A stretch of DNA of 58,122 nucleotides from Candidatus Zhuqueibacterota bacterium (lineage in GTDB: Bacteria; Zhuqueibacterota; Zhuqueibacteria; Oceanimicrobiales; Oceanimicrobiaceae): contig JAJDAE010000088.1 of NCBI GenBank assembly GCA_029262035.1, positions 1-58,122 of the forward strand, in the 5' to 3' direction. This document shows positions 1 to 58,122 of the stretch, one piece after another. A program made the position numbers and the translations under genes. The first letter of the stretch is position 1, and every line of letters begins with the position of its first letter. The notes under the pieces were generated by a model. It had not been told where the DNA came from, ran no database searches, and was given only the letters and a program-made list of their open reading frames with translations.

Positions 1-1
1 A

Positions 2-178
2 TCACCCGAATGGATTAATTTCTTTGTCGTTGCCGGGTGGAACCTTAAAACCGAAACTTTAACCGTATTCAAAGAACATAAGGAACAAACAGTAACCCTT
101 TACCAAAACGACTTTCTTATTAACCAAACTACTAAAAAAAACCTTAAACTAAGCGGTGCACTTTCATCTTGCATTTAA
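2..178 (+). CDS. C-terminal fragment of an unidentified protein (cut by window edge)
   Basis: The frame starting at base 2 stays open for 58 codons from the left edge to a TAA at 176-178, and the translation has balanced composition (for example EWINFFVVAGWNLK). It has no start codon inside the window, so it looks like the tail of a gene that begins to the left. I recognise no domain. It converges with the gene on the opposite strand that ends at 195, leaving only 16 bases between the two stops. It could be a chance open frame, which is why confidence is modest. Confidence 0.4.
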   Translation, partial: SPEWINFFVVAGWNLKTETLTVFKEHKEQTVTLYQNDFLINQTTKKNLKLSGALSSCI

Positions 179-194
179 CCGCTGACTGCTAATA

Positions 195-845
195 TTACGG
201 TTCCAGAAATTGCTCCGTTAGTTCACCGACCTCATCCATAATAATGCGCCACTCGTTTGGATTATCCGGGTTTTGAAAAGATGCTGAGGCTTTTTCGTGT
301 GCTTTGAGCCGCTCCAATAATTCATTTCTGAAGGCATTTATCTTTTGTTTATATTGATTGTCAAATTCGAGTTTTCTTGCGTTTAGTACCATACCGGAAG
401 TTTGAATATATTCCTGCCAAAGTTTTTCCTTTTGCGAATCTGAACCTGCATTACCCATACTTGCTTGCAGTTGTTGGCTCATCTGCTGCTCTTTGACCCC
501 CCATCTCAACAGAAATTTTCTAACTTCCGAAGATAAGTCAAGGCCGGCTTCGCGTAGATGTGTATTGTTGAGATTTTGGTAATTAATATTTGCACTGTTT
601 ACAGTTTGATATGACGATGGCTGATTAAAATTTGCAATAGAGTAGCCAAGTAAAAGCGAAAGAAAGGACGCAGTTGTAATGCCGGTAGATGTTTTAAGAA
701 ATGTCAGAGTTCTGCTTTTTAGAAAAGGCAACCAGGGCTCATTGACAATAGTTACCTTTAAATCTTCAATTTCATTTGAATCCTGAGTCGCTCCGAAGTC
801 ATCCTTAACTTGTATTTTTTCTTCTTCAATTTTTGAAGTGCTCAT
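195..845 (-). CDS. Hypothetical single-pass membrane protein
   Basis: The 216-residue protein has an acidic N-terminal stretch (about residues 1-45), one hydrophobic segment at about 53-72 (TTASFLSLLLGYSIANF) and a charged, probably helical C-terminal part rich in Lys, Glu and Gln. No signal-peptidase site is obvious, so it probably has a short cytoplasmic N-terminus, one membrane anchor and a long soluble domain outside. The shape resembles anchored periplasmic sensor or helical-bundle proteins, such as metal-responsive or CpxP-like folds, but I see no diagnostic motif and give no function. It is transcribed divergently from nth across a 225-base gap. Confidence 0.6.
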   Translation of the reverse strand: MSTSKIEEEKIQVKDDFGATQDSNEIEDLKVTIVNEPWLPFLKSRTLTFLKTSTGITTASFLSLLLGYSIANFNQPSSYQTVNSANINYQNLNNTHLREAGLDLSSEVRKFLLRWGVKEQQMSQQLQASMGNAGSDSQKEKLWQEYIQTSGMVLNARKLEFDNQYKQKINAFRNELLERLKAHEKASASFQNPDNPNEWRIIMDEVGELTEQFLEP

Positions 846-994
846 GGTGAATCCTCAGATGATTTTATATGTAAAATATCTTACTCAAAAAGTATCGGTA
901 GGTAGGTAAATAATCATTAGTTTGAATAAAGTGAAGTAACACCGCCTTTATTTTGAAAGGGCGTAAACAATCCTGTCAAGGAGGCAATTTATTC

Positions 995-1063
995 ATGGAA
1001 ATTCGCTTGACTTTCATAAAAGGATACAATAAATTCGGACGCTATTTTATAGAATACGAATGA
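995..1063 (+). CDS. Putative 22-residue leader peptide upstream of nth
   Basis: An ATG at 995 has a near-perfect Shine-Dalgarno sequence (AAGGAGG, 978-984) ten bases upstream. It opens a 22-codon frame (MEIRLTFIKG...FIEYE) ending with TGA at 1061-1063, seven bases before the nth start. The product is basic and aromatic and matches nothing I know. The arrangement would allow translational coupling to nth. A promoter-like sequence lies inside this ORF (1007-1035); if that is the only promoter, the peptide would not be made. The ORF is too short for coding statistics, so it stays tentative. Confidence 0.3.
   Translation: MEIRLTFIKGYNKFGRYFIEYE
1007..1035 (+). promoter_or_regulatory. Candidate sigma-70-type promoter for nth
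   Basis: TTGACT (1007-1012) is followed after 17 bases by TAAATT (1030-1035), a good -35 and a fair -10 element at ideal spacing. Transcription would start near 1042, about 30 bases before the nth start codon. It was identified by eye only, and AT-rich spacers produce such matches by chance. Confidence 0.35.
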
Positions 1064-1070
1064 CAGGAAG

Positions 1071-1712
1071 ATGTCACAAGAGTTAAGAAAAAAAGCTATC
1101 GAGATTGTTTCTGCCCTGGATAATTGTTACCCGGAAGCCCACCAGGAGTTGAATTTCAGTTCCGCATTTGAGTTATTAATTGCCACAATTTTAGCTGCTC
1201 AATGCACTGATGTCCGCGTTAATGAAGTTACAGCTACGCTCTTCAAAAAATATTCCGATCCACAATCGTATGTAGATGCAGACCAGACTGAGCTTGAGCA
1301 GGATATTCGGATGATCAGTTTTTACCGTAACAAGACTAAGGGGTTGAAATCTGCGTGCCAGATGTTGGTTGATGATTTTGGTGGAGCAGTACCCGATAAT
1401 ATTGATGACCTGATTAAACTTTCTTATGTCGGACGAAAAACAGCCAATATCGTATTATCAAACGCAATGGGAATTCCGGCCATCGGGGTGGACACCCACG
1501 TGCTGCGTCTCTCAAACCGGTTTGGTTGGGCGGCAAGTGACAATCCCGACAAAGTTGAAGCGGCTCTGTGTGAGATTCTACCGAAAGAAAAATGGCATCG
1601 GGCAAATATTGTTGTGCAATGGCATGGACGTTATACCTGCAAAGCTAAAAAGCCACTTTGCTCAGAATGTACGGTTTTTGATCTTTGCCTTTGGGAGGGC
1701 AAGCAGCGCTAA
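1071..1712 (+). CDS. nth: Endonuclease III, DNA base-excision glycosylase/AP lyase
   Basis: This enzyme removes oxidised pyrimidines from DNA and nicks the abasic site. The 213 residues match the usual Nth length. The helix-hairpin-helix segment around residues 116-130 carries the catalytic lysine (K123 in VGRKTAN), and the catalytic aspartate is D141 in GVDTHV. The C-terminal [4Fe-4S] loop is intact: C190-x6-C197-x2-C200-x5-C206. The HhH hairpin reads LSYVG instead of the common LPGVG, so the Pro and first Gly are replaced. The flanking catalytic and cluster residues are normal, so I expect an active enzyme. The start at 1071 follows CAGGAAG. A small unknown gene follows 37 bases downstream. 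Confidence 0.95.
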   Translation: MSQELRKKAIEIVSALDNCYPEAHQELNFSSAFELLIATILAAQCTDVRVNEVTATLFKKYSDPQSYVDADQTELEQDIRMISFYRNKTKGLKSACQMLVDDFGGAVPDNIDDLIKLSYVGRKTANIVLSNAMGIPAIGVDTHVLRLSNRFGWAASDNPDKVEAALCEILPKEKWHRANIVVQWHGRYTCKAKKPLCSECTVFDLCLWEGKQR

Positions 1713-1749
1713 TGTACATATGGATTCTGCCTAAAAGCGGAGATTGTTT

Positions 1750-2139
1750 ATGAGTGATTTTGAAAATAAAAACGGCAATTCAAATGGAATTGAAGATGAT
1801 GGTGATTCAGAAAACTTCTCATTGAATTTTATTTCCAATGCTACAATTGCAAAAATTTTAATTGACAAGGGCGTTTGCACACGGGCAGAACTGGTTAGTG
1901 CTGAACAAAAATATCGGGAGAAGAAGAGTGATATTAATTCCTTCCGTCCTGTTCGAATAGAAAGAGATACTTCTGCAGAACCCCCATCCCCCAAAAGTAG
2001 CAAGAATTGGTTAAAACGCAAAATGAGTAAATCCCGTTGGTCAAGAACCCTGGGTACGAGTTTATTTAGCTGGGAATGGAAAAAGACGAAAATTGATACT
2101 CCGATTCAACTTCAGAACATTAAGAGAGACAATTTATGA
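1750..2139 (+). CDS. Hypothetical protein coupled to the TPM-domain gene
   Basis: The protein has 129 residues from the ATG at 1750, which is preceded by GGAG; an in-frame TTG at 1744 is less likely. The N-terminus is acidic and low in complexity. A short helical segment follows (about residues 29-62, ATIAKILIDKGVCTRAELV), resembling the 'resistant to start' helix-turn motif seen in small bacterial adaptor-like proteins. The C-terminal half is very basic (Lys/Arg/Trp-rich). The stop overlaps the start of the TPM gene by four bases (ATGA), so the two are probably translationally coupled. I do not recognise a family. Confidence 0.6.
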   Translation: MSDFENKNGNSNGIEDDGDSENFSLNFISNATIAKILIDKGVCTRAELVSAEQKYREKKSDINSFRPVRIERDTSAEPPSPKSSKNWLKRKMSKSRWSRTLGTSLFSWEWKKTKIDTPIQLQNIKRDNL

Positions 2140-2909
2140 GAAGACAACTATCTTTTACAATAATTCTGGCAGCAATGCTTTGTAACTCTCTTAGTGCATT
2201 TTCACAGGATATTCCTAAAGCAGTTGGCTACGTGAATGATTTTGCGAAAGTAATACCGCAAAATATCCAAAATAGAATTACAGCAATTTGTCAGGAAGTT
2301 CAACAAAAAACAGGTGCTCAGATTGCCGTGGTTACAGTTGAAACCGTTGGCAACGAACACTATACTGAATATGCCAACAAACTATTTGAGAAATGGGGCA
2401 TCGGGCAAAAAGGTCAGGATAATGGTATTTTGGTTTTTCATACAACGCTGGAAAGAAGTTTTAGAATAGAAGTCGGGTACGGTCTTGAAGGCATTATTCC
2501 CGATGGCCTTGCAGGTCAAATACGGGATGAATATGTTTTTCCTAATTTCAAACAGAATAAGTTTGGCGAAGGTCATCTCGCCGCAGTTATGGTCATTGCG
2601 GGCATTATCGCAAAAGACGCCAGCGTTGAAATTACCGGGGCGGTTCAGCCTGTTCGCAGGAGCGTAAAAAGAAGGAGCGGTAGTGGCTTCTCATTTGCAA
2701 AGTTTATTATGATTGCGCTGATATTTCTTTTTTTTCGCGGTGGAGGCCGGGGACGCGGCGGCATGTTACCCCTACTTTTGCTTGGCGGTCTCATGGGCGG
2801 CGGACGCGGTAGGAGCAGTTACGGTGGCTTTGGTGGAGGCGGTGGTGGTTTCGGCGGCGGATTTGGCGGTGGCATGAGTGGTGGCGGTGGCGCCGGCGGG
2901 TCTTATTAA
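2136..2909 (+). CDS. TPM-domain (YgcG/DUF477) secreted or membrane protein with Gly-rich tail
   Basis: The N-terminal signal peptide (about 1-23, ending LSAFSQ) is followed by a TPM domain at about 28-165, with the characteristic YVNDFAKVIP start and the DNGILVFH and IEVGYGLEGIIPDG blocks. Next come a basic linker, a hydrophobic segment near 188-200 and a long Gly-rich, Arg-punctuated tail to residue 257. Family members act as membrane-associated proteins; plant TLP18.3 has acid phosphatase activity and a role in photosystem repair, but the bacterial role is poorly defined. A LemA gene lies 0.9 kb downstream, a common partner of TPM proteins. It is translationally coupled to the upstream small gene. 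Confidence 0.85.
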   Translation: MRRQLSFTIILAAMLCNSLSAFSQDIPKAVGYVNDFAKVIPQNIQNRITAICQEVQQKTGAQIAVVTVETVGNEHYTEYANKLFEKWGIGQKGQDNGILVFHTTLERSFRIEVGYGLEGIIPDGLAGQIRDEYVFPNFKQNKFGEGHLAAVMVIAGIIAKDASVEITGAVQPVRRSVKRRSGSGFSFAKFIMIALIFLFFRGGGRGRGGMLPLLLLGGLMGGGRGRSSYGGFGGGGGGFGGGFGGGMSGGGGAGGSY

Positions 2910-2979
2910 TTGAATTGAAAATGAATATTTGATAATTATGAATCAGAGCTTGTAAGGAAAAAAAGTCGGAGATTAATTT

Positions 2980-3705
2980 ATGCCTAGAATTCCAGATTCA
3001 CCGGAAGAAATTTTTGAAAAGTTTACTGCTGATGTCAATGCAGCTTATGGCAAAGAGTTGGTGGCGATTTATCTTTTTGGCAGTGGGGCAAAAGGAGAAT
3101 ATGCAGCAAAAAAATCAGATATTAACTTTTTAATTATTCTAACCCAAAAGGGCATTGGGGAGCTTGATCGTGCGCTTGAATTTGTTGGGAAGTGGCGAAA
3201 GGTTAATGTCGCCGTGCCCCTGTTTCTAACCAAAGAATATATTAATTCAGCCCTGGATACTTTTCCCGTAGAATTTCTGGACATAAAGAATTTTAACAAA
3301 TTGGTTTATGGAGAAGATTTTTTATCAGAGCTTGCAATCAACAAAAACCATATGCGCCATCAGGTAGAACGGGAGCTGCGAGGTAAGCTGATCCATTTAC
3401 GGACAGGATTTTTAAGCGAAGGTAACGATCGAAACAGAATGCAGGAATTACTTGCTGCATCGGTCTCTACTTTTAGTTCGATTTTCGAGGGGCTTCTATT
3501 TCTCAAAAATGAGGCTCTGCCTTCAAGTAAAATTAAAGTGTTTGAAAAAACTGCGGATATTTTCAAACTGGATAAAAACGTATTTGTGCAGCTAATTAAT
3601 ATAAAAAATCAGGAGTGGCGCGGTTCAGCGGTGCAGCTTCAGGAAATTACTTTGAGCTATATAAACGAAATTAAAAAATTAGTTGAAACAGTTGATAAAA
3701 TGTAA
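2980..3705 (+). CDS. Nucleotidyltransferase-fold protein with altered metal-binding motif
   Basis: The 241-residue protein begins with a nucleotidyltransferase-like core. It has the LFGSGAKGEY motif at 32-41 and then SDINFLII at 46-53, where the family normally has a D-x-D pair for metal binding. Here the second acid is N49. A conserved-looking VEFLDIK segment and YGED follow near 98-112, then a helical C-terminal half. The lost acidic residue suggests reduced or absent transfer activity, or a different chemistry. It sits between TPM and LemA genes, so a role with these membrane proteins is possible but unproven. It has a good start context (GGAGATTAATTT-ATG). Confidence 0.7.
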   Translation: MPRIPDSPEEIFEKFTADVNAAYGKELVAIYLFGSGAKGEYAAKKSDINFLIILTQKGIGELDRALEFVGKWRKVNVAVPLFLTKEYINSALDTFPVEFLDIKNFNKLVYGEDFLSELAINKNHMRHQVERELRGKLIHLRTGFLSEGNDRNRMQELLAASVSTFSSIFEGLLFLKNEALPSSKIKVFEKTADIFKLDKNVFVQLINIKNQEWRGSAVQLQEITLSYINEIKKLVETVDKM

Positions 3706-3763
3706 TATTGTGTTTTGGAATTTAGGAAAATAAATAGAGCTTTTAAAAAAATAAAGTGCGCTT

Positions 3764-3810
3764 CATGCTGAGCCCTTCGTCAGGCTCAGGATAAACTTAG
3801 TCGAAGCATG
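3764..3810. repeat. REP-like intergenic palindrome
   Basis: A nested palindrome. The outer arms are CATGCT (3764-3769) and AGCATG (3805-3810). The inner arms are CTGAGCC (3768-3774) and GGCTCAG (3783-3789). The sequence type (GAGCCCTTCG...GGCTCAG...TCGAAGCATG) is a widespread extragenic repeat in many bacterial genomes. It lies in the 142-base gap before lemA, about 35 bases upstream of its start. Confidence 0.75.
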
Positions 3811-3847
3811 TTTTGTCAGAATTTTATAGTTTATAGCAGGAGGAAAT

Positions 3848-4471
3848 ATGGGTAAAGGTATGAAAATATTTTTGGGGATATTGGCAGTTTTTTTGATTTT
3901 GATTTTTATTGCCTATTCTTCAATAAAAGGAACATATAATTCATTGGTTGCTCTGGATGAGGGAGTGAATGGCTCCTGGTCACAAGTGCAAAATGTTTAC
4001 CAGCGCCGGGCAGATTTAATCCCAAATTTGGTTGAAACCATAAAAGGTTATGCTTCGCATGAAAAGGAAACCCTTGAGGCAGTAATTCAAGCCAGAGCAA
4101 GTGCGACCAAGCCGCAAATCAATGCCGGAAACCTGGCACAGAACCCGCAGCTTTTTCAACAATTTGAAAAGGCGCAAGGCGCTCTTAGCTCTGCTTTGAG
4201 CCGTTTGATGGTTGTCGTCGAACGGTATCCCGACTTGAAAGCAAATACCAATTTTGCCCGTCTGCAGGATGAGTTGGCCGGTACGGAAAACCGTATTACT
4301 GTAGAAAGACGGCGATTCAATGAAACAGTACAGGGCTTTAACCAGAAAGTACGTACATTCCCGACCAACATTTTGGCAGGTATGTTTGGCTTTCAGCAAC
4401 GGCAGTATTTTCAGGCCAGCGAAGCAGCGCAGGAAGCGCCTAAAATTGACTTTTCCGGTGGAAGTAACTGA
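3848..4471 (+). CDS. lemA: LemA family membrane-anchored protein
   Basis: The 207-residue protein has an N-terminal membrane anchor (about 6-26). The LemA helical core follows with its signature: YNSLVALDEGVNGSWSQVQN at 35-54, then RRADLIPNLVETIKGYASHE. The second half has the expected NPQL..FE..QGALSSALSRL and RRRFNETVQGFN helices. The biochemical role is unknown; the fold is an antiparallel helical bundle outside the membrane. It is preceded by a strong AGGAGG site and followed by a rho-independent terminator at 4600. The TPM gene upstream is a frequent genomic partner. Confidence 0.93.
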   Translation: MGKGMKIFLGILAVFLILIFIAYSSIKGTYNSLVALDEGVNGSWSQVQNVYQRRADLIPNLVETIKGYASHEKETLEAVIQARASATKPQINAGNLAQNPQLFQQFEKAQGALSSALSRLMVVVERYPDLKANTNFARLQDELAGTENRITVERRRFNETVQGFNQKVRTFPTNILAGMFGFQQRQYFQASEAAQEAPKIDFSGGSN

Positions 4472-4599
4472 GGTAACCATGTTGGTTATCTGAATAGATT
4501 ATAAATTGTTCGGCCGATGCCGATGTTCAAGGTAGATTAATTTCAGTAAGTTAGAATGCTTTTTATATGTACTACAATTTTAAAAATTAACAACTTTTT

Positions 4600-4627
4600 G
4601 CCGCGGAATAACATTCGCGGCTTTTTT
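4600..4627 (+). terminator. Rho-independent terminator after lemA
   Basis: The stem GCCGCG (4600-4605) / CGCGGC (4616-4621) has a ten-base loop and is followed by six T. It separates lemA from gdhA. Confidence 0.85.
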
Positions 4628-4716
4628 ATTTATAATGAGGGAGTTAGGCTTGGAGAAGTTCAAACAATAATTCTTTTAACAATTATTTTAATTATTTCTA
4701 CTAATCAGGAGGCGTT

Positions 4717-6078
4717 ATGTCAGAGTATGTAAAGGATTTGATGGCCGATGTGAAAGCTAAGAATCCCAGTGAAATTGAGTTCCATCAGGCAGTTGAGGAA
4801 GTACTTGAATCCCTTGAATTGGTTTTTGAAGAACACCCGGAATACCGAGCCCTTAAAATTCTTGATCGTATCATAGAGCCCGAACGCGTACTTATGTTTC
4901 GAGTGCCATGGTTGGATGATCAGGGTACAATCCAGGTAAATCGTGGTTTCAGAATTGAAATGAACAGTGCGATTGGCCCCTATAAAGGTGGTCTGCGATT
5001 TCATCCTTCAGTGAATTTGGGTATTCTTAAATTTCTCGCATTCGAACAAGTATTTAAAAATAGCTTAACCACGCTCCCTATGGGCGGCGGCAAAGGCGGT
5101 TCTGATTTTGATCCAAAAGGTAAAAGCGATAATGAGGTGATGCGATTCTGCCAAAGTTTTATGAGTGAATTGCAGCGCCATATCGGGCCGAATACAGATG
5201 TGCCTGCCGGGGATATTGGTGTTGGTGGCCGTGAAATCGGTTATCTTTTTGGTTACTACAAAAAACTGCGCAATGAGTTTACCGGCGTGCTTACCGGAAA
5301 AGGGCTTAATTGGGGCGGCTCATTAATTCGTCCTGAAGCAACGGGTTATGGAGCGGTTTATTTTGCTGCTGAAATGTTGACCACACGCAATCAAACCCTC
5401 GATGGCCGGGTGTGTCTGGTTTCGGGCAGCGGCAATGTAGCACAGTATACAGTTGAAAAAATCACTGAGCTCGGAGGTAAGGCTGTTACTCTATCTGATT
5501 CTGCCGGTTATATTTATGATGAAGAAGGTATTTCGAGTGAAAAACTGGCCTTTGTAATGAATCTTAAAAACATGAGGCGCGGACGAATTAAAGAATACGC
5601 GGATGAGTATTCAAGTGCTGTTTACACACCAACAGATCCGGCTGCTGATTCAAACCCGATCTGGTCACACAAAGCTGAATGCGCTTTCCCGAGCGCAACG
5701 CAGAATGAAATTAATGCTGTTGACGCGCAGAACCTGTTGAACAACGGTGTGTATGTTGTGAGTGAAGGCGCTAACATGCCGACAACCCTGGAAGGCGCTA
5801 AGCTGTTCCTGGACGCTGGCATTTTATATGGCCCGGCTAAGGCTGCTAATGCCGGTGGTGTTGCGGTTTCAGGCCTGGAGATGACCCAAAACAGCATGCG
5901 GCTGCCTTGGATGCGCGATGAAGTTGATAAACGCCTTCAGCAAATCATGCACAATATTCACAAGACCTGCGTTGAAACTGCAGAACAATTTAAAACGCCC
6001 GGAAACTTAGTGAACGGTGCGAACATTGGCGGCTTTCTGAAAGTTGCTAACGCCATGATCGATCAGGGTGTAGTTTAA
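4717..6078 (+). CDS. gdhA: NADP-type hexameric glutamate dehydrogenase
   Basis: This enzyme interconverts 2-oxoglutarate plus ammonium and glutamate. The 453 residues match the bacterial hexameric class (E. coli GdhA 447). The substrate-binding lysines are visible at K90 (GPYKGGLRFHP) and K126 (PMGGGKGGSDFDPKGKS). PAGDIGVGGREIG and the Rossmann GSGNVAQYTVEK follow. The whole length resembles E. coli GdhA, which favours NADP(H), although cofactor preference is inferred from overall similarity. A strong AGGAGG precedes the start, and transcription is closed off by the terminator at 6095. It is a stand-alone gene. Confidence 0.96.
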   Translation: MSEYVKDLMADVKAKNPSEIEFHQAVEEVLESLELVFEEHPEYRALKILDRIIEPERVLMFRVPWLDDQGTIQVNRGFRIEMNSAIGPYKGGLRFHPSVNLGILKFLAFEQVFKNSLTTLPMGGGKGGSDFDPKGKSDNEVMRFCQSFMSELQRHIGPNTDVPAGDIGVGGREIGYLFGYYKKLRNEFTGVLTGKGLNWGGSLIRPEATGYGAVYFAAEMLTTRNQTLDGRVCLVSGSGNVAQYTVEKITELGGKAVTLSDSAGYIYDEEGISSEKLAFVMNLKNMRRGRIKEYADEYSSAVYTPTDPAADSNPIWSHKAECAFPSATQNEINAVDAQNLLNNGVYVVSEGANMPTTLEGAKLFLDAGILYGPAKAANAGGVAVSGLEMTQNSMRLPWMRDEVDKRLQQIMHNIHKTCVETAEQFKTPGNLVNGANIGGFLKVANAMIDQGVV

Positions 6079-6094
6079 TTTCCTGGTTTTAATG

Positions 6095-6127
6095 CCGCCT
6101 CAAGAATTCCTGCTTGGGGCGGTTTTT
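6095..6127 (+). terminator. Rho-independent terminator after gdhA
   Basis: The ten-base stem CCGCCTCAAG (6095-6104) / CTTGGGGCGG (6113-6122), with one G-T pair, is followed by TTTTT. Confidence 0.9.
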
Positions 6128-6151
6128 CTATCACAAAAGACTGTGAAAAGT

Positions 6152-6202
6152 AAGAGTGTAGAGCGTAACAGTTTTAAATTAATATTTGCTCTCTACACTC
6201 TT
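6152..6202. promoter_or_regulatory. 12-bp perfect inverted repeat across the presumed start of the next gene
   Basis: AAGAGTGTAGAG (6152-6163) and CTCTACACTCTT (6191-6202) are perfect reverse complements separated by 27 bases. The right arm lies inside the first codons if the following gene starts at the TTG at 6186. It could be an operator, an mRNA hairpin controlling translation, or a sign that the true start is further downstream. There is no T-tract, so it is not a terminator. Confidence 0.55.
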
Positions 6203-9200
6203 CTATTTTGGAGAAACTAATATCAAAAAGAAAAATCTAATCTCAGACATTAAAAAGGATTCCCAGTTTTCTTCATTCAACCCATACTGGCTTGAACACG
6301 GTTACGGTGCCCGGTTTCAGGTTTTTCAAAGTCTGATGCATTTCCGTATCCGTAATATTCTTCTTGTTTCCAGTTTGTATGATTTATTTCTTTTTGAAGA
6401 GGATGGCCGCTTATACGAGTTACTACGAGAGGAATACCGTGGGTTAAGCCTGACACATACGCCTGAACTCACACGTGTTTCCAGCGGTAAAGAAGCCATT
6501 GCAATGGTCAAAGAGTTTAAACACTTCGACCTGATTATAACCACGCTTCATGTTGACGACATGCAGGTGCATAAGTTTGCCGACAAAATACGGGAGATTG
6601 GTTTTGAAATTCCGATGGTGCTCCTTGCCTACGATAACCGCGAATTAACCGAATTATCAATTTATCATGATATCTCCATCTTTGACCAGGTTTTTATTTG
6701 GCAAGGTGATTTCAGAATTATAATTGCGATTATTAAATACCTTGAAGACAAAAATAATGTCGAGCAAGATACCAAATTAGCCGGGGTGCAATCCATAATT
6801 TTGGTTGAAGATAGAGTGCAGTACTATTCTTCATTTTTGCCCATTATTTATGTTGAATTGTTTAAACAGGCTCGGCGGTTGATTTCGGAAGGATTGAATT
6901 TATCACATAAGTTTTTGAGAATGCGTGCCCGTCCCAAAATTTTACTTTGTACAAATTATGAAGAAGCATGGCAACATTTTAAAAAATACCAGGCGCATAC
7001 TCTCGGAATAATTTCTGATATCAACTATAAACGAAAAGGAGTGCACGATCCCCAAGCAGGGATAAAATTTGCCAAAAATGTCAGAAAAACACACGACGAT
7101 ATACCAATTCTGTTGCAGTCGAGCACTATTGAGAATGAGGAAAAAGCCAAGGCTACCGGCGCTACTTTTCTATTAAAAGGCTCTCCAACTTTGTTGCAGG
7201 ACCTCAGCAATTTTATGGTGGACAATTTTGGCTTTGGTGATTTTATTTTTAGAAACAAAGAAGGGGAGGAAATTGGGAGAGCCAATAATCTCTCAAGCCT
7301 GGAGGAGCAGTTAAGAGCCGTTCCATCCGAAAGTATTGAATATCATAGTGAACGGAATCATTTTTCGAAGTGGTTAAAGGCGCGTACGGAATTTTGGCTG
7401 GCACATGCATTGCGTCCAAGAAAGGTCACTGAATTTGAATCCGTAGAGGGTCTGCGTGAGTTGTTGATCGCTTCTTTACGCGATTACCGCAGGAACCGCC
7501 AACGCGGCATTATCACTGATTTTAAGAAAGAATCCTTTTACCCGCTCAGCAGTTTTGCGAGAATTGGAGAAGGGTCACTCGGTGGCAAAGCGCGTGGATT
7601 GAGTTTTCTAAATAAGCTCATTTATAATTATAAAATCGTAGATAAATTTAAGGATGTTGATATATACATTCCCCCAACTCTGGTGTTGGGAACAGATATT
7701 TTTGACCAGTTTATGCAGGAAAATGACCTGTATCATTTTGCGCTTAATTGCGATGATGATCTGGAAATCATTCAGCGATTTATTGCAGCGCCTAATTTTC
7801 CACTTGAGGCTTTGCATAAGCTGAAAGATTTCATGGATATTTTCAAGATGCCACTGGCAGTACGTTCTTCCAGCTTATTGGAAGATTCACAATATTACCC
7901 ATTTGCCGGCGTTTACAGAACCTTTATGCTGCCCAATAATCATGATAATCTCAATATTCGATTGTTTGAGTTGATTAATACGATCAAGAGAGTTTACGCT
8001 TCAACTTATTCGCAAAACGCAAAAAACTATTTTAAAGTAACTTCTTACCGGCTTGAAGAAGAGAAGATGGCTATTATTATCCAAAAAATGCTTGGTACCA
8101 GGCACGATAATAGATTTTATCCAGATTTTGCCGGCGTAGCCAAATCGTACAACTTTTACCCGGTTGAACCTCAGAAGGCCAAAGATGGAATTGCAGCTGT
8201 GGCCTTAGGCTTGGGAAAGACAGTCGTTGACGGTGGAAAAAATATAAAATTTTGTCCCAAATATCCGGGTATGCTGCCTCAATCTAATTCCATTGATGAC
8301 ACCCTTAAAAACAACCAGCAAGACTTTTATGCCCTAAATATGGAGGGTCGTCATTCTGATTTCGATGAAACTCAGGATATTTTGGTTGAAAAGTATGGAC
8401 TGGATAAAGCTGAAACAGATGGAACCCTGAAATTTATGGGGTCCACTTATTCCCATGAGAATCACGTTATCTATGATGGTATTTCGCGCCCGGGAAATCG
8501 TATCATTACATTCTCACCTATTTTGAAACACAAAATATTTAATCTGCCGGAAATTTTGGAATATTTACTTGAAATCGGAACTTGGGCGATGGGTACTCCG
8601 GTTGAGATCGAATTTGCTGTAAATATGTCAGTAGAACGTGGCAAGAATAGGGAATTCTGTTTACTGCAAATGCGGCCCCTGGTTCTCCGCAATGAATTTG
8701 AAATGCTGGACTATGAGGAAATAAGTAAGGAGAATTTGTTTTGCAGAAGTGAGAAAGTACTGGGCAATGGCGTAATTGATGATATTTGTGATATTGTTGT
8801 GGTGCCGCCGGAAGGATTCGATCGTATGAAAAGCCGGGATGTTGCCGCCGAAGTCAGCGTCTTTAATAACCAGCTTATTGCCGAAGGTAGACGTTATCTA
8901 TTGGTTGGTGTCGGGCGTTGGGGCTCCATGGATCCATTTTTGGGTATACCCGTAAAATGGGATCAAATTTCAGGCGCCAGCGTTATTGTAGAGGCCGGCT
9001 TTGATGACATCAATGTCACCCCATCCCAAGGCTCACATTTTTTCCATAATTTAACCTCATTCAGTGTTGGGTATTTTACCATAACACCTCGTATGACGGA
9101 GAGCTTTGTGAACTGGGACTGGCTGACCCAACACAACATAGTAAAAGAATTGAAATTCACCCGCCACCTGCGATTTGACAAACCATTGACGGTAAAAATG

Positions 9201-9263
9201 AATGGCCGTAAAGGGAGAGGCGTTATAATTCTACCCGGTAAAGCCGAGGAACGAGAAGAGTAG
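6186..9263 (+). CDS. Receiver-like/pyruvate-PEP-binding fusion protein
   Basis: The ORF encodes 1025 residues. The N-terminal third carries two receiver-like segments. One is at about 55-190 (ILLVSSLYDLFLFEEDGR ... LIITTLHVDD). The other is at about 250-335 (KILLCTNYEE ... GIISDINY ... IPILLQSS ... FLLKG), with a plausible D, S and K triad. From about 455 a PPDK_N/PEP-synthase-type nucleotide-binding region follows (GEGSLGGKARG, LAVRSSSLLEDS, FAGVYRTF). I see no phosphohistidine swivelling-domain motif and no PEP-binding barrel, so it is not a complete dikinase. A C-terminal domain with VGRWGSMDP and SQGSHFF follows. Similar unnamed fusions occur in Bacteroidetes-like genomes. The start is uncertain: TTG 6186 has no clear ribosome binding site, while GGAG at 6210-6213 would suit a start slightly downstream. 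Confidence 0.75.
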   Translation: MLSTLFYFGETNIKKKNLISDIKKDSQFSSFNPYWLEHGYGARFQVFQSLMHFRIRNILLVSSLYDLFLFEEDGRLYELLREEYRGLSLTHTPELTRVSSGKEAIAMVKEFKHFDLIITTLHVDDMQVHKFADKIREIGFEIPMVLLAYDNRELTELSIYHDISIFDQVFIWQGDFRIIIAIIKYLEDKNNVEQDTKLAGVQSIILVEDRVQYYSSFLPIIYVELFKQARRLISEGLNLSHKFLRMRARPKILLCTNYEEAWQHFKKYQAHTLGIISDINYKRKGVHDPQAGIKFAKNVRKTHDDIPILLQSSTIENEEKAKATGATFLLKGSPTLLQDLSNFMVDNFGFGDFIFRNKEGEEIGRANNLSSLEEQLRAVPSESIEYHSERNHFSKWLKARTEFWLAHALRPRKVTEFESVEGLRELLIASLRDYRRNRQRGIITDFKKESFYPLSSFARIGEGSLGGKARGLSFLNKLIYNYKIVDKFKDVDIYIPPTLVLGTDIFDQFMQENDLYHFALNCDDDLEIIQRFIAAPNFPLEALHKLKDFMDIFKMPLAVRSSSLLEDSQYYPFAGVYRTFMLPNNHDNLNIRLFELINTIKRVYASTYSQNAKNYFKVTSYRLEEEKMAIIIQKMLGTRHDNRFYPDFAGVAKSYNFYPVEPQKAKDGIAAVALGLGKTVVDGGKNIKFCPKYPGMLPQSNSIDDTLKNNQQDFYALNMEGRHSDFDETQDILVEKYGLDKAETDGTLKFMGSTYSHENHVIYDGISRPGNRIITFSPILKHKIFNLPEILEYLLEIGTWAMGTPVEIEFAVNMSVERGKNREFCLLQMRPLVLRNEFEMLDYEEISKENLFCRSEKVLGNGVIDDICDIVVVPPEGFDRMKSRDVAAEVSVFNNQLIAEGRRYLLVGVGRWGSMDPFLGIPVKWDQISGASVIVEAGFDDINVTPSQGSHFFHNLTSFSVGYFTITPRMTESFVNWDWLTQHNIVKELKFTRHLRFDKPLTVKMNGRKGRGVIILPGKAEEREE

Positions 9264-9574
9264 AAATACGCTAATTTCAAAAAATGGAACCCTAATTTTC
9301 ATCCGTAAACTATTTCATCATTGACCAGCATCTCTGCTGTCTCCGACAAAATACAAATCAATTCTCAAGACTTGGAAAACCTCCCATATTAGTTCTCGTT
9401 TTTAAGACCGGAAACTCTCTCATTAAACAAAAAATAAAGCAAATTGCTGTTAAATGAGCGTCTAATTAAAGTTAGTTCATTACCCCATTTTTGGTACAGG
9501 GTTTGCTTGCCGTGAGTTAAACATAAACTATAGTTGCTTTTCAAAATAAGAGGTTCTAGGAAGGAGTTACTTTA
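9264..9574. other. 311-base regulatory gap before the hydrogenase operon
   Basis: No gene is visible. The gap holds a small dyad CAGCA/TGCTG (9326-9339), the sigma-54 promoter candidate at 9492-9507 and a strong AGGAAGGAG site at about 9558-9566 for the first hydrogenase gene. I saw no terminator for the upstream gene. Confidence 0.6.
9492..9507 (+). promoter_or_regulatory. Sigma-54 (-24/-12) promoter candidate for the hydrogenase operon
   Basis: The sequence TGGTAC-AGGGT-TTGCT matches the consensus TGGCAC-N5-TTGCW at all but one position, with the required GG-N10-GC spacing (GG 9493-9494, GC 9505-9506). The start would fall near 9518, giving a leader of about 57 bases before the ATG at 9575. 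A sigma-54 activator is encoded at 24433-25848. Confidence 0.65.
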
Positions 9575-10702
9575 ATGACTCACGCAGTACTGGAAAGACC
9601 TGATCTGAAGAGCTTATTCAACATCCTGCAGAAGGCCGGTTACACAACCATAGCTCCCACGGTCAGGGATAATGTTATTACCTACGAAAATGTCACAGAT
9701 CAATCAGAGTTGCCAATTGGGATGACTGATGATCAAAAAAACGGCTCTTACCGTTTGAAAAAACGCAAAGACAAAAGCGTGTTTGGCTTTGTGGTTGGGC
9801 CGCAATCCTGGAAGAAGTTTTTGTATCCCGCACGCCTGAAACTTTGGGAAGCTCACCGCAACGGCAAGAGTTTTTCGATTGCAAAGCCGGAAAATGAAGA
9901 AAAGAAGCTTGCCTTTATCGGCGTACGCCCGTGTGAAATGTCCGCTATTTCTATTCAGGACAAGGTGTTTTTAAAAAGCACATTTGTGGATTCGGCCTAT
10001 AGCAGCCGCCGCGAACAGCTTTTTACAGTTATTGTCAATTGCACTGAACCTGGCGGAACGTGCTTCTGTACTTCTATGGATACCGGGCCGCGTGCGAAGA
10101 AAGATTATGATCTTGCGTTGACTGAGGTGGTCAAAAAAGATCAGCATTATTTTCTTGTTGAAATTGGTTCGGATCAGGGAAAAGAGATTGCGAACAAACT
10201 TCCTTTAAAGGAAGCATCGGAAGAACAAGTTAGCGAAGCTGATAAGCGTTTGAATGAAGCTGCCCGGAAAATGGGCAAGGCGCTTAAAACCGATGGCGTT
10301 AAAGACCTGCTTTATGAAAATGCGGAAAACCCACATTGGGAAAAAGTCGCTGAACGCTGCATGACTTGCGCAAACTGTACCATGGTTTGCCCAACCTGCT
10401 TCTGCTCAACGATGGAAGACTCAACGGATCTGAGTGGTGAAATTGCCGAAAGATGGCGGACGTGGGATTCTTGCTTCACCATGGATTTTTCTTACGTGCA
10501 TGGCGGCAGTATTCGCAATTCATCTTCTGCCCGTTACCGGCAATGGTTAACCCACAAGCTTGGCTCGTGGCAAGACCAGTTTGGCACATCGGGTTGTGTT
10601 GGCTGTGGCCGTTGTATTACCTGGTGCCCGGTTGGCATCGATATCACCGAAGAAATCAAGACGTTGCAAGAATGCGACAGCCGTAAAAGTAAGAGTAACT
10701 AA
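9575..10702 (+). CDS. hydB: Group 3b [NiFe]-hydrogenase beta subunit (4Fe-4S dicluster)
   Basis: This is the electron-transfer subunit of the soluble NADP-linked hydrogenase (sulfhydrogenase-type HydB). Of its 375 residues, the N-terminal two thirds match the HydB/AsrA-like region, including [17 protein letters not shown] and [17 protein letters not shown]. Two cluster-binding motifs follow: [16 protein letters not shown] from C262, and [16 protein letters not shown] from C341 with the ferredoxin spacing C341-x2-C344-x2-C347-x3-C351. Gene order beta, (cNMP protein), gamma, delta, alpha parallels archaeal hydBGDA. It starts at an ATG after AGGAAGGAG, downstream of a sigma-54 promoter candidate. 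It moves electrons between the small-subunit clusters and the flavin subunit in the cytoplasm. Confidence 0.92.
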
Positions 10703-10734
10703 ATTAACTGAACTGAACTTTAACCTTCATAATG

Positions 10735-10769
10735 CCGCCTTTTACCGCAAGGTGAAACCGGTAAGGAGG
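10735..10769 (+). promoter_or_regulatory. Hairpin that would mask the ribosome binding site of the next gene
   Basis: CCGCCTTTTACCG (10735-10747) can pair with CGGTAAGGAGG (10759-10769), giving ten base pairs with one mismatch and a two-base bulge. The right arm contains the AAGGAGG ribosome binding site of the gene that starts at 10774. The loop is 11 bases. The pairing is visible in the sequence; translational control is inference. Confidence 0.5.
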
Positions 10770-10773
10770 ACTG

Positions 10774-11229
10774 ATGGAAACATTAAAACAATATTTACAG
10801 GAACATCCGTTTTTTGAAGGGCTTCCCGAAAATGACGTTGACTTACTTGTGGGTTGCGCTAAAAATGTTCGTTTTGAAACCGGAGCACAAATTTTCCGTG
10901 AAGGTGAAAAGGCAAACCAGTTTTTCATTTTACGGCATGGCCGGGTTGCAATAGATATTTATTCCCCGGGAAAGGGGAATATTACCGTTGAGACCCTGGA
11001 TGCAGGCGAGGTTTTCGGCTGGTCGTGGCTTGTTCCGCCTTTCTGTTGGAATTTCGATGCCCGGGTTATTGAACTGACACGTGCAGTGGCAATGGATGCC
11101 GAATGCCTGCGTAAAAAACTAAAAAGCGACCCGCGATTAGGGTACGAGATGTTCAAACGCTTTGCAAAAGTAATGACCCAAAGATTACAGGCACAGCGAG
11201 TCCAGTTGCTTGATGTTTACAGTGCTTAG
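10774..11229 (+). CDS. Cyclic-nucleotide-binding-domain protein without DNA-binding domain
   Basis: The 151-residue protein consists essentially of one cNMP-binding beta-barrel. LKQYLQEHPFFEGLPENDVDLL opens it, GAQIFREGEKANQFFILRHGRVAI forms the core and LDAGEVFGWSWLVPP the phosphate-binding region. The C-terminus is a short helix (AKVMTQRLQAQRVQLLDVY). There is no helix-turn-helix, so it is not a Crp/Fnr transcription factor. Its place inside the hydrogenase operon suggests a ligand-sensing accessory or regulatory subunit for the enzyme. Similar genes occur in other group 3b clusters. A strong ribosome binding site precedes the ATG but may be masked by the hairpin at 10735-10769. Confidence 0.88.
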   Translation: METLKQYLQEHPFFEGLPENDVDLLVGCAKNVRFETGAQIFREGEKANQFFILRHGRVAIDIYSPGKGNITVETLDAGEVFGWSWLVPPFCWNFDARVIELTRAVAMDAECLRKKLKSDPRLGYEMFKRFAKVMTQRLQAQRVQLLDVYSA

Positions 11230-11238
11230 GAGGAACAA

Positions 11239-12063
11239 ATGAATACAGATCCAATGGTTCCTGATTTATTCAGAGTGCAAAAAGTACGAAAAGAAACCCT
11301 TGATACATTTACGCTTGAATTGAGTCCCAAACAAAAAAAGTTCAGGTTTGAACCAGGTCAATTTAATATGCTCTATGTTTCCGGCGCCGGCGAAATACCT
11401 ATTTCAATTAGTGGAAACCCAAATCAACCCGAAAGTCTGATACACACCACCAGAGCAGTTGGCAGCGTGACAAATGCGATGCGCAAACTCAAAGCCGGTG
11501 ATTATCTGGGCGTGCGGGGACCATTCGGCACCAAATGGCCGGTGGATAAAGCAATGGGAGATGATGTTGTTATAATCACCGGTGGTATTGGGTTAGCCCC
11601 TTTACGCCCGGCAGTGTACGATATTTTAGCCAAAAGAGGTCGGTACGGAAATGTGGTGTTGCTTTACGGAGCCAGAACGCCGGAGGATATTCTTTATCCA
11701 AAAGAAATTATGGGCTGGCGCTCACGGTTTGACATGGATGTGCACGTAACGGTGGATCGTGCTGCAGGAAGTTGGCACAGTAATGTGGGCGTTGTCACTA
11801 AATTGATCCCAAAGGCGCCCTTCGATCCCCAGAATACCACAGCCTTTATTTGCGGTCCCGAAGTGATGATACGCTTTACAACGCAGGAACTGAAAAAACG
11901 TGGTTTGAGCGATGATAAAATATATGTTTCTATGGAACGAAATATGAAATGCGCAATCGGGTTTTGCGGTCACTGTCAGTTGGGGCCTTATTTTGTTTGT
12001 AAGGATGGTCCGGTTTTTCGATATGATGAAATAAAACGACTCTTAGAAATCAGGGAGGTGTGA
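11239..12063 (+). CDS. hydG: Group 3b [NiFe]-hydrogenase gamma subunit (FAD/NAD(P), 2Fe-2S)
   Basis: This is the flavin-containing diaphorase subunit passing electrons between the hydrogenase clusters and NAD(P). The 274 residues resemble the ferredoxin-NADP reductase/dihydroorotate dehydrogenase electron-transfer family. It has an N-terminal FAD barrel ([22 protein letters not shown]), the nucleotide-binding [14 protein letters not shown] at about 112-125 and [13 protein letters not shown]. The C-terminal [2Fe-2S] loop has [20 protein letters not shown]. The name follows archaeal HydG of sulfhydrogenase, not the unrelated radical-SAM HydG. The gene lies 9 bases after its neighbour and its stop is followed by the delta gene after 1 base. 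Confidence 0.93.
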
Positions 12064-12064
12064 A

Positions 12065-12838
12065 ATGGCCGCAAAAAAACCAAAACTCGCTGTTTGGAAA
12101 TTCGCATCTTGCGATGGTTGTCAGTTGAGCTTACTCGATTGTGAGGATGAATTGCTTGCCGTTGCCGGTGCAGTTGAAATCGCCAATTTTCCGGAAGCAT
12201 CCCGGGCTATTATTAAAGGGCCGTACGATGTATCCCTGGTAGAAGGTTCTGTCACGACGCCACACGACGCCGAGCGCATTCACAAAGTGAGAAGAGCCTC
12301 GAAATTTTTAATATCGATTGGCGCATGCGCTACTGCCGGAGGCATTCAGGCTTTACGGAATTTTTCGGACGTCAATGAGTTCGTTTCGATAGTTTATGCC
12401 TCGCCTCAGTATATTTCCACGCTTAAACAATCCACGCCAATTTCAGAACATGTGTTTGTCGACTTTGAACTGCGCGGTTGTCCCATCGATAAAGGACAAC
12501 TGCTTGAAGTTATCAATGCGCTTTTGAACGAGCGTAAACCCAATATCCCGACGCATAGCCTTTGCCTGGACTGCAAACGCCAGGGGCTGCCGTGTGTGAT
12601 GGTTTCCCAGGGTACGCCCTGTCTCGGACCCATAACTCAGGCAGGTTGTGGGGTGCTTTGCCCTGCATTCGACCGCGGCTGTTATGGTTGTTTCGGTCCC
12701 ATGGAATCTCCAAATGGCAAAGCATTGATTGAAAAGTGGCAGGAGATGGGCGCAGACGATGCAGAAGTTCTGAGATCGCTCAGAACGTTTAATGCCTGCG
12801 CAAATGCTTTTGAGAAAGAGAGTAGAAAATATGAATAA
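12065..12838 (+). CDS. hydD: Group 3b [NiFe]-hydrogenase delta (small) subunit
   Basis: This small subunit carries the Fe-S clusters between the active site and the beta/gamma subunits. It has 257 residues. The proximal-cluster motif [15 protein letters not shown] gives C16 and C19. [15 protein letters not shown] follows, then a Cys-rich C-terminal block with [29 protein letters not shown] and RGCYGCFGP. There is no Tat signal, in keeping with a cytoplasmic group 3 enzyme. It overlaps the large-subunit start at 12831 by 8 bases, which supports equal, coupled synthesis. Confidence 0.94.
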
Positions 12839-14141
12839 GAATGGAAAGACCAAAAAAGCCAGAAACATCAAAGTAGATTACCTCGCGCGTGTTGAAGGCG
12901 AAGGCGCGCTCCATGTTAAAATTAAAGCCGATGATTTGTTGGATGTGAAGCTCAAGATTTTTGAACCGCCAAGATTTTTTGAAGCGTTTTTGCGGGGCCG
13001 AAAATACACCGAGGCGCCGGATATTACAGCCAGGATTTGCGGCATTTGTCCCATCGCCTACATGCTTGGCGCATCCCATGCCATGGAGGATATTTGTGGC
13101 GTTAAAGTAACCGGGCAGCTCCGGGAGTTACGCCGGTTAATTTATTGTGGCGAGTGGATTGAGAGCCATGTTCTGCATATTTACATGCTGCACGCTCCGG
13201 ATTTTCTCGGTTATGAAGATGCTATAAGAATGGCGAAAGATTTCCCCGAAGCCGTTGAAAATGCGCTGCGCCTAAAGAAAATTGGTAATCAGATCATGAC
13301 AGTTTTGGGCGGACGTGAAATTCATCCTATTAATATGAAGATAGGTGGTTTTTATCGCGTGCCGACCAAAAAAGAGTTGGCTGTGCTTGTGGATGAGTTG
13401 AAGTGGGGATTAGAAACGGCGATTGCAACCGTGAAATTAGTTTCAACTTTTGACTTCCCTGATTTTGAACAGGACTATGAATTCGTTGCGCTAAAACACC
13501 CGAATGAATACGCTATCGCCGAAGGCAACCTGATTTCGAACAAAGGCTTCAATGTACCCATCAGCCAATACGATGACTATTTGATTGAAGAACATGTTGA
13601 GCATTCCACTGCTTTGCACACGCACATCCAAGGCAGAGATGGTTGCTTCCTTGGCCCCATGGCAAGGTATGCTCACAATTTTAAGCAGTTAACGCCTACT
13701 GCAAAACAACTTGCTAAAGAAGCCGGACTGGGTAAGGTTTGCAAGAACCCATTCAAGAGTATTATCGTTCGGGCAGTCGAGACAGTTTATGCTTTTGAAG
13801 AAGCTCTGAGAATTGTGCAAAACTATGAACAACCGGATAAACCGGCAATAGAGATTGAGCCCAAAGCGGGTACAGGCTATGGCGCCACCGAAGCGCCTCG
13901 CGGCATTTGTTACCACCGTTATACGATAGATGATGAAGGTATCATTCAAGACGCAAAAATTGTATCACCCACGGCGGTTAATCAAAAAACAATTGAAAAT
14001 GACCTGATGAGTTTTATTCCCGCACGTCTTGATTTGCCGGATGAAAAACTACAATGGCAGTGTGAACAGGCAATACGAAATTACGACCCATGCATTTCCT
14101 GCTCAACTCATTTTCTTAAACTAACGGTGGACCGACAATGA
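12831..14141 (+). CDS. hydA: Group 3b [NiFe]-hydrogenase alpha (large) subunit
   Basis: This is the catalytic subunit that holds the NiFe(CN)2CO centre. I place the start at the ATG at 12831, giving 436 residues; an in-frame ATG at 12792 lies well inside the small-subunit gene. The L1 motif is RICGIC (C70, C73) and the L2 motif is DPCISCSTH (C421, C424, H427). The nine residues after H427 form the tail that the maturation protease removes, and that protease is encoded immediately downstream. The DPCxSC form and the gene neighbourhood place it in group 3b. The stop overlaps the protease gene by 4 bases. Confidence 0.95.
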
Positions 14142-14641
14142 ATCAAAACCCGGAAATTACTTTTATCGGTGTTGGCAACCGGTTTCGCAGCGATGATGCG
14201 GTAGGGCTGCAAGTTTTGGATATTTTAAGTTCCGGCTGTTCCATTCGGGCTGAATATTTGGAAGCTTGGGGCGAAGGCGCGACTCTAATTGATATGATAG
14301 AAGGCAAGAACATCGTATTTATTTTTGATGCGGTTTCTTCGGATTCTGAACCGGGGACTATTTTTCGCTTTGATGCTATTTCAGAAAAAATTCCGACTAA
14401 ATTTTTCAACTACTCCACCCACGCATTTAGCTTGGCGGAAGCCATTGAATTAGCACGCGTGCTCGGAAAACTGCCATCCTCTTTGATTGTGTACGGAGTT
14501 GAAGGCGCTGTTTTTGAGGCAGGTAGTTTGTTGAGCAGCAGAGTCGCAAAAGCTGTGTCCAAGGTCGTTAAGCGAGTCAGTGTCGAGTTGGCCGATTTGG
14601 ATAAAACGAAATACGAACTTGAAGAGGATAGCCATGCATGA
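14138..14641 (+). CDS. [NiFe]-hydrogenase maturation endopeptidase (HyaD/HycI family)
   Basis: The 167-residue protein starts with the family pattern [19 protein letters not shown] at about 6-24, including the Asp that binds nickel in the precursor. The second block is [19 protein letters not shown] near 60-80, with the expected Asp, and the third is [13 protein letters not shown]. It would trim the short C-terminal tail of the large subunit once nickel is inserted. ATGA overlaps link it to the large subunit and to HypA, so the genes form one translational unit. Confidence 0.92.
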
Positions 14642-14894
14642 GATGTCATTGCTGGCTGATTTAATGAAGAAAATCGAAACCATTGTTCGCGAAAATAAAG
14701 CAGAAAAAGCCGTGAAAGTCAATGTGCGATTAGGCGCGTTGTCACAAATTTCTGCGGGACATTTTCGGGAGCATTTCAACCATGCGGTACCGGGTACTGT
14801 TGCCGAGGGCGCTGAGTTGGACGTAGTTGAACTGGAAAATGCCAAGGATCCTCAAGCTCAGGATTTTATTTTGGACAGCGTTGAGATAGAATAG
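14634..14894 (+). CDS. hypA: HypA-like nickel chaperone lacking the zinc domain
   Basis: The 86-residue protein starts [10 protein letters not shown], keeping the N-terminal Met-His-Glu nickel site of HypA. It continues through the HypA core (VNVRLGALSQISAGHFREHF, VAEGAELDVVE). Standard HypA is about 113 residues with a CxxC...CxxC zinc loop at that point. Here the chain goes directly from the LDVVELENA strand to a final FILDSVEIE strand, and the protein contains no cysteine at all. It is therefore a shortened HypA, not a frameshift product, because both flanking segments are in frame. The start at 14634 overlaps the protease stop. The hypBCDEF genes are not in the window. Confidence 0.85.
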   Translation: MHEMSLLADLMKKIETIVRENKAEKAVKVNVRLGALSQISAGHFREHFNHAVPGTVAEGAELDVVELENAKDPQAQDFILDSVEIE

Positions 14895-15098
14895 TTTATT
14901 TTCGGTATGCCAAATGCAAATTGCTGTGCCAAGACATTTGCCTTACGTTTTAGTCTTGACGGCAAGTGAGTGGTTGATATGTTCAGCGGGGGAGCAACTG
15001 CTGCGTATTTGTCAAGAGCTTATGAATTGATTGCGAGTTATGATAATTTTTATTACTTATGAAAACAAATAAGTCCATTTTTTTGAATAGGTATTTCA

Positions 15099-15416
15099 AT
15101 GAGTAATGAAGTTAAAGTTTCAAAGCTAAAGAATTTGGTTGAATATCAAGTTGGTAATGTAGTTAGCAAAGTTCTGATGAAAGCGCCGAATGGCACGGTA
15201 ACATTGTTTGCTTTTTCGGCGGGCTCAGAATTGAGTGAGCACACGGCTCCTTTTGAAGCATTGATAAATGTTGTGGATGGTGTCGCTGAAATTGGAGTGG
15301 ATGGTACGGGACATGAGGTTGAGTCTGGAGAAGTCATTAACTTGCCTGCGAATATTCCACATTGGGTTAAGGCAATAAAGGATTTTAAAATGATCCTGAC
15401 CATGATTCGTGATTGA
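15099..15416 (+). CDS. Small cupin-domain protein
   Basis: The 105-residue single-domain cupin contains FSAGSELSEHTAPFEALINVVDGVAEI (cupin motif 1 region, with one clear His) and SGEVINLPANIPHWVKAIKDFKMILTM (motif 2 region, with PHWV). Such proteins bind a metal and may be enzymes, sensors or detoxification proteins; the substrate cannot be deduced. It stands alone between the hydrogenase operon and the convergent idr-like operon, behind a 204-base gap without a clear promoter. Confidence 0.85.
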   Translation: MSNEVKVSKLKNLVEYQVGNVVSKVLMKAPNGTVTLFAFSAGSELSEHTAPFEALINVVDGVAEIGVDGTGHEVESGEVINLPANIPHWVKAIKDFKMILTMIRD

Positions 15417-15476
15417 AAGCGAGGGACGTTCAGGCTCTACTTTGTGAATTACAATTTTGGTGTTCCGGCGAGATTC

Positions 15477-16055
15477 TTATCTGTGCAATTTAATTTCAAC
15501 CTCGACTGTCGCGCCGTCTTTCACAACAACCTCCACCGGATCGCCTTTGTAGCGCTCATTCCAGATGATGAGTTTGTGCTTTCCGGCTGGGATATTTTCA
15601 ATGATAAAATTCCCGGCGTCATTGCTTCTCCCGAAAAATGGATTCTGCAAAACAAAGACGTAGGCCAGCATAGTTGGATGAAGTTTACATAGCTGGGTAT
15701 AAATTCCGAGTTTGTCAAATTTGTGGATTAGTTTACCGCCCTGGGGTTTTGTACCCAAATCATATTTTTCATTGTCCGGTGAATAAACATTGTGAACTGT
15801 CGGATCGGAATTTAGAAATGTGACCGTTGCACCTTTAATAATTTGCGCAAATTTTGGAATGAAGGTACTGCCTTTCTGAGCAATACTGATGTCTTCCGGC
15901 TTCCAATCCCCATTCACGTTTTCGAGATACACAACGGTATTTCTAATCCAGCGTTTCTTCTTATGAATGATTTTGCCTTTTATGGATCCGCCGGCAAATA
16001 GGCAAGTCGTCGTTAACAGCAGCAAAATACCGGTCAGTTTATTCTGGAATCTCAT
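15477..16055 (-). CDS. Exported cupredoxin-like blue-copper protein
   Basis: The 192-residue protein has an N-terminal signal peptide (about 1-22). The cupredoxin fold at about 23-135 contains a full type-1 copper ligand set: H88 in DPTVHNVYSP, then C123-x2-H126-x2-M129 in QLCKLHPTMLAYV. A small carboxypeptidase-regulatory-like beta domain follows (AGNFIIENIPAGKHKLIIWNE), as in proteins labelled 'methylamine utilization protein'. It is the last gene of the idr-like operon, 200 bases after the molybdoenzyme and separated from it by a long palindrome. It could be an electron carrier to the periplasmic enzyme; that role is inferred. Confidence 0.85.
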   Translation of the reverse strand: MRFQNKLTGILLLLTTTCLFAGGSIKGKIIHKKKRWIRNTVVYLENVNGDWKPEDISIAQKGSTFIPKFAQIIKGATVTFLNSDPTVHNVYSPDNEKYDLGTKPQGGKLIHKFDKLGIYTQLCKLHPTMLAYVFVLQNPFFGRSNDAGNFIIENIPAGKHKLIIWNERYKGDPVEVVVKDGATVEVEIKLHR

Positions 16056-16072
16056 TCTTTTCCTTTTTGCCT

Positions 16073-16250
16073 GAATAATTCATTGCCACCAAGGCACAAA
16101 GACAGTAAGGGGACACAAAGATTTAAAAATAAAAGTGTTATGAAAAATTTTGCTCCATAGTAATTTACTTTTAATTTTCAAAACACCTTCTTCCATAACT
16201 TTTTGAATCTTTGTGACTTAGAGTCTTCGTGGCAAAATTCATGAATAATG
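16073..16250. repeat. Long imperfect palindrome (MITE/REP-like) inside the idr-like operon
   Basis: The arm starting near 16073 (TTCATTGCCACCAAGGCACA...GACACAAAGATT) pairs with the arm ending near 16250 (AATCTTTGTGACT...GTCTTCGTGGCAA...TTCATGAAT). Weaker complementarity continues inward (AAGTGTTATGAAAA against TTTTCAAAACACCTT) toward a centre near 16160. The arm type, with CACAAAG and CCACGAAG words, is a common dispersed bacterial intergenic repeat. It fills the gap between the molybdoenzyme and the cupredoxin genes. Confidence 0.65.
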
Positions 16251-16254
16251 TAAG

Positions 16255-18921
16255 TTATATAATCGCTCTCGATTTAAACGTCATTTGTTGAAATGAGTGT
16301 TTATATGGCGACTCACCGATTTTTTTAATTTTGCCGACGCCAAGCTTGAAGCGATAATTGCCTGATATTGGATCGGGCACTCGTGGTGTGAGCACATTGG
16401 CCGGATTTTCCGGATTCAGAAAATACATAAAACTCGTTCCTTCTTTCGGAACATCCATCACCATGGCAACTGCTTTTACTTTTGCAGATACAAATTTAAT
16501 ATGTCCGTCTTTCAAAAGGTTTTTAAACAACAAGTCGTCGATATCTCGCCCATAAAATCCTGAGATTTGCACAGGTACGCGGTCACTTGCCACGCTGACA
16601 TAATCACCACTTTCAACGCCAAGCTTTTCGGCATCTTTGGGATGAATTTCAATGAAATTTTCAGGGAAGCGGTTTTTGATAAAATCACGACGTTCGACAT
16701 CATCAAAACAAGATTGCCAAATTTCATTAATTCTGCCGTTGAGAATCCAAATCTCTCCATCTCTCGGTTTGATGTGATCATAAAAATCTCCAAATAAATA
16801 CCAGGGAGATTTCATGAAATTGGCTTTGCCGGTATGGGTCTTGAATTTGGTTAACCATTGGCGCCAGACAGTTTCTTTTTCAGGTCCGGTTTCGGGAAGC
16901 TTTAGGGTTGAGTCGTGCAGCCGTTTGGTTCCAACCAATTTGCCGCCCTGCATGCGAATTGGCCCCTGAATGCCCGTGGTACCAAACTCACGTAACAGTT
17001 CATGACCGCGTTTGCCTTGTTTTTTTGCCAGCTTAACCAACGGTTGATAGTTGAGAATACCCCCGCGACCGAATCGGCCTGCTTCTTCAAACACATCATT
17101 TGAATCTTGCCAATCGTAACCGCTGAAACCCATTCTCCTGGCAATCCCGGCCACAATCCACCAGTCAGGTTTTGTTTCTCCGGGTGGATCATAAAATTTT
17201 GAATAGAGCCGGATTCGCCTTTCACCATTCGCCCTGGTAAAATCACACTCACCCCAGGTAGCGGCAGGTAAAATGATGTCAGCGATTTCGGTACCAATAT
17301 TATTTCTCAAATAAATATCCTGATCCACCATAACCATGCCGCCGCTGTCCACCCGCTTTTTGAAAACTTCGAGCACATGTTGAACATTGGTGCTTTCAAG
17401 CTGATTTGGATTTCGGGTTATATGATTTCTGAACACCTCGGCCAGCTCTCCGGAACCACACATTGCTGCTGTCCAAGTGGTGCCAACCACATAAGCAAAA
17501 CGGACCTTTCCAGCCTGAACCCAGCGGTCGAGATCCAGCGGTTTTCGCCGCCTGCCGCCAAATTTTTCAGGCGACTCCGTTACAGGGTATTTCCCACCTT
17601 TCATGCCGCCGCGCTGATGTCCGCCAAAGCGGGAAATCATTTGCCCGGGGCGATTGCCGGCGCCGCATAAAATACCAAGTGAAGCAAAAGATGATGTGTT
17701 GGTATAATTATTTGACCAGTAATTGCCCTTTTCAACACCAAATGATGTTTTAGGCCGGGAGCCATCCGGATTTGGTTTTGCCATCATTTCGGCTGCCCAC
17801 TCGATATCTTCCGCATCAACCCCGCAGACCTCAGCAGCATAATTTAACTCAGACTCTTTTTGACTCAGAATCCACTTTTTATAATCCTCAAAACCTTTGG
17901 TTTGGAACTGCCCCCAGGTAGTCCGCCACTGCCAATCGGTGTTTCTTGTTCCCTGGCCAAAACCAGAATCAGTCTCCCATTTATTATTTGTATATTTTTT
18001 AATCCATTCACTATCTTGCCAACCGTTTTCAAGAATAATTCTGGCCAGCGCCATTTGCAAAATGGTATCGGTTCCGGGGTTAAGCTGCAGGTGAAGCCCT
18101 CCGTTTTCTTCAGCAAACGCAACACCGGTCGTTTTACGTGGATTTATAAAAATTACTTTTTGCCGGTGTTCGGCGATGGCTTTCATGATCCATTCGTTCC
18201 AGAGGATGGTTTTTGTTTCAAATGGGTCAGTCCCCGAAATAACCAATGTGTCAGCTAAATACCAATCTTCATAAGAGGCAGAAAAGTTATCGATTCCCAC
18301 ATCGCGGAAACCCGGGGTAGATGGCGCGTTGCTCGGGTTGTCATGAAAAGCAAAGGCAATGGTACCGATATTTCTAAAAGCGAATTTGGTTAGGGCATAA
18401 GTGTTTTCGAAGTATTGATACGAAAACATTTTTTGAGCCCAGGAATGTGTACCGTACTTCTTGATGACATATTGTGATGTCTCAGCAAAAATGGTGAAAG
18501 CGTCATCCCAGGAAATTCGCTCAAGTTTGCCATTTACCCGAATCTGCGGATATTGCAATCGGTCACGGGTGGGTTTCTCCACATTAAAACATTTCTGCGC
18601 AATAGCGCCGCCGCGAATAGAATGATTCCCACCTTTGTTGACAACCTCAATTTCATGGTCGGGAGCTACAATTACATGATGGGGTTTGCCTTCGTGTTTA
18701 ATGATATTATGCATATTGGGACTAACCCAGCCGCCTTGATCTAATCCTACAGGCAGGTCGATTCCCAAAGCATTATCCTTTGCTTTAATCCCGCCTTTCT
18801 GCCCTACTGGCCAACGGTAAATTTTATAGCCGCAAGCGACAACGCAATAATCACAGCAAGTGGTTAAAACATCTGCATTCTTCGGCGGCAGAGGGACTGA
18901 ATCTGTGTGGTTTTTAATCAT
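16255..18921 (-). CDS. idrA: Molybdopterin oxidoreductase, iodate reductase catalytic subunit (IdrA-like; AioA superfamily)
   Basis: The 888 residues are collinear with arsenite oxidase AioA. The [3Fe-4S] motif is C23-x2-C26-x3-C30-x70-S101, the exact AioA spacing with Ser in the fourth place. GTDPFETKT, HNxP-type and NGRINEIWQS pterin-binding blocks and the FKSR C-terminus are also shared. By eye, the AioA segment holding the arsenite-binding His195 and Glu203 reads PSTPGFRDVGIDNF here, with no His, whereas the Arg-His pair is kept (R431 and H435 in RFGGHQ). Together with the Rieske and two diheme peroxidase genes upstream, this points to iodate reductase (iodate to iodide, periplasmic) rather than arsenite oxidation. 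It has no Tat signal of its own, as for AioA, which is exported with its Rieske partner. Confidence 0.78.
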   Translation of the reverse strand: MIKNHTDSVPLPPKNADVLTTCCDYCVVACGYKIYRWPVGQKGGIKAKDNALGIDLPVGLDQGGWVSPNMHNIIKHEGKPHHVIVAPDHEIEVVNKGGNHSIRGGAIAQKCFNVEKPTRDRLQYPQIRVNGKLERISWDDAFTIFAETSQYVIKKYGTHSWAQKMFSYQYFENTYALTKFAFRNIGTIAFAFHDNPSNAPSTPGFRDVGIDNFSASYEDWYLADTLVISGTDPFETKTILWNEWIMKAIAEHRQKVIFINPRKTTGVAFAEENGGLHLQLNPGTDTILQMALARIILENGWQDSEWIKKYTNNKWETDSGFGQGTRNTDWQWRTTWGQFQTKGFEDYKKWILSQKESELNYAAEVCGVDAEDIEWAAEMMAKPNPDGSRPKTSFGVEKGNYWSNNYTNTSSFASLGILCGAGNRPGQMISRFGGHQRGGMKGGKYPVTESPEKFGGRRRKPLDLDRWVQAGKVRFAYVVGTTWTAAMCGSGELAEVFRNHITRNPNQLESTNVQHVLEVFKKRVDSGGMVMVDQDIYLRNNIGTEIADIILPAATWGECDFTRANGERRIRLYSKFYDPPGETKPDWWIVAGIARRMGFSGYDWQDSNDVFEEAGRFGRGGILNYQPLVKLAKKQGKRGHELLREFGTTGIQGPIRMQGGKLVGTKRLHDSTLKLPETGPEKETVWRQWLTKFKTHTGKANFMKSPWYLFGDFYDHIKPRDGEIWILNGRINEIWQSCFDDVERRDFIKNRFPENFIEIHPKDAEKLGVESGDYVSVASDRVPVQISGFYGRDIDDLLFKNLLKDGHIKFVSAKVKAVAMVMDVPKEGTSFMYFLNPENPANVLTPRVPDPISGNYRFKLGVGKIKKIGESPYKHSFQQMTFKSRAII

Positions 18922-18929
18922 AATTGGCT

Positions 18930-19499
18930 CTACTTAATACCGGGGTTTTTAACACCACCAAAAATTAAACCTGCAACGCCGGTTGCATAAATATCATTTT
19001 TTTCAATTTTTAGAACGATTTGAGGTAAACTCTCAAGTGCATGACCGGCGACAACCATGCCGTGCCGGGTCAAGTCGAATGTTGTTAAATGTGAAGGACA
19101 TGGGCCGGCTACTTTGTGGGCTGGTTTATAAGATCGGCTGAGAAGTCCTCCCATATGCGTGCACAAACTACTGAAGGCGACAATATCGTTATTTGAACCT
19201 ACACCGCCACCGGCTTTTTCGCCTAACTTTACCAAAAAACATTGTCCATAGGTCGAGTCGTCGTTTGGATATAGAAAGTCAACCGGTGTGTCAGTTTGTA
19301 GTTCTGATAAAGAAACGATTTTTTTGTGGGGATATTCTGCATATTTGGCGCTTGAAGCAAAAGCAGCTGAAACGCCAAATATTGAACTGAGTGCCACCGT
19401 AGAAACCGCACCGGCGCTATAAAACAAAAATTGTCTGCGGTTCACGCATGTGGGTAAACGGGTTTCCATATTTTCAACTTTTATCATTTCTTCTTTCAT
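18930..19499 (-). CDS. idrB: Tat-exported Rieske subunit, IdrB/AioB-like
   Basis: The 189-residue protein has a Tat signal (N-R21-R22-QFLFYSAGA followed by a hydrophobic stretch to about 48). Its Rieske fold has ligands C113 and H115 (CTHMGG) and C134 and H137 (CPSH). Classical Rieske proteins have a disulfide between CTHxGC and CPCH; here those positions are G118 and S136, so it is absent, which usually lowers the potential. The pattern CPSHLTTFDL...GLIFGG is the Aio/Idr type. It would carry the catalytic subunit through the Tat system and pass electrons to it. Its start overlaps the upstream stop by 4 bases, and the molybdoenzyme starts 8 bases after its stop. Confidence 0.85.
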   Translation of the reverse strand: MKEEMIKVENMETRLPTCVNRRQFLFYSAGAVSTVALSSIFGVSAAFASSAKYAEYPHKKIVSLSELQTDTPVDFLYPNDDSTYGQCFLVKLGEKAGGGVGSNNDIVAFSSLCTHMGGLLSRSYKPAHKVAGPCPSHLTTFDLTRHGMVVAGHALESLPQIVLKIEKNDIYATGVAGLIFGGVKNPGIK

Positions 19500-20683
19500 T
19501 GCGCTTCCTCCACTTTGAGGCCGTTACCACGATCGATACCGTATGGCGGCAACTGAGGAATGTCCATAAGTATTTCTTCACCGCTCAGGCTTTCTAAAAA
19601 TGCCAGGAGTTGTCCTTTTTCTTCTTCCGACAAACCGAGCGGTTTTAAAATATCAGTTTTTGTGCTATGTCCAAAAATTTTGATTTGATCTTCTCCGCCT
19701 CCGTCATTATAAAAATCGATAACTTCTTCAAGTGAGAAGAAAACCCCGTTGTGCATATATGGCGGTGTAAAAACCAGGTATCGTAAAGAAGGTGTCCGAA
19801 ATTTTCCCATATCCTGATGCCGTTTACTGCCGTAATACAGACCAAGATCAGTTTTGTTGCCTCTGTAAATATCCTCCGAAACGCCTTTGGCATATTGCTG
19901 AAATCTGAAGGTAATCTGCTTTAAAGCATCTTCTTCGAAAACGGGATTCTCCGGCACTCCCAAGTTATAATATTTTTGATCTGTTACCAGAGCTCCATTA
20001 TGGCATTTGATACAATTCGCTTTTCCTTCGAACAATTCCATGCCTTTAACAGCATCATCGGACATGGCAGTTTTATCGCCGAGAATATATTTATCAAAAG
20101 GAGTATCGCGCTGCACCAAGGTTCTCTCGAATGCAGAAATTGCACGCCACGCATCAAATATTTCGGGGCGGTCAGTGCCGAATACATTTTTAAATCGTTT
20201 AATATATTCAGGGATTTGTCGCAACCGTTCCTCCATTAAATCGTCTTCGCCATTACCGGCGACTGCTCCCCGCGCTGCACTTCGCGCCTGTCCTTCCAGG
20301 CTGCGTGCTGAACCGGCCCGGAAAAATTTATCGAGATAGGCAACATTGACAATTGTTTGACAATTCCGCCAGTGGGAGGTACCGGCATAACCACGGCATA
20401 TATCCGATCCATCCTGCCAGCCAATGTTTGGCTTGTGACAATCGGAACAGGCAATGGAAACATCACCGCCGAGTCGTGCATCAAAAAAGAGTAATTTCCC
20501 CAGTTCAATTTTTTCAGATGTTTGTAAATTGTCCGCTGGGATTGGCGGTGCCGGCAGCGCAGCGAGGGGAGGGATAAGCGCTTTATCACTCCTCAAGGGA
20601 GTGCCGCTCGTTGCCATAAGACTTTGAAAAGCAACCGGGACAAGGCAAATCCACAGCGTAAAGTTAAATATTTTTTTGAGCAA
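19496..20683 (-). CDS. Diheme cytochrome c peroxidase-like protein (IdrP-type)
   Basis: This is a CcpA/MauG-family protein with two CxxCH sites (CSDCH at about residue 79 and CIKCH in the second half) and the typical GKFRTPSLRYLVFTPPYMHNGVF and LEEVIDFYNDGGG segments. I choose the TTG at 20683 as start (395 residues). It has GGGAG eight bases upstream and begins a clean signal peptide (LKKIFNFTLWICLVPVAFQ). The longer frame from 20734 would place 17 non-hydrophobic residues before the signal and overlap the preceding gene. Paired with the next entry, it forms the two-peroxidase hallmark of idr loci, where such proteins are proposed to remove reactive oxygen or iodine intermediates. Confidence 0.85.
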   Translation of the reverse strand: MLKKIFNFTLWICLVPVAFQSLMATSGTPLRSDKALIPPLAALPAPPIPADNLQTSEKIELGKLLFFDARLGGDVSIACSDCHKPNIGWQDGSDICRGYAGTSHWRNCQTIVNVAYLDKFFRAGSARSLEGQARSAARGAVAGNGEDDLMEERLRQIPEYIKRFKNVFGTDRPEIFDAWRAISAFERTLVQRDTPFDKYILGDKTAMSDDAVKGMELFEGKANCIKCHNGALVTDQKYYNLGVPENPVFEEDALKQITFRFQQYAKGVSEDIYRGNKTDLGLYYGSKRHQDMGKFRTPSLRYLVFTPPYMHNGVFFSLEEVIDFYNDGGGEDQIKIFGHSTKTDILKPLGLSEEEKGQLLAFLESLSGEEILMDIPQLPPYGIDRGNGLKVEEAQ

Positions 20684-20712
20684 TATTTTTTCTCCCGGAA
20701 ACCCTATATTTG

Positions 20713-21810
20713 CTAATTTTTGACGGAACGCCAATTCTCAATAAGCTGGTACTCATACATCGGTGGAATTTCTACCGAAATTTTATCCCCACTCAGACTT
20801 TCTAAAAAAGCAACCAGTGCTTTTTTTTCTTTGATGGAAAGTTTTAATGGTTTTAATTCCGAATGTTTGCCGCCGCCGTTGTTGTAAAATTCAATGACTT
20901 CCTCCAAAGTGGCAAAAATACCATTGTGCATATATGGCGAGGTAATAGCAACCTCTCGCAAGGAAGGCGTCAAAAATTTCCCCATATCTTCGTCCATTTT
21001 ACTCACCGAAAAAAAGCCGGGATCCATTCTAAGGTTTTCAAAATTTGGGACACCCAAAGATTTCAACACAGATCGAAATGCGGTGGCCCGCTCAGGATCG
21101 GTAAATAACTCAGGATGCTCGGCAACCGCAATTTTATGAGGTTTGAAATCGGAAAACATGGGACCATTGTGGCAGTTAATGCAGCCAGCTTTACCTTTAA
21201 ACAGCATCATGCCTTTTTGGGCTTCTTTGGATAGCGTGCCTTTATCAAAAGGAACATTTTTTGAAACAAGTGTTTGTTCAAAAGCAGCTACTGCTTTTAA
21301 GGCTCGCCCGAAGCTGGGTTCGGCGCCAAAAATTTTGTTAAATAGTTCTACATATTCAGGGACTTGTTTCAGGCGCTCCTGCATCAACCGGCCATCGAGG
21401 TTCATGAAATGTGTTTCTGTGATTTTATCGCGGACTTGGGTAGCCGGGTCTTTTCCAGTCAACCGACCGTCCCAATAAAAATAGCGCTTGTGAGCCATGT
21501 TTAAAACAGTCTGGGTATTTCGAAAATATTTGGACCCCGGATATGCCAGAGACAGGTCCTTCCCATCAGACCAGCCATTTTGGGGTTGGTGACAAGAACC
21601 ACAGCTGATACTGGCGTCGCCACTCAACCTGACATCAAAAAACAGATGGCGACCTAATTCAACCATGTGGGGATTTGGCGCTTTTAATTGTGGCAGGCGT
21701 CCAATATCCGGGTACTTTGCTTTTTTGCTTTCTCCCGGTTTAGATAATGCCATTAAACCTAAGGAGATTATCAGGGTATATTTGCCGGTTCGCTTTACTA
21801 AATTTTGCAT
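20713..21810 (-). CDS. Diheme cytochrome c peroxidase-like protein (IdrP-type), first gene of operon
   Basis: The 365 residues include an N-terminal signal (about 1-24) and heme sites C70-x2-C73-H74 (CGSCH) and C210-x2-C213-H214 (CINCH). The family segments RLSGDASISCGSCHQP, YFYWDGR and SPYMHNGIFATLEEVIEFYNNGGG are present. It resembles the downstream peroxidase across its length but is clearly diverged, so this is an old duplication. No good ribosome binding site precedes the ATG at 21810. A TATATT box lies at 21817-21822, so close to the ATG that a leaderless or near-leaderless message is possible. It is divergent from the histidine kinase gene. Confidence 0.87.
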   Translation of the reverse strand: MQNLVKRTGKYTLIISLGLMALSKPGESKKAKYPDIGRLPQLKAPNPHMVELGRHLFFDVRLSGDASISCGSCHQPQNGWSDGKDLSLAYPGSKYFRNTQTVLNMAHKRYFYWDGRLTGKDPATQVRDKITETHFMNLDGRLMQERLKQVPEYVELFNKIFGAEPSFGRALKAVAAFEQTLVSKNVPFDKGTLSKEAQKGMMLFKGKAGCINCHNGPMFSDFKPHKIAVAEHPELFTDPERATAFRSVLKSLGVPNFENLRMDPGFFSVSKMDEDMGKFLTPSLREVAITSPYMHNGIFATLEEVIEFYNNGGGKHSELKPLKLSIKEKKALVAFLESLSGDKISVEIPPMYEYQLIENWRSVKN

Positions 21811-22043
21811 AATAAAAATATAGTAAACCCGTATTAATATTCCAATCGCTAATGCGCAACTGAACCATAAAAGATGCCTGTTTATTCGGATGAAGGTTGC
21901 AGGAATGATTGATAAACGAGTTTTCGGTCACTCTCTATTTACTCAATTTGAACTTGAATTAGCATTTATTTTTATTATATTAATTCGCCGGTGCGGATTA
22001 AACTGCGCATTTTTACGGCTGTATTTAAAAACCAGGATGCGTC
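21811..22043. other. Divergent intergenic region between idr-like operon and sensor kinase
   Basis: 233 bases without a gene. On the minus strand TTGGAA and TATATT are spaced 18 bases apart just upstream of the first idr-like gene. On the plus strand GG-N10-GC at 21995-22008 lacks the TTGC part of a sigma-54 site. No terminator or strong dyad was seen. Confidence 0.4.
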
Positions 22044-24320
22044 ATGAATTGGATTCCAAAAGATCCACTCGCCAAAATTGATATAAAATATAAACTTCCA
22101 CTTGGTTTTGTCTGCCTGTATCTAGTCGTGTTCAGTATCGGGGGCTATTTTATTATCAATTCTGTTTATGCCCCTCTCAACCGGGAAATTTTACTACGCC
22201 TGCAAAGTGAGTCGTTGGCGCAAGCGGCAGTATTTGAGCAAAAACTTGAGATGCTTGCCCGACGCTCGGAAGATTTTGCTTCCGATGGTTTTATTCGAAC
22301 TCATGTCCATAACCACGTAAAGAGAGAAAATGCGCCAGGTTCTCCCGATGAATTTCGGCAGCACCTTCTTGTCAATAAACTACCTCTTGTGGAGGAATTC
22401 GTGGATTTGCAGGTTTTTGACATGCAAGGAAATCAAATCATCAGCGCTCTCGAAGATTTTTATGATATCCAGCCGGAATTGCTGGAAAAACAACAACAGC
22501 TTGGTGCAATTATCACTCCCGGTGAATCAGTCAGCTTTCCTTCCACGGCCATTATCACGCCACTATGGGATATAAAAATGACCAACCAGATCGGTTATCT
22601 GGTTTGTGTTGTCAACCTGGTTTCAGTTATAAACAATACTGCTCTGGATTACGAAGAAGGCATTTCCGAAGCGAGAATAGAAAAATATTTAACCTTTGTT
22701 GATCAAAAAGGTGTAGCCATTGAAGTTCCATGGTGGTATCTGAACCGGCTTCATCCCGAAGAAAATAGGCCGGCAGATGACGAGGGGATAGGGATAAGGG
22801 TTTTAACTGAGAGAGATGCAGTGAAACCCGAGCTGCACGTTGGGCGGCACACGTGTCAAAACGGAAAAGAGATGTTCGGTCAGAGTTACGCATTGAGGAA
22901 TGCCGGGTGGAGTACACTCATTGAATTGAATGCTGCGGATGCGGTGGCGCCTTTAAGCATTCTGGAAGGCAACCTTTTGGGAGTTGCGCTGGCGATTGCT
23001 GTGACGACATTGGTTCTGTTTTTCTTCCCAATTCAATATCTTGTCAAACCGTTGAGCGAGTTACAGCGAATGGCTCTGCGTGTAAAAGAGGGTGACTTTT
23101 CTGCAAGGAATAAGATCGACTCTCACGATGAGTTTGGGCAGCTGGCCCGCACATTTAATATAATGACCGATGCTATCCAGGAACGTACCACCCGGCTGGA
23201 GCAAACCGCTTCCGATTTAAAACGACAGGAAAGTGAAATACGCATTCAGCATAACCGCTTGCAGGCGGTGGTGCATTCCATGGGAGACGGGCTTATTCTC
23301 CTGAATCACCACGGTGAGATTGTACTTTCAAACCAGGCGGCGCAGCCCATTATCCAGAAATTGAATAGTAGCGAAAGGCCAGGTAGTATCCGAAAATGTG
23401 AAAGACATGAGCCCGATACTGAACAGTGTGTCAGTTGTTTGCTTAACCGGCAATACACGACGTCATGTGAGCTGAATCTGAATGACAAGATTTATGAAGT
23501 TATTTCTTCCAAACTGCCTTCTCTAAACGGCGCCTCCGGGAAAGTTTTAGTTGCCCGTGATATCACCGAAAGAGAACGAATGAATGAAAAGCAGGTTCAT
23601 CAGGAGCGACTGACTGTTCTAGGTAAAACTGCAGCAGTTGTGGCGCACGAATTAAATAATCCGCTGGCGGCGATTTCTATGTATAATCAGATGATGCAAG
23701 AGGAATTACCGAAGAGCTCCACATTTCATGAACATGTGGATGTTATCCGGCGGAACACCGAAACTTGCCGAAAAATTATCAGAGAGCTTTTGGATTATGC
23801 CCGCGTCCCGGAACCCAAGTCCGGGGAAATTAATTTAAACAATATTTTACAGGATGCTTTAAATTTGTTAAGTCCATTGCATAAAAAAAAGAAACTCTCA
23901 ATTGAAAAAAAATTAAAGACAGAAAACCTGCTTCTGTGGGGAGATGCGTCACATTTGCAACAGGTGTTTGTAAATTTGCTGGATAATGCGATGCAGGCGA
24001 TTAACCCGAAGCAGGGGAAAATTCAAATCACAGTCGGCGAATTTTCGAACGCTGCGCGGATTTATGTGGACATTCAGGACAATGGAGCTGGTATTTCATC
24101 AGAAAATCAGACCGAAATATTTGAGCCGTTTTTCACCACAAAAAGTTCGGGAGGAACAGGTCTGGGATTACCCACTGCCAAGCGAATCATCAATGCGCAT
24201 GGTGGTGATTTAATTTTGTTAAAATCAGAAAATAGAAAGACTGTTTTCAGAGTATTGCTGCCACGCCGGAACAAAATGAAAAACCCGCAGCATTCCAGCT
24301 TAAAATTAATGGGCGTTTAA
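22044..24320 (+). CDS. Membrane sensor histidine kinase (dCACHE-like, HAMP, Cys-rich PAS)
   Basis: The 758 residues start with a transmembrane helix (about 18-42) and a large periplasmic sensor of about 270 residues. A second helix (about 308-330) and HAMP (332-385) follow. A PAS domain (about 400-510) contains C452, C462, C465 and C475 (CERHEPDTEQCVSC). Then come HisKA with H535 (VVAHELNNPLAA) and an HATPase (NLLDNAMQAI, GGTGLGLPTAKRI). This is a NtrB/ZraS-like layout. The gene for the sigma-54 activator follows, and the nar operon lies downstream. The clustered PAS cysteines may bind a metal or Fe-S centre or form a redox switch. The ligand is unknown; nitrate, iodate or redox state are reasonable guesses from position. 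Confidence 0.9.
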   Translation: MNWIPKDPLAKIDIKYKLPLGFVCLYLVVFSIGGYFIINSVYAPLNREILLRLQSESLAQAAVFEQKLEMLARRSEDFASDGFIRTHVHNHVKRENAPGSPDEFRQHLLVNKLPLVEEFVDLQVFDMQGNQIISALEDFYDIQPELLEKQQQLGAIITPGESVSFPSTAIITPLWDIKMTNQIGYLVCVVNLVSVINNTALDYEEGISEARIEKYLTFVDQKGVAIEVPWWYLNRLHPEENRPADDEGIGIRVLTERDAVKPELHVGRHTCQNGKEMFGQSYALRNAGWSTLIELNAADAVAPLSILEGNLLGVALAIAVTTLVLFFFPIQYLVKPLSELQRMALRVKEGDFSARNKIDSHDEFGQLARTFNIMTDAIQERTTRLEQTASDLKRQESEIRIQHNRLQAVVHSMGDGLILLNHHGEIVLSNQAAQPIIQKLNSSERPGSIRKCERHEPDTEQCVSCLLNRQYTTSCELNLNDKIYEVISSKLPSLNGASGKVLVARDITERERMNEKQVHQERLTVLGKTAAVVAHELNNPLAAISMYNQMMQEELPKSSTFHEHVDVIRRNTETCRKIIRELLDYARVPEPKSGEINLNNILQDALNLLSPLHKKKKLSIEKKLKTENLLLWGDASHLQQVFVNLLDNAMQAINPKQGKIQITVGEFSNAARIYVDIQDNGAGISSENQTEIFEPFFTTKSSGGTGLGLPTAKRIINAHGGDLILLKSENRKTVFRVLLPRRNKMKNPQHSSLKLMGV

Positions 24321-24350
24321 ACTATTTGTAAGTAGTTAGCCGTATGCGTT

Positions 24351-24396
24351 TAGGCTGTAGTTATGATTTGAGCATTGCTCAAAACCTGACAGCCTA
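24351..24396 (+). promoter_or_regulatory. Nested hairpin between kinase and regulator genes
   Basis: The outer stem TAGGCTGT (24351-24358) / ACAGCCTA (24389-24396) is perfect. The inner stem TTTGAGC (24367-24373) / GCTCAAA (24377-24383) has a three-base loop. Only three T follow, so it is a poor terminator; it may be an attenuator or processing site setting the ratio of the two proteins. Confidence 0.5.
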
Positions 24397-24432
24397 TTTA
24401 ATGAGAGCTTAATTTAAAGGAACCATAGCTTC

Positions 24433-25848
24433 ATGAATTTCCAGACAAGTCCTTCTCCTTATGATCTTGCTAACCTTAATGTGCTGGTGGTAGATGACCA
24501 GGAAGACGTACGCGGCGGATTGAAACGTTTGATTTCCTCCCTTGGGTGTCAGGTTGAAACCAGCTCTTCCGCTGAAGATGCATTGCAGGCGCTGAAGGCA
24601 AAGCCTGTAGATATAGTTTTTACTGATTTGAAAATGGGTGGCATGTCTGGGGAAGAATTGCTTAAAGAAATCAATCAGCGATGGACCGATATTGTGGTGG
24701 TACTCATCACCGGCCACGGTACCATTGAGCTGGCGGTGGCGTGTCTGCAAAATGGTGCGTCACATTTTCTTACGAAACCCTTTGATAATAAAGAAATCCT
24801 GGCATTTGTTGAAAGAGTCGGCTATGGGGTTCTGGCGAAACGTCAAGTCAAAAATCAGAGTAAAAGGAAAAAGGGGCAATCATTTATTGCTGTCGGAAAT
24901 AAAATGCGTCGGGTGTTGGAGTTAGTGGAGCAGGTGGCGCAACGCAAAGTACCGGTTCTTATCGAAGGCGCCAGCGGTACGGGCAAAGAACTGGTGGCAC
25001 GTGAAATTCATAACCGCAGTCCTGTATCTGAAAAGCCTTTTTTAGCCATTAATTGTATCGCGTTACCGGATTCTCTACTTGAATCTGAATTGTTCGGTTA
25101 CAAGAAAGGCGCTTTTACCGGCGCACATAAAGATTCCACCGGCCTGTTTGAACAAGTGCAAGGCGGTACCATTTTTTTGGATGAAGTTTCTTCCATGTCA
25201 CCGTTGTTCCAGGGAAAACTATTACGGGTTCTGCAGGAAAAAACCGTCCGTCCGTTGGGCAGCAATGCTGAAAAACACGTGGACTTTCGGGTCATTGCTG
25301 CCAGCAATCAGGGCTTAAAAAAGCTGGTTGAAAAGGGGGATTTCAGAGAAGATCTATACTATCGCCTGCAGGTGATGAATATTTTTTTACCAGCCTTGAA
25401 TGAGCGTCAGGAATGCATCCCTGCTTTAACGAGCTACTTTTTAAAACAGGCGTCATCGGAGTTTTTTTATGAGGAATATCAGTTGCCGAAAATATCCCCG
25501 GCAGCCATGGATGCACTAAGTAACCACACCTGGCCCGGTAATATTCGGCAGTTGGAAAATACAATCCAGCGTGCATTAATCATAAACAAAGGCGAGACCA
25601 TTTTGCCTTCCCATCTGGGCTTATCAGATGAAACGTCTGTTTCAGAATCCCTTCTGGAACAGGAATTGACCTCCTATGAAGAAAGCAAAAAACAGGCGAT
25701 TGAAGCCTTCCAGAGCGAGTATGTGCAGACCATTTTGCAGCGTACCAATGGCAACATTTCCCATGCCGCCGAAATGTGTGGCTTGACCCGGGCTGCTTTA
25801 CAACGCATCATGCGCAAGCTGGAGCAGGAGCAGATTCGTACCAATTAA
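24433..25848 (+). CDS. Sigma-54-dependent response regulator (NtrC family)
   Basis: The 471 residues have a receiver domain at about 14-130 with phospho-acceptor D65 (IVFTDLKMGG). An AAA+ domain at about 150-385 has Walker A GASGTGKE (179-186) and the sigma-54 contact loop GAFTGA (226-231). The C-terminal Fis-type helix-turn-helix is GNISHAAEMCGLTRAALQRIM. It is the cognate regulator of the upstream kinase. Because it needs sigma-54, the -24/-12 sites before nar (26154) and the hydrogenase (9492) are natural candidate targets. The inverted repeat at 26015-26032 could be its binding site. These target assignments are inferred. Confidence 0.95.
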   Translation: MNFQTSPSPYDLANLNVLVVDDQEDVRGGLKRLISSLGCQVETSSSAEDALQALKAKPVDIVFTDLKMGGMSGEELLKEINQRWTDIVVVLITGHGTIELAVACLQNGASHFLTKPFDNKEILAFVERVGYGVLAKRQVKNQSKRKKGQSFIAVGNKMRRVLELVEQVAQRKVPVLIEGASGTGKELVAREIHNRSPVSEKPFLAINCIALPDSLLESELFGYKKGAFTGAHKDSTGLFEQVQGGTIFLDEVSSMSPLFQGKLLRVLQEKTVRPLGSNAEKHVDFRVIAASNQGLKKLVEKGDFREDLYYRLQVMNIFLPALNERQECIPALTSYFLKQASSEFFYEEYQLPKISPAAMDALSNHTWPGNIRQLENTIQRALIINKGETILPSHLGLSDETSVSESLLEQELTSYEESKKQAIEAFQSEYVQTILQRTNGNISHAAEMCGLTRAALQRIMRKLEQEQIRTN

Positions 25849-26014
25849 TAAATTACTTCTTGTATCCTACCAACGATTTAATTTCTCCAGGTTCCAGGGT
25901 ACCAATCAACTCACATACTACACTTTACACCAATCGTAAACCCGCATACTTAAGTATTCATCTGTATAAGTTTTTGATATTCAATGCTTTAGCGGTTTAA
26001 TGAGCTGACTTTGC

Positions 26015-26032
26015 TGCATACGGCAGTATGCA
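26015..26032. promoter_or_regulatory. Inverted repeat, candidate enhancer (UAS) of the sigma-54 activator
   Basis: TGCATAC (26015-26021) and GTATGCA (26026-26032) are perfect reverse complements with a 4-base spacer. The site lies about 125 bases upstream of the -24/-12 element, the usual distance for NtrC-type enhancer sites. Confidence 0.45.
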
Positions 26033-26153
26033 ATTGCAGTTTTTCAATGGCGCAGTATTTTAGAATAAACCTGATTTCTCTCCCGACTTACCTGCTTTAA
26101 AATCAACAACTTAGTTTTTTTACTTTAATATATGAAAACCGCTTTAAATGCGC

Positions 26154-26169
26154 TGGCATGAAACTTGAC
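26154..26169 (+). promoter_or_regulatory. Sigma-54-like promoter of the nar operon
   Basis: The sequence TGGCAT-GAAAC-TTGAC has an almost perfect -24 half and a -12 half with the final GC reading GA. The GG (26155-26156) is correctly spaced. Transcription would start near 26180, 40 bases before narC. The -12 mismatch makes it weaker evidence than the hydrogenase site. Confidence 0.5.
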
Positions 26170-26220
26170 AGGTATCGCCCATACAATCTTTTCTCAAAAC
26201 AAGAACATATCAGGTGAACT

Positions 26221-27093
26221 ATGCCAAAAGTCACTTCAAAAAAATGTATAACCGGAATCAATTGGGCAGCGTCAATATTGACTTCCGTATTTTTTCTACT
26301 TCTTATTTGTACATCGGTTTCGGCTCAGGTTCCGGCTGACTATTTCAAACAAAACTGTGCAAGCTGCCACACAATTGGTGGAGGCAGGTTAACCGGTCCC
26401 GATTTAAAGAACGTATCTGAAAGGCAATCAAGGGATTGGCTGGTTAACTGGACGCTCGACCCGGAAGGCATCCTCAAGAGTGGTGACCCTTATGCGGTTA
26501 AATTACAAAAAGAAGCCCGTGGAGCAGTCATGACTCGCTCACCCGGAATGACCCGCGTTCTGTCGGCAGCATTACTTGATTTAATTGATGCGGAATCAAA
26601 ATTAGAAAAATCACAATTTGCAGGCACCCAAATTAGTGATCGCCCGCTTCTGGCTGAAGATATTGAAGAGGGCCGGATGCTTTTTATGGGAGCAACAAGA
26701 TTAAAAAATAACGGTCCGTCCTGTATCGGCTGTCATACCGTCAACAGCATGAAAGGTTTGGGCGGCGGACGACTGGGATTGAATTTGACCCGGGCATACG
26801 CAAGATTAGAAGGCAGAAAAGGTTTGTCAGCCTGGTTGGTCTCTCCACCCAGTTTGATGATGAATCCGATTTTTAAGAAATATCCTATCGATGAAGAAGA
26901 AGTGCTGCCACTGGTTGCATTTCTCAAGAATGAAACTGAAATAGATGAACCGGAAAACAAGACAGCCATGATTAATTTTTTACTATATGGCATGGGTGGT
27001 GCAGTGGTTCTTCTGGTTATATTTGACCTGCTTTGGAACAAACGCTTTCGCGGCGTACGGCAGCCAATGGTCAAAGAAAGTTATCACAGCTAA
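26221..27093 (+). CDS. narC: Membrane-anchored diheme cytochrome c (NarC-like)
   Basis: The 290-residue protein has an N-terminal signal or anchor (about 15-36). Heme sites are C46-x2-C49-H50 (CASCH) and a second CIGCH near residue 170. A C-terminal transmembrane helix (about 246-266) is followed by a short basic tail. It is the first gene of the nar operon, directly before narG. The same position and two-heme layout are known for NarC of Thermus thermophilus, where it works with NarGHI in electron transfer and assembly. It may link NarGHI to the cytochrome pool fed by ACIII. Confidence 0.85.
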   Translation: MPKVTSKKCITGINWAASILTSVFFLLLICTSVSAQVPADYFKQNCASCHTIGGGRLTGPDLKNVSERQSRDWLVNWTLDPEGILKSGDPYAVKLQKEARGAVMTRSPGMTRVLSAALLDLIDAESKLEKSQFAGTQISDRPLLAEDIEEGRMLFMGATRLKNNGPSCIGCHTVNSMKGLGGGRLGLNLTRAYARLEGRKGLSAWLVSPPSLMMNPIFKKYPIDEEEVLPLVAFLKNETEIDEPENKTAMINFLLYGMGGAVVLLVIFDLLWNKRFRGVRQPMVKESYHS

Positions 27094-27142
27094 TTGAATA
27101 GTCCTAAGAATTTTACTAGCAAATTTATTTTAAGGAAATAGA

Positions 27143-30100
27143 ATGAGCGCCAAAACGTGGATTAGAGACGATGTAACTCCAGATAAACGAAGCTGGGAGC
27201 AATTCTACAAAAATCGCTGGCAATATGATAAAGTTGTTAGAAGTACGCACGGCGTAAATTGTACCGGCAGTTGTACGTGGGATATCCATGTCAAAGACGG
27301 TATTGTGACCTGGGAAATGCAAGGTTTGGATTACCCGATGCTGGAGCACGGATTGCCGCCCTACGAGCCACGCGGATGCCAGCGCGGTATTTCGTACTCA
27401 TGGTATTTGTACAGTCCGCTACGGGTTAAGTATCCATATATTCGTGGCGCTATGCTCGACCTCTGGAAGAAAGCCAGAGCTGAATATGAAGATCCGGTAG
27501 AGGCCTGGACTTCACTGGTAGAAAATCCTGAAGCCCGCCAACGGTGGCAAAAAGCCCGTGGTAAAGGTGGACTTCGAAGGGCAAGCTGGGACACAGTTTT
27601 GGAGATTATGGCCGCAGCCAATATTCATACCATCAAAAAACACGGTCCGGATAGAATTGCAGGTTTTTCACCGATTCCTGCCATGTCGATGATCAGTTAT
27701 GCATCGGGCGCACGCATGTTGCAGCTCATGGGAGGTTTGTCACTTTCATTTTACGATTGGTATTGTGATTTACCAAATGCTTCTCCTGAAACATGGGGTG
27801 AGCAGACCGATGTAAACGAATCCGCAGATTGGTACAATGCCAAAATGCTGGCTGTGATGGGTTCGAACTTGAATATGACACGAACACCTGATTGCCATTT
27901 TGCCGCAGAAGCCAGGCACAACGGCAGTAAAATGTACGTGTTTTCCCCGGATTTTAGTCAGGTTGCAAAATATGCAGATGAGTGGATGTCCATTAACGCC
28001 GGGCAAGATGGCGCTTGGTGGATGGCCGTCAATCATGTCCTTTTGAAAGAAGCTCATCACGATAAACAAACGCCTTATTTTATTGATTACGCCAAAAAGT
28101 TCACGGATTCTCCAATGTTGGTTGAGTTGACCAAAAATGGTGAGAATTATGAAGCCGGTCAGCTTCTGCGTGCCGGCCGTTTGAAAGACTATACTGAAGA
28201 AGAAAATGGCGAGTGGAAGTTCCTAATGTGGGATAAGACCACAAAATCCGCAAAAATGCCCATGGGCAGTGTTGGTGACAGATGGGGCGAACAAAAAGGT
28301 AAGTGGAACCTCACATTGAAGGACGGTAAGGATGGCAGCGCCATTGATCCGGAATTAACCTTTTTGAATGACAATGATACTGAAGTGCAAGTCCGCCTTG
28401 ATGATTTCGCTGAAGGTCAAAGTCTTCTTCGTGGTGTGCCTGTTAAAAAAATAAAAACTGAAAAAGGAGAAGTCCTTGTTGCCACGGTTTATGATTTACT
28501 GATGGCGCAATATGGCGTGCCTCGCGGACTAAGCGGTGCTTATCCGAAAGATTATGATGATGAAAATTGTGCTTACACTCCGGCCTGGTCTGAAAAATAC
28601 ACCGGTCTTTCCAGAAAAGATCTCATCCGGTTTGCACAGGAATGGGCTTCAACTGCTGAACACACAAATGGAAAATGTACCATCATTATCGGTGCCGGAA
28701 TCAATCACTGGTACCATGCAAATCTGATGTACCGCGCAGGGATTCATGCTTTGATGTTCTGTGGATGTGTCGGTGTTAATGGCGGTGGACTGGCTCATTA
28801 TGTCGGCCAGGAAAAGCTGGCTCCGGCTGAATCATGGGGTTCAATCGCGCTTGGCAAAGACTGGTATGGGGCTTCCCGGCTGCAGAACGCGCCGAGCTGG
28901 CATTATGTCAATACCGACCAGTGGCGCTATGAAAAATCATTTACGGATTACCACACAGTACCGGAAAATGGCAAGAATGGCAAGCTCGCGCACGGCCACA
29001 CCATGGACACGCAGGTCAAAGCTGTTCGCAACGGCTGGTTGCCTTTTTATCCACAATTTGAAGAGAATCCAACCGAACTGGTTGAGGAAGCAAAAAAAGC
29101 AACGGGGTCAGATAAAGATGAAGATGTCATTGCCTATGTTGTTGATAAACTGAAAAAAAGAGAAATGAAGTTTTCGGTCGAAGATCCGGATAACTCCAAA
29201 AACTGGCCGAGGGTATTTTATATCTGGCGCGGCAATGCTTTAATGTCCAGTGCTAAAGGTCACGAGTATTTTCTCAAACATTATTTGGGAACGCACACGA
29301 ATACAGTTGCTGATGATGAATTTGCAAAGGACTCGGTGGCAGAAGTTACCTGGCATGACAAAGCGCCAATCGGTAAAATGGACCTGGTGGTCGATTTGAA
29401 TTTCAGAATGGACACGTCTGCGCTTTATTCAGACATTATTTTGCCGGCAGCGACCTGGTATGAAAAAGCCGACCTCAACTCTACAGACATGCACAGTTTT
29501 ATTCACCCGCTTTCCAAAGCCGTACCGCCATGCTGGGAGTCGAAAAGTGACTGGGAAATTTTTAAGCAGATTGCCAAGAAATTCTCAGAGCTCGCTGAAA
29601 AACACTTCCCTGAATCTGTACCGGATTTGGTGACTTTACCTCTGGCGCATGATACGCCCGCAGAAATTGCCCAAACTCAAATAAAAGATTGGATTGACGG
29701 TGAAGTTGAAGCCATTCCCGGCAAAACCATGCCCGGCATGAAGGTCGTACAACGAGATTACAAAAATCTGTACAACCAATATATTTCCTACGGACCTTTA
29801 GTTCGACAAAATGGTCTTGGTGCACACGGCACCAATTATCAAATCAAAGATTTCTACGATGAGCTTGTTGAGAAACGTGCGACCGAAACCTGGGGTGGAA
29901 AAACCTATCCGTCTCTGGCTGAAGATGAAGAAGTGTGCAATACTATTTTGCACCTGGCTACTGTGACCAATGGTGAGTTGGCACATCGTTCCTACAAAAA
30001 CATGGAAGAAAAAGTTGGTTTGCCTCTTGCTGATTTGGTTGAGAAATCTCGCGATGTCAGAACCAATTATAATGATTTGCAAGCTCAACCCCGGCGTTTT

Positions 30101-30781
30101 ATCAATAGTCCGATGTGGTCTGGCCTACTAACCAACGGCCGCGCTTATGCACCGTTTACCTACAATGTTGAAAAACTGGTACCTTGGCGCACACTGACCG
30201 GGCGGCAGCAATTCTACCTGGATCATCCCGGGTATATCGAATTTGGCGAGCATTTGCCGACTTACAAACCAAAACCATCTCCGGCTCAATACGCCGATCT
30301 GCGCTGGACAGAAGAAGCTGAAAAATCCATGATGCTCAATTATTTGACTCCTCATGGTAAATGGCACATTCACTCCACTTATGGTGACAACCATCGCATG
30401 ACTACTCTCTCCAGGGGAATTGAACCTTTTTGGATGAATGAAAAAGATGCGGCCGAACTTGATATTAAAGATAACGATTGGGTAGAAGTATATAACGATC
30501 ATGGTGTGGTTGTAACCCGTGCGTGTGTTAGTGCGCGGATACCACGAGGAATCTGCATTATCTACCATTCACCGGAACGAACATTTTCAGTACCAAAATC
30601 ACCGCTTCGCGGCAATCGCAGGGCGGGCGGCCACAACAGTTTGACCAGAACCCGACTTAAACCAAATTTGATGGTTGGCGGCTACGGCCAGTTTACATAT
30701 CATTTTAATTACTGGGGCCCAACAGGTTCTAACCGCGATACTCATATTCTGATACGCAAATTGCCAGAATTGAAATGGTAG
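27143..30781 (+). CDS. narG: Respiratory nitrate reductase alpha subunit
   Basis: This is the molybdenum subunit that reduces nitrate to nitrite. The 1212 residues match NarG (E. coli 1247). The N-terminal FS0 cluster ligands are H36-x3-C40-x3-C44 and C79 ([19 protein letters not shown]). The Mo-ligand aspartate is D209 in [21 protein letters not shown] see no Tat signal, so the catalytic side is expected to face the cytoplasm as in E. coli, not the exported archaeal-type form. It lies 49 bases after narC and 37 bases before narH. Confidence 0.97.
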
Positions 30782-30818
30782 TTTAACTCTAAACAATTAC
30801 TATAAAAGGATAAATATA

Positions 30819-32309
<1,491 letters not shown>

Positions 32310-32311
32310 CC

Positions 32312-32923
32312 ATGATGTATGAAAGCAATATATTTACTCATTTTTCCAGATTGGTTTCCTATCCTGAAATCGGAATCCAAGAAGATACTGATGCACTGAT
32401 GCGAGCACTATCCAATGATAAAGAAGATGCGGACAAGCTCGGACAATTTTCGGAAGTCATTCGCAATTCCAAACATTCGGACATCGAAGAATTATTTACC
32501 AGAGGTTTCGACTTGAATGCGGCCTGTTGTCTGGAAATCGGGTGGCATCTGTATGGCGAAGATTACAAACGCGGCGAATTTTTGGTAAGAATGCGGCAAT
32601 CGCTCGCCGAAGAAAATCTGACTGAAACAGGAGAGCTGCCCGATCACCTGAGCCATTGCCTGCTTTTTTTAACCCGGTTAGATTTGGAAGATGCTCATGA
32701 GTTTTCAAAAAGCTATCTCTTACCGGCTATCGCAAAAATATTAATTGGTTTCGATAAAAAGCAGTCAAACCCCTACCAGAATGTTATAAAAGTTTTACAA
32801 ACGGTTCTGAAAAGAAATTATAAAATTCAGGATTCGGAAGTGCCGCACCCGGATTTACGTATGCTTAAGAACGAGCCGGGGTTTCATACAAAACATATAA
32901 ATAATAATAAAATTACAGTGTAA
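32312..32923 (+). CDS. narJ: Nitrate reductase assembly chaperone NarJ
   Basis: The 203-residue all-helical protein is of the TorD/NarJ chaperone family. Features are FTHFSRLVSYPE at the start, the ECLEIGWHLYGEDYKRGEFLVRM-type motif (here ending GEDYKRGEFL) and ELPDHLSHCLLFL. NarJ binds the NarG N-terminus and is needed for cofactor insertion. It lies in the standard position between narH and narI. The C-terminal tail is Asn/Lys-rich. Confidence 0.92.
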   Translation: MMYESNIFTHFSRLVSYPEIGIQEDTDALMRALSNDKEDADKLGQFSEVIRNSKHSDIEELFTRGFDLNAACCLEIGWHLYGEDYKRGEFLVRMRQSLAEENLTETGELPDHLSHCLLFLTRLDLEDAHEFSKSYLLPAIAKILIGFDKKQSNPYQNVIKVLQTVLKRNYKIQDSEVPHPDLRMLKNEPGFHTKHINNNKITV

Positions 32924-32947
32924 AAAAGAACTTTACGGATTAAAGCC

Positions 32948-33679
32948 ATGGCTGAAAATATAACTTCATTTGATTATTTAAACCTTTTCTTGTTTACAAT
33001 TTTACCTTACGTAGCTCTGTTTACATTTTTTCTTGTGACCATTCAGCGCTACCGGGGTAGGGGGTTTACATATTCAAGTTTATCATCCCAGTTTTTGGAA
33101 AACAAGATGCATTTCTGGGCAATGGTTCCGTTTCATTACGGAATACTTGTGGTGCTCTTTGGGCATCTGATTGGGTTTTTACTTCCTGCCCAGGTGTTAG
33201 CCTGGAACAGTGAACCCATGCGTTTGTACCTTCTGGAAATTACTGGTTTTATCGGAGGGATTTTTACATTAGTCGGCTTGATCAACATTATGGTTCGTCG
33301 TCTGTCTGATGCCAGAACCAAAATGGTTACTTCAACTGCTGACTGGGTGGTTATCGGAATTTTGATTTTCCAGATATGTACGGGACTTTACACGGCGATT
33401 TTTCACAGCTGGGGTAGTTCCTGGTTTGCGGCTTCAATGTCACCGTATCTCTGGTCAATCGTGAAACTCAGCCCTGAAATTGCTTATGTCACGCCTCTAC
33501 CATTTTTTATTAAACTACATATCATCGGCGCATTTGCCATGATTATTCTTTTTCCTTTTACCAGGCTGGTGCATGCCCTGGTTGTACCGAATCCATATCT
33601 CTGGCGTAAACCGCAAGTAGTTCGCTGGCACTGGGATCGGAAGAAGATTCGGACGACTGAGTTTAAAATTGAGCGATAA
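32948..33679 (+). CDS. narI: Respiratory nitrate reductase gamma subunit (diheme cytochrome b)
   Basis: The 243 residues have five transmembrane helices. The heme b ligand pairs are H63/H73 (FHYGILVVLFGH) and H191/H209 (LHIIGAFAMI...VHALV), with the same spacings as in E. coli NarI (10 and 18). It oxidises quinol at the periplasmic side and passes electrons inward to NarH. The C-terminus is basic (HWDRKKIRTTEFKIER). Confidence 0.96.
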   Translation: MAENITSFDYLNLFLFTILPYVALFTFFLVTIQRYRGRGFTYSSLSSQFLENKMHFWAMVPFHYGILVVLFGHLIGFLLPAQVLAWNSEPMRLYLLEITGFIGGIFTLVGLINIMVRRLSDARTKMVTSTADWVVIGILIFQICTGLYTAIFHSWGSSWFAASMSPYLWSIVKLSPEIAYVTPLPFFIKLHIIGAFAMIILFPFTRLVHALVVPNPYLWRKPQVVRWHWDRKKIRTTEFKIER

Positions 33680-33767
33680 TTAATATAATCGATGCAGCTC
33701 ATCAAAAAATAATGAATCAAGTTTTTAACATTTGTTTTGATAAAAAAACTATTTCCGGAGCCACGCT

Positions 33768-35315
33768 ATGCAAAAACCCGAATTATTAGATTTTAGTCAG
33801 GAACGTATCAAAACCCTGCATTATACCTGGATTGCTTTCTTCATTACATTTTACGTTTGGTTTAATTTGGCGCCTTTGGCGACAACTATGCTAAGAAGCA
33901 TAGATTGGCTAACCAGAGAGCATATTAAAATTTTATTAATCTGCAACGTTGCTTTAACGATTCCGGCAAGAATTGCTGTTGGCGCTTTGATTGATCGTTT
34001 CGGACCTCGAATCATTTTTTCAGTGCTGATGGTGGTTATGGCCATACCGGCATTTTTCTTTGCGTTCGGTAACACTTTCCTGCAGTTATTAATTTCACGA
34101 TTGGTGCTTGGTTCCATCGGTGCCGGATTTGTAATTGGTATCAGAATGGTTGCGCAATGGTTTCCACCAAAAATGGTAGGCCGGGCTGAAGGTTTTTATG
34201 CCGGCTGGGGAAATTTCGGTTCAGCCTGGGCAGCGATGACTTTGCCCTGGATTGCTTTGACGGTTTTTTCAAAATGGTTTGACTTAGGCGCCGATAGTTG
34301 GCGCTGGGCTTTGTTTGTAAATGGGTTGGTGTCCCTGGTTTACGGTGTCGCCTATTATTTTCTTGTCAAGGATATGCCCGAGGGCAAAAAGTTTGTTGGC
34401 GTTAAGAAAACCGAACCCATGACAGTCAGTTCCTACGGTGACCTAGTGCAGTACCTGATCTGGTCTATCCCTTTGGTTGGCGCCATGGGCATTTTAGCTT
34501 GGCGGCTTAGTACAGTTAAAGTGAGTGGCGTTCCAATAATAACTGAGACAGTTCTATACATAATTTATGCGGTTTTGATAATCATTTTTGTCGGTCATGT
34601 CGGTAAAGTTTTGTCGGTTAATTTGCCAATACTAAAAGCCGGGGTTCCGGAGAATGAAAAATATCATTGGGGAAGTGTTGCAGCTTTAAACAGCACTTAC
34701 TTTGCAAATTTCGGTTCAGAACTCGCCGTTGTTTCTATGTTACCCATGTTTTTCGAGACTACATTTAAAGGCTTAACGGATGGTGGTGGAAATTACATAA
34801 TGACTGCAACAATGGCAGGGCTTATTGCTGCATCCTTTGCATTTGTAAACCTCTTTGCCCGTCCTCTTGGGGGCTTGCTTTCCGATAAGATGTCGAACAG
34901 AAAAAGAACCATGCTTATCTATATGATCGGTATTGCAATTGGATTTTTCGCGATGGCAAATATTGCAAAATATGATGTTATCAACGGTAGTGGTGTTCAG
35001 GAAATCGTTCCGATGTTTGATGGTATTTGGTGGCTCGGAGTTTCCGTATTTTTTACGATTGTCTGTTCGATATTTGTTCAGGGCGCAGAGGGTGCTACAT
35101 TTGCAATTATTCCTTTAATAAAAAAGAATATGACCGGACAAATTGCCGGTATGGCTGGAGCTTACGGCAACGTCGGAGCGGTTGTATATTTGGTTTTGTT
35201 TTCTTTGGTAGATGCGAAAACATTTTTCTACATCACCTCTGCTGGAGCGGCAGTTAGTTTTATTTTCTGTTGGTGGATGCTCGACGAACCTGAAGGTTCT
35301 TTTGCTGAGGAATAA
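33768..35315 (+). CDS. narK1: NarK-type nitrate/nitrite transporter (first copy)
   Basis: The 515-residue major facilitator superfamily protein has about twelve helices. It has the MFS loop GALIDRFGPR and the nitrate-porter-like GRAEGFYAGWGNFGSAW, and a second signature-like region near the C-terminal half (GAYGNVGAVVYLVLFSL). It resembles the diverged NarK1-type of Thermus more than E. coli NarK. It follows narI by 88 bases. It probably acts as a nitrate/proton symporter or nitrate/nitrite exchanger; which one cannot be settled by sequence reading. Confidence 0.85.
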   Translation: MQKPELLDFSQERIKTLHYTWIAFFITFYVWFNLAPLATTMLRSIDWLTREHIKILLICNVALTIPARIAVGALIDRFGPRIIFSVLMVVMAIPAFFFAFGNTFLQLLISRLVLGSIGAGFVIGIRMVAQWFPPKMVGRAEGFYAGWGNFGSAWAAMTLPWIALTVFSKWFDLGADSWRWALFVNGLVSLVYGVAYYFLVKDMPEGKKFVGVKKTEPMTVSSYGDLVQYLIWSIPLVGAMGILAWRLSTVKVSGVPIITETVLYIIYAVLIIIFVGHVGKVLSVNLPILKAGVPENEKYHWGSVAALNSTYFANFGSELAVVSMLPMFFETTFKGLTDGGGNYIMTATMAGLIAASFAFVNLFARPLGGLLSDKMSNRKRTMLIYMIGIAIGFFAMANIAKYDVINGSGVQEIVPMFDGIWWLGVSVFFTIVCSIFVQGAEGATFAIIPLIKKNMTGQIAGMAGAYGNVGAVVYLVLFSLVDAKTFFYITSAGAAVSFIFCWWMLDEPEGSFAEE

Positions 35316-35368
35316 ATCAACGTTGAAATATCAATTCAAGAAATTAAACCAAAATCGGAGAGTAACAA

Positions 35369-36991
35369 ATGACTGACCTTACAAAGTGGAATCCTGAAGA
35401 CGAAGAGTTTTGGGAGCAAGAAGGCAAGTCAATAGCCACACGAAATTTATGGATTTCTATTCCAAGCCTTTTAGTTGGATTTTCCGTTTGGCTCATGTGG
35501 GGCATCATTACAGTTCAAATGAAAAACTTGGGCTTTACCTTTGGCAAATCACCAGAAGAAGCCATGGGATTGCTTTTTATGTTACCTGCTATTGCCGGAC
35601 TTACCGGAGCCACTTTGAGAATCCCCAGTACTTTTTTTATCCGTCTCGCAGGCGGAAGAAATACCATCTTCTTTACAACCGCTTTGTTGATGATTCCTGC
35701 AGTCGGCACGGCAATCGGTTTGCAAGACCCCAATACATCTTTTGAATTTTTTATGGTGATGGCCTTTTTATCTGGTTTTGGCGGGGGAAACTTTGCTTCT
35801 TCTATGAGTAATATCAGTTTTTTTTATCCTAAAAAAACGCAAGGCTACGCACTTGGAATGAATGCCGGATTAGGAAATTTTGGTGTAACCACCATGCAAA
35901 TTCTTATCCCTCTTGTTATGACTTTTCCAATGCTCGGTGCTTTGAGTGGCAACTCCCTGAGTTTATCAAGCTCGAGTGGAACAATTTTTAAACGAATAGC
36001 CGCCGGTTCAGAAACATGGCTTCCTAATGCAGGCTGGGTTTGGATGCTCTGGCTTATTCCTTTAGCTTTCTTCGGCTGGTCTAAAATGAACAACCTTAAA
36101 ACCGAAAATGTTACGCCTAACTTGAAAAGCCCTTTGGTTTCTTTCGGTAGAATTTCCTGGCTTTTGATAATCGGATTTGTAACAGCGGCTATTGGCCTTT
36201 ATTTCATCCTGACCTTTAAATCTATGACTTGGGTGAAATGGATTGCATTGCCTGTCGTAATTACCCTGACCGTGTTTTTAATGAAAAAACTCTCTCCGGG
36301 TGAAATTAAAGCCAACCTCGAGCGCCAATACAAAATATTTGATAATAAGCACACTTGGGTGATGACCATCATTTATACAATGACGTTTGGTTCTTTCATC
36401 GGTTTTGCAGCGGCTGTAGGATTGGCCATCAAGTTTATTTTTGGTGTGAAGCACGTGATGGTGGACGGAGTAATGACCCATAATTTAGCAAATCCAGAAG
36501 GGCCGGCTACTTTTATGTATGTCTGGGTTGGCGCTTTTGTCGGGGCTCTGATTCGTCCTGTTGGCGGCAAGCTCGCTGATAAAGTCGGTGGTGCAATTGT
36601 AACTCAATTTGTAGCAATCGTTATGGTTTTAGCTTCAATTGGAGTTGGCTACTACTCACAGTTAGCATATCAATCTGCTACACCGCAAGACTACTTTATG
36701 CCTTTCTTTATTTTAATAGTCATCCTGTTTACAGCAACCGGAATTGGTAACGGTTCAACATTTCGCACAATTTCAATGGTATTCAATGTTGAGCAGGCCG
36801 GCCCGGTTTTAGGCTGGACATCGGCGGTGGCAGCATACGGCGCATTTCTCATTCCGAAAGTTATTGGAGAGCAAATGAAAGCAACCACTCCCGAAATTGC
36901 GATGTACGGGTTTGCTGCCTTTTATGCCGTGTGTGCCGTTCTAAATTGGTGGTACTATCTGGGACCAAAGGCTGATTATAAGAATCCATAA
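35369..36991 (+). CDS. narK2: NarK-type nitrate/nitrite transporter (second copy)
   Basis: The 540-residue MFS protein has clear nitrate-porter signatures: GMNAGLGNFGVTTMQ near the middle of the N-terminal half and GIGNGSTFRTISMVF in the C-terminal half. The loop RPVGGKLADKVGG is also present. It is longer than a simple NarK because of a central stretch (about 250-320) with extra hydrophobic segments. Two different NarK proteins in tandem commonly divide the work between nitrate import and nitrite export. No terminator follows; a repeat element lies downstream. Confidence 0.9.
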   Translation: MTDLTKWNPEDEEFWEQEGKSIATRNLWISIPSLLVGFSVWLMWGIITVQMKNLGFTFGKSPEEAMGLLFMLPAIAGLTGATLRIPSTFFIRLAGGRNTIFFTTALLMIPAVGTAIGLQDPNTSFEFFMVMAFLSGFGGGNFASSMSNISFFYPKKTQGYALGMNAGLGNFGVTTMQILIPLVMTFPMLGALSGNSLSLSSSSGTIFKRIAAGSETWLPNAGWVWMLWLIPLAFFGWSKMNNLKTENVTPNLKSPLVSFGRISWLLIIGFVTAAIGLYFILTFKSMTWVKWIALPVVITLTVFLMKKLSPGEIKANLERQYKIFDNKHTWVMTIIYTMTFGSFIGFAAAVGLAIKFIFGVKHVMVDGVMTHNLANPEGPATFMYVWVGAFVGALIRPVGGKLADKVGGAIVTQFVAIVMVLASIGVGYYSQLAYQSATPQDYFMPFFILIVILFTATGIGNGSTFRTISMVFNVEQAGPVLGWTSAVAAYGAFLIPKVIGEQMKATTPEIAMYGFAAFYAVCAVLNWWYYLGPKADYKNP

Positions 36992-37009
36992 ATTTAATTT
37001 ATTTATAAA

Positions 37010-37133
37010 CCACAGAATTATGAGGGCATGGAATTTTGCATTATCAAAATAATCATAGGGGTGAGGATTTCAGAATGACATACGAGAATTTTATGGGTTC
37101 GATTTATCTCTCTGTGCCTTCATGCGGCTGTGG
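37010..37133. repeat. Dispersed intergenic inverted-repeat element
   Basis: The arm CCACAGAATTATGAGGGCA (37010-37028) and the imperfectly complementary TGCCTTCATGCGGCTGTGG (37115-37133) flank about 86 bases. The inner part includes GATTTCAGAATGACATACGAG, another word typical of bacterial intergenic repeats. It separates the nar operon from the ACIII genes. Confidence 0.55.
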
Positions 37134-37178
37134 TGAAAATTAAATAATTCAGGTAATATTAAAAAAGCAGCATTAAAG

Positions 37179-37835
37179 ATGACAGAACGAAATATCACAA
37201 TTGTCCTACTCATCGCACTGGTAACAGGCACTATTATTTACGCCAGCAGCGTTGACCTTAATTTACCCGGTAATAATCAGGGATATGCTCCTGAACAGCC
37301 TATTGCTTTTTCACATCGGCTCCATAGCGGCAACTTGCAAATAGACTGCCAGTACTGCCACACGGGTGCTGATAAAAGCCGGCACGCAGGTATTCCTCCT
37401 GCAAGTGTTTGTATGAACTGCCACCGCTTTGTGACTTCTTCCTGGGATGATGTAAAAATTGAAGAACAGAAAGCGCAGGAAGAAAATCGTGATTTGAAGA
37501 TTCCGGTTTCGGAAGAATTGGCCAAACTTTATACGGCTGTTGGGTTTGATACGGAAAAAATGCAGTATGACCCGGATAAGATAGGGAAACCTCTGGAATG
37601 GGTTCGTGTGCACAGCCTGCCGGCGTATGTCTACTTCGATCATCGTCGTCATGTCAATTCTGATGTTGCATGCCAACAGTGCCACGGTCCGATTGAGACC
37701 ATGGAAAAAGTGTCTCAGGAAAGTTCTCTTTCCATGGGGTGGTGTGTCAATTGCCATCGTGATGCAAAAAATGGTATTTTGGCAGATTTAAAAGGCAAAA
37801 ACCCATCCACTAATTGTACGGTTTGTCACTATTAG
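37179..37835 (+). CDS. actA: Alternative Complex III pentaheme cytochrome c (ActA)
   Basis: The 218-residue protein has an N-terminal membrane anchor (about 6-24) and five CxxCH sites: CQYCH from residue 57, CMNCH, CQQCH, CVNCH and CTVCH. Extra His residues (FSHRLHSG, FDHRRHVN) probably act as distal ligands. It is the multiheme subunit that receives electrons in ACIII, a quinol:cytochrome c oxidoreductase replacing the bc1 complex. It starts the act gene set, with a 204-base gap containing a gene remnant before actB. Confidence 0.92.
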   Translation: MTERNITIVLLIALVTGTIIYASSVDLNLPGNNQGYAPEQPIAFSHRLHSGNLQIDCQYCHTGADKSRHAGIPPASVCMNCHRFVTSSWDDVKIEEQKAQEENRDLKIPVSEELAKLYTAVGFDTEKMQYDPDKIGKPLEWVRVHSLPAYVYFDHRRHVNSDVACQQCHGPIETMEKVSQESSLSMGWCVNCHRDAKNGILADLKGKNPSTNCTVCHY

Positions 37836-37862
37836 AAACAGGTGTTGGGTGTTAGCTTTTAG

Positions 37863-37958
37863 ATGTTTGACAATACTTTAAAGATAATAAGTCAGGCAAT
37901 CAATCTGATGAACCAAGAACAAAAAATGATAAATGGCTATATTAACAAGTTGAAATAG
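37863..37958 (+). pseudogene. Possible remnant of a four-helix-bundle (23S rRNA IVS-type) gene
   Basis: The 31-codon frame ends QEQKMINGYINKLK, which resembles the C-terminal helix of small four-helix-bundle proteins (typical ending RMLNGLIKYL). It lacks the rest of the protein and has no ribosome binding site. It is flanked by GGTGTTGGGTGTTAG (about 37841-37855) and the partly complementary TAACTAACCCCTAACATC near 38015-38033, the sort of repeats that often surround such genes. This is an interpretation of weak similarity. Confidence 0.25.
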
Positions 37959-38039
37959 GCGACTGGAGTTAGATTTTGGTGTTGATGAAGATCCCAAATT
38001 TTCTTACTCCCAATAACTAACCCCTAACATCTAGAGAAA

Positions 38040-41000
38040 ATGTCAGAAAAGAAAAATAAAATCTACTGGAAAGGTCTTGAGGAGAAAGAAAAAACTCCGG
38101 AATTTATTAACAGTTTAGAGAGTGAGTTTCCTGCAAAACCGGAAGAAATCGGTGAGATTTTGCAGGCGACGCCAGGCTCAGAAGTTTCCCGTCGTTCTTT
38201 CCTGAAGGCAGCCGGGTTTACCATGGCCGGTACCATGTTCGCTTCTTGTGCGCGTGGTCCCGTAGAAAAATCAATACCTGTACTGGTGCAGCCGGAAGAA
38301 GTCACTCCGGGGCGTGCTTACTGGTACGCCACAACGTGTGCCGGCTGTAATGCCGGCTGCGGTATTCTCACCAAAAACCGTGACGGCAGGCCTATTAAGA
38401 TAGAAGGCAATCCCGCCCATCCTTTATCAAAAGGCGGTGTGTGTGCTGTGGGACAGGCTATGGTTTTGGGATTGTACGATTCTCAACGTTTGCAGGCTCC
38501 ATTGGCAAGCGGACAGTCCGCAATCTGGGAGGAAGTTGATTCCGCCATCAATAAAAAAATGGTTGACATCAGCGATAATGTGTATTTTTTGACCGGCACA
38601 ATTACAAGCCCAAGTACCAGAGCAGCTATTCAAAAATTTTTGAACAAGTTCAGAAGTTCTAAACATATCGAGTATGATCCGGTTTCTTACTCTGCCATTC
38701 TTGATGCGCACGAGAAGAACTTTGGCCGCCGAGTGCTGCCACATTATAAGTTCAATCAGGCGGATGTTATAGTCAGTTTTGATGCTGATTTTCTTGGTAC
38801 CTGGATATCCCCGGTGGAATTTTCTAAAGACTACACTAGTGGCCGCAAGTTGGAGGATAATACCTCTAATATTTCAAAACACATTCATTTGGAAGGCCGC
38901 ATGTCTATCACAGGTTCCAACGCCGATAGTCGCAGCCGGGTTACACCTGCGGAAACCGGCGCCATCCTGATTAGCGTAGCAAAAAAGCTTGCAAAGAAAA
39001 GTGGATTACGTTTCCCGAACTGGCAGATTAGCTCGATATTAAAAGAAAATCACCAAAAAATTATTGATGAGATTGTTGATGAATTGTGGCAGGCACGCGG
39101 GAAAAGTTTGGTTGTCTGCGGGTTGAATGATACGGGATTGCAACAGGCCGTAAATTTTATCAACAATGCCTTGGATAATTATGGCAAAACTCTGGATATT
39201 CAACGACCTTCCCAACAGTGGCGCGGCGATGACCGTCAGGTGCAGGAGTTGGTTGCCAAAATGAAAGCGGGCAAAGTGAATGCCTTGTTTGTAGCAGATG
39301 TGAATCCTGCTTACAGTTTACCGGATGCTGAAGAATTCAATTCTGCATTTAAACAAATCCCGTTAACAGTTTCATTCTCTGATCATCTTGAAGAAACCTC
39401 TGGTTTGGCGCAGTATATTTTGCCGGTACCGCATTTCCTTGAATCGTGGAATGACGCAGAAATTGCTTCAGGTGTTTTTAGTGTTTCTCAACCTACTGTC
39501 ATGGGGCTTGGAAACACCCGTTCTTTACGTCAAACATTGAACATCTGGCAAGGAACAGGGGATGATGATTTAGAGAATTTTAAAACATATTGGCAGGAAA
39601 GTATTTTTCCGCGACAAAATAAGATTACCTCTTTTCAGAATTTCTGGGATCAGTCGGTGCATGATGGTTATGCCGAAGTGCGACCGAAACCGGTTTCTTT
39701 GAGCGCATTCAGAATGGTAAATAGCGCTCCTTCTAAAATTTTAACAGATGTCGCTGCGGATTCTTACAGCCTGGTTCTGTATCAAAAAGCCGGTATGTTG
39801 GATGGCCGCCATGCTCATAATGCCTGGTTGCATGAGCTATCCGATCCCATAACCAAAGCCACTTGGGATAATTATGCCAGCATGTCTCCGGCAACAGCCG
39901 AAAAACTCGGCCTCGAAAATGGTGATGTTATCAACGTCACTGCTGAGGGAGCTGCACTGGAACTTCCAACACATATTCAACCCGGACAGCACGACCAGGT
40001 AATTGCTGTTGCGCTGGGTTATGGCCGAATGGGTACGGAACGTTTTGCTGATGTTGGCCCTAATTGGCTGGAAGGCAAACCTACAATTGCACAAGGACAA
40101 ACGGTGGGTGAAAATAGCTATATTTTTATCGCCGGCGCTGGCACAGGTTACCAATTCAATAATGTTGTGAAAATCGCTGCCACCGGAAAACATATCAATC
40201 TTGCTCTGACCCAAACTCATCATACCATAACGGTTCCTGAACAACTTGGCGGTCATCGCAGAGATCTCGTGCGTGAAACCACCATTTCGGAATATCAGGA
40301 AGATCCGGCTTCCGGCAACCACAAAGAACATCATGTTTTGCAGTTGTGGGATAAGGATCATAAATACGAAGGCCACCATTGGGCCATGACAATCGATTTA
40401 AATAGTTGTACCGGTTGTTCCGCGTGTGTGGTCAGTTGTCAGGCTGAAAACAATGTTCCGGTTGTCGGTAAAGATGAAGTCTTCCGTCGGCGCGAAATGG
40501 CCTGGCTCCGTCTTGATCGTTACTATTCAGGCGAGGATGAAAATATCGACGTACTGTACCAACCGGTGATGTGTCAACATTGCGACCATGCACCTTGTGA
40601 AGGTGTGTGTCCGGTATTGGCAACGGTGCACAGTGACGAAGGATTAAATCAGCAGATTTACAATCGCTGCGTGGGTACGCGTTACTGTGCCAACAACTGC
40701 CCGTATAAAGTGCGGCGTTTTAACTGGTTCGACTATTATCGAAAAGATAAAAAAGAGAATCTGGCGCTTAACCCGGATATCACGACGCGTTCGCGTGGCG
40801 TGATGGAAAAATGTTCTTTATGCGTGCAAAGAATTCAGGAAGCCAAAGCTGAAGCCAAGCGGTTGGGTCAACCATTGGCAGATGGTGATATCAAAGTGGC
40901 TTGTGAACAATCGTGCCCTGCAGACGCTATTGTGTTCGGCGACATGAACGACCCTGAAAGCCGGATTTCGAAATTAATTAATGATCCACGTCATTACCAG

Positions 41001-41096
41001 CTTCTGGAGGAAATGAATTTCCGGCCAACGGTTGGATACATGACTAAAGTTCGGAACCGGGATGAAGACCACTCGGAAGATGAAAAGCACGGATAG
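38040..41096 (+). CDS. actB: Alternative Complex III iron-sulfur/molybdopterin-like subunit (ActB)
   Basis: The 1018-residue fusion has a Tat-type signal S-R51-R52-SFLKAAGF with a lipobox-like MFASC70. A large DMSO-reductase-like half follows (CAGCNAGCGILTKNRDGRPIKIEGN), which carries no molybdenum in known ACIII. From C790 a ferredoxin-type half has CTGCSACVVSC, CQHCDHAPCEGVCP, CVGTRYCANNCPYKVRRFNW (Thr in place of one Cys, so a [3Fe-4S] cluster) and KCSLCVQR plus CEQSCP. It relays electrons inside the complex. It lies between actA and actC. Confidence 0.94.
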   Translation: MSEKKNKIYWKGLEEKEKTPEFINSLESEFPAKPEEIGEILQATPGSEVSRRSFLKAAGFTMAGTMFASCARGPVEKSIPVLVQPEEVTPGRAYWYATTCAGCNAGCGILTKNRDGRPIKIEGNPAHPLSKGGVCAVGQAMVLGLYDSQRLQAPLASGQSAIWEEVDSAINKKMVDISDNVYFLTGTITSPSTRAAIQKFLNKFRSSKHIEYDPVSYSAILDAHEKNFGRRVLPHYKFNQADVIVSFDADFLGTWISPVEFSKDYTSGRKLEDNTSNISKHIHLEGRMSITGSNADSRSRVTPAETGAILISVAKKLAKKSGLRFPNWQISSILKENHQKIIDEIVDELWQARGKSLVVCGLNDTGLQQAVNFINNALDNYGKTLDIQRPSQQWRGDDRQVQELVAKMKAGKVNALFVADVNPAYSLPDAEEFNSAFKQIPLTVSFSDHLEETSGLAQYILPVPHFLESWNDAEIASGVFSVSQPTVMGLGNTRSLRQTLNIWQGTGDDDLENFKTYWQESIFPRQNKITSFQNFWDQSVHDGYAEVRPKPVSLSAFRMVNSAPSKILTDVAADSYSLVLYQKAGMLDGRHAHNAWLHELSDPITKATWDNYASMSPATAEKLGLENGDVINVTAEGAALELPTHIQPGQHDQVIAVALGYGRMGTERFADVGPNWLEGKPTIAQGQTVGENSYIFIAGAGTGYQFNNVVKIAATGKHINLALTQTHHTITVPEQLGGHRRDLVRETTISEYQEDPASGNHKEHHVLQLWDKDHKYEGHHWAMTIDLNSCTGCSACVVSCQAENNVPVVGKDEVFRRREMAWLRLDRYYSGEDENIDVLYQPVMCQHCDHAPCEGVCPVLATVHSDEGLNQQIYNRCVGTRYCANNCPYKVRRFNWFDYYRKDKKENLALNPDITTRSRGVMEKCSLCVQRIQEAKAEAKRLGQPLADGDIKVACEQSCPADAIVFGDMNDPESRISKLINDPRHYQLLEEMNFRPTVGYMTKVRNRDEDHSEDEKHG

Positions 41097-41183
41097 ACAA
41101 GTGGCAGTTGCAGTCAAAAAAAATATCAATTATTTGTCAACAGCAAAAATTTAAACAGTTCTGATTGGAGAATCTAATATAAA

Positions 41184-42599
41184 ATGTCAACGCTCTATTC
41201 CAAACTCAGAAAACCCATTATCGAGGGCGACAAAAGTCTTAGCCAGGTAACCGACGACGTCGCCAAAACGCTGGAGACCAAACCGACCAAACTCTGGTGG
41301 TTCGCATTCTTGCTTGCGCTAACAGCGCTGGTTGCAGGTGTTGTTGCAGTTACCTACCAGATCAAAATGGGTATAGGAACCTGGGGGCTCAATAAGACCG
41401 TCGGTTGGGCTTTCGATATTACTAACTTCGTTTTTTGGGTCGGTATCGGTCATGCCGGCACATTGATTTCAGCGATTTTGTTTTTATTTCGGCAACGCTG
41501 GCGTACTTCCATCAACCGGTCAGCCGAAGCCATGACTGTCTTTGCAGTGATTTGTGCCGGGTTGTTCCCGATTATTCACATGGGGCGCCCCTGGCTGTTT
41601 TTCTGGATAGCGCCTTATCCTAATTTTCGCGGGCCATTATGGGTTAATTTTCGATCGCCGTTGTTGTGGGACTTCTTTGCCATCAGTACCTATTTTACCA
41701 TCTCATTGGTTTTTTGGTACATCGGCCTGATTCCGGATTTAGCAACTTTGCGCGATCGTGCAAAAACTAAAATCAAAAAGGCGGTTTACCGCGTTACCAG
41801 CTTTGGCTGGAATGGTTCCGTGCGTACCTGGAATCGCTATGAAACGGTTTATGTTTTGTTGGCTGCATTAGCAACACCATTGGTTTTATCAGTGCATTCA
41901 ATTGTTAGTATGGATTTTGCCACGTCAGTTATCCCGGGTTGGCACACGACTATTTTTCCACCTTATTTTGTCGCCGGCGCGATTTTTTCCGGCTTCGCCA
42001 TGGTGCTGACGTTGATGATAATTGCTCGCAAAGTTTTAAATTACCAGGAGTACATCACCTTAGATCATATTGAAAAAATGTGCAAAGTCATATTGGCAAC
42101 AGGTGGTATTGTCGGCTTGGCCTATGCGACAGAAATGTTTATGGCCTGGTATTCTGTAAATGAATATGAACGTTTTGTTTTCATTAATCGGGCATTGGGA
42201 CCATTTGCCTGGGCATACTGGATTATGGTGAGTTGCAATGTTATAATACCACAGCTGCTTTGGTTTAAAAAGTTACGCCGCAGTATTGTGTTTGTTTTCA
42301 TGATGTCCATTGTGATCAATATTGGGATGTGGTTTGAACGATTTGTGATTATTGTGACCTCAATTCACCGCGACTTCCTGCCATCAAGCTGGGCCATGTA
42401 TAAGCCCTCAATTATTGAAATCGCAACCCTGCTGGGAAGTTTTGGTTTGTTTTTCTCAGCCTTTCTGTTGTTTGCACGATTCGTTCCTTTCATCGCCATT
42501 GGTGAAGTAAAGGGTGTTTTAGGGTATGGACGTACGAATAAATCTGCACCGCAAATTGGTCATACCCCGGAACCTAAACTTGAAGCTGTCGAGGAATAA
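41184..42599 (+). CDS. actC: Alternative Complex III quinol-binding membrane subunit (ActC, NrfD/PsrC-like)
   Basis: The 471-residue membrane protein has about ten helices, starting with a soluble N-terminus of about 45 residues. The NrfD-like blocks are visible: [26 protein letters not shown] and [16 protein letters not shown], then [33 protein letters not shown] in the C-terminal half. It is the probable quinol-oxidising core subunit. The actD start is one base after its stop. Confidence 0.94.
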
Positions 42600-42600
42600 T

Positions 42601-43128
42601 ATGGATGCGCAACTGTTTTTAGGTGTTTTTACAAATGAAAATGATGTCTTGAATGCGACTCGGGCCAGTAAGAAAGCCGGTTACCCCATTTACGACGTCT
42701 ATTCCCCATACGCAGTTCACGGGTTGGAAAGTGCCATGGGATTGAAGCCGAGCCGCCTGACCTATGTTTGTCTATTGTTCGGCCTGGCAGGACTGCTGCT
42801 TGGTGTATTCGTTCAATTTTGGATAGGTTCTATTGACTGGCCGTTGAATGTTGGCGGCAAACCGTTTAACTCACTACCAGCGTATCTGCCTGTAATTTTT
42901 GAAGTAACAGTTTTAATAAGCGGACTTGGAGTGGTGTTTTCCATGTTGTTTCGCACCAAACTATTTCCAGGCAAAAAAGCGTGGCTGCCGGACATCCGTG
43001 TGACCAACGACCATTTTGTTATTGCGTTGATTCAGCGGGATGCATCTTTTAATACCCGCGCTGTGCAGCAACTCTGGCAAAAATATAATTTACTCGAAGC
43101 CAAAAGTTTGTCGGAGGTGGTTCTTTGA
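42601..43128 (+). CDS. actD: Alternative Complex III subunit ActD (DUF3341)
   Basis: The 175-residue protein starts at the ATG at 42601, directly after actC; a longer frame upstream lies within actC and is ignored. An N-terminal soluble domain (LGVFTNENDVLNATRASKKAGYPIYDVYSPYAVHGLE) is followed by two transmembrane helices (about 60-80 and 95-120) and a short C-terminal domain with DHFVIAL. This is the DUF3341 profile. Its stop overlaps the actE start. Confidence 0.93.
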   Translation: MDAQLFLGVFTNENDVLNATRASKKAGYPIYDVYSPYAVHGLESAMGLKPSRLTYVCLLFGLAGLLLGVFVQFWIGSIDWPLNVGGKPFNSLPAYLPVIFEVTVLISGLGVVFSMLFRTKLFPGKKAWLPDIRVTNDHFVIALIQRDASFNTRAVQQLWQKYNLLEAKSLSEVVL

Positions 43129-43691
43129 AAAAAATGATTGTCTTCACGCTCGCCATTGTTCTCTGTTTGTTTTTATTCGATATTTTCCTTGGAAAAAATC
43201 CTGCTCAACGGAGTTTGGACTTTATGCCGGACATGGTCATTTCCGCAGCTTTTAAAGCAGAGTCCCCAAATCCTTACTTTCTAAATGGCCAGACCCAACA
43301 GAATCCAGTACCTGGTAGTATTGCCCGCGGTTTCAAGCCGTTGAATTTTGGTGCAAGTATTGAAGAATCCGTCCGCGCCGGGAAAGAGCTTACCAATCCG
43401 TTTAACTCACAAAATGAGCCCGACTTGGAACGCGGCAAAAAAATGTACAAAATCTATTGCCAGGTTTGCCATGGCGCAGGGGGGGAAGGCAACGGCCCCG
43501 TGAGTTTGCGGGGATATCCGCCGCCACCATCTTTGTTGCTGGATAATGCCCGCAAAATGAAAGATGGACAAATTTTTCATATTATTTCCAATGGTTATAA
43601 AAACATGCCGTCTTATGGCTCGCAAATTGTGCAGCAGGACCGTTGGGTGACAGTTTCTTATATTCGAAAATTGCAAGAGACGCAACCATGA
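43125..43691 (+). CDS. actE: Alternative Complex III monoheme cytochrome c (ActE)
   Basis: The 188 residues start at the TTG at 43125, behind a strong GGAGG and overlapping the actD stop; an ATG at 43134 is possible. An N-terminal anchor (about 4-23) precedes a class I cytochrome c domain with C112-x2-C115-H116 (CQVCHGAGGEGNGP) and the Met ligand segment YKNMPSYGSQI. It passes electrons from the complex to soluble carriers. The stop overlaps the actF start by 4 bases. Confidence 0.94.
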   Translation: MKKMIVFTLAIVLCLFLFDIFLGKNPAQRSLDFMPDMVISAAFKAESPNPYFLNGQTQQNPVPGSIARGFKPLNFGASIEESVRAGKELTNPFNSQNEPDLERGKKMYKIYCQVCHGAGGEGNGPVSLRGYPPPPSLLLDNARKMKDGQIFHIISNGYKNMPSYGSQIVQQDRWVTVSYIRKLQETQP

Positions 43692-44863
43692 TCAATTCAA
43701 TACCAAAGTTTCAGATTTCAACAAAAATAAACCGGATTTTACTTTTCCTGAGCGCAGTTGGGCTGCTCACAATAATTGTCGGCCTCTTTGTAGCACCGGA
43801 ACGGATTTGGCCTAACTTTCTGATTTCTTTTTACTATCTCACAGGCCTTGGTCTTGGAGCAGGACTGTTTGTTGCACTGCAATATGTTTCAAATGCAGGT
43901 TGGAGTGCCGCCATTCGCAGGGTTCCTGAAGCGATTACTGCAACTCTGCCGTTTGCGGCAGTGGGTACGCTATTCTTGATTTTTGGCATTCATTCACTTT
44001 ATGAATGGAGCCATCACGAAGTAGTGATGCAGGATAGTATTTTGAGAAATAAAACTGTCTGGCTAAATGAACCATTTTTCATTGCCAGAACCATCGGCTA
44101 TTTCGTTCTCTGGATTATTTTGAGCAAAGTGATTGTACGCAACTCCCTTAAACAGGATGAAAGTGGTGATATCAAATTTACCAAACGGAATGTGCGTAAT
44201 TCGGTTTTTTTCATCATTCTCGGTGTTTACACGTTTTGCCTCGCGAGCTTTGATTGGCTAATGTCGTTGCAGCCGCATTGGTACAGCACGATTTTTGGCT
44301 GGTTAAATTTGTCGGGAATGTTCCTGAGCGCACTGGCGATGATTGTCATATTAGTGGTAGGCTTACGCTATATGGGGTACAAACATGTTTTTACCACAGA
44401 GCATGTGCATGATCTGGGCAGGCTGCTAATGGCTTTCAGTTTTTTCTGGGTTTATATGTGGATATCCCAGCACATGCTTATCTGGTACTCAAATATTCCG
44501 GAGGAGACGACATACTATATTTTTCGTCATTTCGGTAGTTGGGGTTCCCTCTCATTTCTGAATGTAATTTTGAACTGGTTGATTCCGTTTACGATGTTGC
44601 TGTCCCGTGCCACCAAACGCAGCGATAAAGTTATACTGCAGGCTGCGGTTATTCTGCTGATTGGCCATTGGCTGGATTTGTATATTATGGTGATGCCTGC
44701 CGCTTTGGGAACTGAACCGGTGTTTGGTATTTGGGAAATTGGACCATTTGTAGGAATGCTGGCTGGTGCGTTCTGGGTGGTATTCCATACGCTTGGTAAA
44801 CATAACATAGTCCCGGTCAAGGATCCATATTTGGTTGAAAGTTTGCCGGAATTGAGTCATTGA
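43688..44863 (+). CDS. actF: Alternative Complex III membrane subunit ActF (NrfD-like)
   Basis: The 391-residue protein starts at the ATG at 43688, overlapping actE. It has about ten helices. Characteristic segments are LISFYYLTGLGLGAGLFVALQ, FDWLMSLQPHWYSTIFG and FSFFWVYMWISQHMLIWYSNIPEETTYY. It is the second NrfD-like subunit of ACIII and completes the set A-F. No ActG is seen and no terminal oxidase follows directly, unlike many oxygen-respiring ACIII operons. Confidence 0.94.
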   Translation: MINSIPKFQISTKINRILLFLSAVGLLTIIVGLFVAPERIWPNFLISFYYLTGLGLGAGLFVALQYVSNAGWSAAIRRVPEAITATLPFAAVGTLFLIFGIHSLYEWSHHEVVMQDSILRNKTVWLNEPFFIARTIGYFVLWIILSKVIVRNSLKQDESGDIKFTKRNVRNSVFFIILGVYTFCLASFDWLMSLQPHWYSTIFGWLNLSGMFLSALAMIVILVVGLRYMGYKHVFTTEHVHDLGRLLMAFSFFWVYMWISQHMLIWYSNIPEETTYYIFRHFGSWGSLSFLNVILNWLIPFTMLLSRATKRSDKVILQAAVILLIGHWLDLYIMVMPAALGTEPVFGIWEIGPFVGMLAGAFWVVFHTLGKHNIVPVKDPYLVESLPELSH

Positions 44864-44953
44864 TGAGATAAAGTTTTCTACACGGATATTTTAAGAATCT
44901 GTGCTTGCGAAATATAGAATTTACAAATTTAACTACGAAGACGGAGAACATAG

Positions 44954-45676
44954 ATGAATACATTTCAAGTTAACGATATAGTGGGAGATGTGGTAGCACA
45001 CAACCCGGCGCTTTCACGCGTATTTGAAGATAAAGGAATTGACTACTGCTGTGGCGGTGGTCAGACCCTGGACCAGGCATGCCAAAAGAAAGGGTTAGAC
45101 ACTCAGGTATTTATCGATGCACTACAGGAATCAGCGTTGAGTTCCACGGAAGAATCTATTGTTGATGCTGCGGCCATGTCACTGACTGAACTGGCAGACC
45201 ACATTGTAGAAACTCACCATAACTATCTGCGTACCGAGCTCCCGCGGTTGGACGCAATTACGCACAAAGTTGCCTCTGTTCATGGTGGGAAGGATTCGCG
45301 TTTACTTCAAATTAGAGAGACATTTATCGCATTTTCTGCTGAACTGTTTGGCCACATGATGAAAGAAGAACAAATATTGTTTCCCATGGTGCGAGAGATT
45401 GAAAACAGTGAGGGCGCCCCAAATTTTCACTGTGGCTCATTGGCCAATCCCATTCGGCAAATGGAACTTGAACATGACAATGCCGGTTCGGCGTTGGAAA
45501 AATTTCATGGGCTGACAGATGGTTACACCCCACCGGATTGGGCGTGCAACACTTACCGCGCCATGCTTGATGCTTTGTCCCAGCTGGAACAGGATCTTCA
45601 CCAGCATATTCACAAAGAAAACAATGTCCTTTTTCCGCGGGCACTTGAAGTGGAGAGAGTCAAAAACAGTAGCTAA
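44954..45676 (+). CDS. ric: Di-iron protein for iron-sulfur cluster repair (Ric/YtfE/ScdA)
   Basis: The 240-residue protein begins with the ScdA_N domain (GDVVAHNPALSRVFEDKGIDYCCGGG, C32-C33). A hemerythrin-like helical bundle follows, with the His/Glu pattern HHNYLRTELPRL, HMMKEEQILFP, LEHDNAG and HQHIHKENNVLFPRA. It repairs Fe-S clusters damaged by nitric oxide or oxidants and is typical next to nitrate-respiration genes. It starts 90 bases after actF and converges with the hybrid kinase at 45728. Confidence 0.93.
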   Translation: MNTFQVNDIVGDVVAHNPALSRVFEDKGIDYCCGGGQTLDQACQKKGLDTQVFIDALQESALSSTEESIVDAAAMSLTELADHIVETHHNYLRTELPRLDAITHKVASVHGGKDSRLLQIRETFIAFSAELFGHMMKEEQILFPMVREIENSEGAPNFHCGSLANPIRQMELEHDNAGSALEKFHGLTDGYTPPDWACNTYRAMLDALSQLEQDLHQHIHKENNVLFPRALEVERVKNSS

Positions 45677-45727
45677 AAGTCCGTCTCAAAAAGTTGTTGC
45701 CTGGAACTTTGATGTTCCCCGATTTAT

Positions 45728-48166
45728 CTACGGCCTTGAGTTGTTACTGTTTTTCCATTTGGTTATTGTTTCGGCCAGTTGTTTATAATTAAGCGGTTTG
45801 GCTATATAATCATCCATACCAGCCTCAATGCATCTTTCCCGGTCTCCTTGCATGGCATTTGCCGTTAGAGCAATAATAGGAGTATGCTGATCATCGGGTT
45901 CTATCTTGCGAATTTTCCCGGTAGCTTCGAAGCCATCCATTTCAGGCATCTGGCAATCCATGAGCACGATATCGTAAGGGACAACCTTGATGGCTTCAAC
46001 CACCTCTTTGCCATTTATCGCTAAATCGACCTGGCAACCAAGTTTTTGCAACATTTTGTTTGCCACTTTCTGATTGACAATATTGTCTTCAGCCAGCAGA
46101 ACTTTGAGATTCAGCTTCTGGTCTTCTGCGATGGTGTGACGGGTTACCAATTGTTTTTTTTCCATTTCCCCAGGTTCCTGGTTCAATAAATTGACCAGAC
46201 AATCATAAAGTTGTGATTGCTTCAACGGTTTGGTAAGATAAGCCTCAAAGCCGATATCAGACATTCTTTTGGCGTCACCGCGTTGGCCTACTGAGGTACA
46301 CATTATGAGCTTTGTGTTTTTAAGAGTAGGGTCATTCTTGATTATTTTACCGAGAGTCTCGCCATCCATTCCAGGCATTTGCATGTCAACAATGGCAATC
46401 CCAAAAATTGATTTGTCTTTAGCTTGATGATGCAATAGTTTTAAAGCTGTAGTTGCATTCTCAGCTTCTTTAACTACACAGTGCCAAGATTGCAGTTGCA
46501 ATTTTAGAATGTCGCGGTTGGTTTTGTTGTTATCAATTACCAGGATATGTTTACCGGTGAGGTCGATATTTTTCGTCTGCTTTTTACGATTCTCCCGGGC
46601 TTGTTTTTTGAACCGTATAGTAAACCAGAAAGTCGAACCTTTGCCTTCCTCAGATTCAATACCAATTTGCCCACCCATCATTTCCACGAGCTGCTTGGAA
46701 ATGGCTAATCCCAGTCCGGTACCGCCAAATTTTCGAGTGGTGGATGTATCGACCTGTGAGAAAGATTGAAAGAGTTTTTGTTGCGCACTTTGGGAGATGC
46801 CCATGCCGGTATCGTTAACACTTATGCGGATGCATATTTCAGTTTCGCTTTCGTCTTGCAGCTTTCCACGAATGGCGATTTCTCCATGATCGGTAAATTT
46901 GACTGCATTGCTGGCCAGGTTAATCAGGATTTGTTTGAGCCGCCCGGGGTCTCCATTAATAAAACCTTCTACTTGCGGATCGAGAAAACATGAGAAAGCC
47001 AGCCCTTTATCTTCGGTTTTGAATGCGAGCAAGTCTATGACCTCATCCATAGTTGTTCGCAAGTCAAAGTCGATGAATTCGAGGTCGAGTTTGCCCGCTT
47101 CAATTTTAGAGAAGTCGAGAATATCGTTGATGATTGTCAGCAGAGATTCTGCTGAATTGCGTACGGTTTCAGCGTACTCGCGTTGTTCTGAGTTGAGTTT
47201 GGTTTCGAGCAGAATCGCAGTCATGCCTATGACTCCGTTCATGGGCGTACGGATTTCGTGACTCATGTTGGCAAGGAAATCGCTTTTGGCTCCGTTGGCC
47301 ATCTCTGCTTGTATGGCTAACTCTTTTGCCCAGGTGGCCGTTTGAGTAAGATGATTATTCATTTCTAAAAGTTCAGCATTGGCTGCCTCAACTTCTTTTT
47401 TTGCCTCTTTTAACTCTTTTTTTGCTTTGGTTCGCTCGGTGATGTCACGCACAATGTAGGTAAAAGCAGCTGCTTTTCCATCTTCTTCGTCAAGAACTGA
47501 TTTAGAAAGGAGAATTGGGAATTCACTCCCATCTTTGCGAATGTGATAGAATTCACCAGTCAGACTCTGTTCGGTAGTTTGGGATATGGTCTTTTTTGTT
47601 GGCTTCGTTTTGCCGTTAGTTTTCCAGAGAATCGCGGTATTTTTTCCTATAATTTCTTCTTTTTCATAATCATAACTCTTACAAAATGCCTCGTTAACAA
47701 AGATAATTTTATCATCCAAGTTAGTAATATAAACACTATCCTCCACGCTCATTATTGCATGAGATAACATTTTGAACTGTTCCTCTTCCCTTTTATTTTT
47801 GATGGCATTTTCGATAATTAAGGGTAAGATTTTTAGGTATGTGCGTTGTAAGTCTTTTTTTAAATAATGGTAAGCCCCGGCTTTTAGGGCTTTAACGGCA
47901 ATTTCTTCATCTCCAGCGCCTGTTGTAAATATGATTGGTGTGTTTATTATTAGATCGAAAACATCAAAAGCAGTACCATCTCCAAGATAATAATCCGTTA
48001 TGACAATATCGAATTTTTTTGAGCCCAGATATTTCCTTGCCTCAGAAATCGAATCGGCGATCTTAAAATCGTAAGGAAGATTTTCCTGCTTAATCAACCA
48101 TTTAAACGCCATTTGGTCGTATTTGTTGTCTTCGACCAATAATACAGAGTATTTTTTATTTTCCAT
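45728..48166 (-). CDS. Cytoplasmic hybrid histidine kinase (REC-PAS-HisKA-HATPase-REC-REC)
   Basis: The 812 residues start with a receiver domain ([22 protein letters not shown]). A PAS domain follows (about 135-250, with [13 protein letters not shown]), then a short coiled coil, HisKA with the catalytic His in [15 protein letters not shown] (about 312), and an HATPase ([28 protein letters not shown]). Two receivers end the protein ([10 protein letters not shown]...[11 protein letters not shown] and [13 protein letters not shown]...[14 protein letters not shown]). No transmembrane helix and no Hpt domain are present, so it must signal to a separate Hpt. The neighbouring kinase carries one. 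Confidence 0.93.
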
Positions 48167-48234
48167 TTAATGTCTAAACCGACTTTTTTACTCTTCTGCT
48201 TGCTGATTTAATGAAGCTTTGGAAAAGTTGAAGT

Positions 48235-51096
48235 TTAGGTGGTTCTCTTGCATTGGTTTTCAAGTTCGTTTTTAACCAAATCTAATTCCTGTTCTAACTC
48301 TAAAATCAATTCTGTTGCTTCTGCAATTGACTGAGAGTTGCCAAGTTTCTCCAATTTTTGGCATGTTGCAATCATATTTATAGCGCCAATATTTCGGCTG
48401 ACCCCTTTAAGACTATGCGCTGTAGTAACAACTGTTACACCATTCCCGTTTTTTACTGCATCATGTAAGAGTTTGATGCCTTCCGTTGTGTCATTTACAT
48501 AGCTCTCTATTAGTTCCGTTAGGAATTCAGGACTGTCATTATCTACCATTTCTTGCAACTGCTCGAATATTTTGAGGTCAATTGAGTTTACAGTTTTCTG
48601 AATCTCCTCAGCAAAGGTTTCTTTTGTTTGAGTCCAACGGTGCAGTACTTCCTTTAATTTAGTTACATTCACCGGCTTAGAAATATAATCATCCATCCCT
48701 GCTTCAATGCATTGTTCCCGGTCGCCTTGCATCGCATTTGCGGTCATTGCGACAATGGGAATTCTACGAATATCATTCTGTGAGCCATGCTCGGTACGCC
48801 ATGCTTTTCGTTTTTTATCCTCCCGTTTTCGAATTTCTGCGGTTGCTTCAAAGCCATCCATCTCCGGCATTTGGCAGTCCATAAATAAAAGATCATAAGG
48901 GAAAGCTTTCACCATCTCTACGGCTTCAGTGCCATTTGCCGCCACATCGATATGACAGTTTAGTTTTTGCAGCATTTTCACTGCGACCTTTTGGTTAATG
49001 ATATTATCTTCAGCCAGGAGAACCCGCTGGGGCTTTGCAGGCACTGTGGCTTTCTGTACATCTTTTCTGGTGGCACGGGCTTCATTTATCGTGTGGGATG
49101 TGATGAGGCCGGTTGAACTTTCCTGCACTTTAGCTGCCCAAACCGTAGCAAGCGTATCCATGAAGATTGATGGCCGGATTGGCTTGGTTAGAAATGCGGT
49201 GAAACCTGCGTCTTTAAATCGCTTGGCGTCTCCCTTTTTGGCGGCGGAGGTGAACATAATCAACGTGGTTTCTCTCAAGTCAGAGTCAGCTTTGATGGTG
49301 CGAGCCAGGGTTTCACCATCCATTTCCGGAAGTAAATAATCGATAATAGCAATTTCATAAGGATGCTTTGCTGAATGTGCTTCGCGCATTGCAGTAAGCG
49401 CTTCTTTTCCAGACTCATAGCAGTCACAGTCGAATTCCCAATTTTTGAATTGTTTCTGGATAATTTTTTTGTCGGTTTCGTTATCTTCGACTATAAGGAA
49501 TTTGATGTCTTTTAATTCTGCGACCGGTGTTGGTTCAATAATATCCTGTTTGTTAATGGGGAGTGAAACTTCGAAAGCGAAGATTGAGCCTTTATTCAAT
49601 TCACTACTGACACTTATTTTTCCACCCATCAATTCGACGAGCTGTTTTGAAATGGCGAGCCCAAGTCCGGTACCTCCGAACTTCCTGGTAGTTGAGGCGT
49701 CTGCCTGACTGAATTTATCGAAGATATGCTCGAGTTTGTCTGCGGGGATGCCGATGCCGGTGTCTTCGATTGAAATTTTCAATTTGACATTATTTTCAGA
49801 TATCTCCAGATGGGATACATTAATGACGACCCGGCCTTCTTTTGTGAATTTTATGGCATTGCCGGCGAGGTTGATGATTATTTGTCTGATACGCCCGGGG
49901 TCGCCGATAAGGCGGGTTGGTGTATCCACTGCATAATTGATTTTGAGTTCTATTTTCTTCTCAGGTGCTTTTTCAATCAGCAGGCCTGTTACTTCTTCAA
50001 CAGCAACTTTGAGATCAAATGGAACTGGTTCAATATCCAGTTTGCCGGCATCAATTTTTGAAAAATCGAGAATGTCGTTAATGATGGTTAAAAGTGATTC
50101 AGCGGAGCGTTCAATAGTTTCAATATAATCTCTCTGTTCCTGGTCAAGGCTTGTATCAAGTACAAGCCCTGTCATGCCCATAACGCCATTCATGGGTGTA
50201 CGGATTTCGTGGCTCATATTGGCAAGAAATTGTGACTTTGTTTTTACTGCATTTTCTGCAATAATTTTTGCCTTAGAAAATTTCTGATTTGAGAAAAATG
50301 ACATACCAAATATGAAAAAAATTAAAGCCACAAAGCTTGTAATAAATGAAGTAAGCATATCTGTGGTCATGTCGTTAATTTTAGCAACAATTCTCGCATT
50401 TTTTCTTTTCAGGTTTTGGTTTATCCATTCAATTGCTTTGAGACATTTCTTGTCATCAATTTTTACGAGCTTGTCAATTTCAATAGGGTTGATGTTTTTT
50501 TGATGAAAGGCACGAACTTTTTTTGCCTGTTTATAATATGTTTGAATTGTTTCTTTAATTATTTGTACTTTTGTTAATTCCTCTGTATTTGAAACTCCTT
50601 TATTGTATTCATTTAACAAAGATGAAATACGTTCCTTCTCTGACTCGATTTTGTGGTAGTATTTTTTCTCTCCACGTAACACATAATTTTTGAAGTTGTG
50701 AATAAAACCGCCATAGCCAAATGAGTCATTAATTTGTTGAATAAACTCCCTTCTTTCTATCAAATATTGATAGTTAGAGTTGTAAATATTATTTACTTTT
50801 TTAAGCTGAAAAAATTGTAAAAGAGTAACCCCGCCAATAATAACTGACATGATAACGGGTACAATTAAAATACTTTTTGTTAGTTTTGTTTTTGCCGCAG
50901 CTTTTTCCTGTGATTTTGCAAAGTCATTGAGAATATAAAAAATAAAAGCCACCGTGACGCTTAAAAGAAAACTGTCAAGCAAAGCTTCTGTAAGTGGTTC
51001 TAGACTTCCCAGATTTAAAACATTAAGGGAAGTCATAATTACCATTTCAGCAATAAAGCAAATGACAAAGAGTTTGAGGATGAACAGCTTTTTCAT
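48235..51096 (-). CDS. Membrane hybrid histidine kinase (TM-HisKA-HATPase-REC-REC-Hpt)
   Basis: The 953 residues have about three N-terminal membrane helices in the first 100 residues and a helical extracytoplasmic region to about 235 (MCP-like four-helix sensor style). Another helix (about 238-262), HisKA ([18 protein letters not shown]) and an HATPase follow. Two receivers ([10 protein letters not shown]...[11 protein letters not shown] and [13 protein letters not shown]...[14 protein letters not shown]) and a C-terminal Hpt ([14 protein letters not shown]) complete it. The kinase-receiver-receiver core is clearly paralogous to the downstream kinase, 68 bases away on the same strand, so the pair arose by duplication. 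Confidence 0.93.
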
Positions 51097-51782
51097 ATAT
51101 TGACCATATATTTCTGTTTAATAGGCGATTCCCCAATTTCACATCTTTATGATTGTGCTATAATGAACAGAGGTTGGCAAACCCCTATCTATAATCATAA
51201 ATTTGAGTTTACTTTTTTATCGTTACATAATTGATTTTCTTAATAGGTGGCTGTGTTTTTATTTTGAGATTAGTAGCAAAAATTTTCATTTAATGAGATG
51301 AAAATGAGCAGAAGAGCATCCTGTAACTTCATGAGTCCTTGCTACGAAATGGACTCAACCGGAATATCGCAGAGATCCACTAAATTTGATGGTTTGCTGC
51401 AAACAGATTTAATCGGGAAGGGGGTATCCCGGATTTTGTTGTCTGGCTAGCGATTTCTGTTGGCGAGACAAATGACCTTGCTCAGGGAGGTTGTTTTGGA
51501 ATATGGCAGTGGTGAAAATTAATATGTTGAAAAATTAAATCCTGTTTGCATATATGCTTTATTTTCATACCTTTATTCTCACACTAATTTGTGGGCACTC
51601 CATACTCCAATTTAGTGGCGTTGGTTAATCTAATAATAGGTAATTCCCCTTCTGGAAGATTTTAACCGATGCATTCTTTGCCTGATACTATTCTCTGTAT
51701 TTCCTTAATATGTAATTTACTTTTCGGATATTTTCAAATAGGTCAAATTAATTTATAACAGATTTATTTTTTGGGAAACAAC
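51097..51782. other. 686-base region without a convincing gene
   Basis: It lies between the divergent kinase genes. It contains a small palindrome GTTTGC-T-GCAAAC near 51392-51404, and a 48-codon frame at 51304-51450 with no ribosome binding site and no recognisable product. The middle part is less AT-rich than its flanks, so it could be eroded coding sequence. I see no terminator or promoter worth naming. Confidence 0.4.
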
Positions 51783-51998
51783 GTGGACGACTTGAATAAA
51801 ACCAAAAACCAGCTTATTGCTGAGTTGAAGGCACTACGCCTACAGGTTCTCGCTTTGGAAGCGAAACAGGCTGACAAGAAGTTGCAAAGATATAAACACA
51901 TTGTTTCTACCACCCAGGATTTGATTTCACTTATTGAGAAGAACTACGTGTACCAAATGGTTAATGATGCATACAAAAAAGACATCAACCCGATATAG
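51783..51998 (+). pseudogene. Truncated N-terminus of a PAS histidine kinase
   Basis: The 71-codon frame starts at a GTG behind GGGA. A coiled-coil start (LNKTKNQLIAELKALRLQVLALE) leads into the first part of a PAS domain (YKHIVSTTQDLISLIEKNYVYQMVNDAY) and then stops at TAG 51996-51998. In related kinases the PAS domain continues for about 80 more residues and leads to a kinase core. Nothing in the next 36 bases resumes that fold in any frame I could read, and a different kinase starts at 52035. It is best explained as a decayed gene fragment. Confidence 0.5.
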
Positions 51999-52034
51999 CA
52001 TTAAAGCAGAACTTTATGCAGTTTTGGGAAAAAA

Positions 52035-53843
52035 ATGAATAGAAGCGGTAAAGACATATCCATATTTTCGTATTCAGATTGGCTGTTTTCCTTCAGATCT
52101 GTTTTTTTTCTAACGGCCGTATTAATCGCCTTATCCGTTTGGATTTTCGATCCTTTCGTTGATGCTGTTTTACTGGGTGACGGGTCTTTCTATAAGCAGC
52201 TAACACAGCCAGAGTCCAAAGAAATCTATATGCGTACAGTTTTTTCAGTACTCATAATTGTTATTGGTTTGGTTGGAAGTGTTTTATTAAACCGCTCCAG
52301 GCAAGCTGAGAAAATATTGCATAAAAGTGAGAAAAAATATCGAGAGATTTTTGAGAATGTACGAGATGTGTTTTACCAAACAGATTATCATGGTATCGTT
52401 ACCGAAATAAGTCCATCAGTAGAAAGACATTCAGGATATACGCGCGAGGCGCTTATTGGTGCGCAGTTAGCAAATTTTTATTTTTATCCCGATGACTATT
52501 TGAAGCTTTGCGACAAGTTAGAAGAAGATAGCGAAGTAAATGATTTTGAAATTCGAATGAAGGACAAAGATGGCGGTTTGATTTATGTTTCTGTAAATGC
52601 TCAGATAATTTTTGATGCTGTTGGCAACCCCGTAGCGACAGAAGGTACGTTAAGAGATATCACAGAACGAAAACGAGCTGAAGAAGAAAAAATAAAATTG
52701 GAAGCTCAGCTTCACCACTCCCAGAAACTGGAAACTCTCGGCACTCTGGCCGGGGGCATTGCCCATGATTTTAATAATATCCTGACGCCAATATTAGGTT
52801 ATGCTGATATGGTGATATCAGATTTGCCGCCAACCAGTCCTTTACGTGATGATGTTGGGCATATTTTAAGTGGGGCCAACCGGGCCAAAGAACTGGTGGA
52901 GCAAATACTGTTGTTCAGCAAGCAAGTTGAAAAAGAACGGAAGCCGTTCAGTTTACATTTGATCCTTAAGGAAGTGTTAAAACTACTGCGGCCAACCATT
53001 CCGGCAACGGTTGAAATCCGGCAGCGAATTGATACTTCCTGCGATAAAGTTCTTGCCGATGCATCGCAAATGCATCAGGTCATCGTTAATTTATGCACCA
53101 ACGCCTCGCAAGCTATGGAAGAAAAGGGCGGTGTGCTCACTATTGAATTGAAGCAGGCGAAAGTGGATACTTCGAATGCAAAATTACATATCAATCTAAA
53201 TGAGCAGGAGTATGTTCGGCTAACCGTGAGTGATACCGGGGCAGGGATAGATGATGCCATCCTGGAGCGTATCTTTGAACCATTCTTCACTACAAAACCC
53301 GTTGATAAGGGAACGGGAATGGGGCTGGCAGTGGTTCACGGCATTGTGCGTAGCCATCATGGTGATATTCTTGTTAATAGTGTATTGGGAAAAGGCTCGA
53401 CCTTCCATGTTTATTTACCAACCATAAATACGGAAGTGGAAAGTGTAACCAATGAGCCCGAGGTGATTCTGGGGAACCGGGAATCTGTACTGGTTGTGGA
53501 TGATGATGAGGCGGTGGGAAAAGTGATGCAGCGACTGCTTCAACATCTTAACTATAAGGCTGATGTACGGTATAGCGGCATAGAAGCTCTAAAAATTTTT
53601 CGGCAACGTCCGGAAGAATATGATCTTGTGATTTCGGACTTGACCATGCCGGATATGACGGGACTCGAATTGTCAGAACAATTACGAAATGTTTGTTCGG
53701 AATTACCTGTTATAATTATGACAGGTTACGGGGACAGTCTGACAGATGCCGCTTTGGAAACTTACGGCATCAACCATGTTATTGGGAAACCGGTCGTGAC
53801 GCACGTTTTGGCCTCAGCCATACGATTGGTGCTGGATAAGTGA
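52035..53843 (+). CDS. Membrane histidine kinase with PAS and C-terminal receiver
   Basis: The 602 residues have two transmembrane helices (about 22-42 and 70-92) around a short periplasmic loop. A PAS domain (about 105-220, with [16 protein letters not shown] and [15 protein letters not shown]) and HisKA ([23 protein letters not shown]) follow. The HATPase has [10 protein letters not shown] and [13 protein letters not shown]. The C-terminal receiver has [25 protein letters not shown] and the Lys in GKPV. This is the common self-contained RcsC-like 'kinase plus receiver' layout of environmental bacteria. The output is unknown, with no DNA-binding partner next to it. Confidence 0.93.
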
Positions 53844-53880
53844 TCTTAACTAATCATAATAAAATTATATTGGAGGAGTT

Positions 53881-54678
53881 GTGAGAATTTTAAATTTATT
53901 AATCATATTCGTTTTTTTATTTGGATGCAGCAATAATGAATCTTCAAAACCGGAAGCCGCACCTAAACCAAAAAAGAAGAGACCCGTTTCAGTAGAATTG
54001 GGGAAATTTTTTGACGTTGATGGCAAGAAAATGTTGTATGGCGGCGAAGACGAATCGAATCATTTTGATATTACGGGCTATGAATTGAAGGATGACCAGT
54101 TTCACTATGGCATCGGTAGGGAAAAATTCCCAGCCCTTTTGGAGCCGAATTTTACTTCGATACAAGATGCTGATTCATTTTGGGTTGACAGCTCCCGGTT
54201 TTTAGTCGCCTATTCAGGAGACGAAGTGAAAGCTTATTCGGTCAAAGACCTGACTCGGCATGAAGTTGTAAATGATGTTTTAAATGGCGAACCAATTATG
54301 GCGGTTTATTGTATCCTCGCCGACTTGGGAGGGATTTATGAAAGAACATACGGGGATGATGTTCTCACATTTGCCTTGAGCGGGTACACTTATTATGATG
54401 AGCAGGTTTGGGATGGTCTGGATGGCTTTATCCTTTGGGATAGGGAGACAGAAAGCCTGTGGTGGCCATTAATTGACCGGGCTGTTTCGGGTCCATTGCA
54501 GGGCGTTAAGTTGCTGGAAATGAATAAGGCTCATTGGGAAGATACGACATGGGGCGACTTAAAAAAGAAGTACCCTCAAGCTGCCATATTAAAAACCGGA
54601 CAGGATTTTGAAAGACCCGAATCATGGACAAAAATTAAAGATGTTTCTCAAATCGTTGAAAAGTTTTCGGCACAGTAA
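53881..54678 (+). CDS. DUF3179-family lipoprotein
   Basis: The 265 residues start at a GTG behind GGAGG. A lipoprotein signal ends in FLFGC16. The mature part follows the DUF3179 pattern: FPALLEPNFTSIQDADSFW, VKAYSVKDLTRHEVVNDVLNGEPIMAVYC, LTFALSGYTYYD, FILWDRETESLWWPL and GPLQGVKLLE. The family is widespread in environmental bacteria, with no defined function. The conserved Cys-containing YCxLC-type motif is reduced to YCILADL here. Confidence 0.85.
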   Translation: MRILNLLIIFVFLFGCSNNESSKPEAAPKPKKKRPVSVELGKFFDVDGKKMLYGGEDESNHFDITGYELKDDQFHYGIGREKFPALLEPNFTSIQDADSFWVDSSRFLVAYSGDEVKAYSVKDLTRHEVVNDVLNGEPIMAVYCILADLGGIYERTYGDDVLTFALSGYTYYDEQVWDGLDGFILWDRETESLWWPLIDRAVSGPLQGVKLLEMNKAHWEDTTWGDLKKKYPQAAILKTGQDFERPESWTKIKDVSQIVEKFSAQ

Positions 54679-54818
54679 ACCCGAAAATCATCTTTTTTTC
54701 TGCAGAATGTAATCATAAAGGAATCAACCTGTTTGCCGATATTCGAGGTGAATATGTCAATTTAAGAATAACAAAAACTTAAAGCGGAAGATATTGATTG
54801 CTCAGAAAAGGAAATAGA

Positions 54819-55334
54819 TTGAAGATTGTCACAGCTAAAGATAATTTCTTTTCTGAGATTATTCCAACAACAACTAATGTCTTAACGACCATATGTGCCT
54901 TTAATGCAGATATAAAAAGCGTTGAGGAGTTTGAGTATAAATCCGGTTCTTTCGACACAACCAAATGTCTGGATATAACGGGGACGCTCGGATTCTCTTC
55001 GTCAACTGAGTTGATAGGCTCTATCCTAATGACTTTTCAGTTGGGTGTTGCCCTTGAAGTTATCGGAGGTATGTATGGTTTTAGCCAGGAAGAGGCAAAA
55101 TCTGATGTGGAGGACGGTGTGAGTGAGTTTATGAATATAGTGACGGGTAACATTAAAACAAAGCTGCGAGAACAAGGAATTGTTCTTTACCGCTCTATTC
55201 CAAATGTCATTACGGGTAAAGAAATTCAGATTTCTGTTCCGAAATTAACCAGCAGGAAGAGAATTGGTTTTGAATCCAAGCAAGGCCATTTCTTTTTTGA
55301 GATAGCTTTTAAAGAAGGTTTACATACCACCTGA
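54819..55334 (+). CDS. CheX-like chemotaxis phosphatase-domain protein
   Basis: The 171 residues start at the TTG at 54819, placed behind AAAGGA; a TTG at 54798 has no such site. The fold pattern is that of CheX: a beta-rich start (DITGTLGFSSSTELIGSILMTF), a hydrophobic helix (ALEVIGGMYG) and the catalytic ExxN helix VSEFMNIVTGNIKTKLREQ. A SIPNVITGKEIQIS strand follows. CheX/CheC proteins dephosphorylate receiver domains. No chemotaxis genes are visible, but several receiver-containing kinases lie directly upstream, so these may be its targets. That link is inferred. Confidence 0.75.
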   Translation: MKIVTAKDNFFSEIIPTTTNVLTTICAFNADIKSVEEFEYKSGSFDTTKCLDITGTLGFSSSTELIGSILMTFQLGVALEVIGGMYGFSQEEAKSDVEDGVSEFMNIVTGNIKTKLREQGIVLYRSIPNVITGKEIQISVPKLTSRKRIGFESKQGHFFFEIAFKEGLHTT

Positions 55335-55342
55335 TAGATAGC

Positions 55343-55382
55343 AAGCCGGTAAATCTACCGTCTGGCAGTATTTAACCGGCTT
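55343..55382. other. Inverted repeat downstream of the CheX-like gene
   Basis: AAGCCGGT (55343-55350) and ACCGGCTT (55375-55382) are perfect reverse complements, with further AAAT/ATTT pairing inside. There is no T-tract on either side, so termination is uncertain. On the other strand the element overlaps the end of a small ORF. Confidence 0.5.
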
Positions 55383-55458
55383 ACTCATATTGAACAGATA
55401 TCAAAAAGCAAACGGTCGTGAAAACCGGCAGCGCACAGCAAATAGATTGCGGCTTCAT
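55381..55458 (-). CDS. Putative 25-residue hydrophobic peptide
   Basis: On the minus strand an ATG at 55458 is preceded by AAGGAG with a six-base gap, an excellent ribosome binding site. The frame MKPQSICCALPVF...SVQYE ends with TAA at 55381-55383. The product has two Lys/Pro-proximal cysteines and a hydrophobic middle, like many small membrane peptides or toxin-like peptides. A hairpin lies upstream (55513-55536). No homologue is recognised. Confidence 0.35.
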   Translation of the reverse strand: MKPQSICCALPVFTTVCFLISVQYE

Positions 55459-55512
55459 GGCATTCTCCTTGCTTTAGGTGATGTATAAATCGGATAGAAA
55501 AATCTATCTGAA

Positions 55513-55536
55513 AGAGTTACGCCTTCAGGTAGCTCT
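55513..55536. other. Hairpin upstream of the small ORF
   Basis: AGAGTTAC (55513-55520) / GTAGCTCT (55529-55536) gives an eight-pair stem with one G-T pair and an eight-base loop. It overlaps an alternative short stem CTGAA/TTCAG (55508-55512 / 55524-55528), so two mutually exclusive folds are possible. Confidence 0.4.
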
Positions 55537-55600
55537 AAAGAGAATGGGAAGATTGTTGTCATAAAATTTACGCAACTTTTTGTTTTAAATAAATTCTTGT

Positions 55601-56344
55601 TTAAAAAATAAATGGAATTAATGCCTTGCGTGTCGCGGGAAGTTCCGGAAACTGTAACAGATATTTATGTTTTTGTGACGTGGCCTGTGCAAGAAGCGTC
55701 GCTAGCATCCAGCAAAAAGCCGCTGCTGCCGATGAATTCCAGGTTATCATGGCAAAACCACCCCATTGCAAAATTTCTCCCAAATAGCCAGGGCAAAACA
55801 CTATTTTATGTAGCCCTGAATCAAGAGCATCTGTTTCATTTTTTTTAGGGGTCATTCTAATATTTGCCGTTATTTGGATTAAAAAACCTAGCCCTAATAT
55901 CAGGCTCCCGCTGATGAAAGCCATATTCTGCATCCAGGATACAGCGTATGCCGGCCAAAGCCAACCTAAACAATAGCCATTTATAAGCGCATTTATTGAC
56001 ACGATAGCAGACAACATTTTTGTATTAGCTATCTGCGTTTCGTGGTGCGATGGGTTGATGAGGTTAAATACGATTTTAACCGTAAAGTGTATTATCCAGA
56101 ATGAAAAAAATATCCAGGTAATTTCTGTCTTCGCGTGATTTCCTGATAAAAAAACTGTTGCAAAAACAATGATTGAAAGCAATCCCGGCAGTATAAATCC
56201 GGGATTAATATTTTTTTTGGGTGGAATTAATTTAGGAACTATCTCACGATTTAGATTTAATACAGTTGGTAATGATACTAAGGAGAGAAATGTCCACCCG
56301 ATTACAAATATATTAAAAAACTGCTCGGTGATTTGAAAAGACAT
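55601..56344 (-). CDS. Integral membrane protein, steroid 5-alpha-reductase C-terminal/DUF1295-like
   Basis: The 247 residues form about seven hydrophobic helices. The C-terminal part has the family-like segment DSGLHKIVFCPGYLGEILQWGGFAMITWN and then LAQATSQKHKYLLQFPELPATRKALIPFIF, as in DUF1295 and isoprenylcysteine methyltransferase-like proteins. The substrate is unknown. Its ATG shares one base with the stop of the PCu(A)C gene (TAATG), so it belongs to the same operon as the SCO and PCu(A)C genes. Confidence 0.7.
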   Translation of the reverse strand: MSFQITEQFFNIFVIGWTFLSLVSLPTVLNLNREIVPKLIPPKKNINPGFILPGLLSIIVFATVFLSGNHAKTEITWIFFSFWIIHFTVKIVFNLINPSHHETQIANTKMLSAIVSINALINGYCLGWLWPAYAVSWMQNMAFISGSLILGLGFLIQITANIRMTPKKNETDALDSGLHKIVFCPGYLGEILQWGGFAMITWNSSAAAAFCWMLATLLAQATSQKHKYLLQFPELPATRKALIPFIF

Positions 56345-56886
56345 TAAAATATCTTGACGTTTGAAGTTACAGTTATTGGGGCAGTTTTTTCAAATCGTAG
56401 GTCGATGGAAAACTCATCACCGATTTTAAGCGCCTGTTTGAGACCGATAAGCATAATGTGATATCCAGCAGGCTTTAGTTCAACCGTCTTTCCTCCCGGG
56501 ATTTCAATGCCTTCTTCTATTTTTTTCATGCTCATACGATCTTGATCCATCTTCGATTCATGAATTTCTACTACTTTTGCCACTTTGCTTGTGGCACTGA
56601 GTAAGCGATCCGGTTTGCCACCCTTATTCTCAATTTTGAGATAAACAACGCCGTTTACGTTGCTGGCGCAGCATGCAGCTTTTTTAGAAGTTTTTTCGTC
56701 TGTAGTGCAACAGGCGGAGTTGGCAGTATGTTTATCGTTGTTTTCATTTTCGCATTTAGCTGAGTCAACCAATTCAACCGGTCGTGACCAAACACCGGAC
56801 ACCGTGATTTCCGGTTCAGATTGATTGCAGCCAAAAGAAATCAGTGCAGCGAAAATTAGCAAATGTACATTATTTAATAATTTCAT
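56344..56886 (-). CDS. PCu(A)C-type copper chaperone lipoprotein with Cys-rich insertion
   Basis: The 180 residues have a lipoprotein signal (ISFGC20). The PCu(A)C fold starts at VSGVWSRP (29-36) and resumes at NGVVYLKIENKG (78-89), with copper ligands H109, M120, H143 and M145. Between residues 37 and 77 is a 40-residue insertion with C45, C59-C60 and C72-C73 plus a His, absent from the usual short loop of the family. The protein delivers Cu(I) to the CuA or CuB site of respiratory enzymes together with SCO. SCO and a cytochrome c precede it in the operon. Confidence 0.88.
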   Translation of the reverse strand: MKLLNNVHLLIFAALISFGCNQSEPEITVSGVWSRPVELVDSAKCENENNDKHTANSACCTTDEKTSKKAACCASNVNGVVYLKIENKGGKPDRLLSATSKVAKVVEIHESKMDQDRMSMKKIEEGIEIPGGKTVELKPAGYHIMLIGLKQALKIGDEFSIDLRFEKTAPITVTSNVKIF

Positions 56887-56895
56887 TTTATCCTC

Positions 56896-57477
56896 TTAAT
56901 TTTTTTGTGAAAGTAACAGTCTTATATCATGGGCAATGTCTTCTGGAGGTGCGTCATTGGAGTGCTTTAATTGCCAGATGCTCTCCTTATTTAAAATATA
57001 AATATAACCGGTATGATTCATCAAATAACCTGCAGCACTTTCGCTGATTATTACTTTTTCGCGGTAAACACCATAACCCCGATACACTTGGTCAAGTTGC
57101 TCTGTACTACCGGTCAGGCCGAGAAATTTTTCACTGAAAACTTTCAAGTGCGCCTTTAGTTTTTCGGGCGTGTCGCGGTCAGGATCTACCGTAATATAAA
57201 CAAATTCTGTCCTTTCCTGTTCTTCAGAGGACAGTTGATCCTGAACTCGTTTCCAAGTAGAAAGTGTTAAAGGGCAGACATCCGGGCAGAAGGTAAAACC
57301 AAAGAACAGCATGATGATTTTGCCTTTATTTTCACTCAGGGTAAAAGAGTTGCCATGCTGATCACTCAAAGTGAAATCGGTGAAAGGCATTTCTGGAAGT
57401 TCGGTTCCCTTAAATGATTCCGGGCCACAGGCAATAAAAAAACAAAGACAATACAATATGAGTTTTATTATTTTCAT
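56896..57477 (-). CDS. SCO1/SenC-type copper and thiol-redox lipoprotein
   Basis: The 193 residues start at the ATG at 57477; the longer frame reaches into the upstream gene. A lipoprotein signal ends FFIAC17. The thioredoxin-like domain has the copper-binding C64-x3-C68 (TFCPDVCP) and H155 (MNHTGYIYIL), together with FVYITVDPDRDTPEKL. SCO proteins assemble copper centres of cytochrome oxidase or nitrous oxide reductase. The operon position implies a copper enzyme further upstream, beyond the right edge. Confidence 0.93.
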   Translation of the reverse strand: MKIIKLILYCLCFFIACGPESFKGTELPEMPFTDFTLSDQHGNSFTLSENKGKIIMLFFGFTFCPDVCPLTLSTWKRVQDQLSSEEQERTEFVYITVDPDRDTPEKLKAHLKVFSEKFLGLTGSTEQLDQVYRGYGVYREKVIISESAAGYLMNHTGYIYILNKESIWQLKHSNDAPPEDIAHDIRLLLSQKN

Positions 57478-57490
57478 GTTATTTATTCCG

Positions 57491-57940
57491 TTATTCTTTA
57501 ATGAGTGTACGTGTGTAAAGATAGACTGAATGCAAATCTGCATCGGGTAGCATATTTTTCCAGCTCATCATTGCAGTGCCTTCAATTCCATTCATTATTA
57601 TATATAGTCTGGCTTGCTCCGAAAAAAAATGAGCCTGTTCCTGGTCGCTCAAATCTGAGGGCTTGTAAATCAGCGCATCGTTGTTAACGCCTTCTCCGTC
57701 ACCGCGGTGACCGTGGCATGGCGCACAAATCTGATCGAACAAAGCACGGCCTCGTTCAAGTTGCTGCTTGGTGGCCGTAGGAATTGGTTGATCGTATGCT
57801 TCTCCTAGTTGTATTTTTATCTTGTTGCGAAGTTCTGTTCGTCTAACACTTAAGCTTGAGTCGGTTTCTTCTTTTGGATTATTGCAAGATATTATAGAAA
57901 TTAGCAAAGCAATTATTGGAAGAATGTGTTTTTTTTTCAT
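57491..57940 (-). CDS. Monoheme cytochrome c lipoprotein
   Basis: The 149 residues start at the ATG at 57940. A lipoprotein signal (LLISIISC19) precedes a class I cytochrome c domain with C72-x2-C75-H76 (ICAPCHGHRGDGEG) and possible Met ligands in GTAMMSWKNMLPDAD. It starts the visible part of the minus-strand cluster with SCO and PCu(A)C, and is probably an electron carrier for a copper-containing terminal reductase or oxidase. Confidence 0.9.
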   Translation of the reverse strand: MKKKHILPIIALLISIISCNNPKEETDSSLSVRRTELRNKIKIQLGEAYDQPIPTATKQQLERGRALFDQICAPCHGHRGDGEGVNNDALIYKPSDLSDQEQAHFFSEQARLYIIMNGIEGTAMMSWKNMLPDADLHSVYLYTRTLIKE

Positions 57941-58122
57941 GAAATAAAAATGATTCGTTTGTGCTTGCCGCATTTGGTTTATTTATTATTATCTCTGCGT
58001 ACAAAAGACGTTATTTCGATATTAGTACTTTGTTAAAAAAAGTACGTGATTCGAATTCATTAAATTTAAAGTAAAGAAACTTAGATAATTGATGTTTTGG
58101 GAGGTCGAAAAATTCTATTTTT

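Follow-up and report, generated by a model that had tools for sequence, protein, structure and literature searches.

The cluster described here raises two questions: whether its molybdoenzyme reduces iodate or is an arsenite oxidase, and what a copper protein is doing beside it. The window, that is, the whole stretch of 58,122 nt that was analysed, comes from a metagenome-assembled genome (MAG) of candidate phylum KSB1 (5.3 Mb, 96% completeness). On its minus strand, from position 21810 down to 15477, the genes for P1, P2, B, A and a cupredoxin follow one another in this order (Table 1). A preliminary description had read them as an iodate reductase (idr) locus with an added cupredoxin, and both the ORF coordinates and the Pfam and NCBIfam families bear out the five genes at the place and on the strand that it gave. 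P1 and P2 overlap by 22 nt and P2 and B by 4 nt; B and A are separated by 8 nt, and the cupredoxin gene starts 199 nt past the stop codon of A. The closest named relatives at the locus are two other KSB1 MAGs, OFTM72 (locus L015) and OFTM356 (L017), which match the same-family genomes G027 and G026, and both carry the same cluster.

Table 1. The idr cluster and the neighbouring genes discussed in the text
Feature	Position	Strand	Families, motifs and remarks
idrP1-like diheme cytochrome c peroxidase family protein, 365 aa	20713..21810	-	CCP_MauG; N-terminal hydrophobic signal; two CxxCH (CX2CH)
idrP2-like diheme cytochrome c peroxidase family protein, 412 aa	19496..20734	-	CCP_MauG; two CxxCH (CX2CH); TTG start at 20734 uncertain
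idrB, Rieske [2Fe-2S] small subunit	18930..19499	-	Pfam Rieske; Tat-type NRRQFL signal; CXHX18CX2H
idrA, molybdopterin catalytic subunit, 888 aa	16255..18921	-	Rieske_3 and Molybdopterin; CX2CX3CX70S [3Fe-4S] motif
Exported cupredoxin with C-terminal CarboxypepD_reg-like domain, 192 aa	15477..16055	-	Ligands His88, Cys123, His126, Met129
Divergent HAMP/PAS histidine kinase, possible regulator	22044..24320	+	Pfam/NCBIfam families
Sigma-54-dependent response regulator of the AtoC/NtrC type, which may act on idr or nar	24433..25848	+	
Alternative complex III-like genes actA, actB, actC, ActD, actE, actF	37179..44863	+	Setting, outside the idr module

Arsenite oxidase (AioAB; NT-26, Thermus, Sinorhizobium M14) is the obvious standard of comparison, as it belongs to the same molybdoenzyme subfamily and likewise combines a [3Fe-4S] large subunit with a Tat-exported Rieske subunit. 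The preliminary description had proposed a tree to see whether A lies inside AioA. We placed A in a phylogeny of 81 proteins, 70 of the Idr type and 11 Aio, the relatives of IdrA being drawn from the best 80 matches listed in a scan of genome contigs. The Idr and Aio proteins separated with SH-aLRT support of 100 each, leaving A outside AioA; A grouped with homologues from KSB1 and a Desulfobacterales MAG (support 100), and this branch was nested between the Azonexus/Thiothrix and the Rhodobacteraceae branches. Among the relatives listed, A is 55–83% identical to the Idr-type proteins, namely, 76–83% to those of the two KSB1 MAGs and of Desulfobacterales HyVt-363 (L016), and 55–57% to those of plasmid-borne idr clusters in Proteobacteria (a Thiothrix plasmid protein, and the A proteins of Azonexus hydrophilus NCP973 and Vibrio THAF190c, which have the P-P-B-A arrangement). 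By contrast, identity to the enzymes of known arsenite oxidizers, such as NT-26 and Sinorhizobium M14, is only about 29%.

The sequence motifs divide along the same line. Both the CX2CX3CX70S motif of A and the CXHX18CX2H motif of B match exactly those published for Azoarcus DN11, and the X18 spacing of the Rieske motif recurs in 73 of the 84 IdrB listed, whereas the spacing is X13 or X15 in 10 AioB. The position equivalent to Glu203 of AioA (A. faecalis numbering), which we take to be one of the residues that bind arsenite, is Glu in 11 of 11 AioA but in 0 of the 84 IdrA listed, the window having Ser. Furthermore, the HN and HQE of AioA are replaced by HD and HQR throughout the Idr proteins listed, one Cys excepted. 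Judged by eye, B carries a Tat-type RRQF signal and A has no signal peptide of its own. In favour of arsenite oxidase, the NCBIfam models TIGR02693 and TIGR02694 (arsenite_ox_L and arsenite_ox_S) score A and B above their cut-offs, AioA and AioB are their best matches among solved structures, and AioAB classically passes its electrons to an azurin-type protein. Nevertheless, the tree, the motifs, the Glu203 position and the gene context rule against an AioAB with peroxidase genes adjoining by accident and the cupredoxin as azurin-like electron acceptor, a reading to which we assign almost no probability. As for the gene context, Idr-type loci keep P1P2 whereas the aio loci examined lack the pair, and the window contains none of the aioX/aioR/ars genes, which flank real aio loci as ars/aioXSR. 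The choice of an idr locus over an arsenite oxidase in the preliminary description was thus upheld by phylogeny, motifs, synteny and active-site residues alike, and the locus is confirmed, at the level of sequence, as a member of the iodate reductase family in candidate phylum KSB1. NCBI annotates the Azonexus plasmid copy as being of the arsenite oxidase type, as NCBIfam does the window proteins.

The two diheme proteins belong to the same conserved block. Among the relatives listed, P1 is 45–75% and P2 47–81% identical to their counterparts at other idr loci. P-P-B-A, which the preliminary description had taken for an unusual gene order, proved to be the normal idr order: it is found in Azonexus and, wherever the contig is long enough, in almost every case among the more than 80 loci listed, and it holds across phyla, with the exception of L020, in which P1 is placed after A. 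Since the block recurs at almost every related locus whose flank is long enough, its occurrence is not due to chance. The literature agrees: idrP1P2 comes before idrAB in every case (PMC8801600). The known idrABP1P2 clusters of Pseudomonas SCT, Denitromonas IR-12, Azoarcus DN11 and Aromatoleum TC-10 share with the window the P1-P2-B-A order, the motifs of A and B, the Tat signal of B and the two diheme proteins, and Azoarcus DN11 also has AtoS/AtoC-like two-component genes nearby. The window differs from these clusters, however, in that a cupredoxin takes the place of the adjoining cytochrome c551 or moaA, no clear sigma-54 site is present, the kinase sensor is unrelated to that of Azonexus, and the host belongs to KSB1.

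Because the locus is of the idr type and not an arsenite oxidase, its function is best predicted to be the reduction of iodate in the periplasm. In Denitromonas, deletion of idrA abolishes growth on iodate (PMC8692401). Iodate is reduced by three marine alphaproteobacteria that carry idr, and idr is induced in one of them, Roseovarius azorensis; for idr-bearing Rhodobacteraceae, the same work records both iodate reduction and induction of idr by iodate (PMC11445184). By 2022, every strain confirmed to grow on iodate fell into one small clade (PMC8801600). The Azonexus/Thiothrix branch is a likely neighbour of the confirmed strains, since the Azonexus layout, HK-RR-P1-P2-B-A-cyt c-moaA, matches theirs. 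We consider it probable that the locus of the window is a KSB1 iodate reductase operon for periplasmic iodate reduction, with the cupredoxin as the most likely donor and alternative complex III (ACIII) possibly as the source of electrons.

In the mechanism that we envisage, IdrA, with Mo-bisPGD and a [3Fe-4S] cluster, and the Rieske protein IdrB would be exported together by means of the Tat signal of IdrB, and IdrAB would reduce iodate in the periplasm; according to published models, this yields hypoiodous acid first, and the acid then disproportionates. P1 and P2 would remove by-product peroxide, as in the published model (PMC8692401). A chlorite dismutase family gene, the partner invoked in the Pseudomonas SCT model, is absent from the window genome and from two relatives, which fits the peroxide-removal model that does without chlorite dismutase. 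It is improbable that the natural substrate of the Idr-family enzyme in this deep branch is another one (bromate, chlorate, an organic N- or S-oxide or an iodine species), iodate being turned over in a side reaction. Such a shift would be in keeping with the changes of substrate among neighbouring DMSO-reductase families and with the variability of the loop near position 203 within the Idr proteins listed (Ser, Asp or Ala), and the function of the KSB1/Desulfobacterales branch is predicted from sequence; yet this branch arises within the Idr group and has retained the P1P2BA set unchanged, suggesting the same chemistry, and many of the hosts are marine, where iodate occurs.

As to the copper protein, Pfam and NCBIfam scored only its C-terminal CarboxypepD_reg-like half and left the cupredoxin domain unnamed. 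The four type-1 copper ligands (Table 1) are invariant in 22 homologues, and the AlphaFold model (mean pLDDT 91.3) matches the solved structures of a Nitrosopumilus cupredoxin, pseudoazurin and plastocyanin. Judged from sequence and model, it is a real type-1 copper protein, most likely a soluble one-electron carrier to IdrB or to P1/P2. It is distantly similar to the 'Methylamine utilization protein'-type cupredoxins, in which the cupredoxin domain is likewise followed by a CarboxypepD_reg-like domain; by contrast, the subtype 69–73% identical to the window protein occurs only in its own family, in three genomes with idrA, in each case directly downstream of that gene.

Cupredoxins at idr loci come in two forms: type 1 is encoded just after A, as in the window, L015, L016 and L017 (70–180 nt past idrA in the latter three), or farther off, as in L019, L020 and L043, whereas type 2, of about 250 aa, is encoded just before P1. 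Unlike the window, L015, L016 and L017 encode another cupredoxin ahead of P1. Of the 67 listed idr loci with enough flank, 31 have at least one of the two types within 4–5 kb, mostly outside the experimentally confirmed clade, and the cupredoxin is thus not peculiar to this locus. With about four copies of the family in the whole 5.3-Mb window genome, we estimate that chance would place about one or fewer in 67 such loci; these loci are not independent, the trait changing about ten times on the tree and many of the absences being contributed by near-identical Alphaproteobacteria. We found no mention of an idr-linked cupredoxin in the papers searched, and while the core cluster is of a known kind, its recurring copper partner seems to be undescribed.

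The alternative that survives best leaves the iodate reductase in place but lets a c-type cytochrome donate electrons, with the cupredoxin engaged in copper delivery, in protection against peroxide or hypoiodite or in a structural role through its CarboxypepD_reg domain; to this we would give a considerable, if less than even, chance. A cytochrome c551 gene often lies beside idr in the confirmed clade (PMC8801600), the Azonexus cluster includes a c-type cytochrome, many alphaproteobacterial idr clusters have no cupredoxin at all, and the cupredoxin family is multi-copy and occurs in other gene contexts as well. On the other hand, the complete type-1 copper site and a fold that matches electron carriers argue for electron transfer by the cupredoxin, as does its repeated linkage to idr, seen in many phyla and at either of two sites. 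Furthermore, a quinol oxidoreductase composed of GltD-like, Rieske and cytochrome b proteins, usually with a cytochrome c gene, is encoded near the cluster at seven loci from at least four phyla, and all seven also have a cluster-adjoining cupredoxin. The Denitromonas idr cluster was reported without a quinone oxidoreductase (PMC8692401).

Under the electron-carrier reading, the cupredoxin would stand in for the cytochrome c551 of the studied strains and hand quinol-derived electrons to IdrB (or P1/P2). ACIII or a bc complex would take these electrons from quinol and pass them to the cupredoxin, from which they would reach IdrB, then IdrA and finally iodate. Downstream of the cluster, L015, L016 and L017 encode the GltD-like/Rieske/cytochrome b/(cytochrome c) oxidoreductase; a porin is also present beside idr at the two of these loci that belong to KSB1. 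The window, by contrast, has no such porin beside idr, nor four other features found around idr in its nearest relatives: the idr-type sensor kinase, the sigma-54 site, the second cupredoxin and the bc-type quinol oxidase. No close orthologue of the linked cytochrome b was found in its genome (best match, 48%). The ACIII encoded about 20 kb away may instead be the quinol-oxidizing enzyme that feeds periplasmic carriers.

The remaining surroundings comprise a [NiFe]-hydrogenase-like operon (9575–14641), a c-type cytochrome, narGHJI and two NarK genes. The preliminary description had singled out this setting next to nar, ACIII and a hydrogenase as worth study, but searches for the window's hydrogenase, c-type cytochrome, Nar, NarK and ACIII proteins at the other idr loci listed, where the KSB1 contigs are short, returned nothing except two weak stray matches. 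A conserved link of idr to these genes was therefore rejected, and we place them outside the idr module. The divergent histidine kinase was likewise rejected as an idr-specific sensor. The kinases beside 12 other idr loci have a common sensor part, to which that of the window kinase is unrelated, and a search of the window genome for the idr-type kinase gave no full-length orthologue. Moreover, no convincing -24/-12 site precedes P1 in the window, while clear sigma-54 promoters precede several other idr operons. Since the sensor differs and the -24/-12 site is missing, the kinase and the sigma-54-dependent regulator may serve nar, or else be a substitute for the idr-type pair.

Iodate reduction shapes marine iodide and hence the loss of ozone at the sea surface; to our knowledge, the electron donor is unproven and the cultured examples are all Proteobacteria. 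A concrete candidate for this donor is the cupredoxin, which accompanies idr repeatedly across many phyla. Automatic annotation labels such enzymes 'arsenate reductase (azurin)' and thereby hides idr. We tentatively propose, as an idea somewhat more likely to fail than to hold, that many phyla outside the cultured iodate reducers practise a copper-wired form of iodate reduction, in which one or two dedicated cupredoxins within the idr module replace cytochrome c551, in some lineages together with a bc-type quinol oxidoreductase of their own; the KSB1 window would then be a shortened form, in which ACIII supplies the cupredoxin. With this locus, candidate phylum KSB1 joins the groups that probably reduce iodate.

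In several phyla, the idr cluster is linked to a gene set encoding a GltD-like protein, a Rieske protein, cytochrome b and cytochrome c, which likely constitutes a quinol oxidoreductase. The seven loci carrying this set differ in this respect from the Denitromonas idr cluster, reported without a quinol oxidoreductase.

Coordinates of idrA and idr-linked genes at other loci, and of further genes in the window
Locus	Coordinates	Strand	Feature
L015	13861-17702		GltD-like/Rieske/cyt b/cyt c set
L016	13352-18639		GltD-like/Rieske/cyt b/cyt c set
L017	11720-17223		GltD-like/Rieske/cyt b/cyt c set
L019	475-4615 onward		GltD-like/Rieske/cyt b/cyt c set
L049, L053, L054	about 13000-17200 onward		GltD-like/Rieske/cyt b/cyt c set
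L016	9989-12658		IdrA
L055	1497-4283		IdrA
L012	8971-11649		IdrA
Window	26221-45676	+	Cytochrome c, narGHJI, two NarK, ACIII-like actABCDEF, hemerythrin RIC-type protein (consecutive)
Window	9575-14641		Cytoplasmic-type [NiFe]-hydrogenase-like operon that includes genes for an NAD(P)-binding subunit and a maturation protease
Window	56344-57973		SCO-like protein, small Cys-rich lipoprotein, cytochrome c (end of window; by eye)

The IdrA of the Desulfobacterales MAG (L016) is 76% identical to the KSB1 one and is accompanied by a cupredoxin and a quinol oxidoreductase of the same kind; these similarities suggest a transfer between phyla. An IdrA 58% identical to that of the window is encoded in a MAG labelled Euryarchaeota archaeon (L055); either an archaeon acquired the gene by transfer or the contig was wrongly binned. 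At L012 and in similar records, IdrA is labelled 'arsenate reductase (azurin) large subunit' by NCBI, because TIGR02693, an arsenite-oxidase-type model, fails to tell Idr from Aio.

Elsewhere in the window, the narGHJI-containing gene row is a compact nitrate respiration cluster, and the terminal genes are possibly involved in copper-protein maturation.

Sigma-54 type sites (TGGCACG-N4-TTGCW) lie ahead of the first idr operon gene, as perfect matches at L045, L047, L050 and L093 and as near matches at L012, L016 and L062, in agreement with the linked sigma-54 regulators. Furthermore, histidine kinases flanking idr clusters in many phyla (L012, L014, L016, L018, L020, L028, L029, L030, L035, L043, L045 and L047) share a homologous N-terminal sensor part, with pairwise identity of roughly 27-75%, which is a candidate idr-specific domain and perhaps senses iodate.
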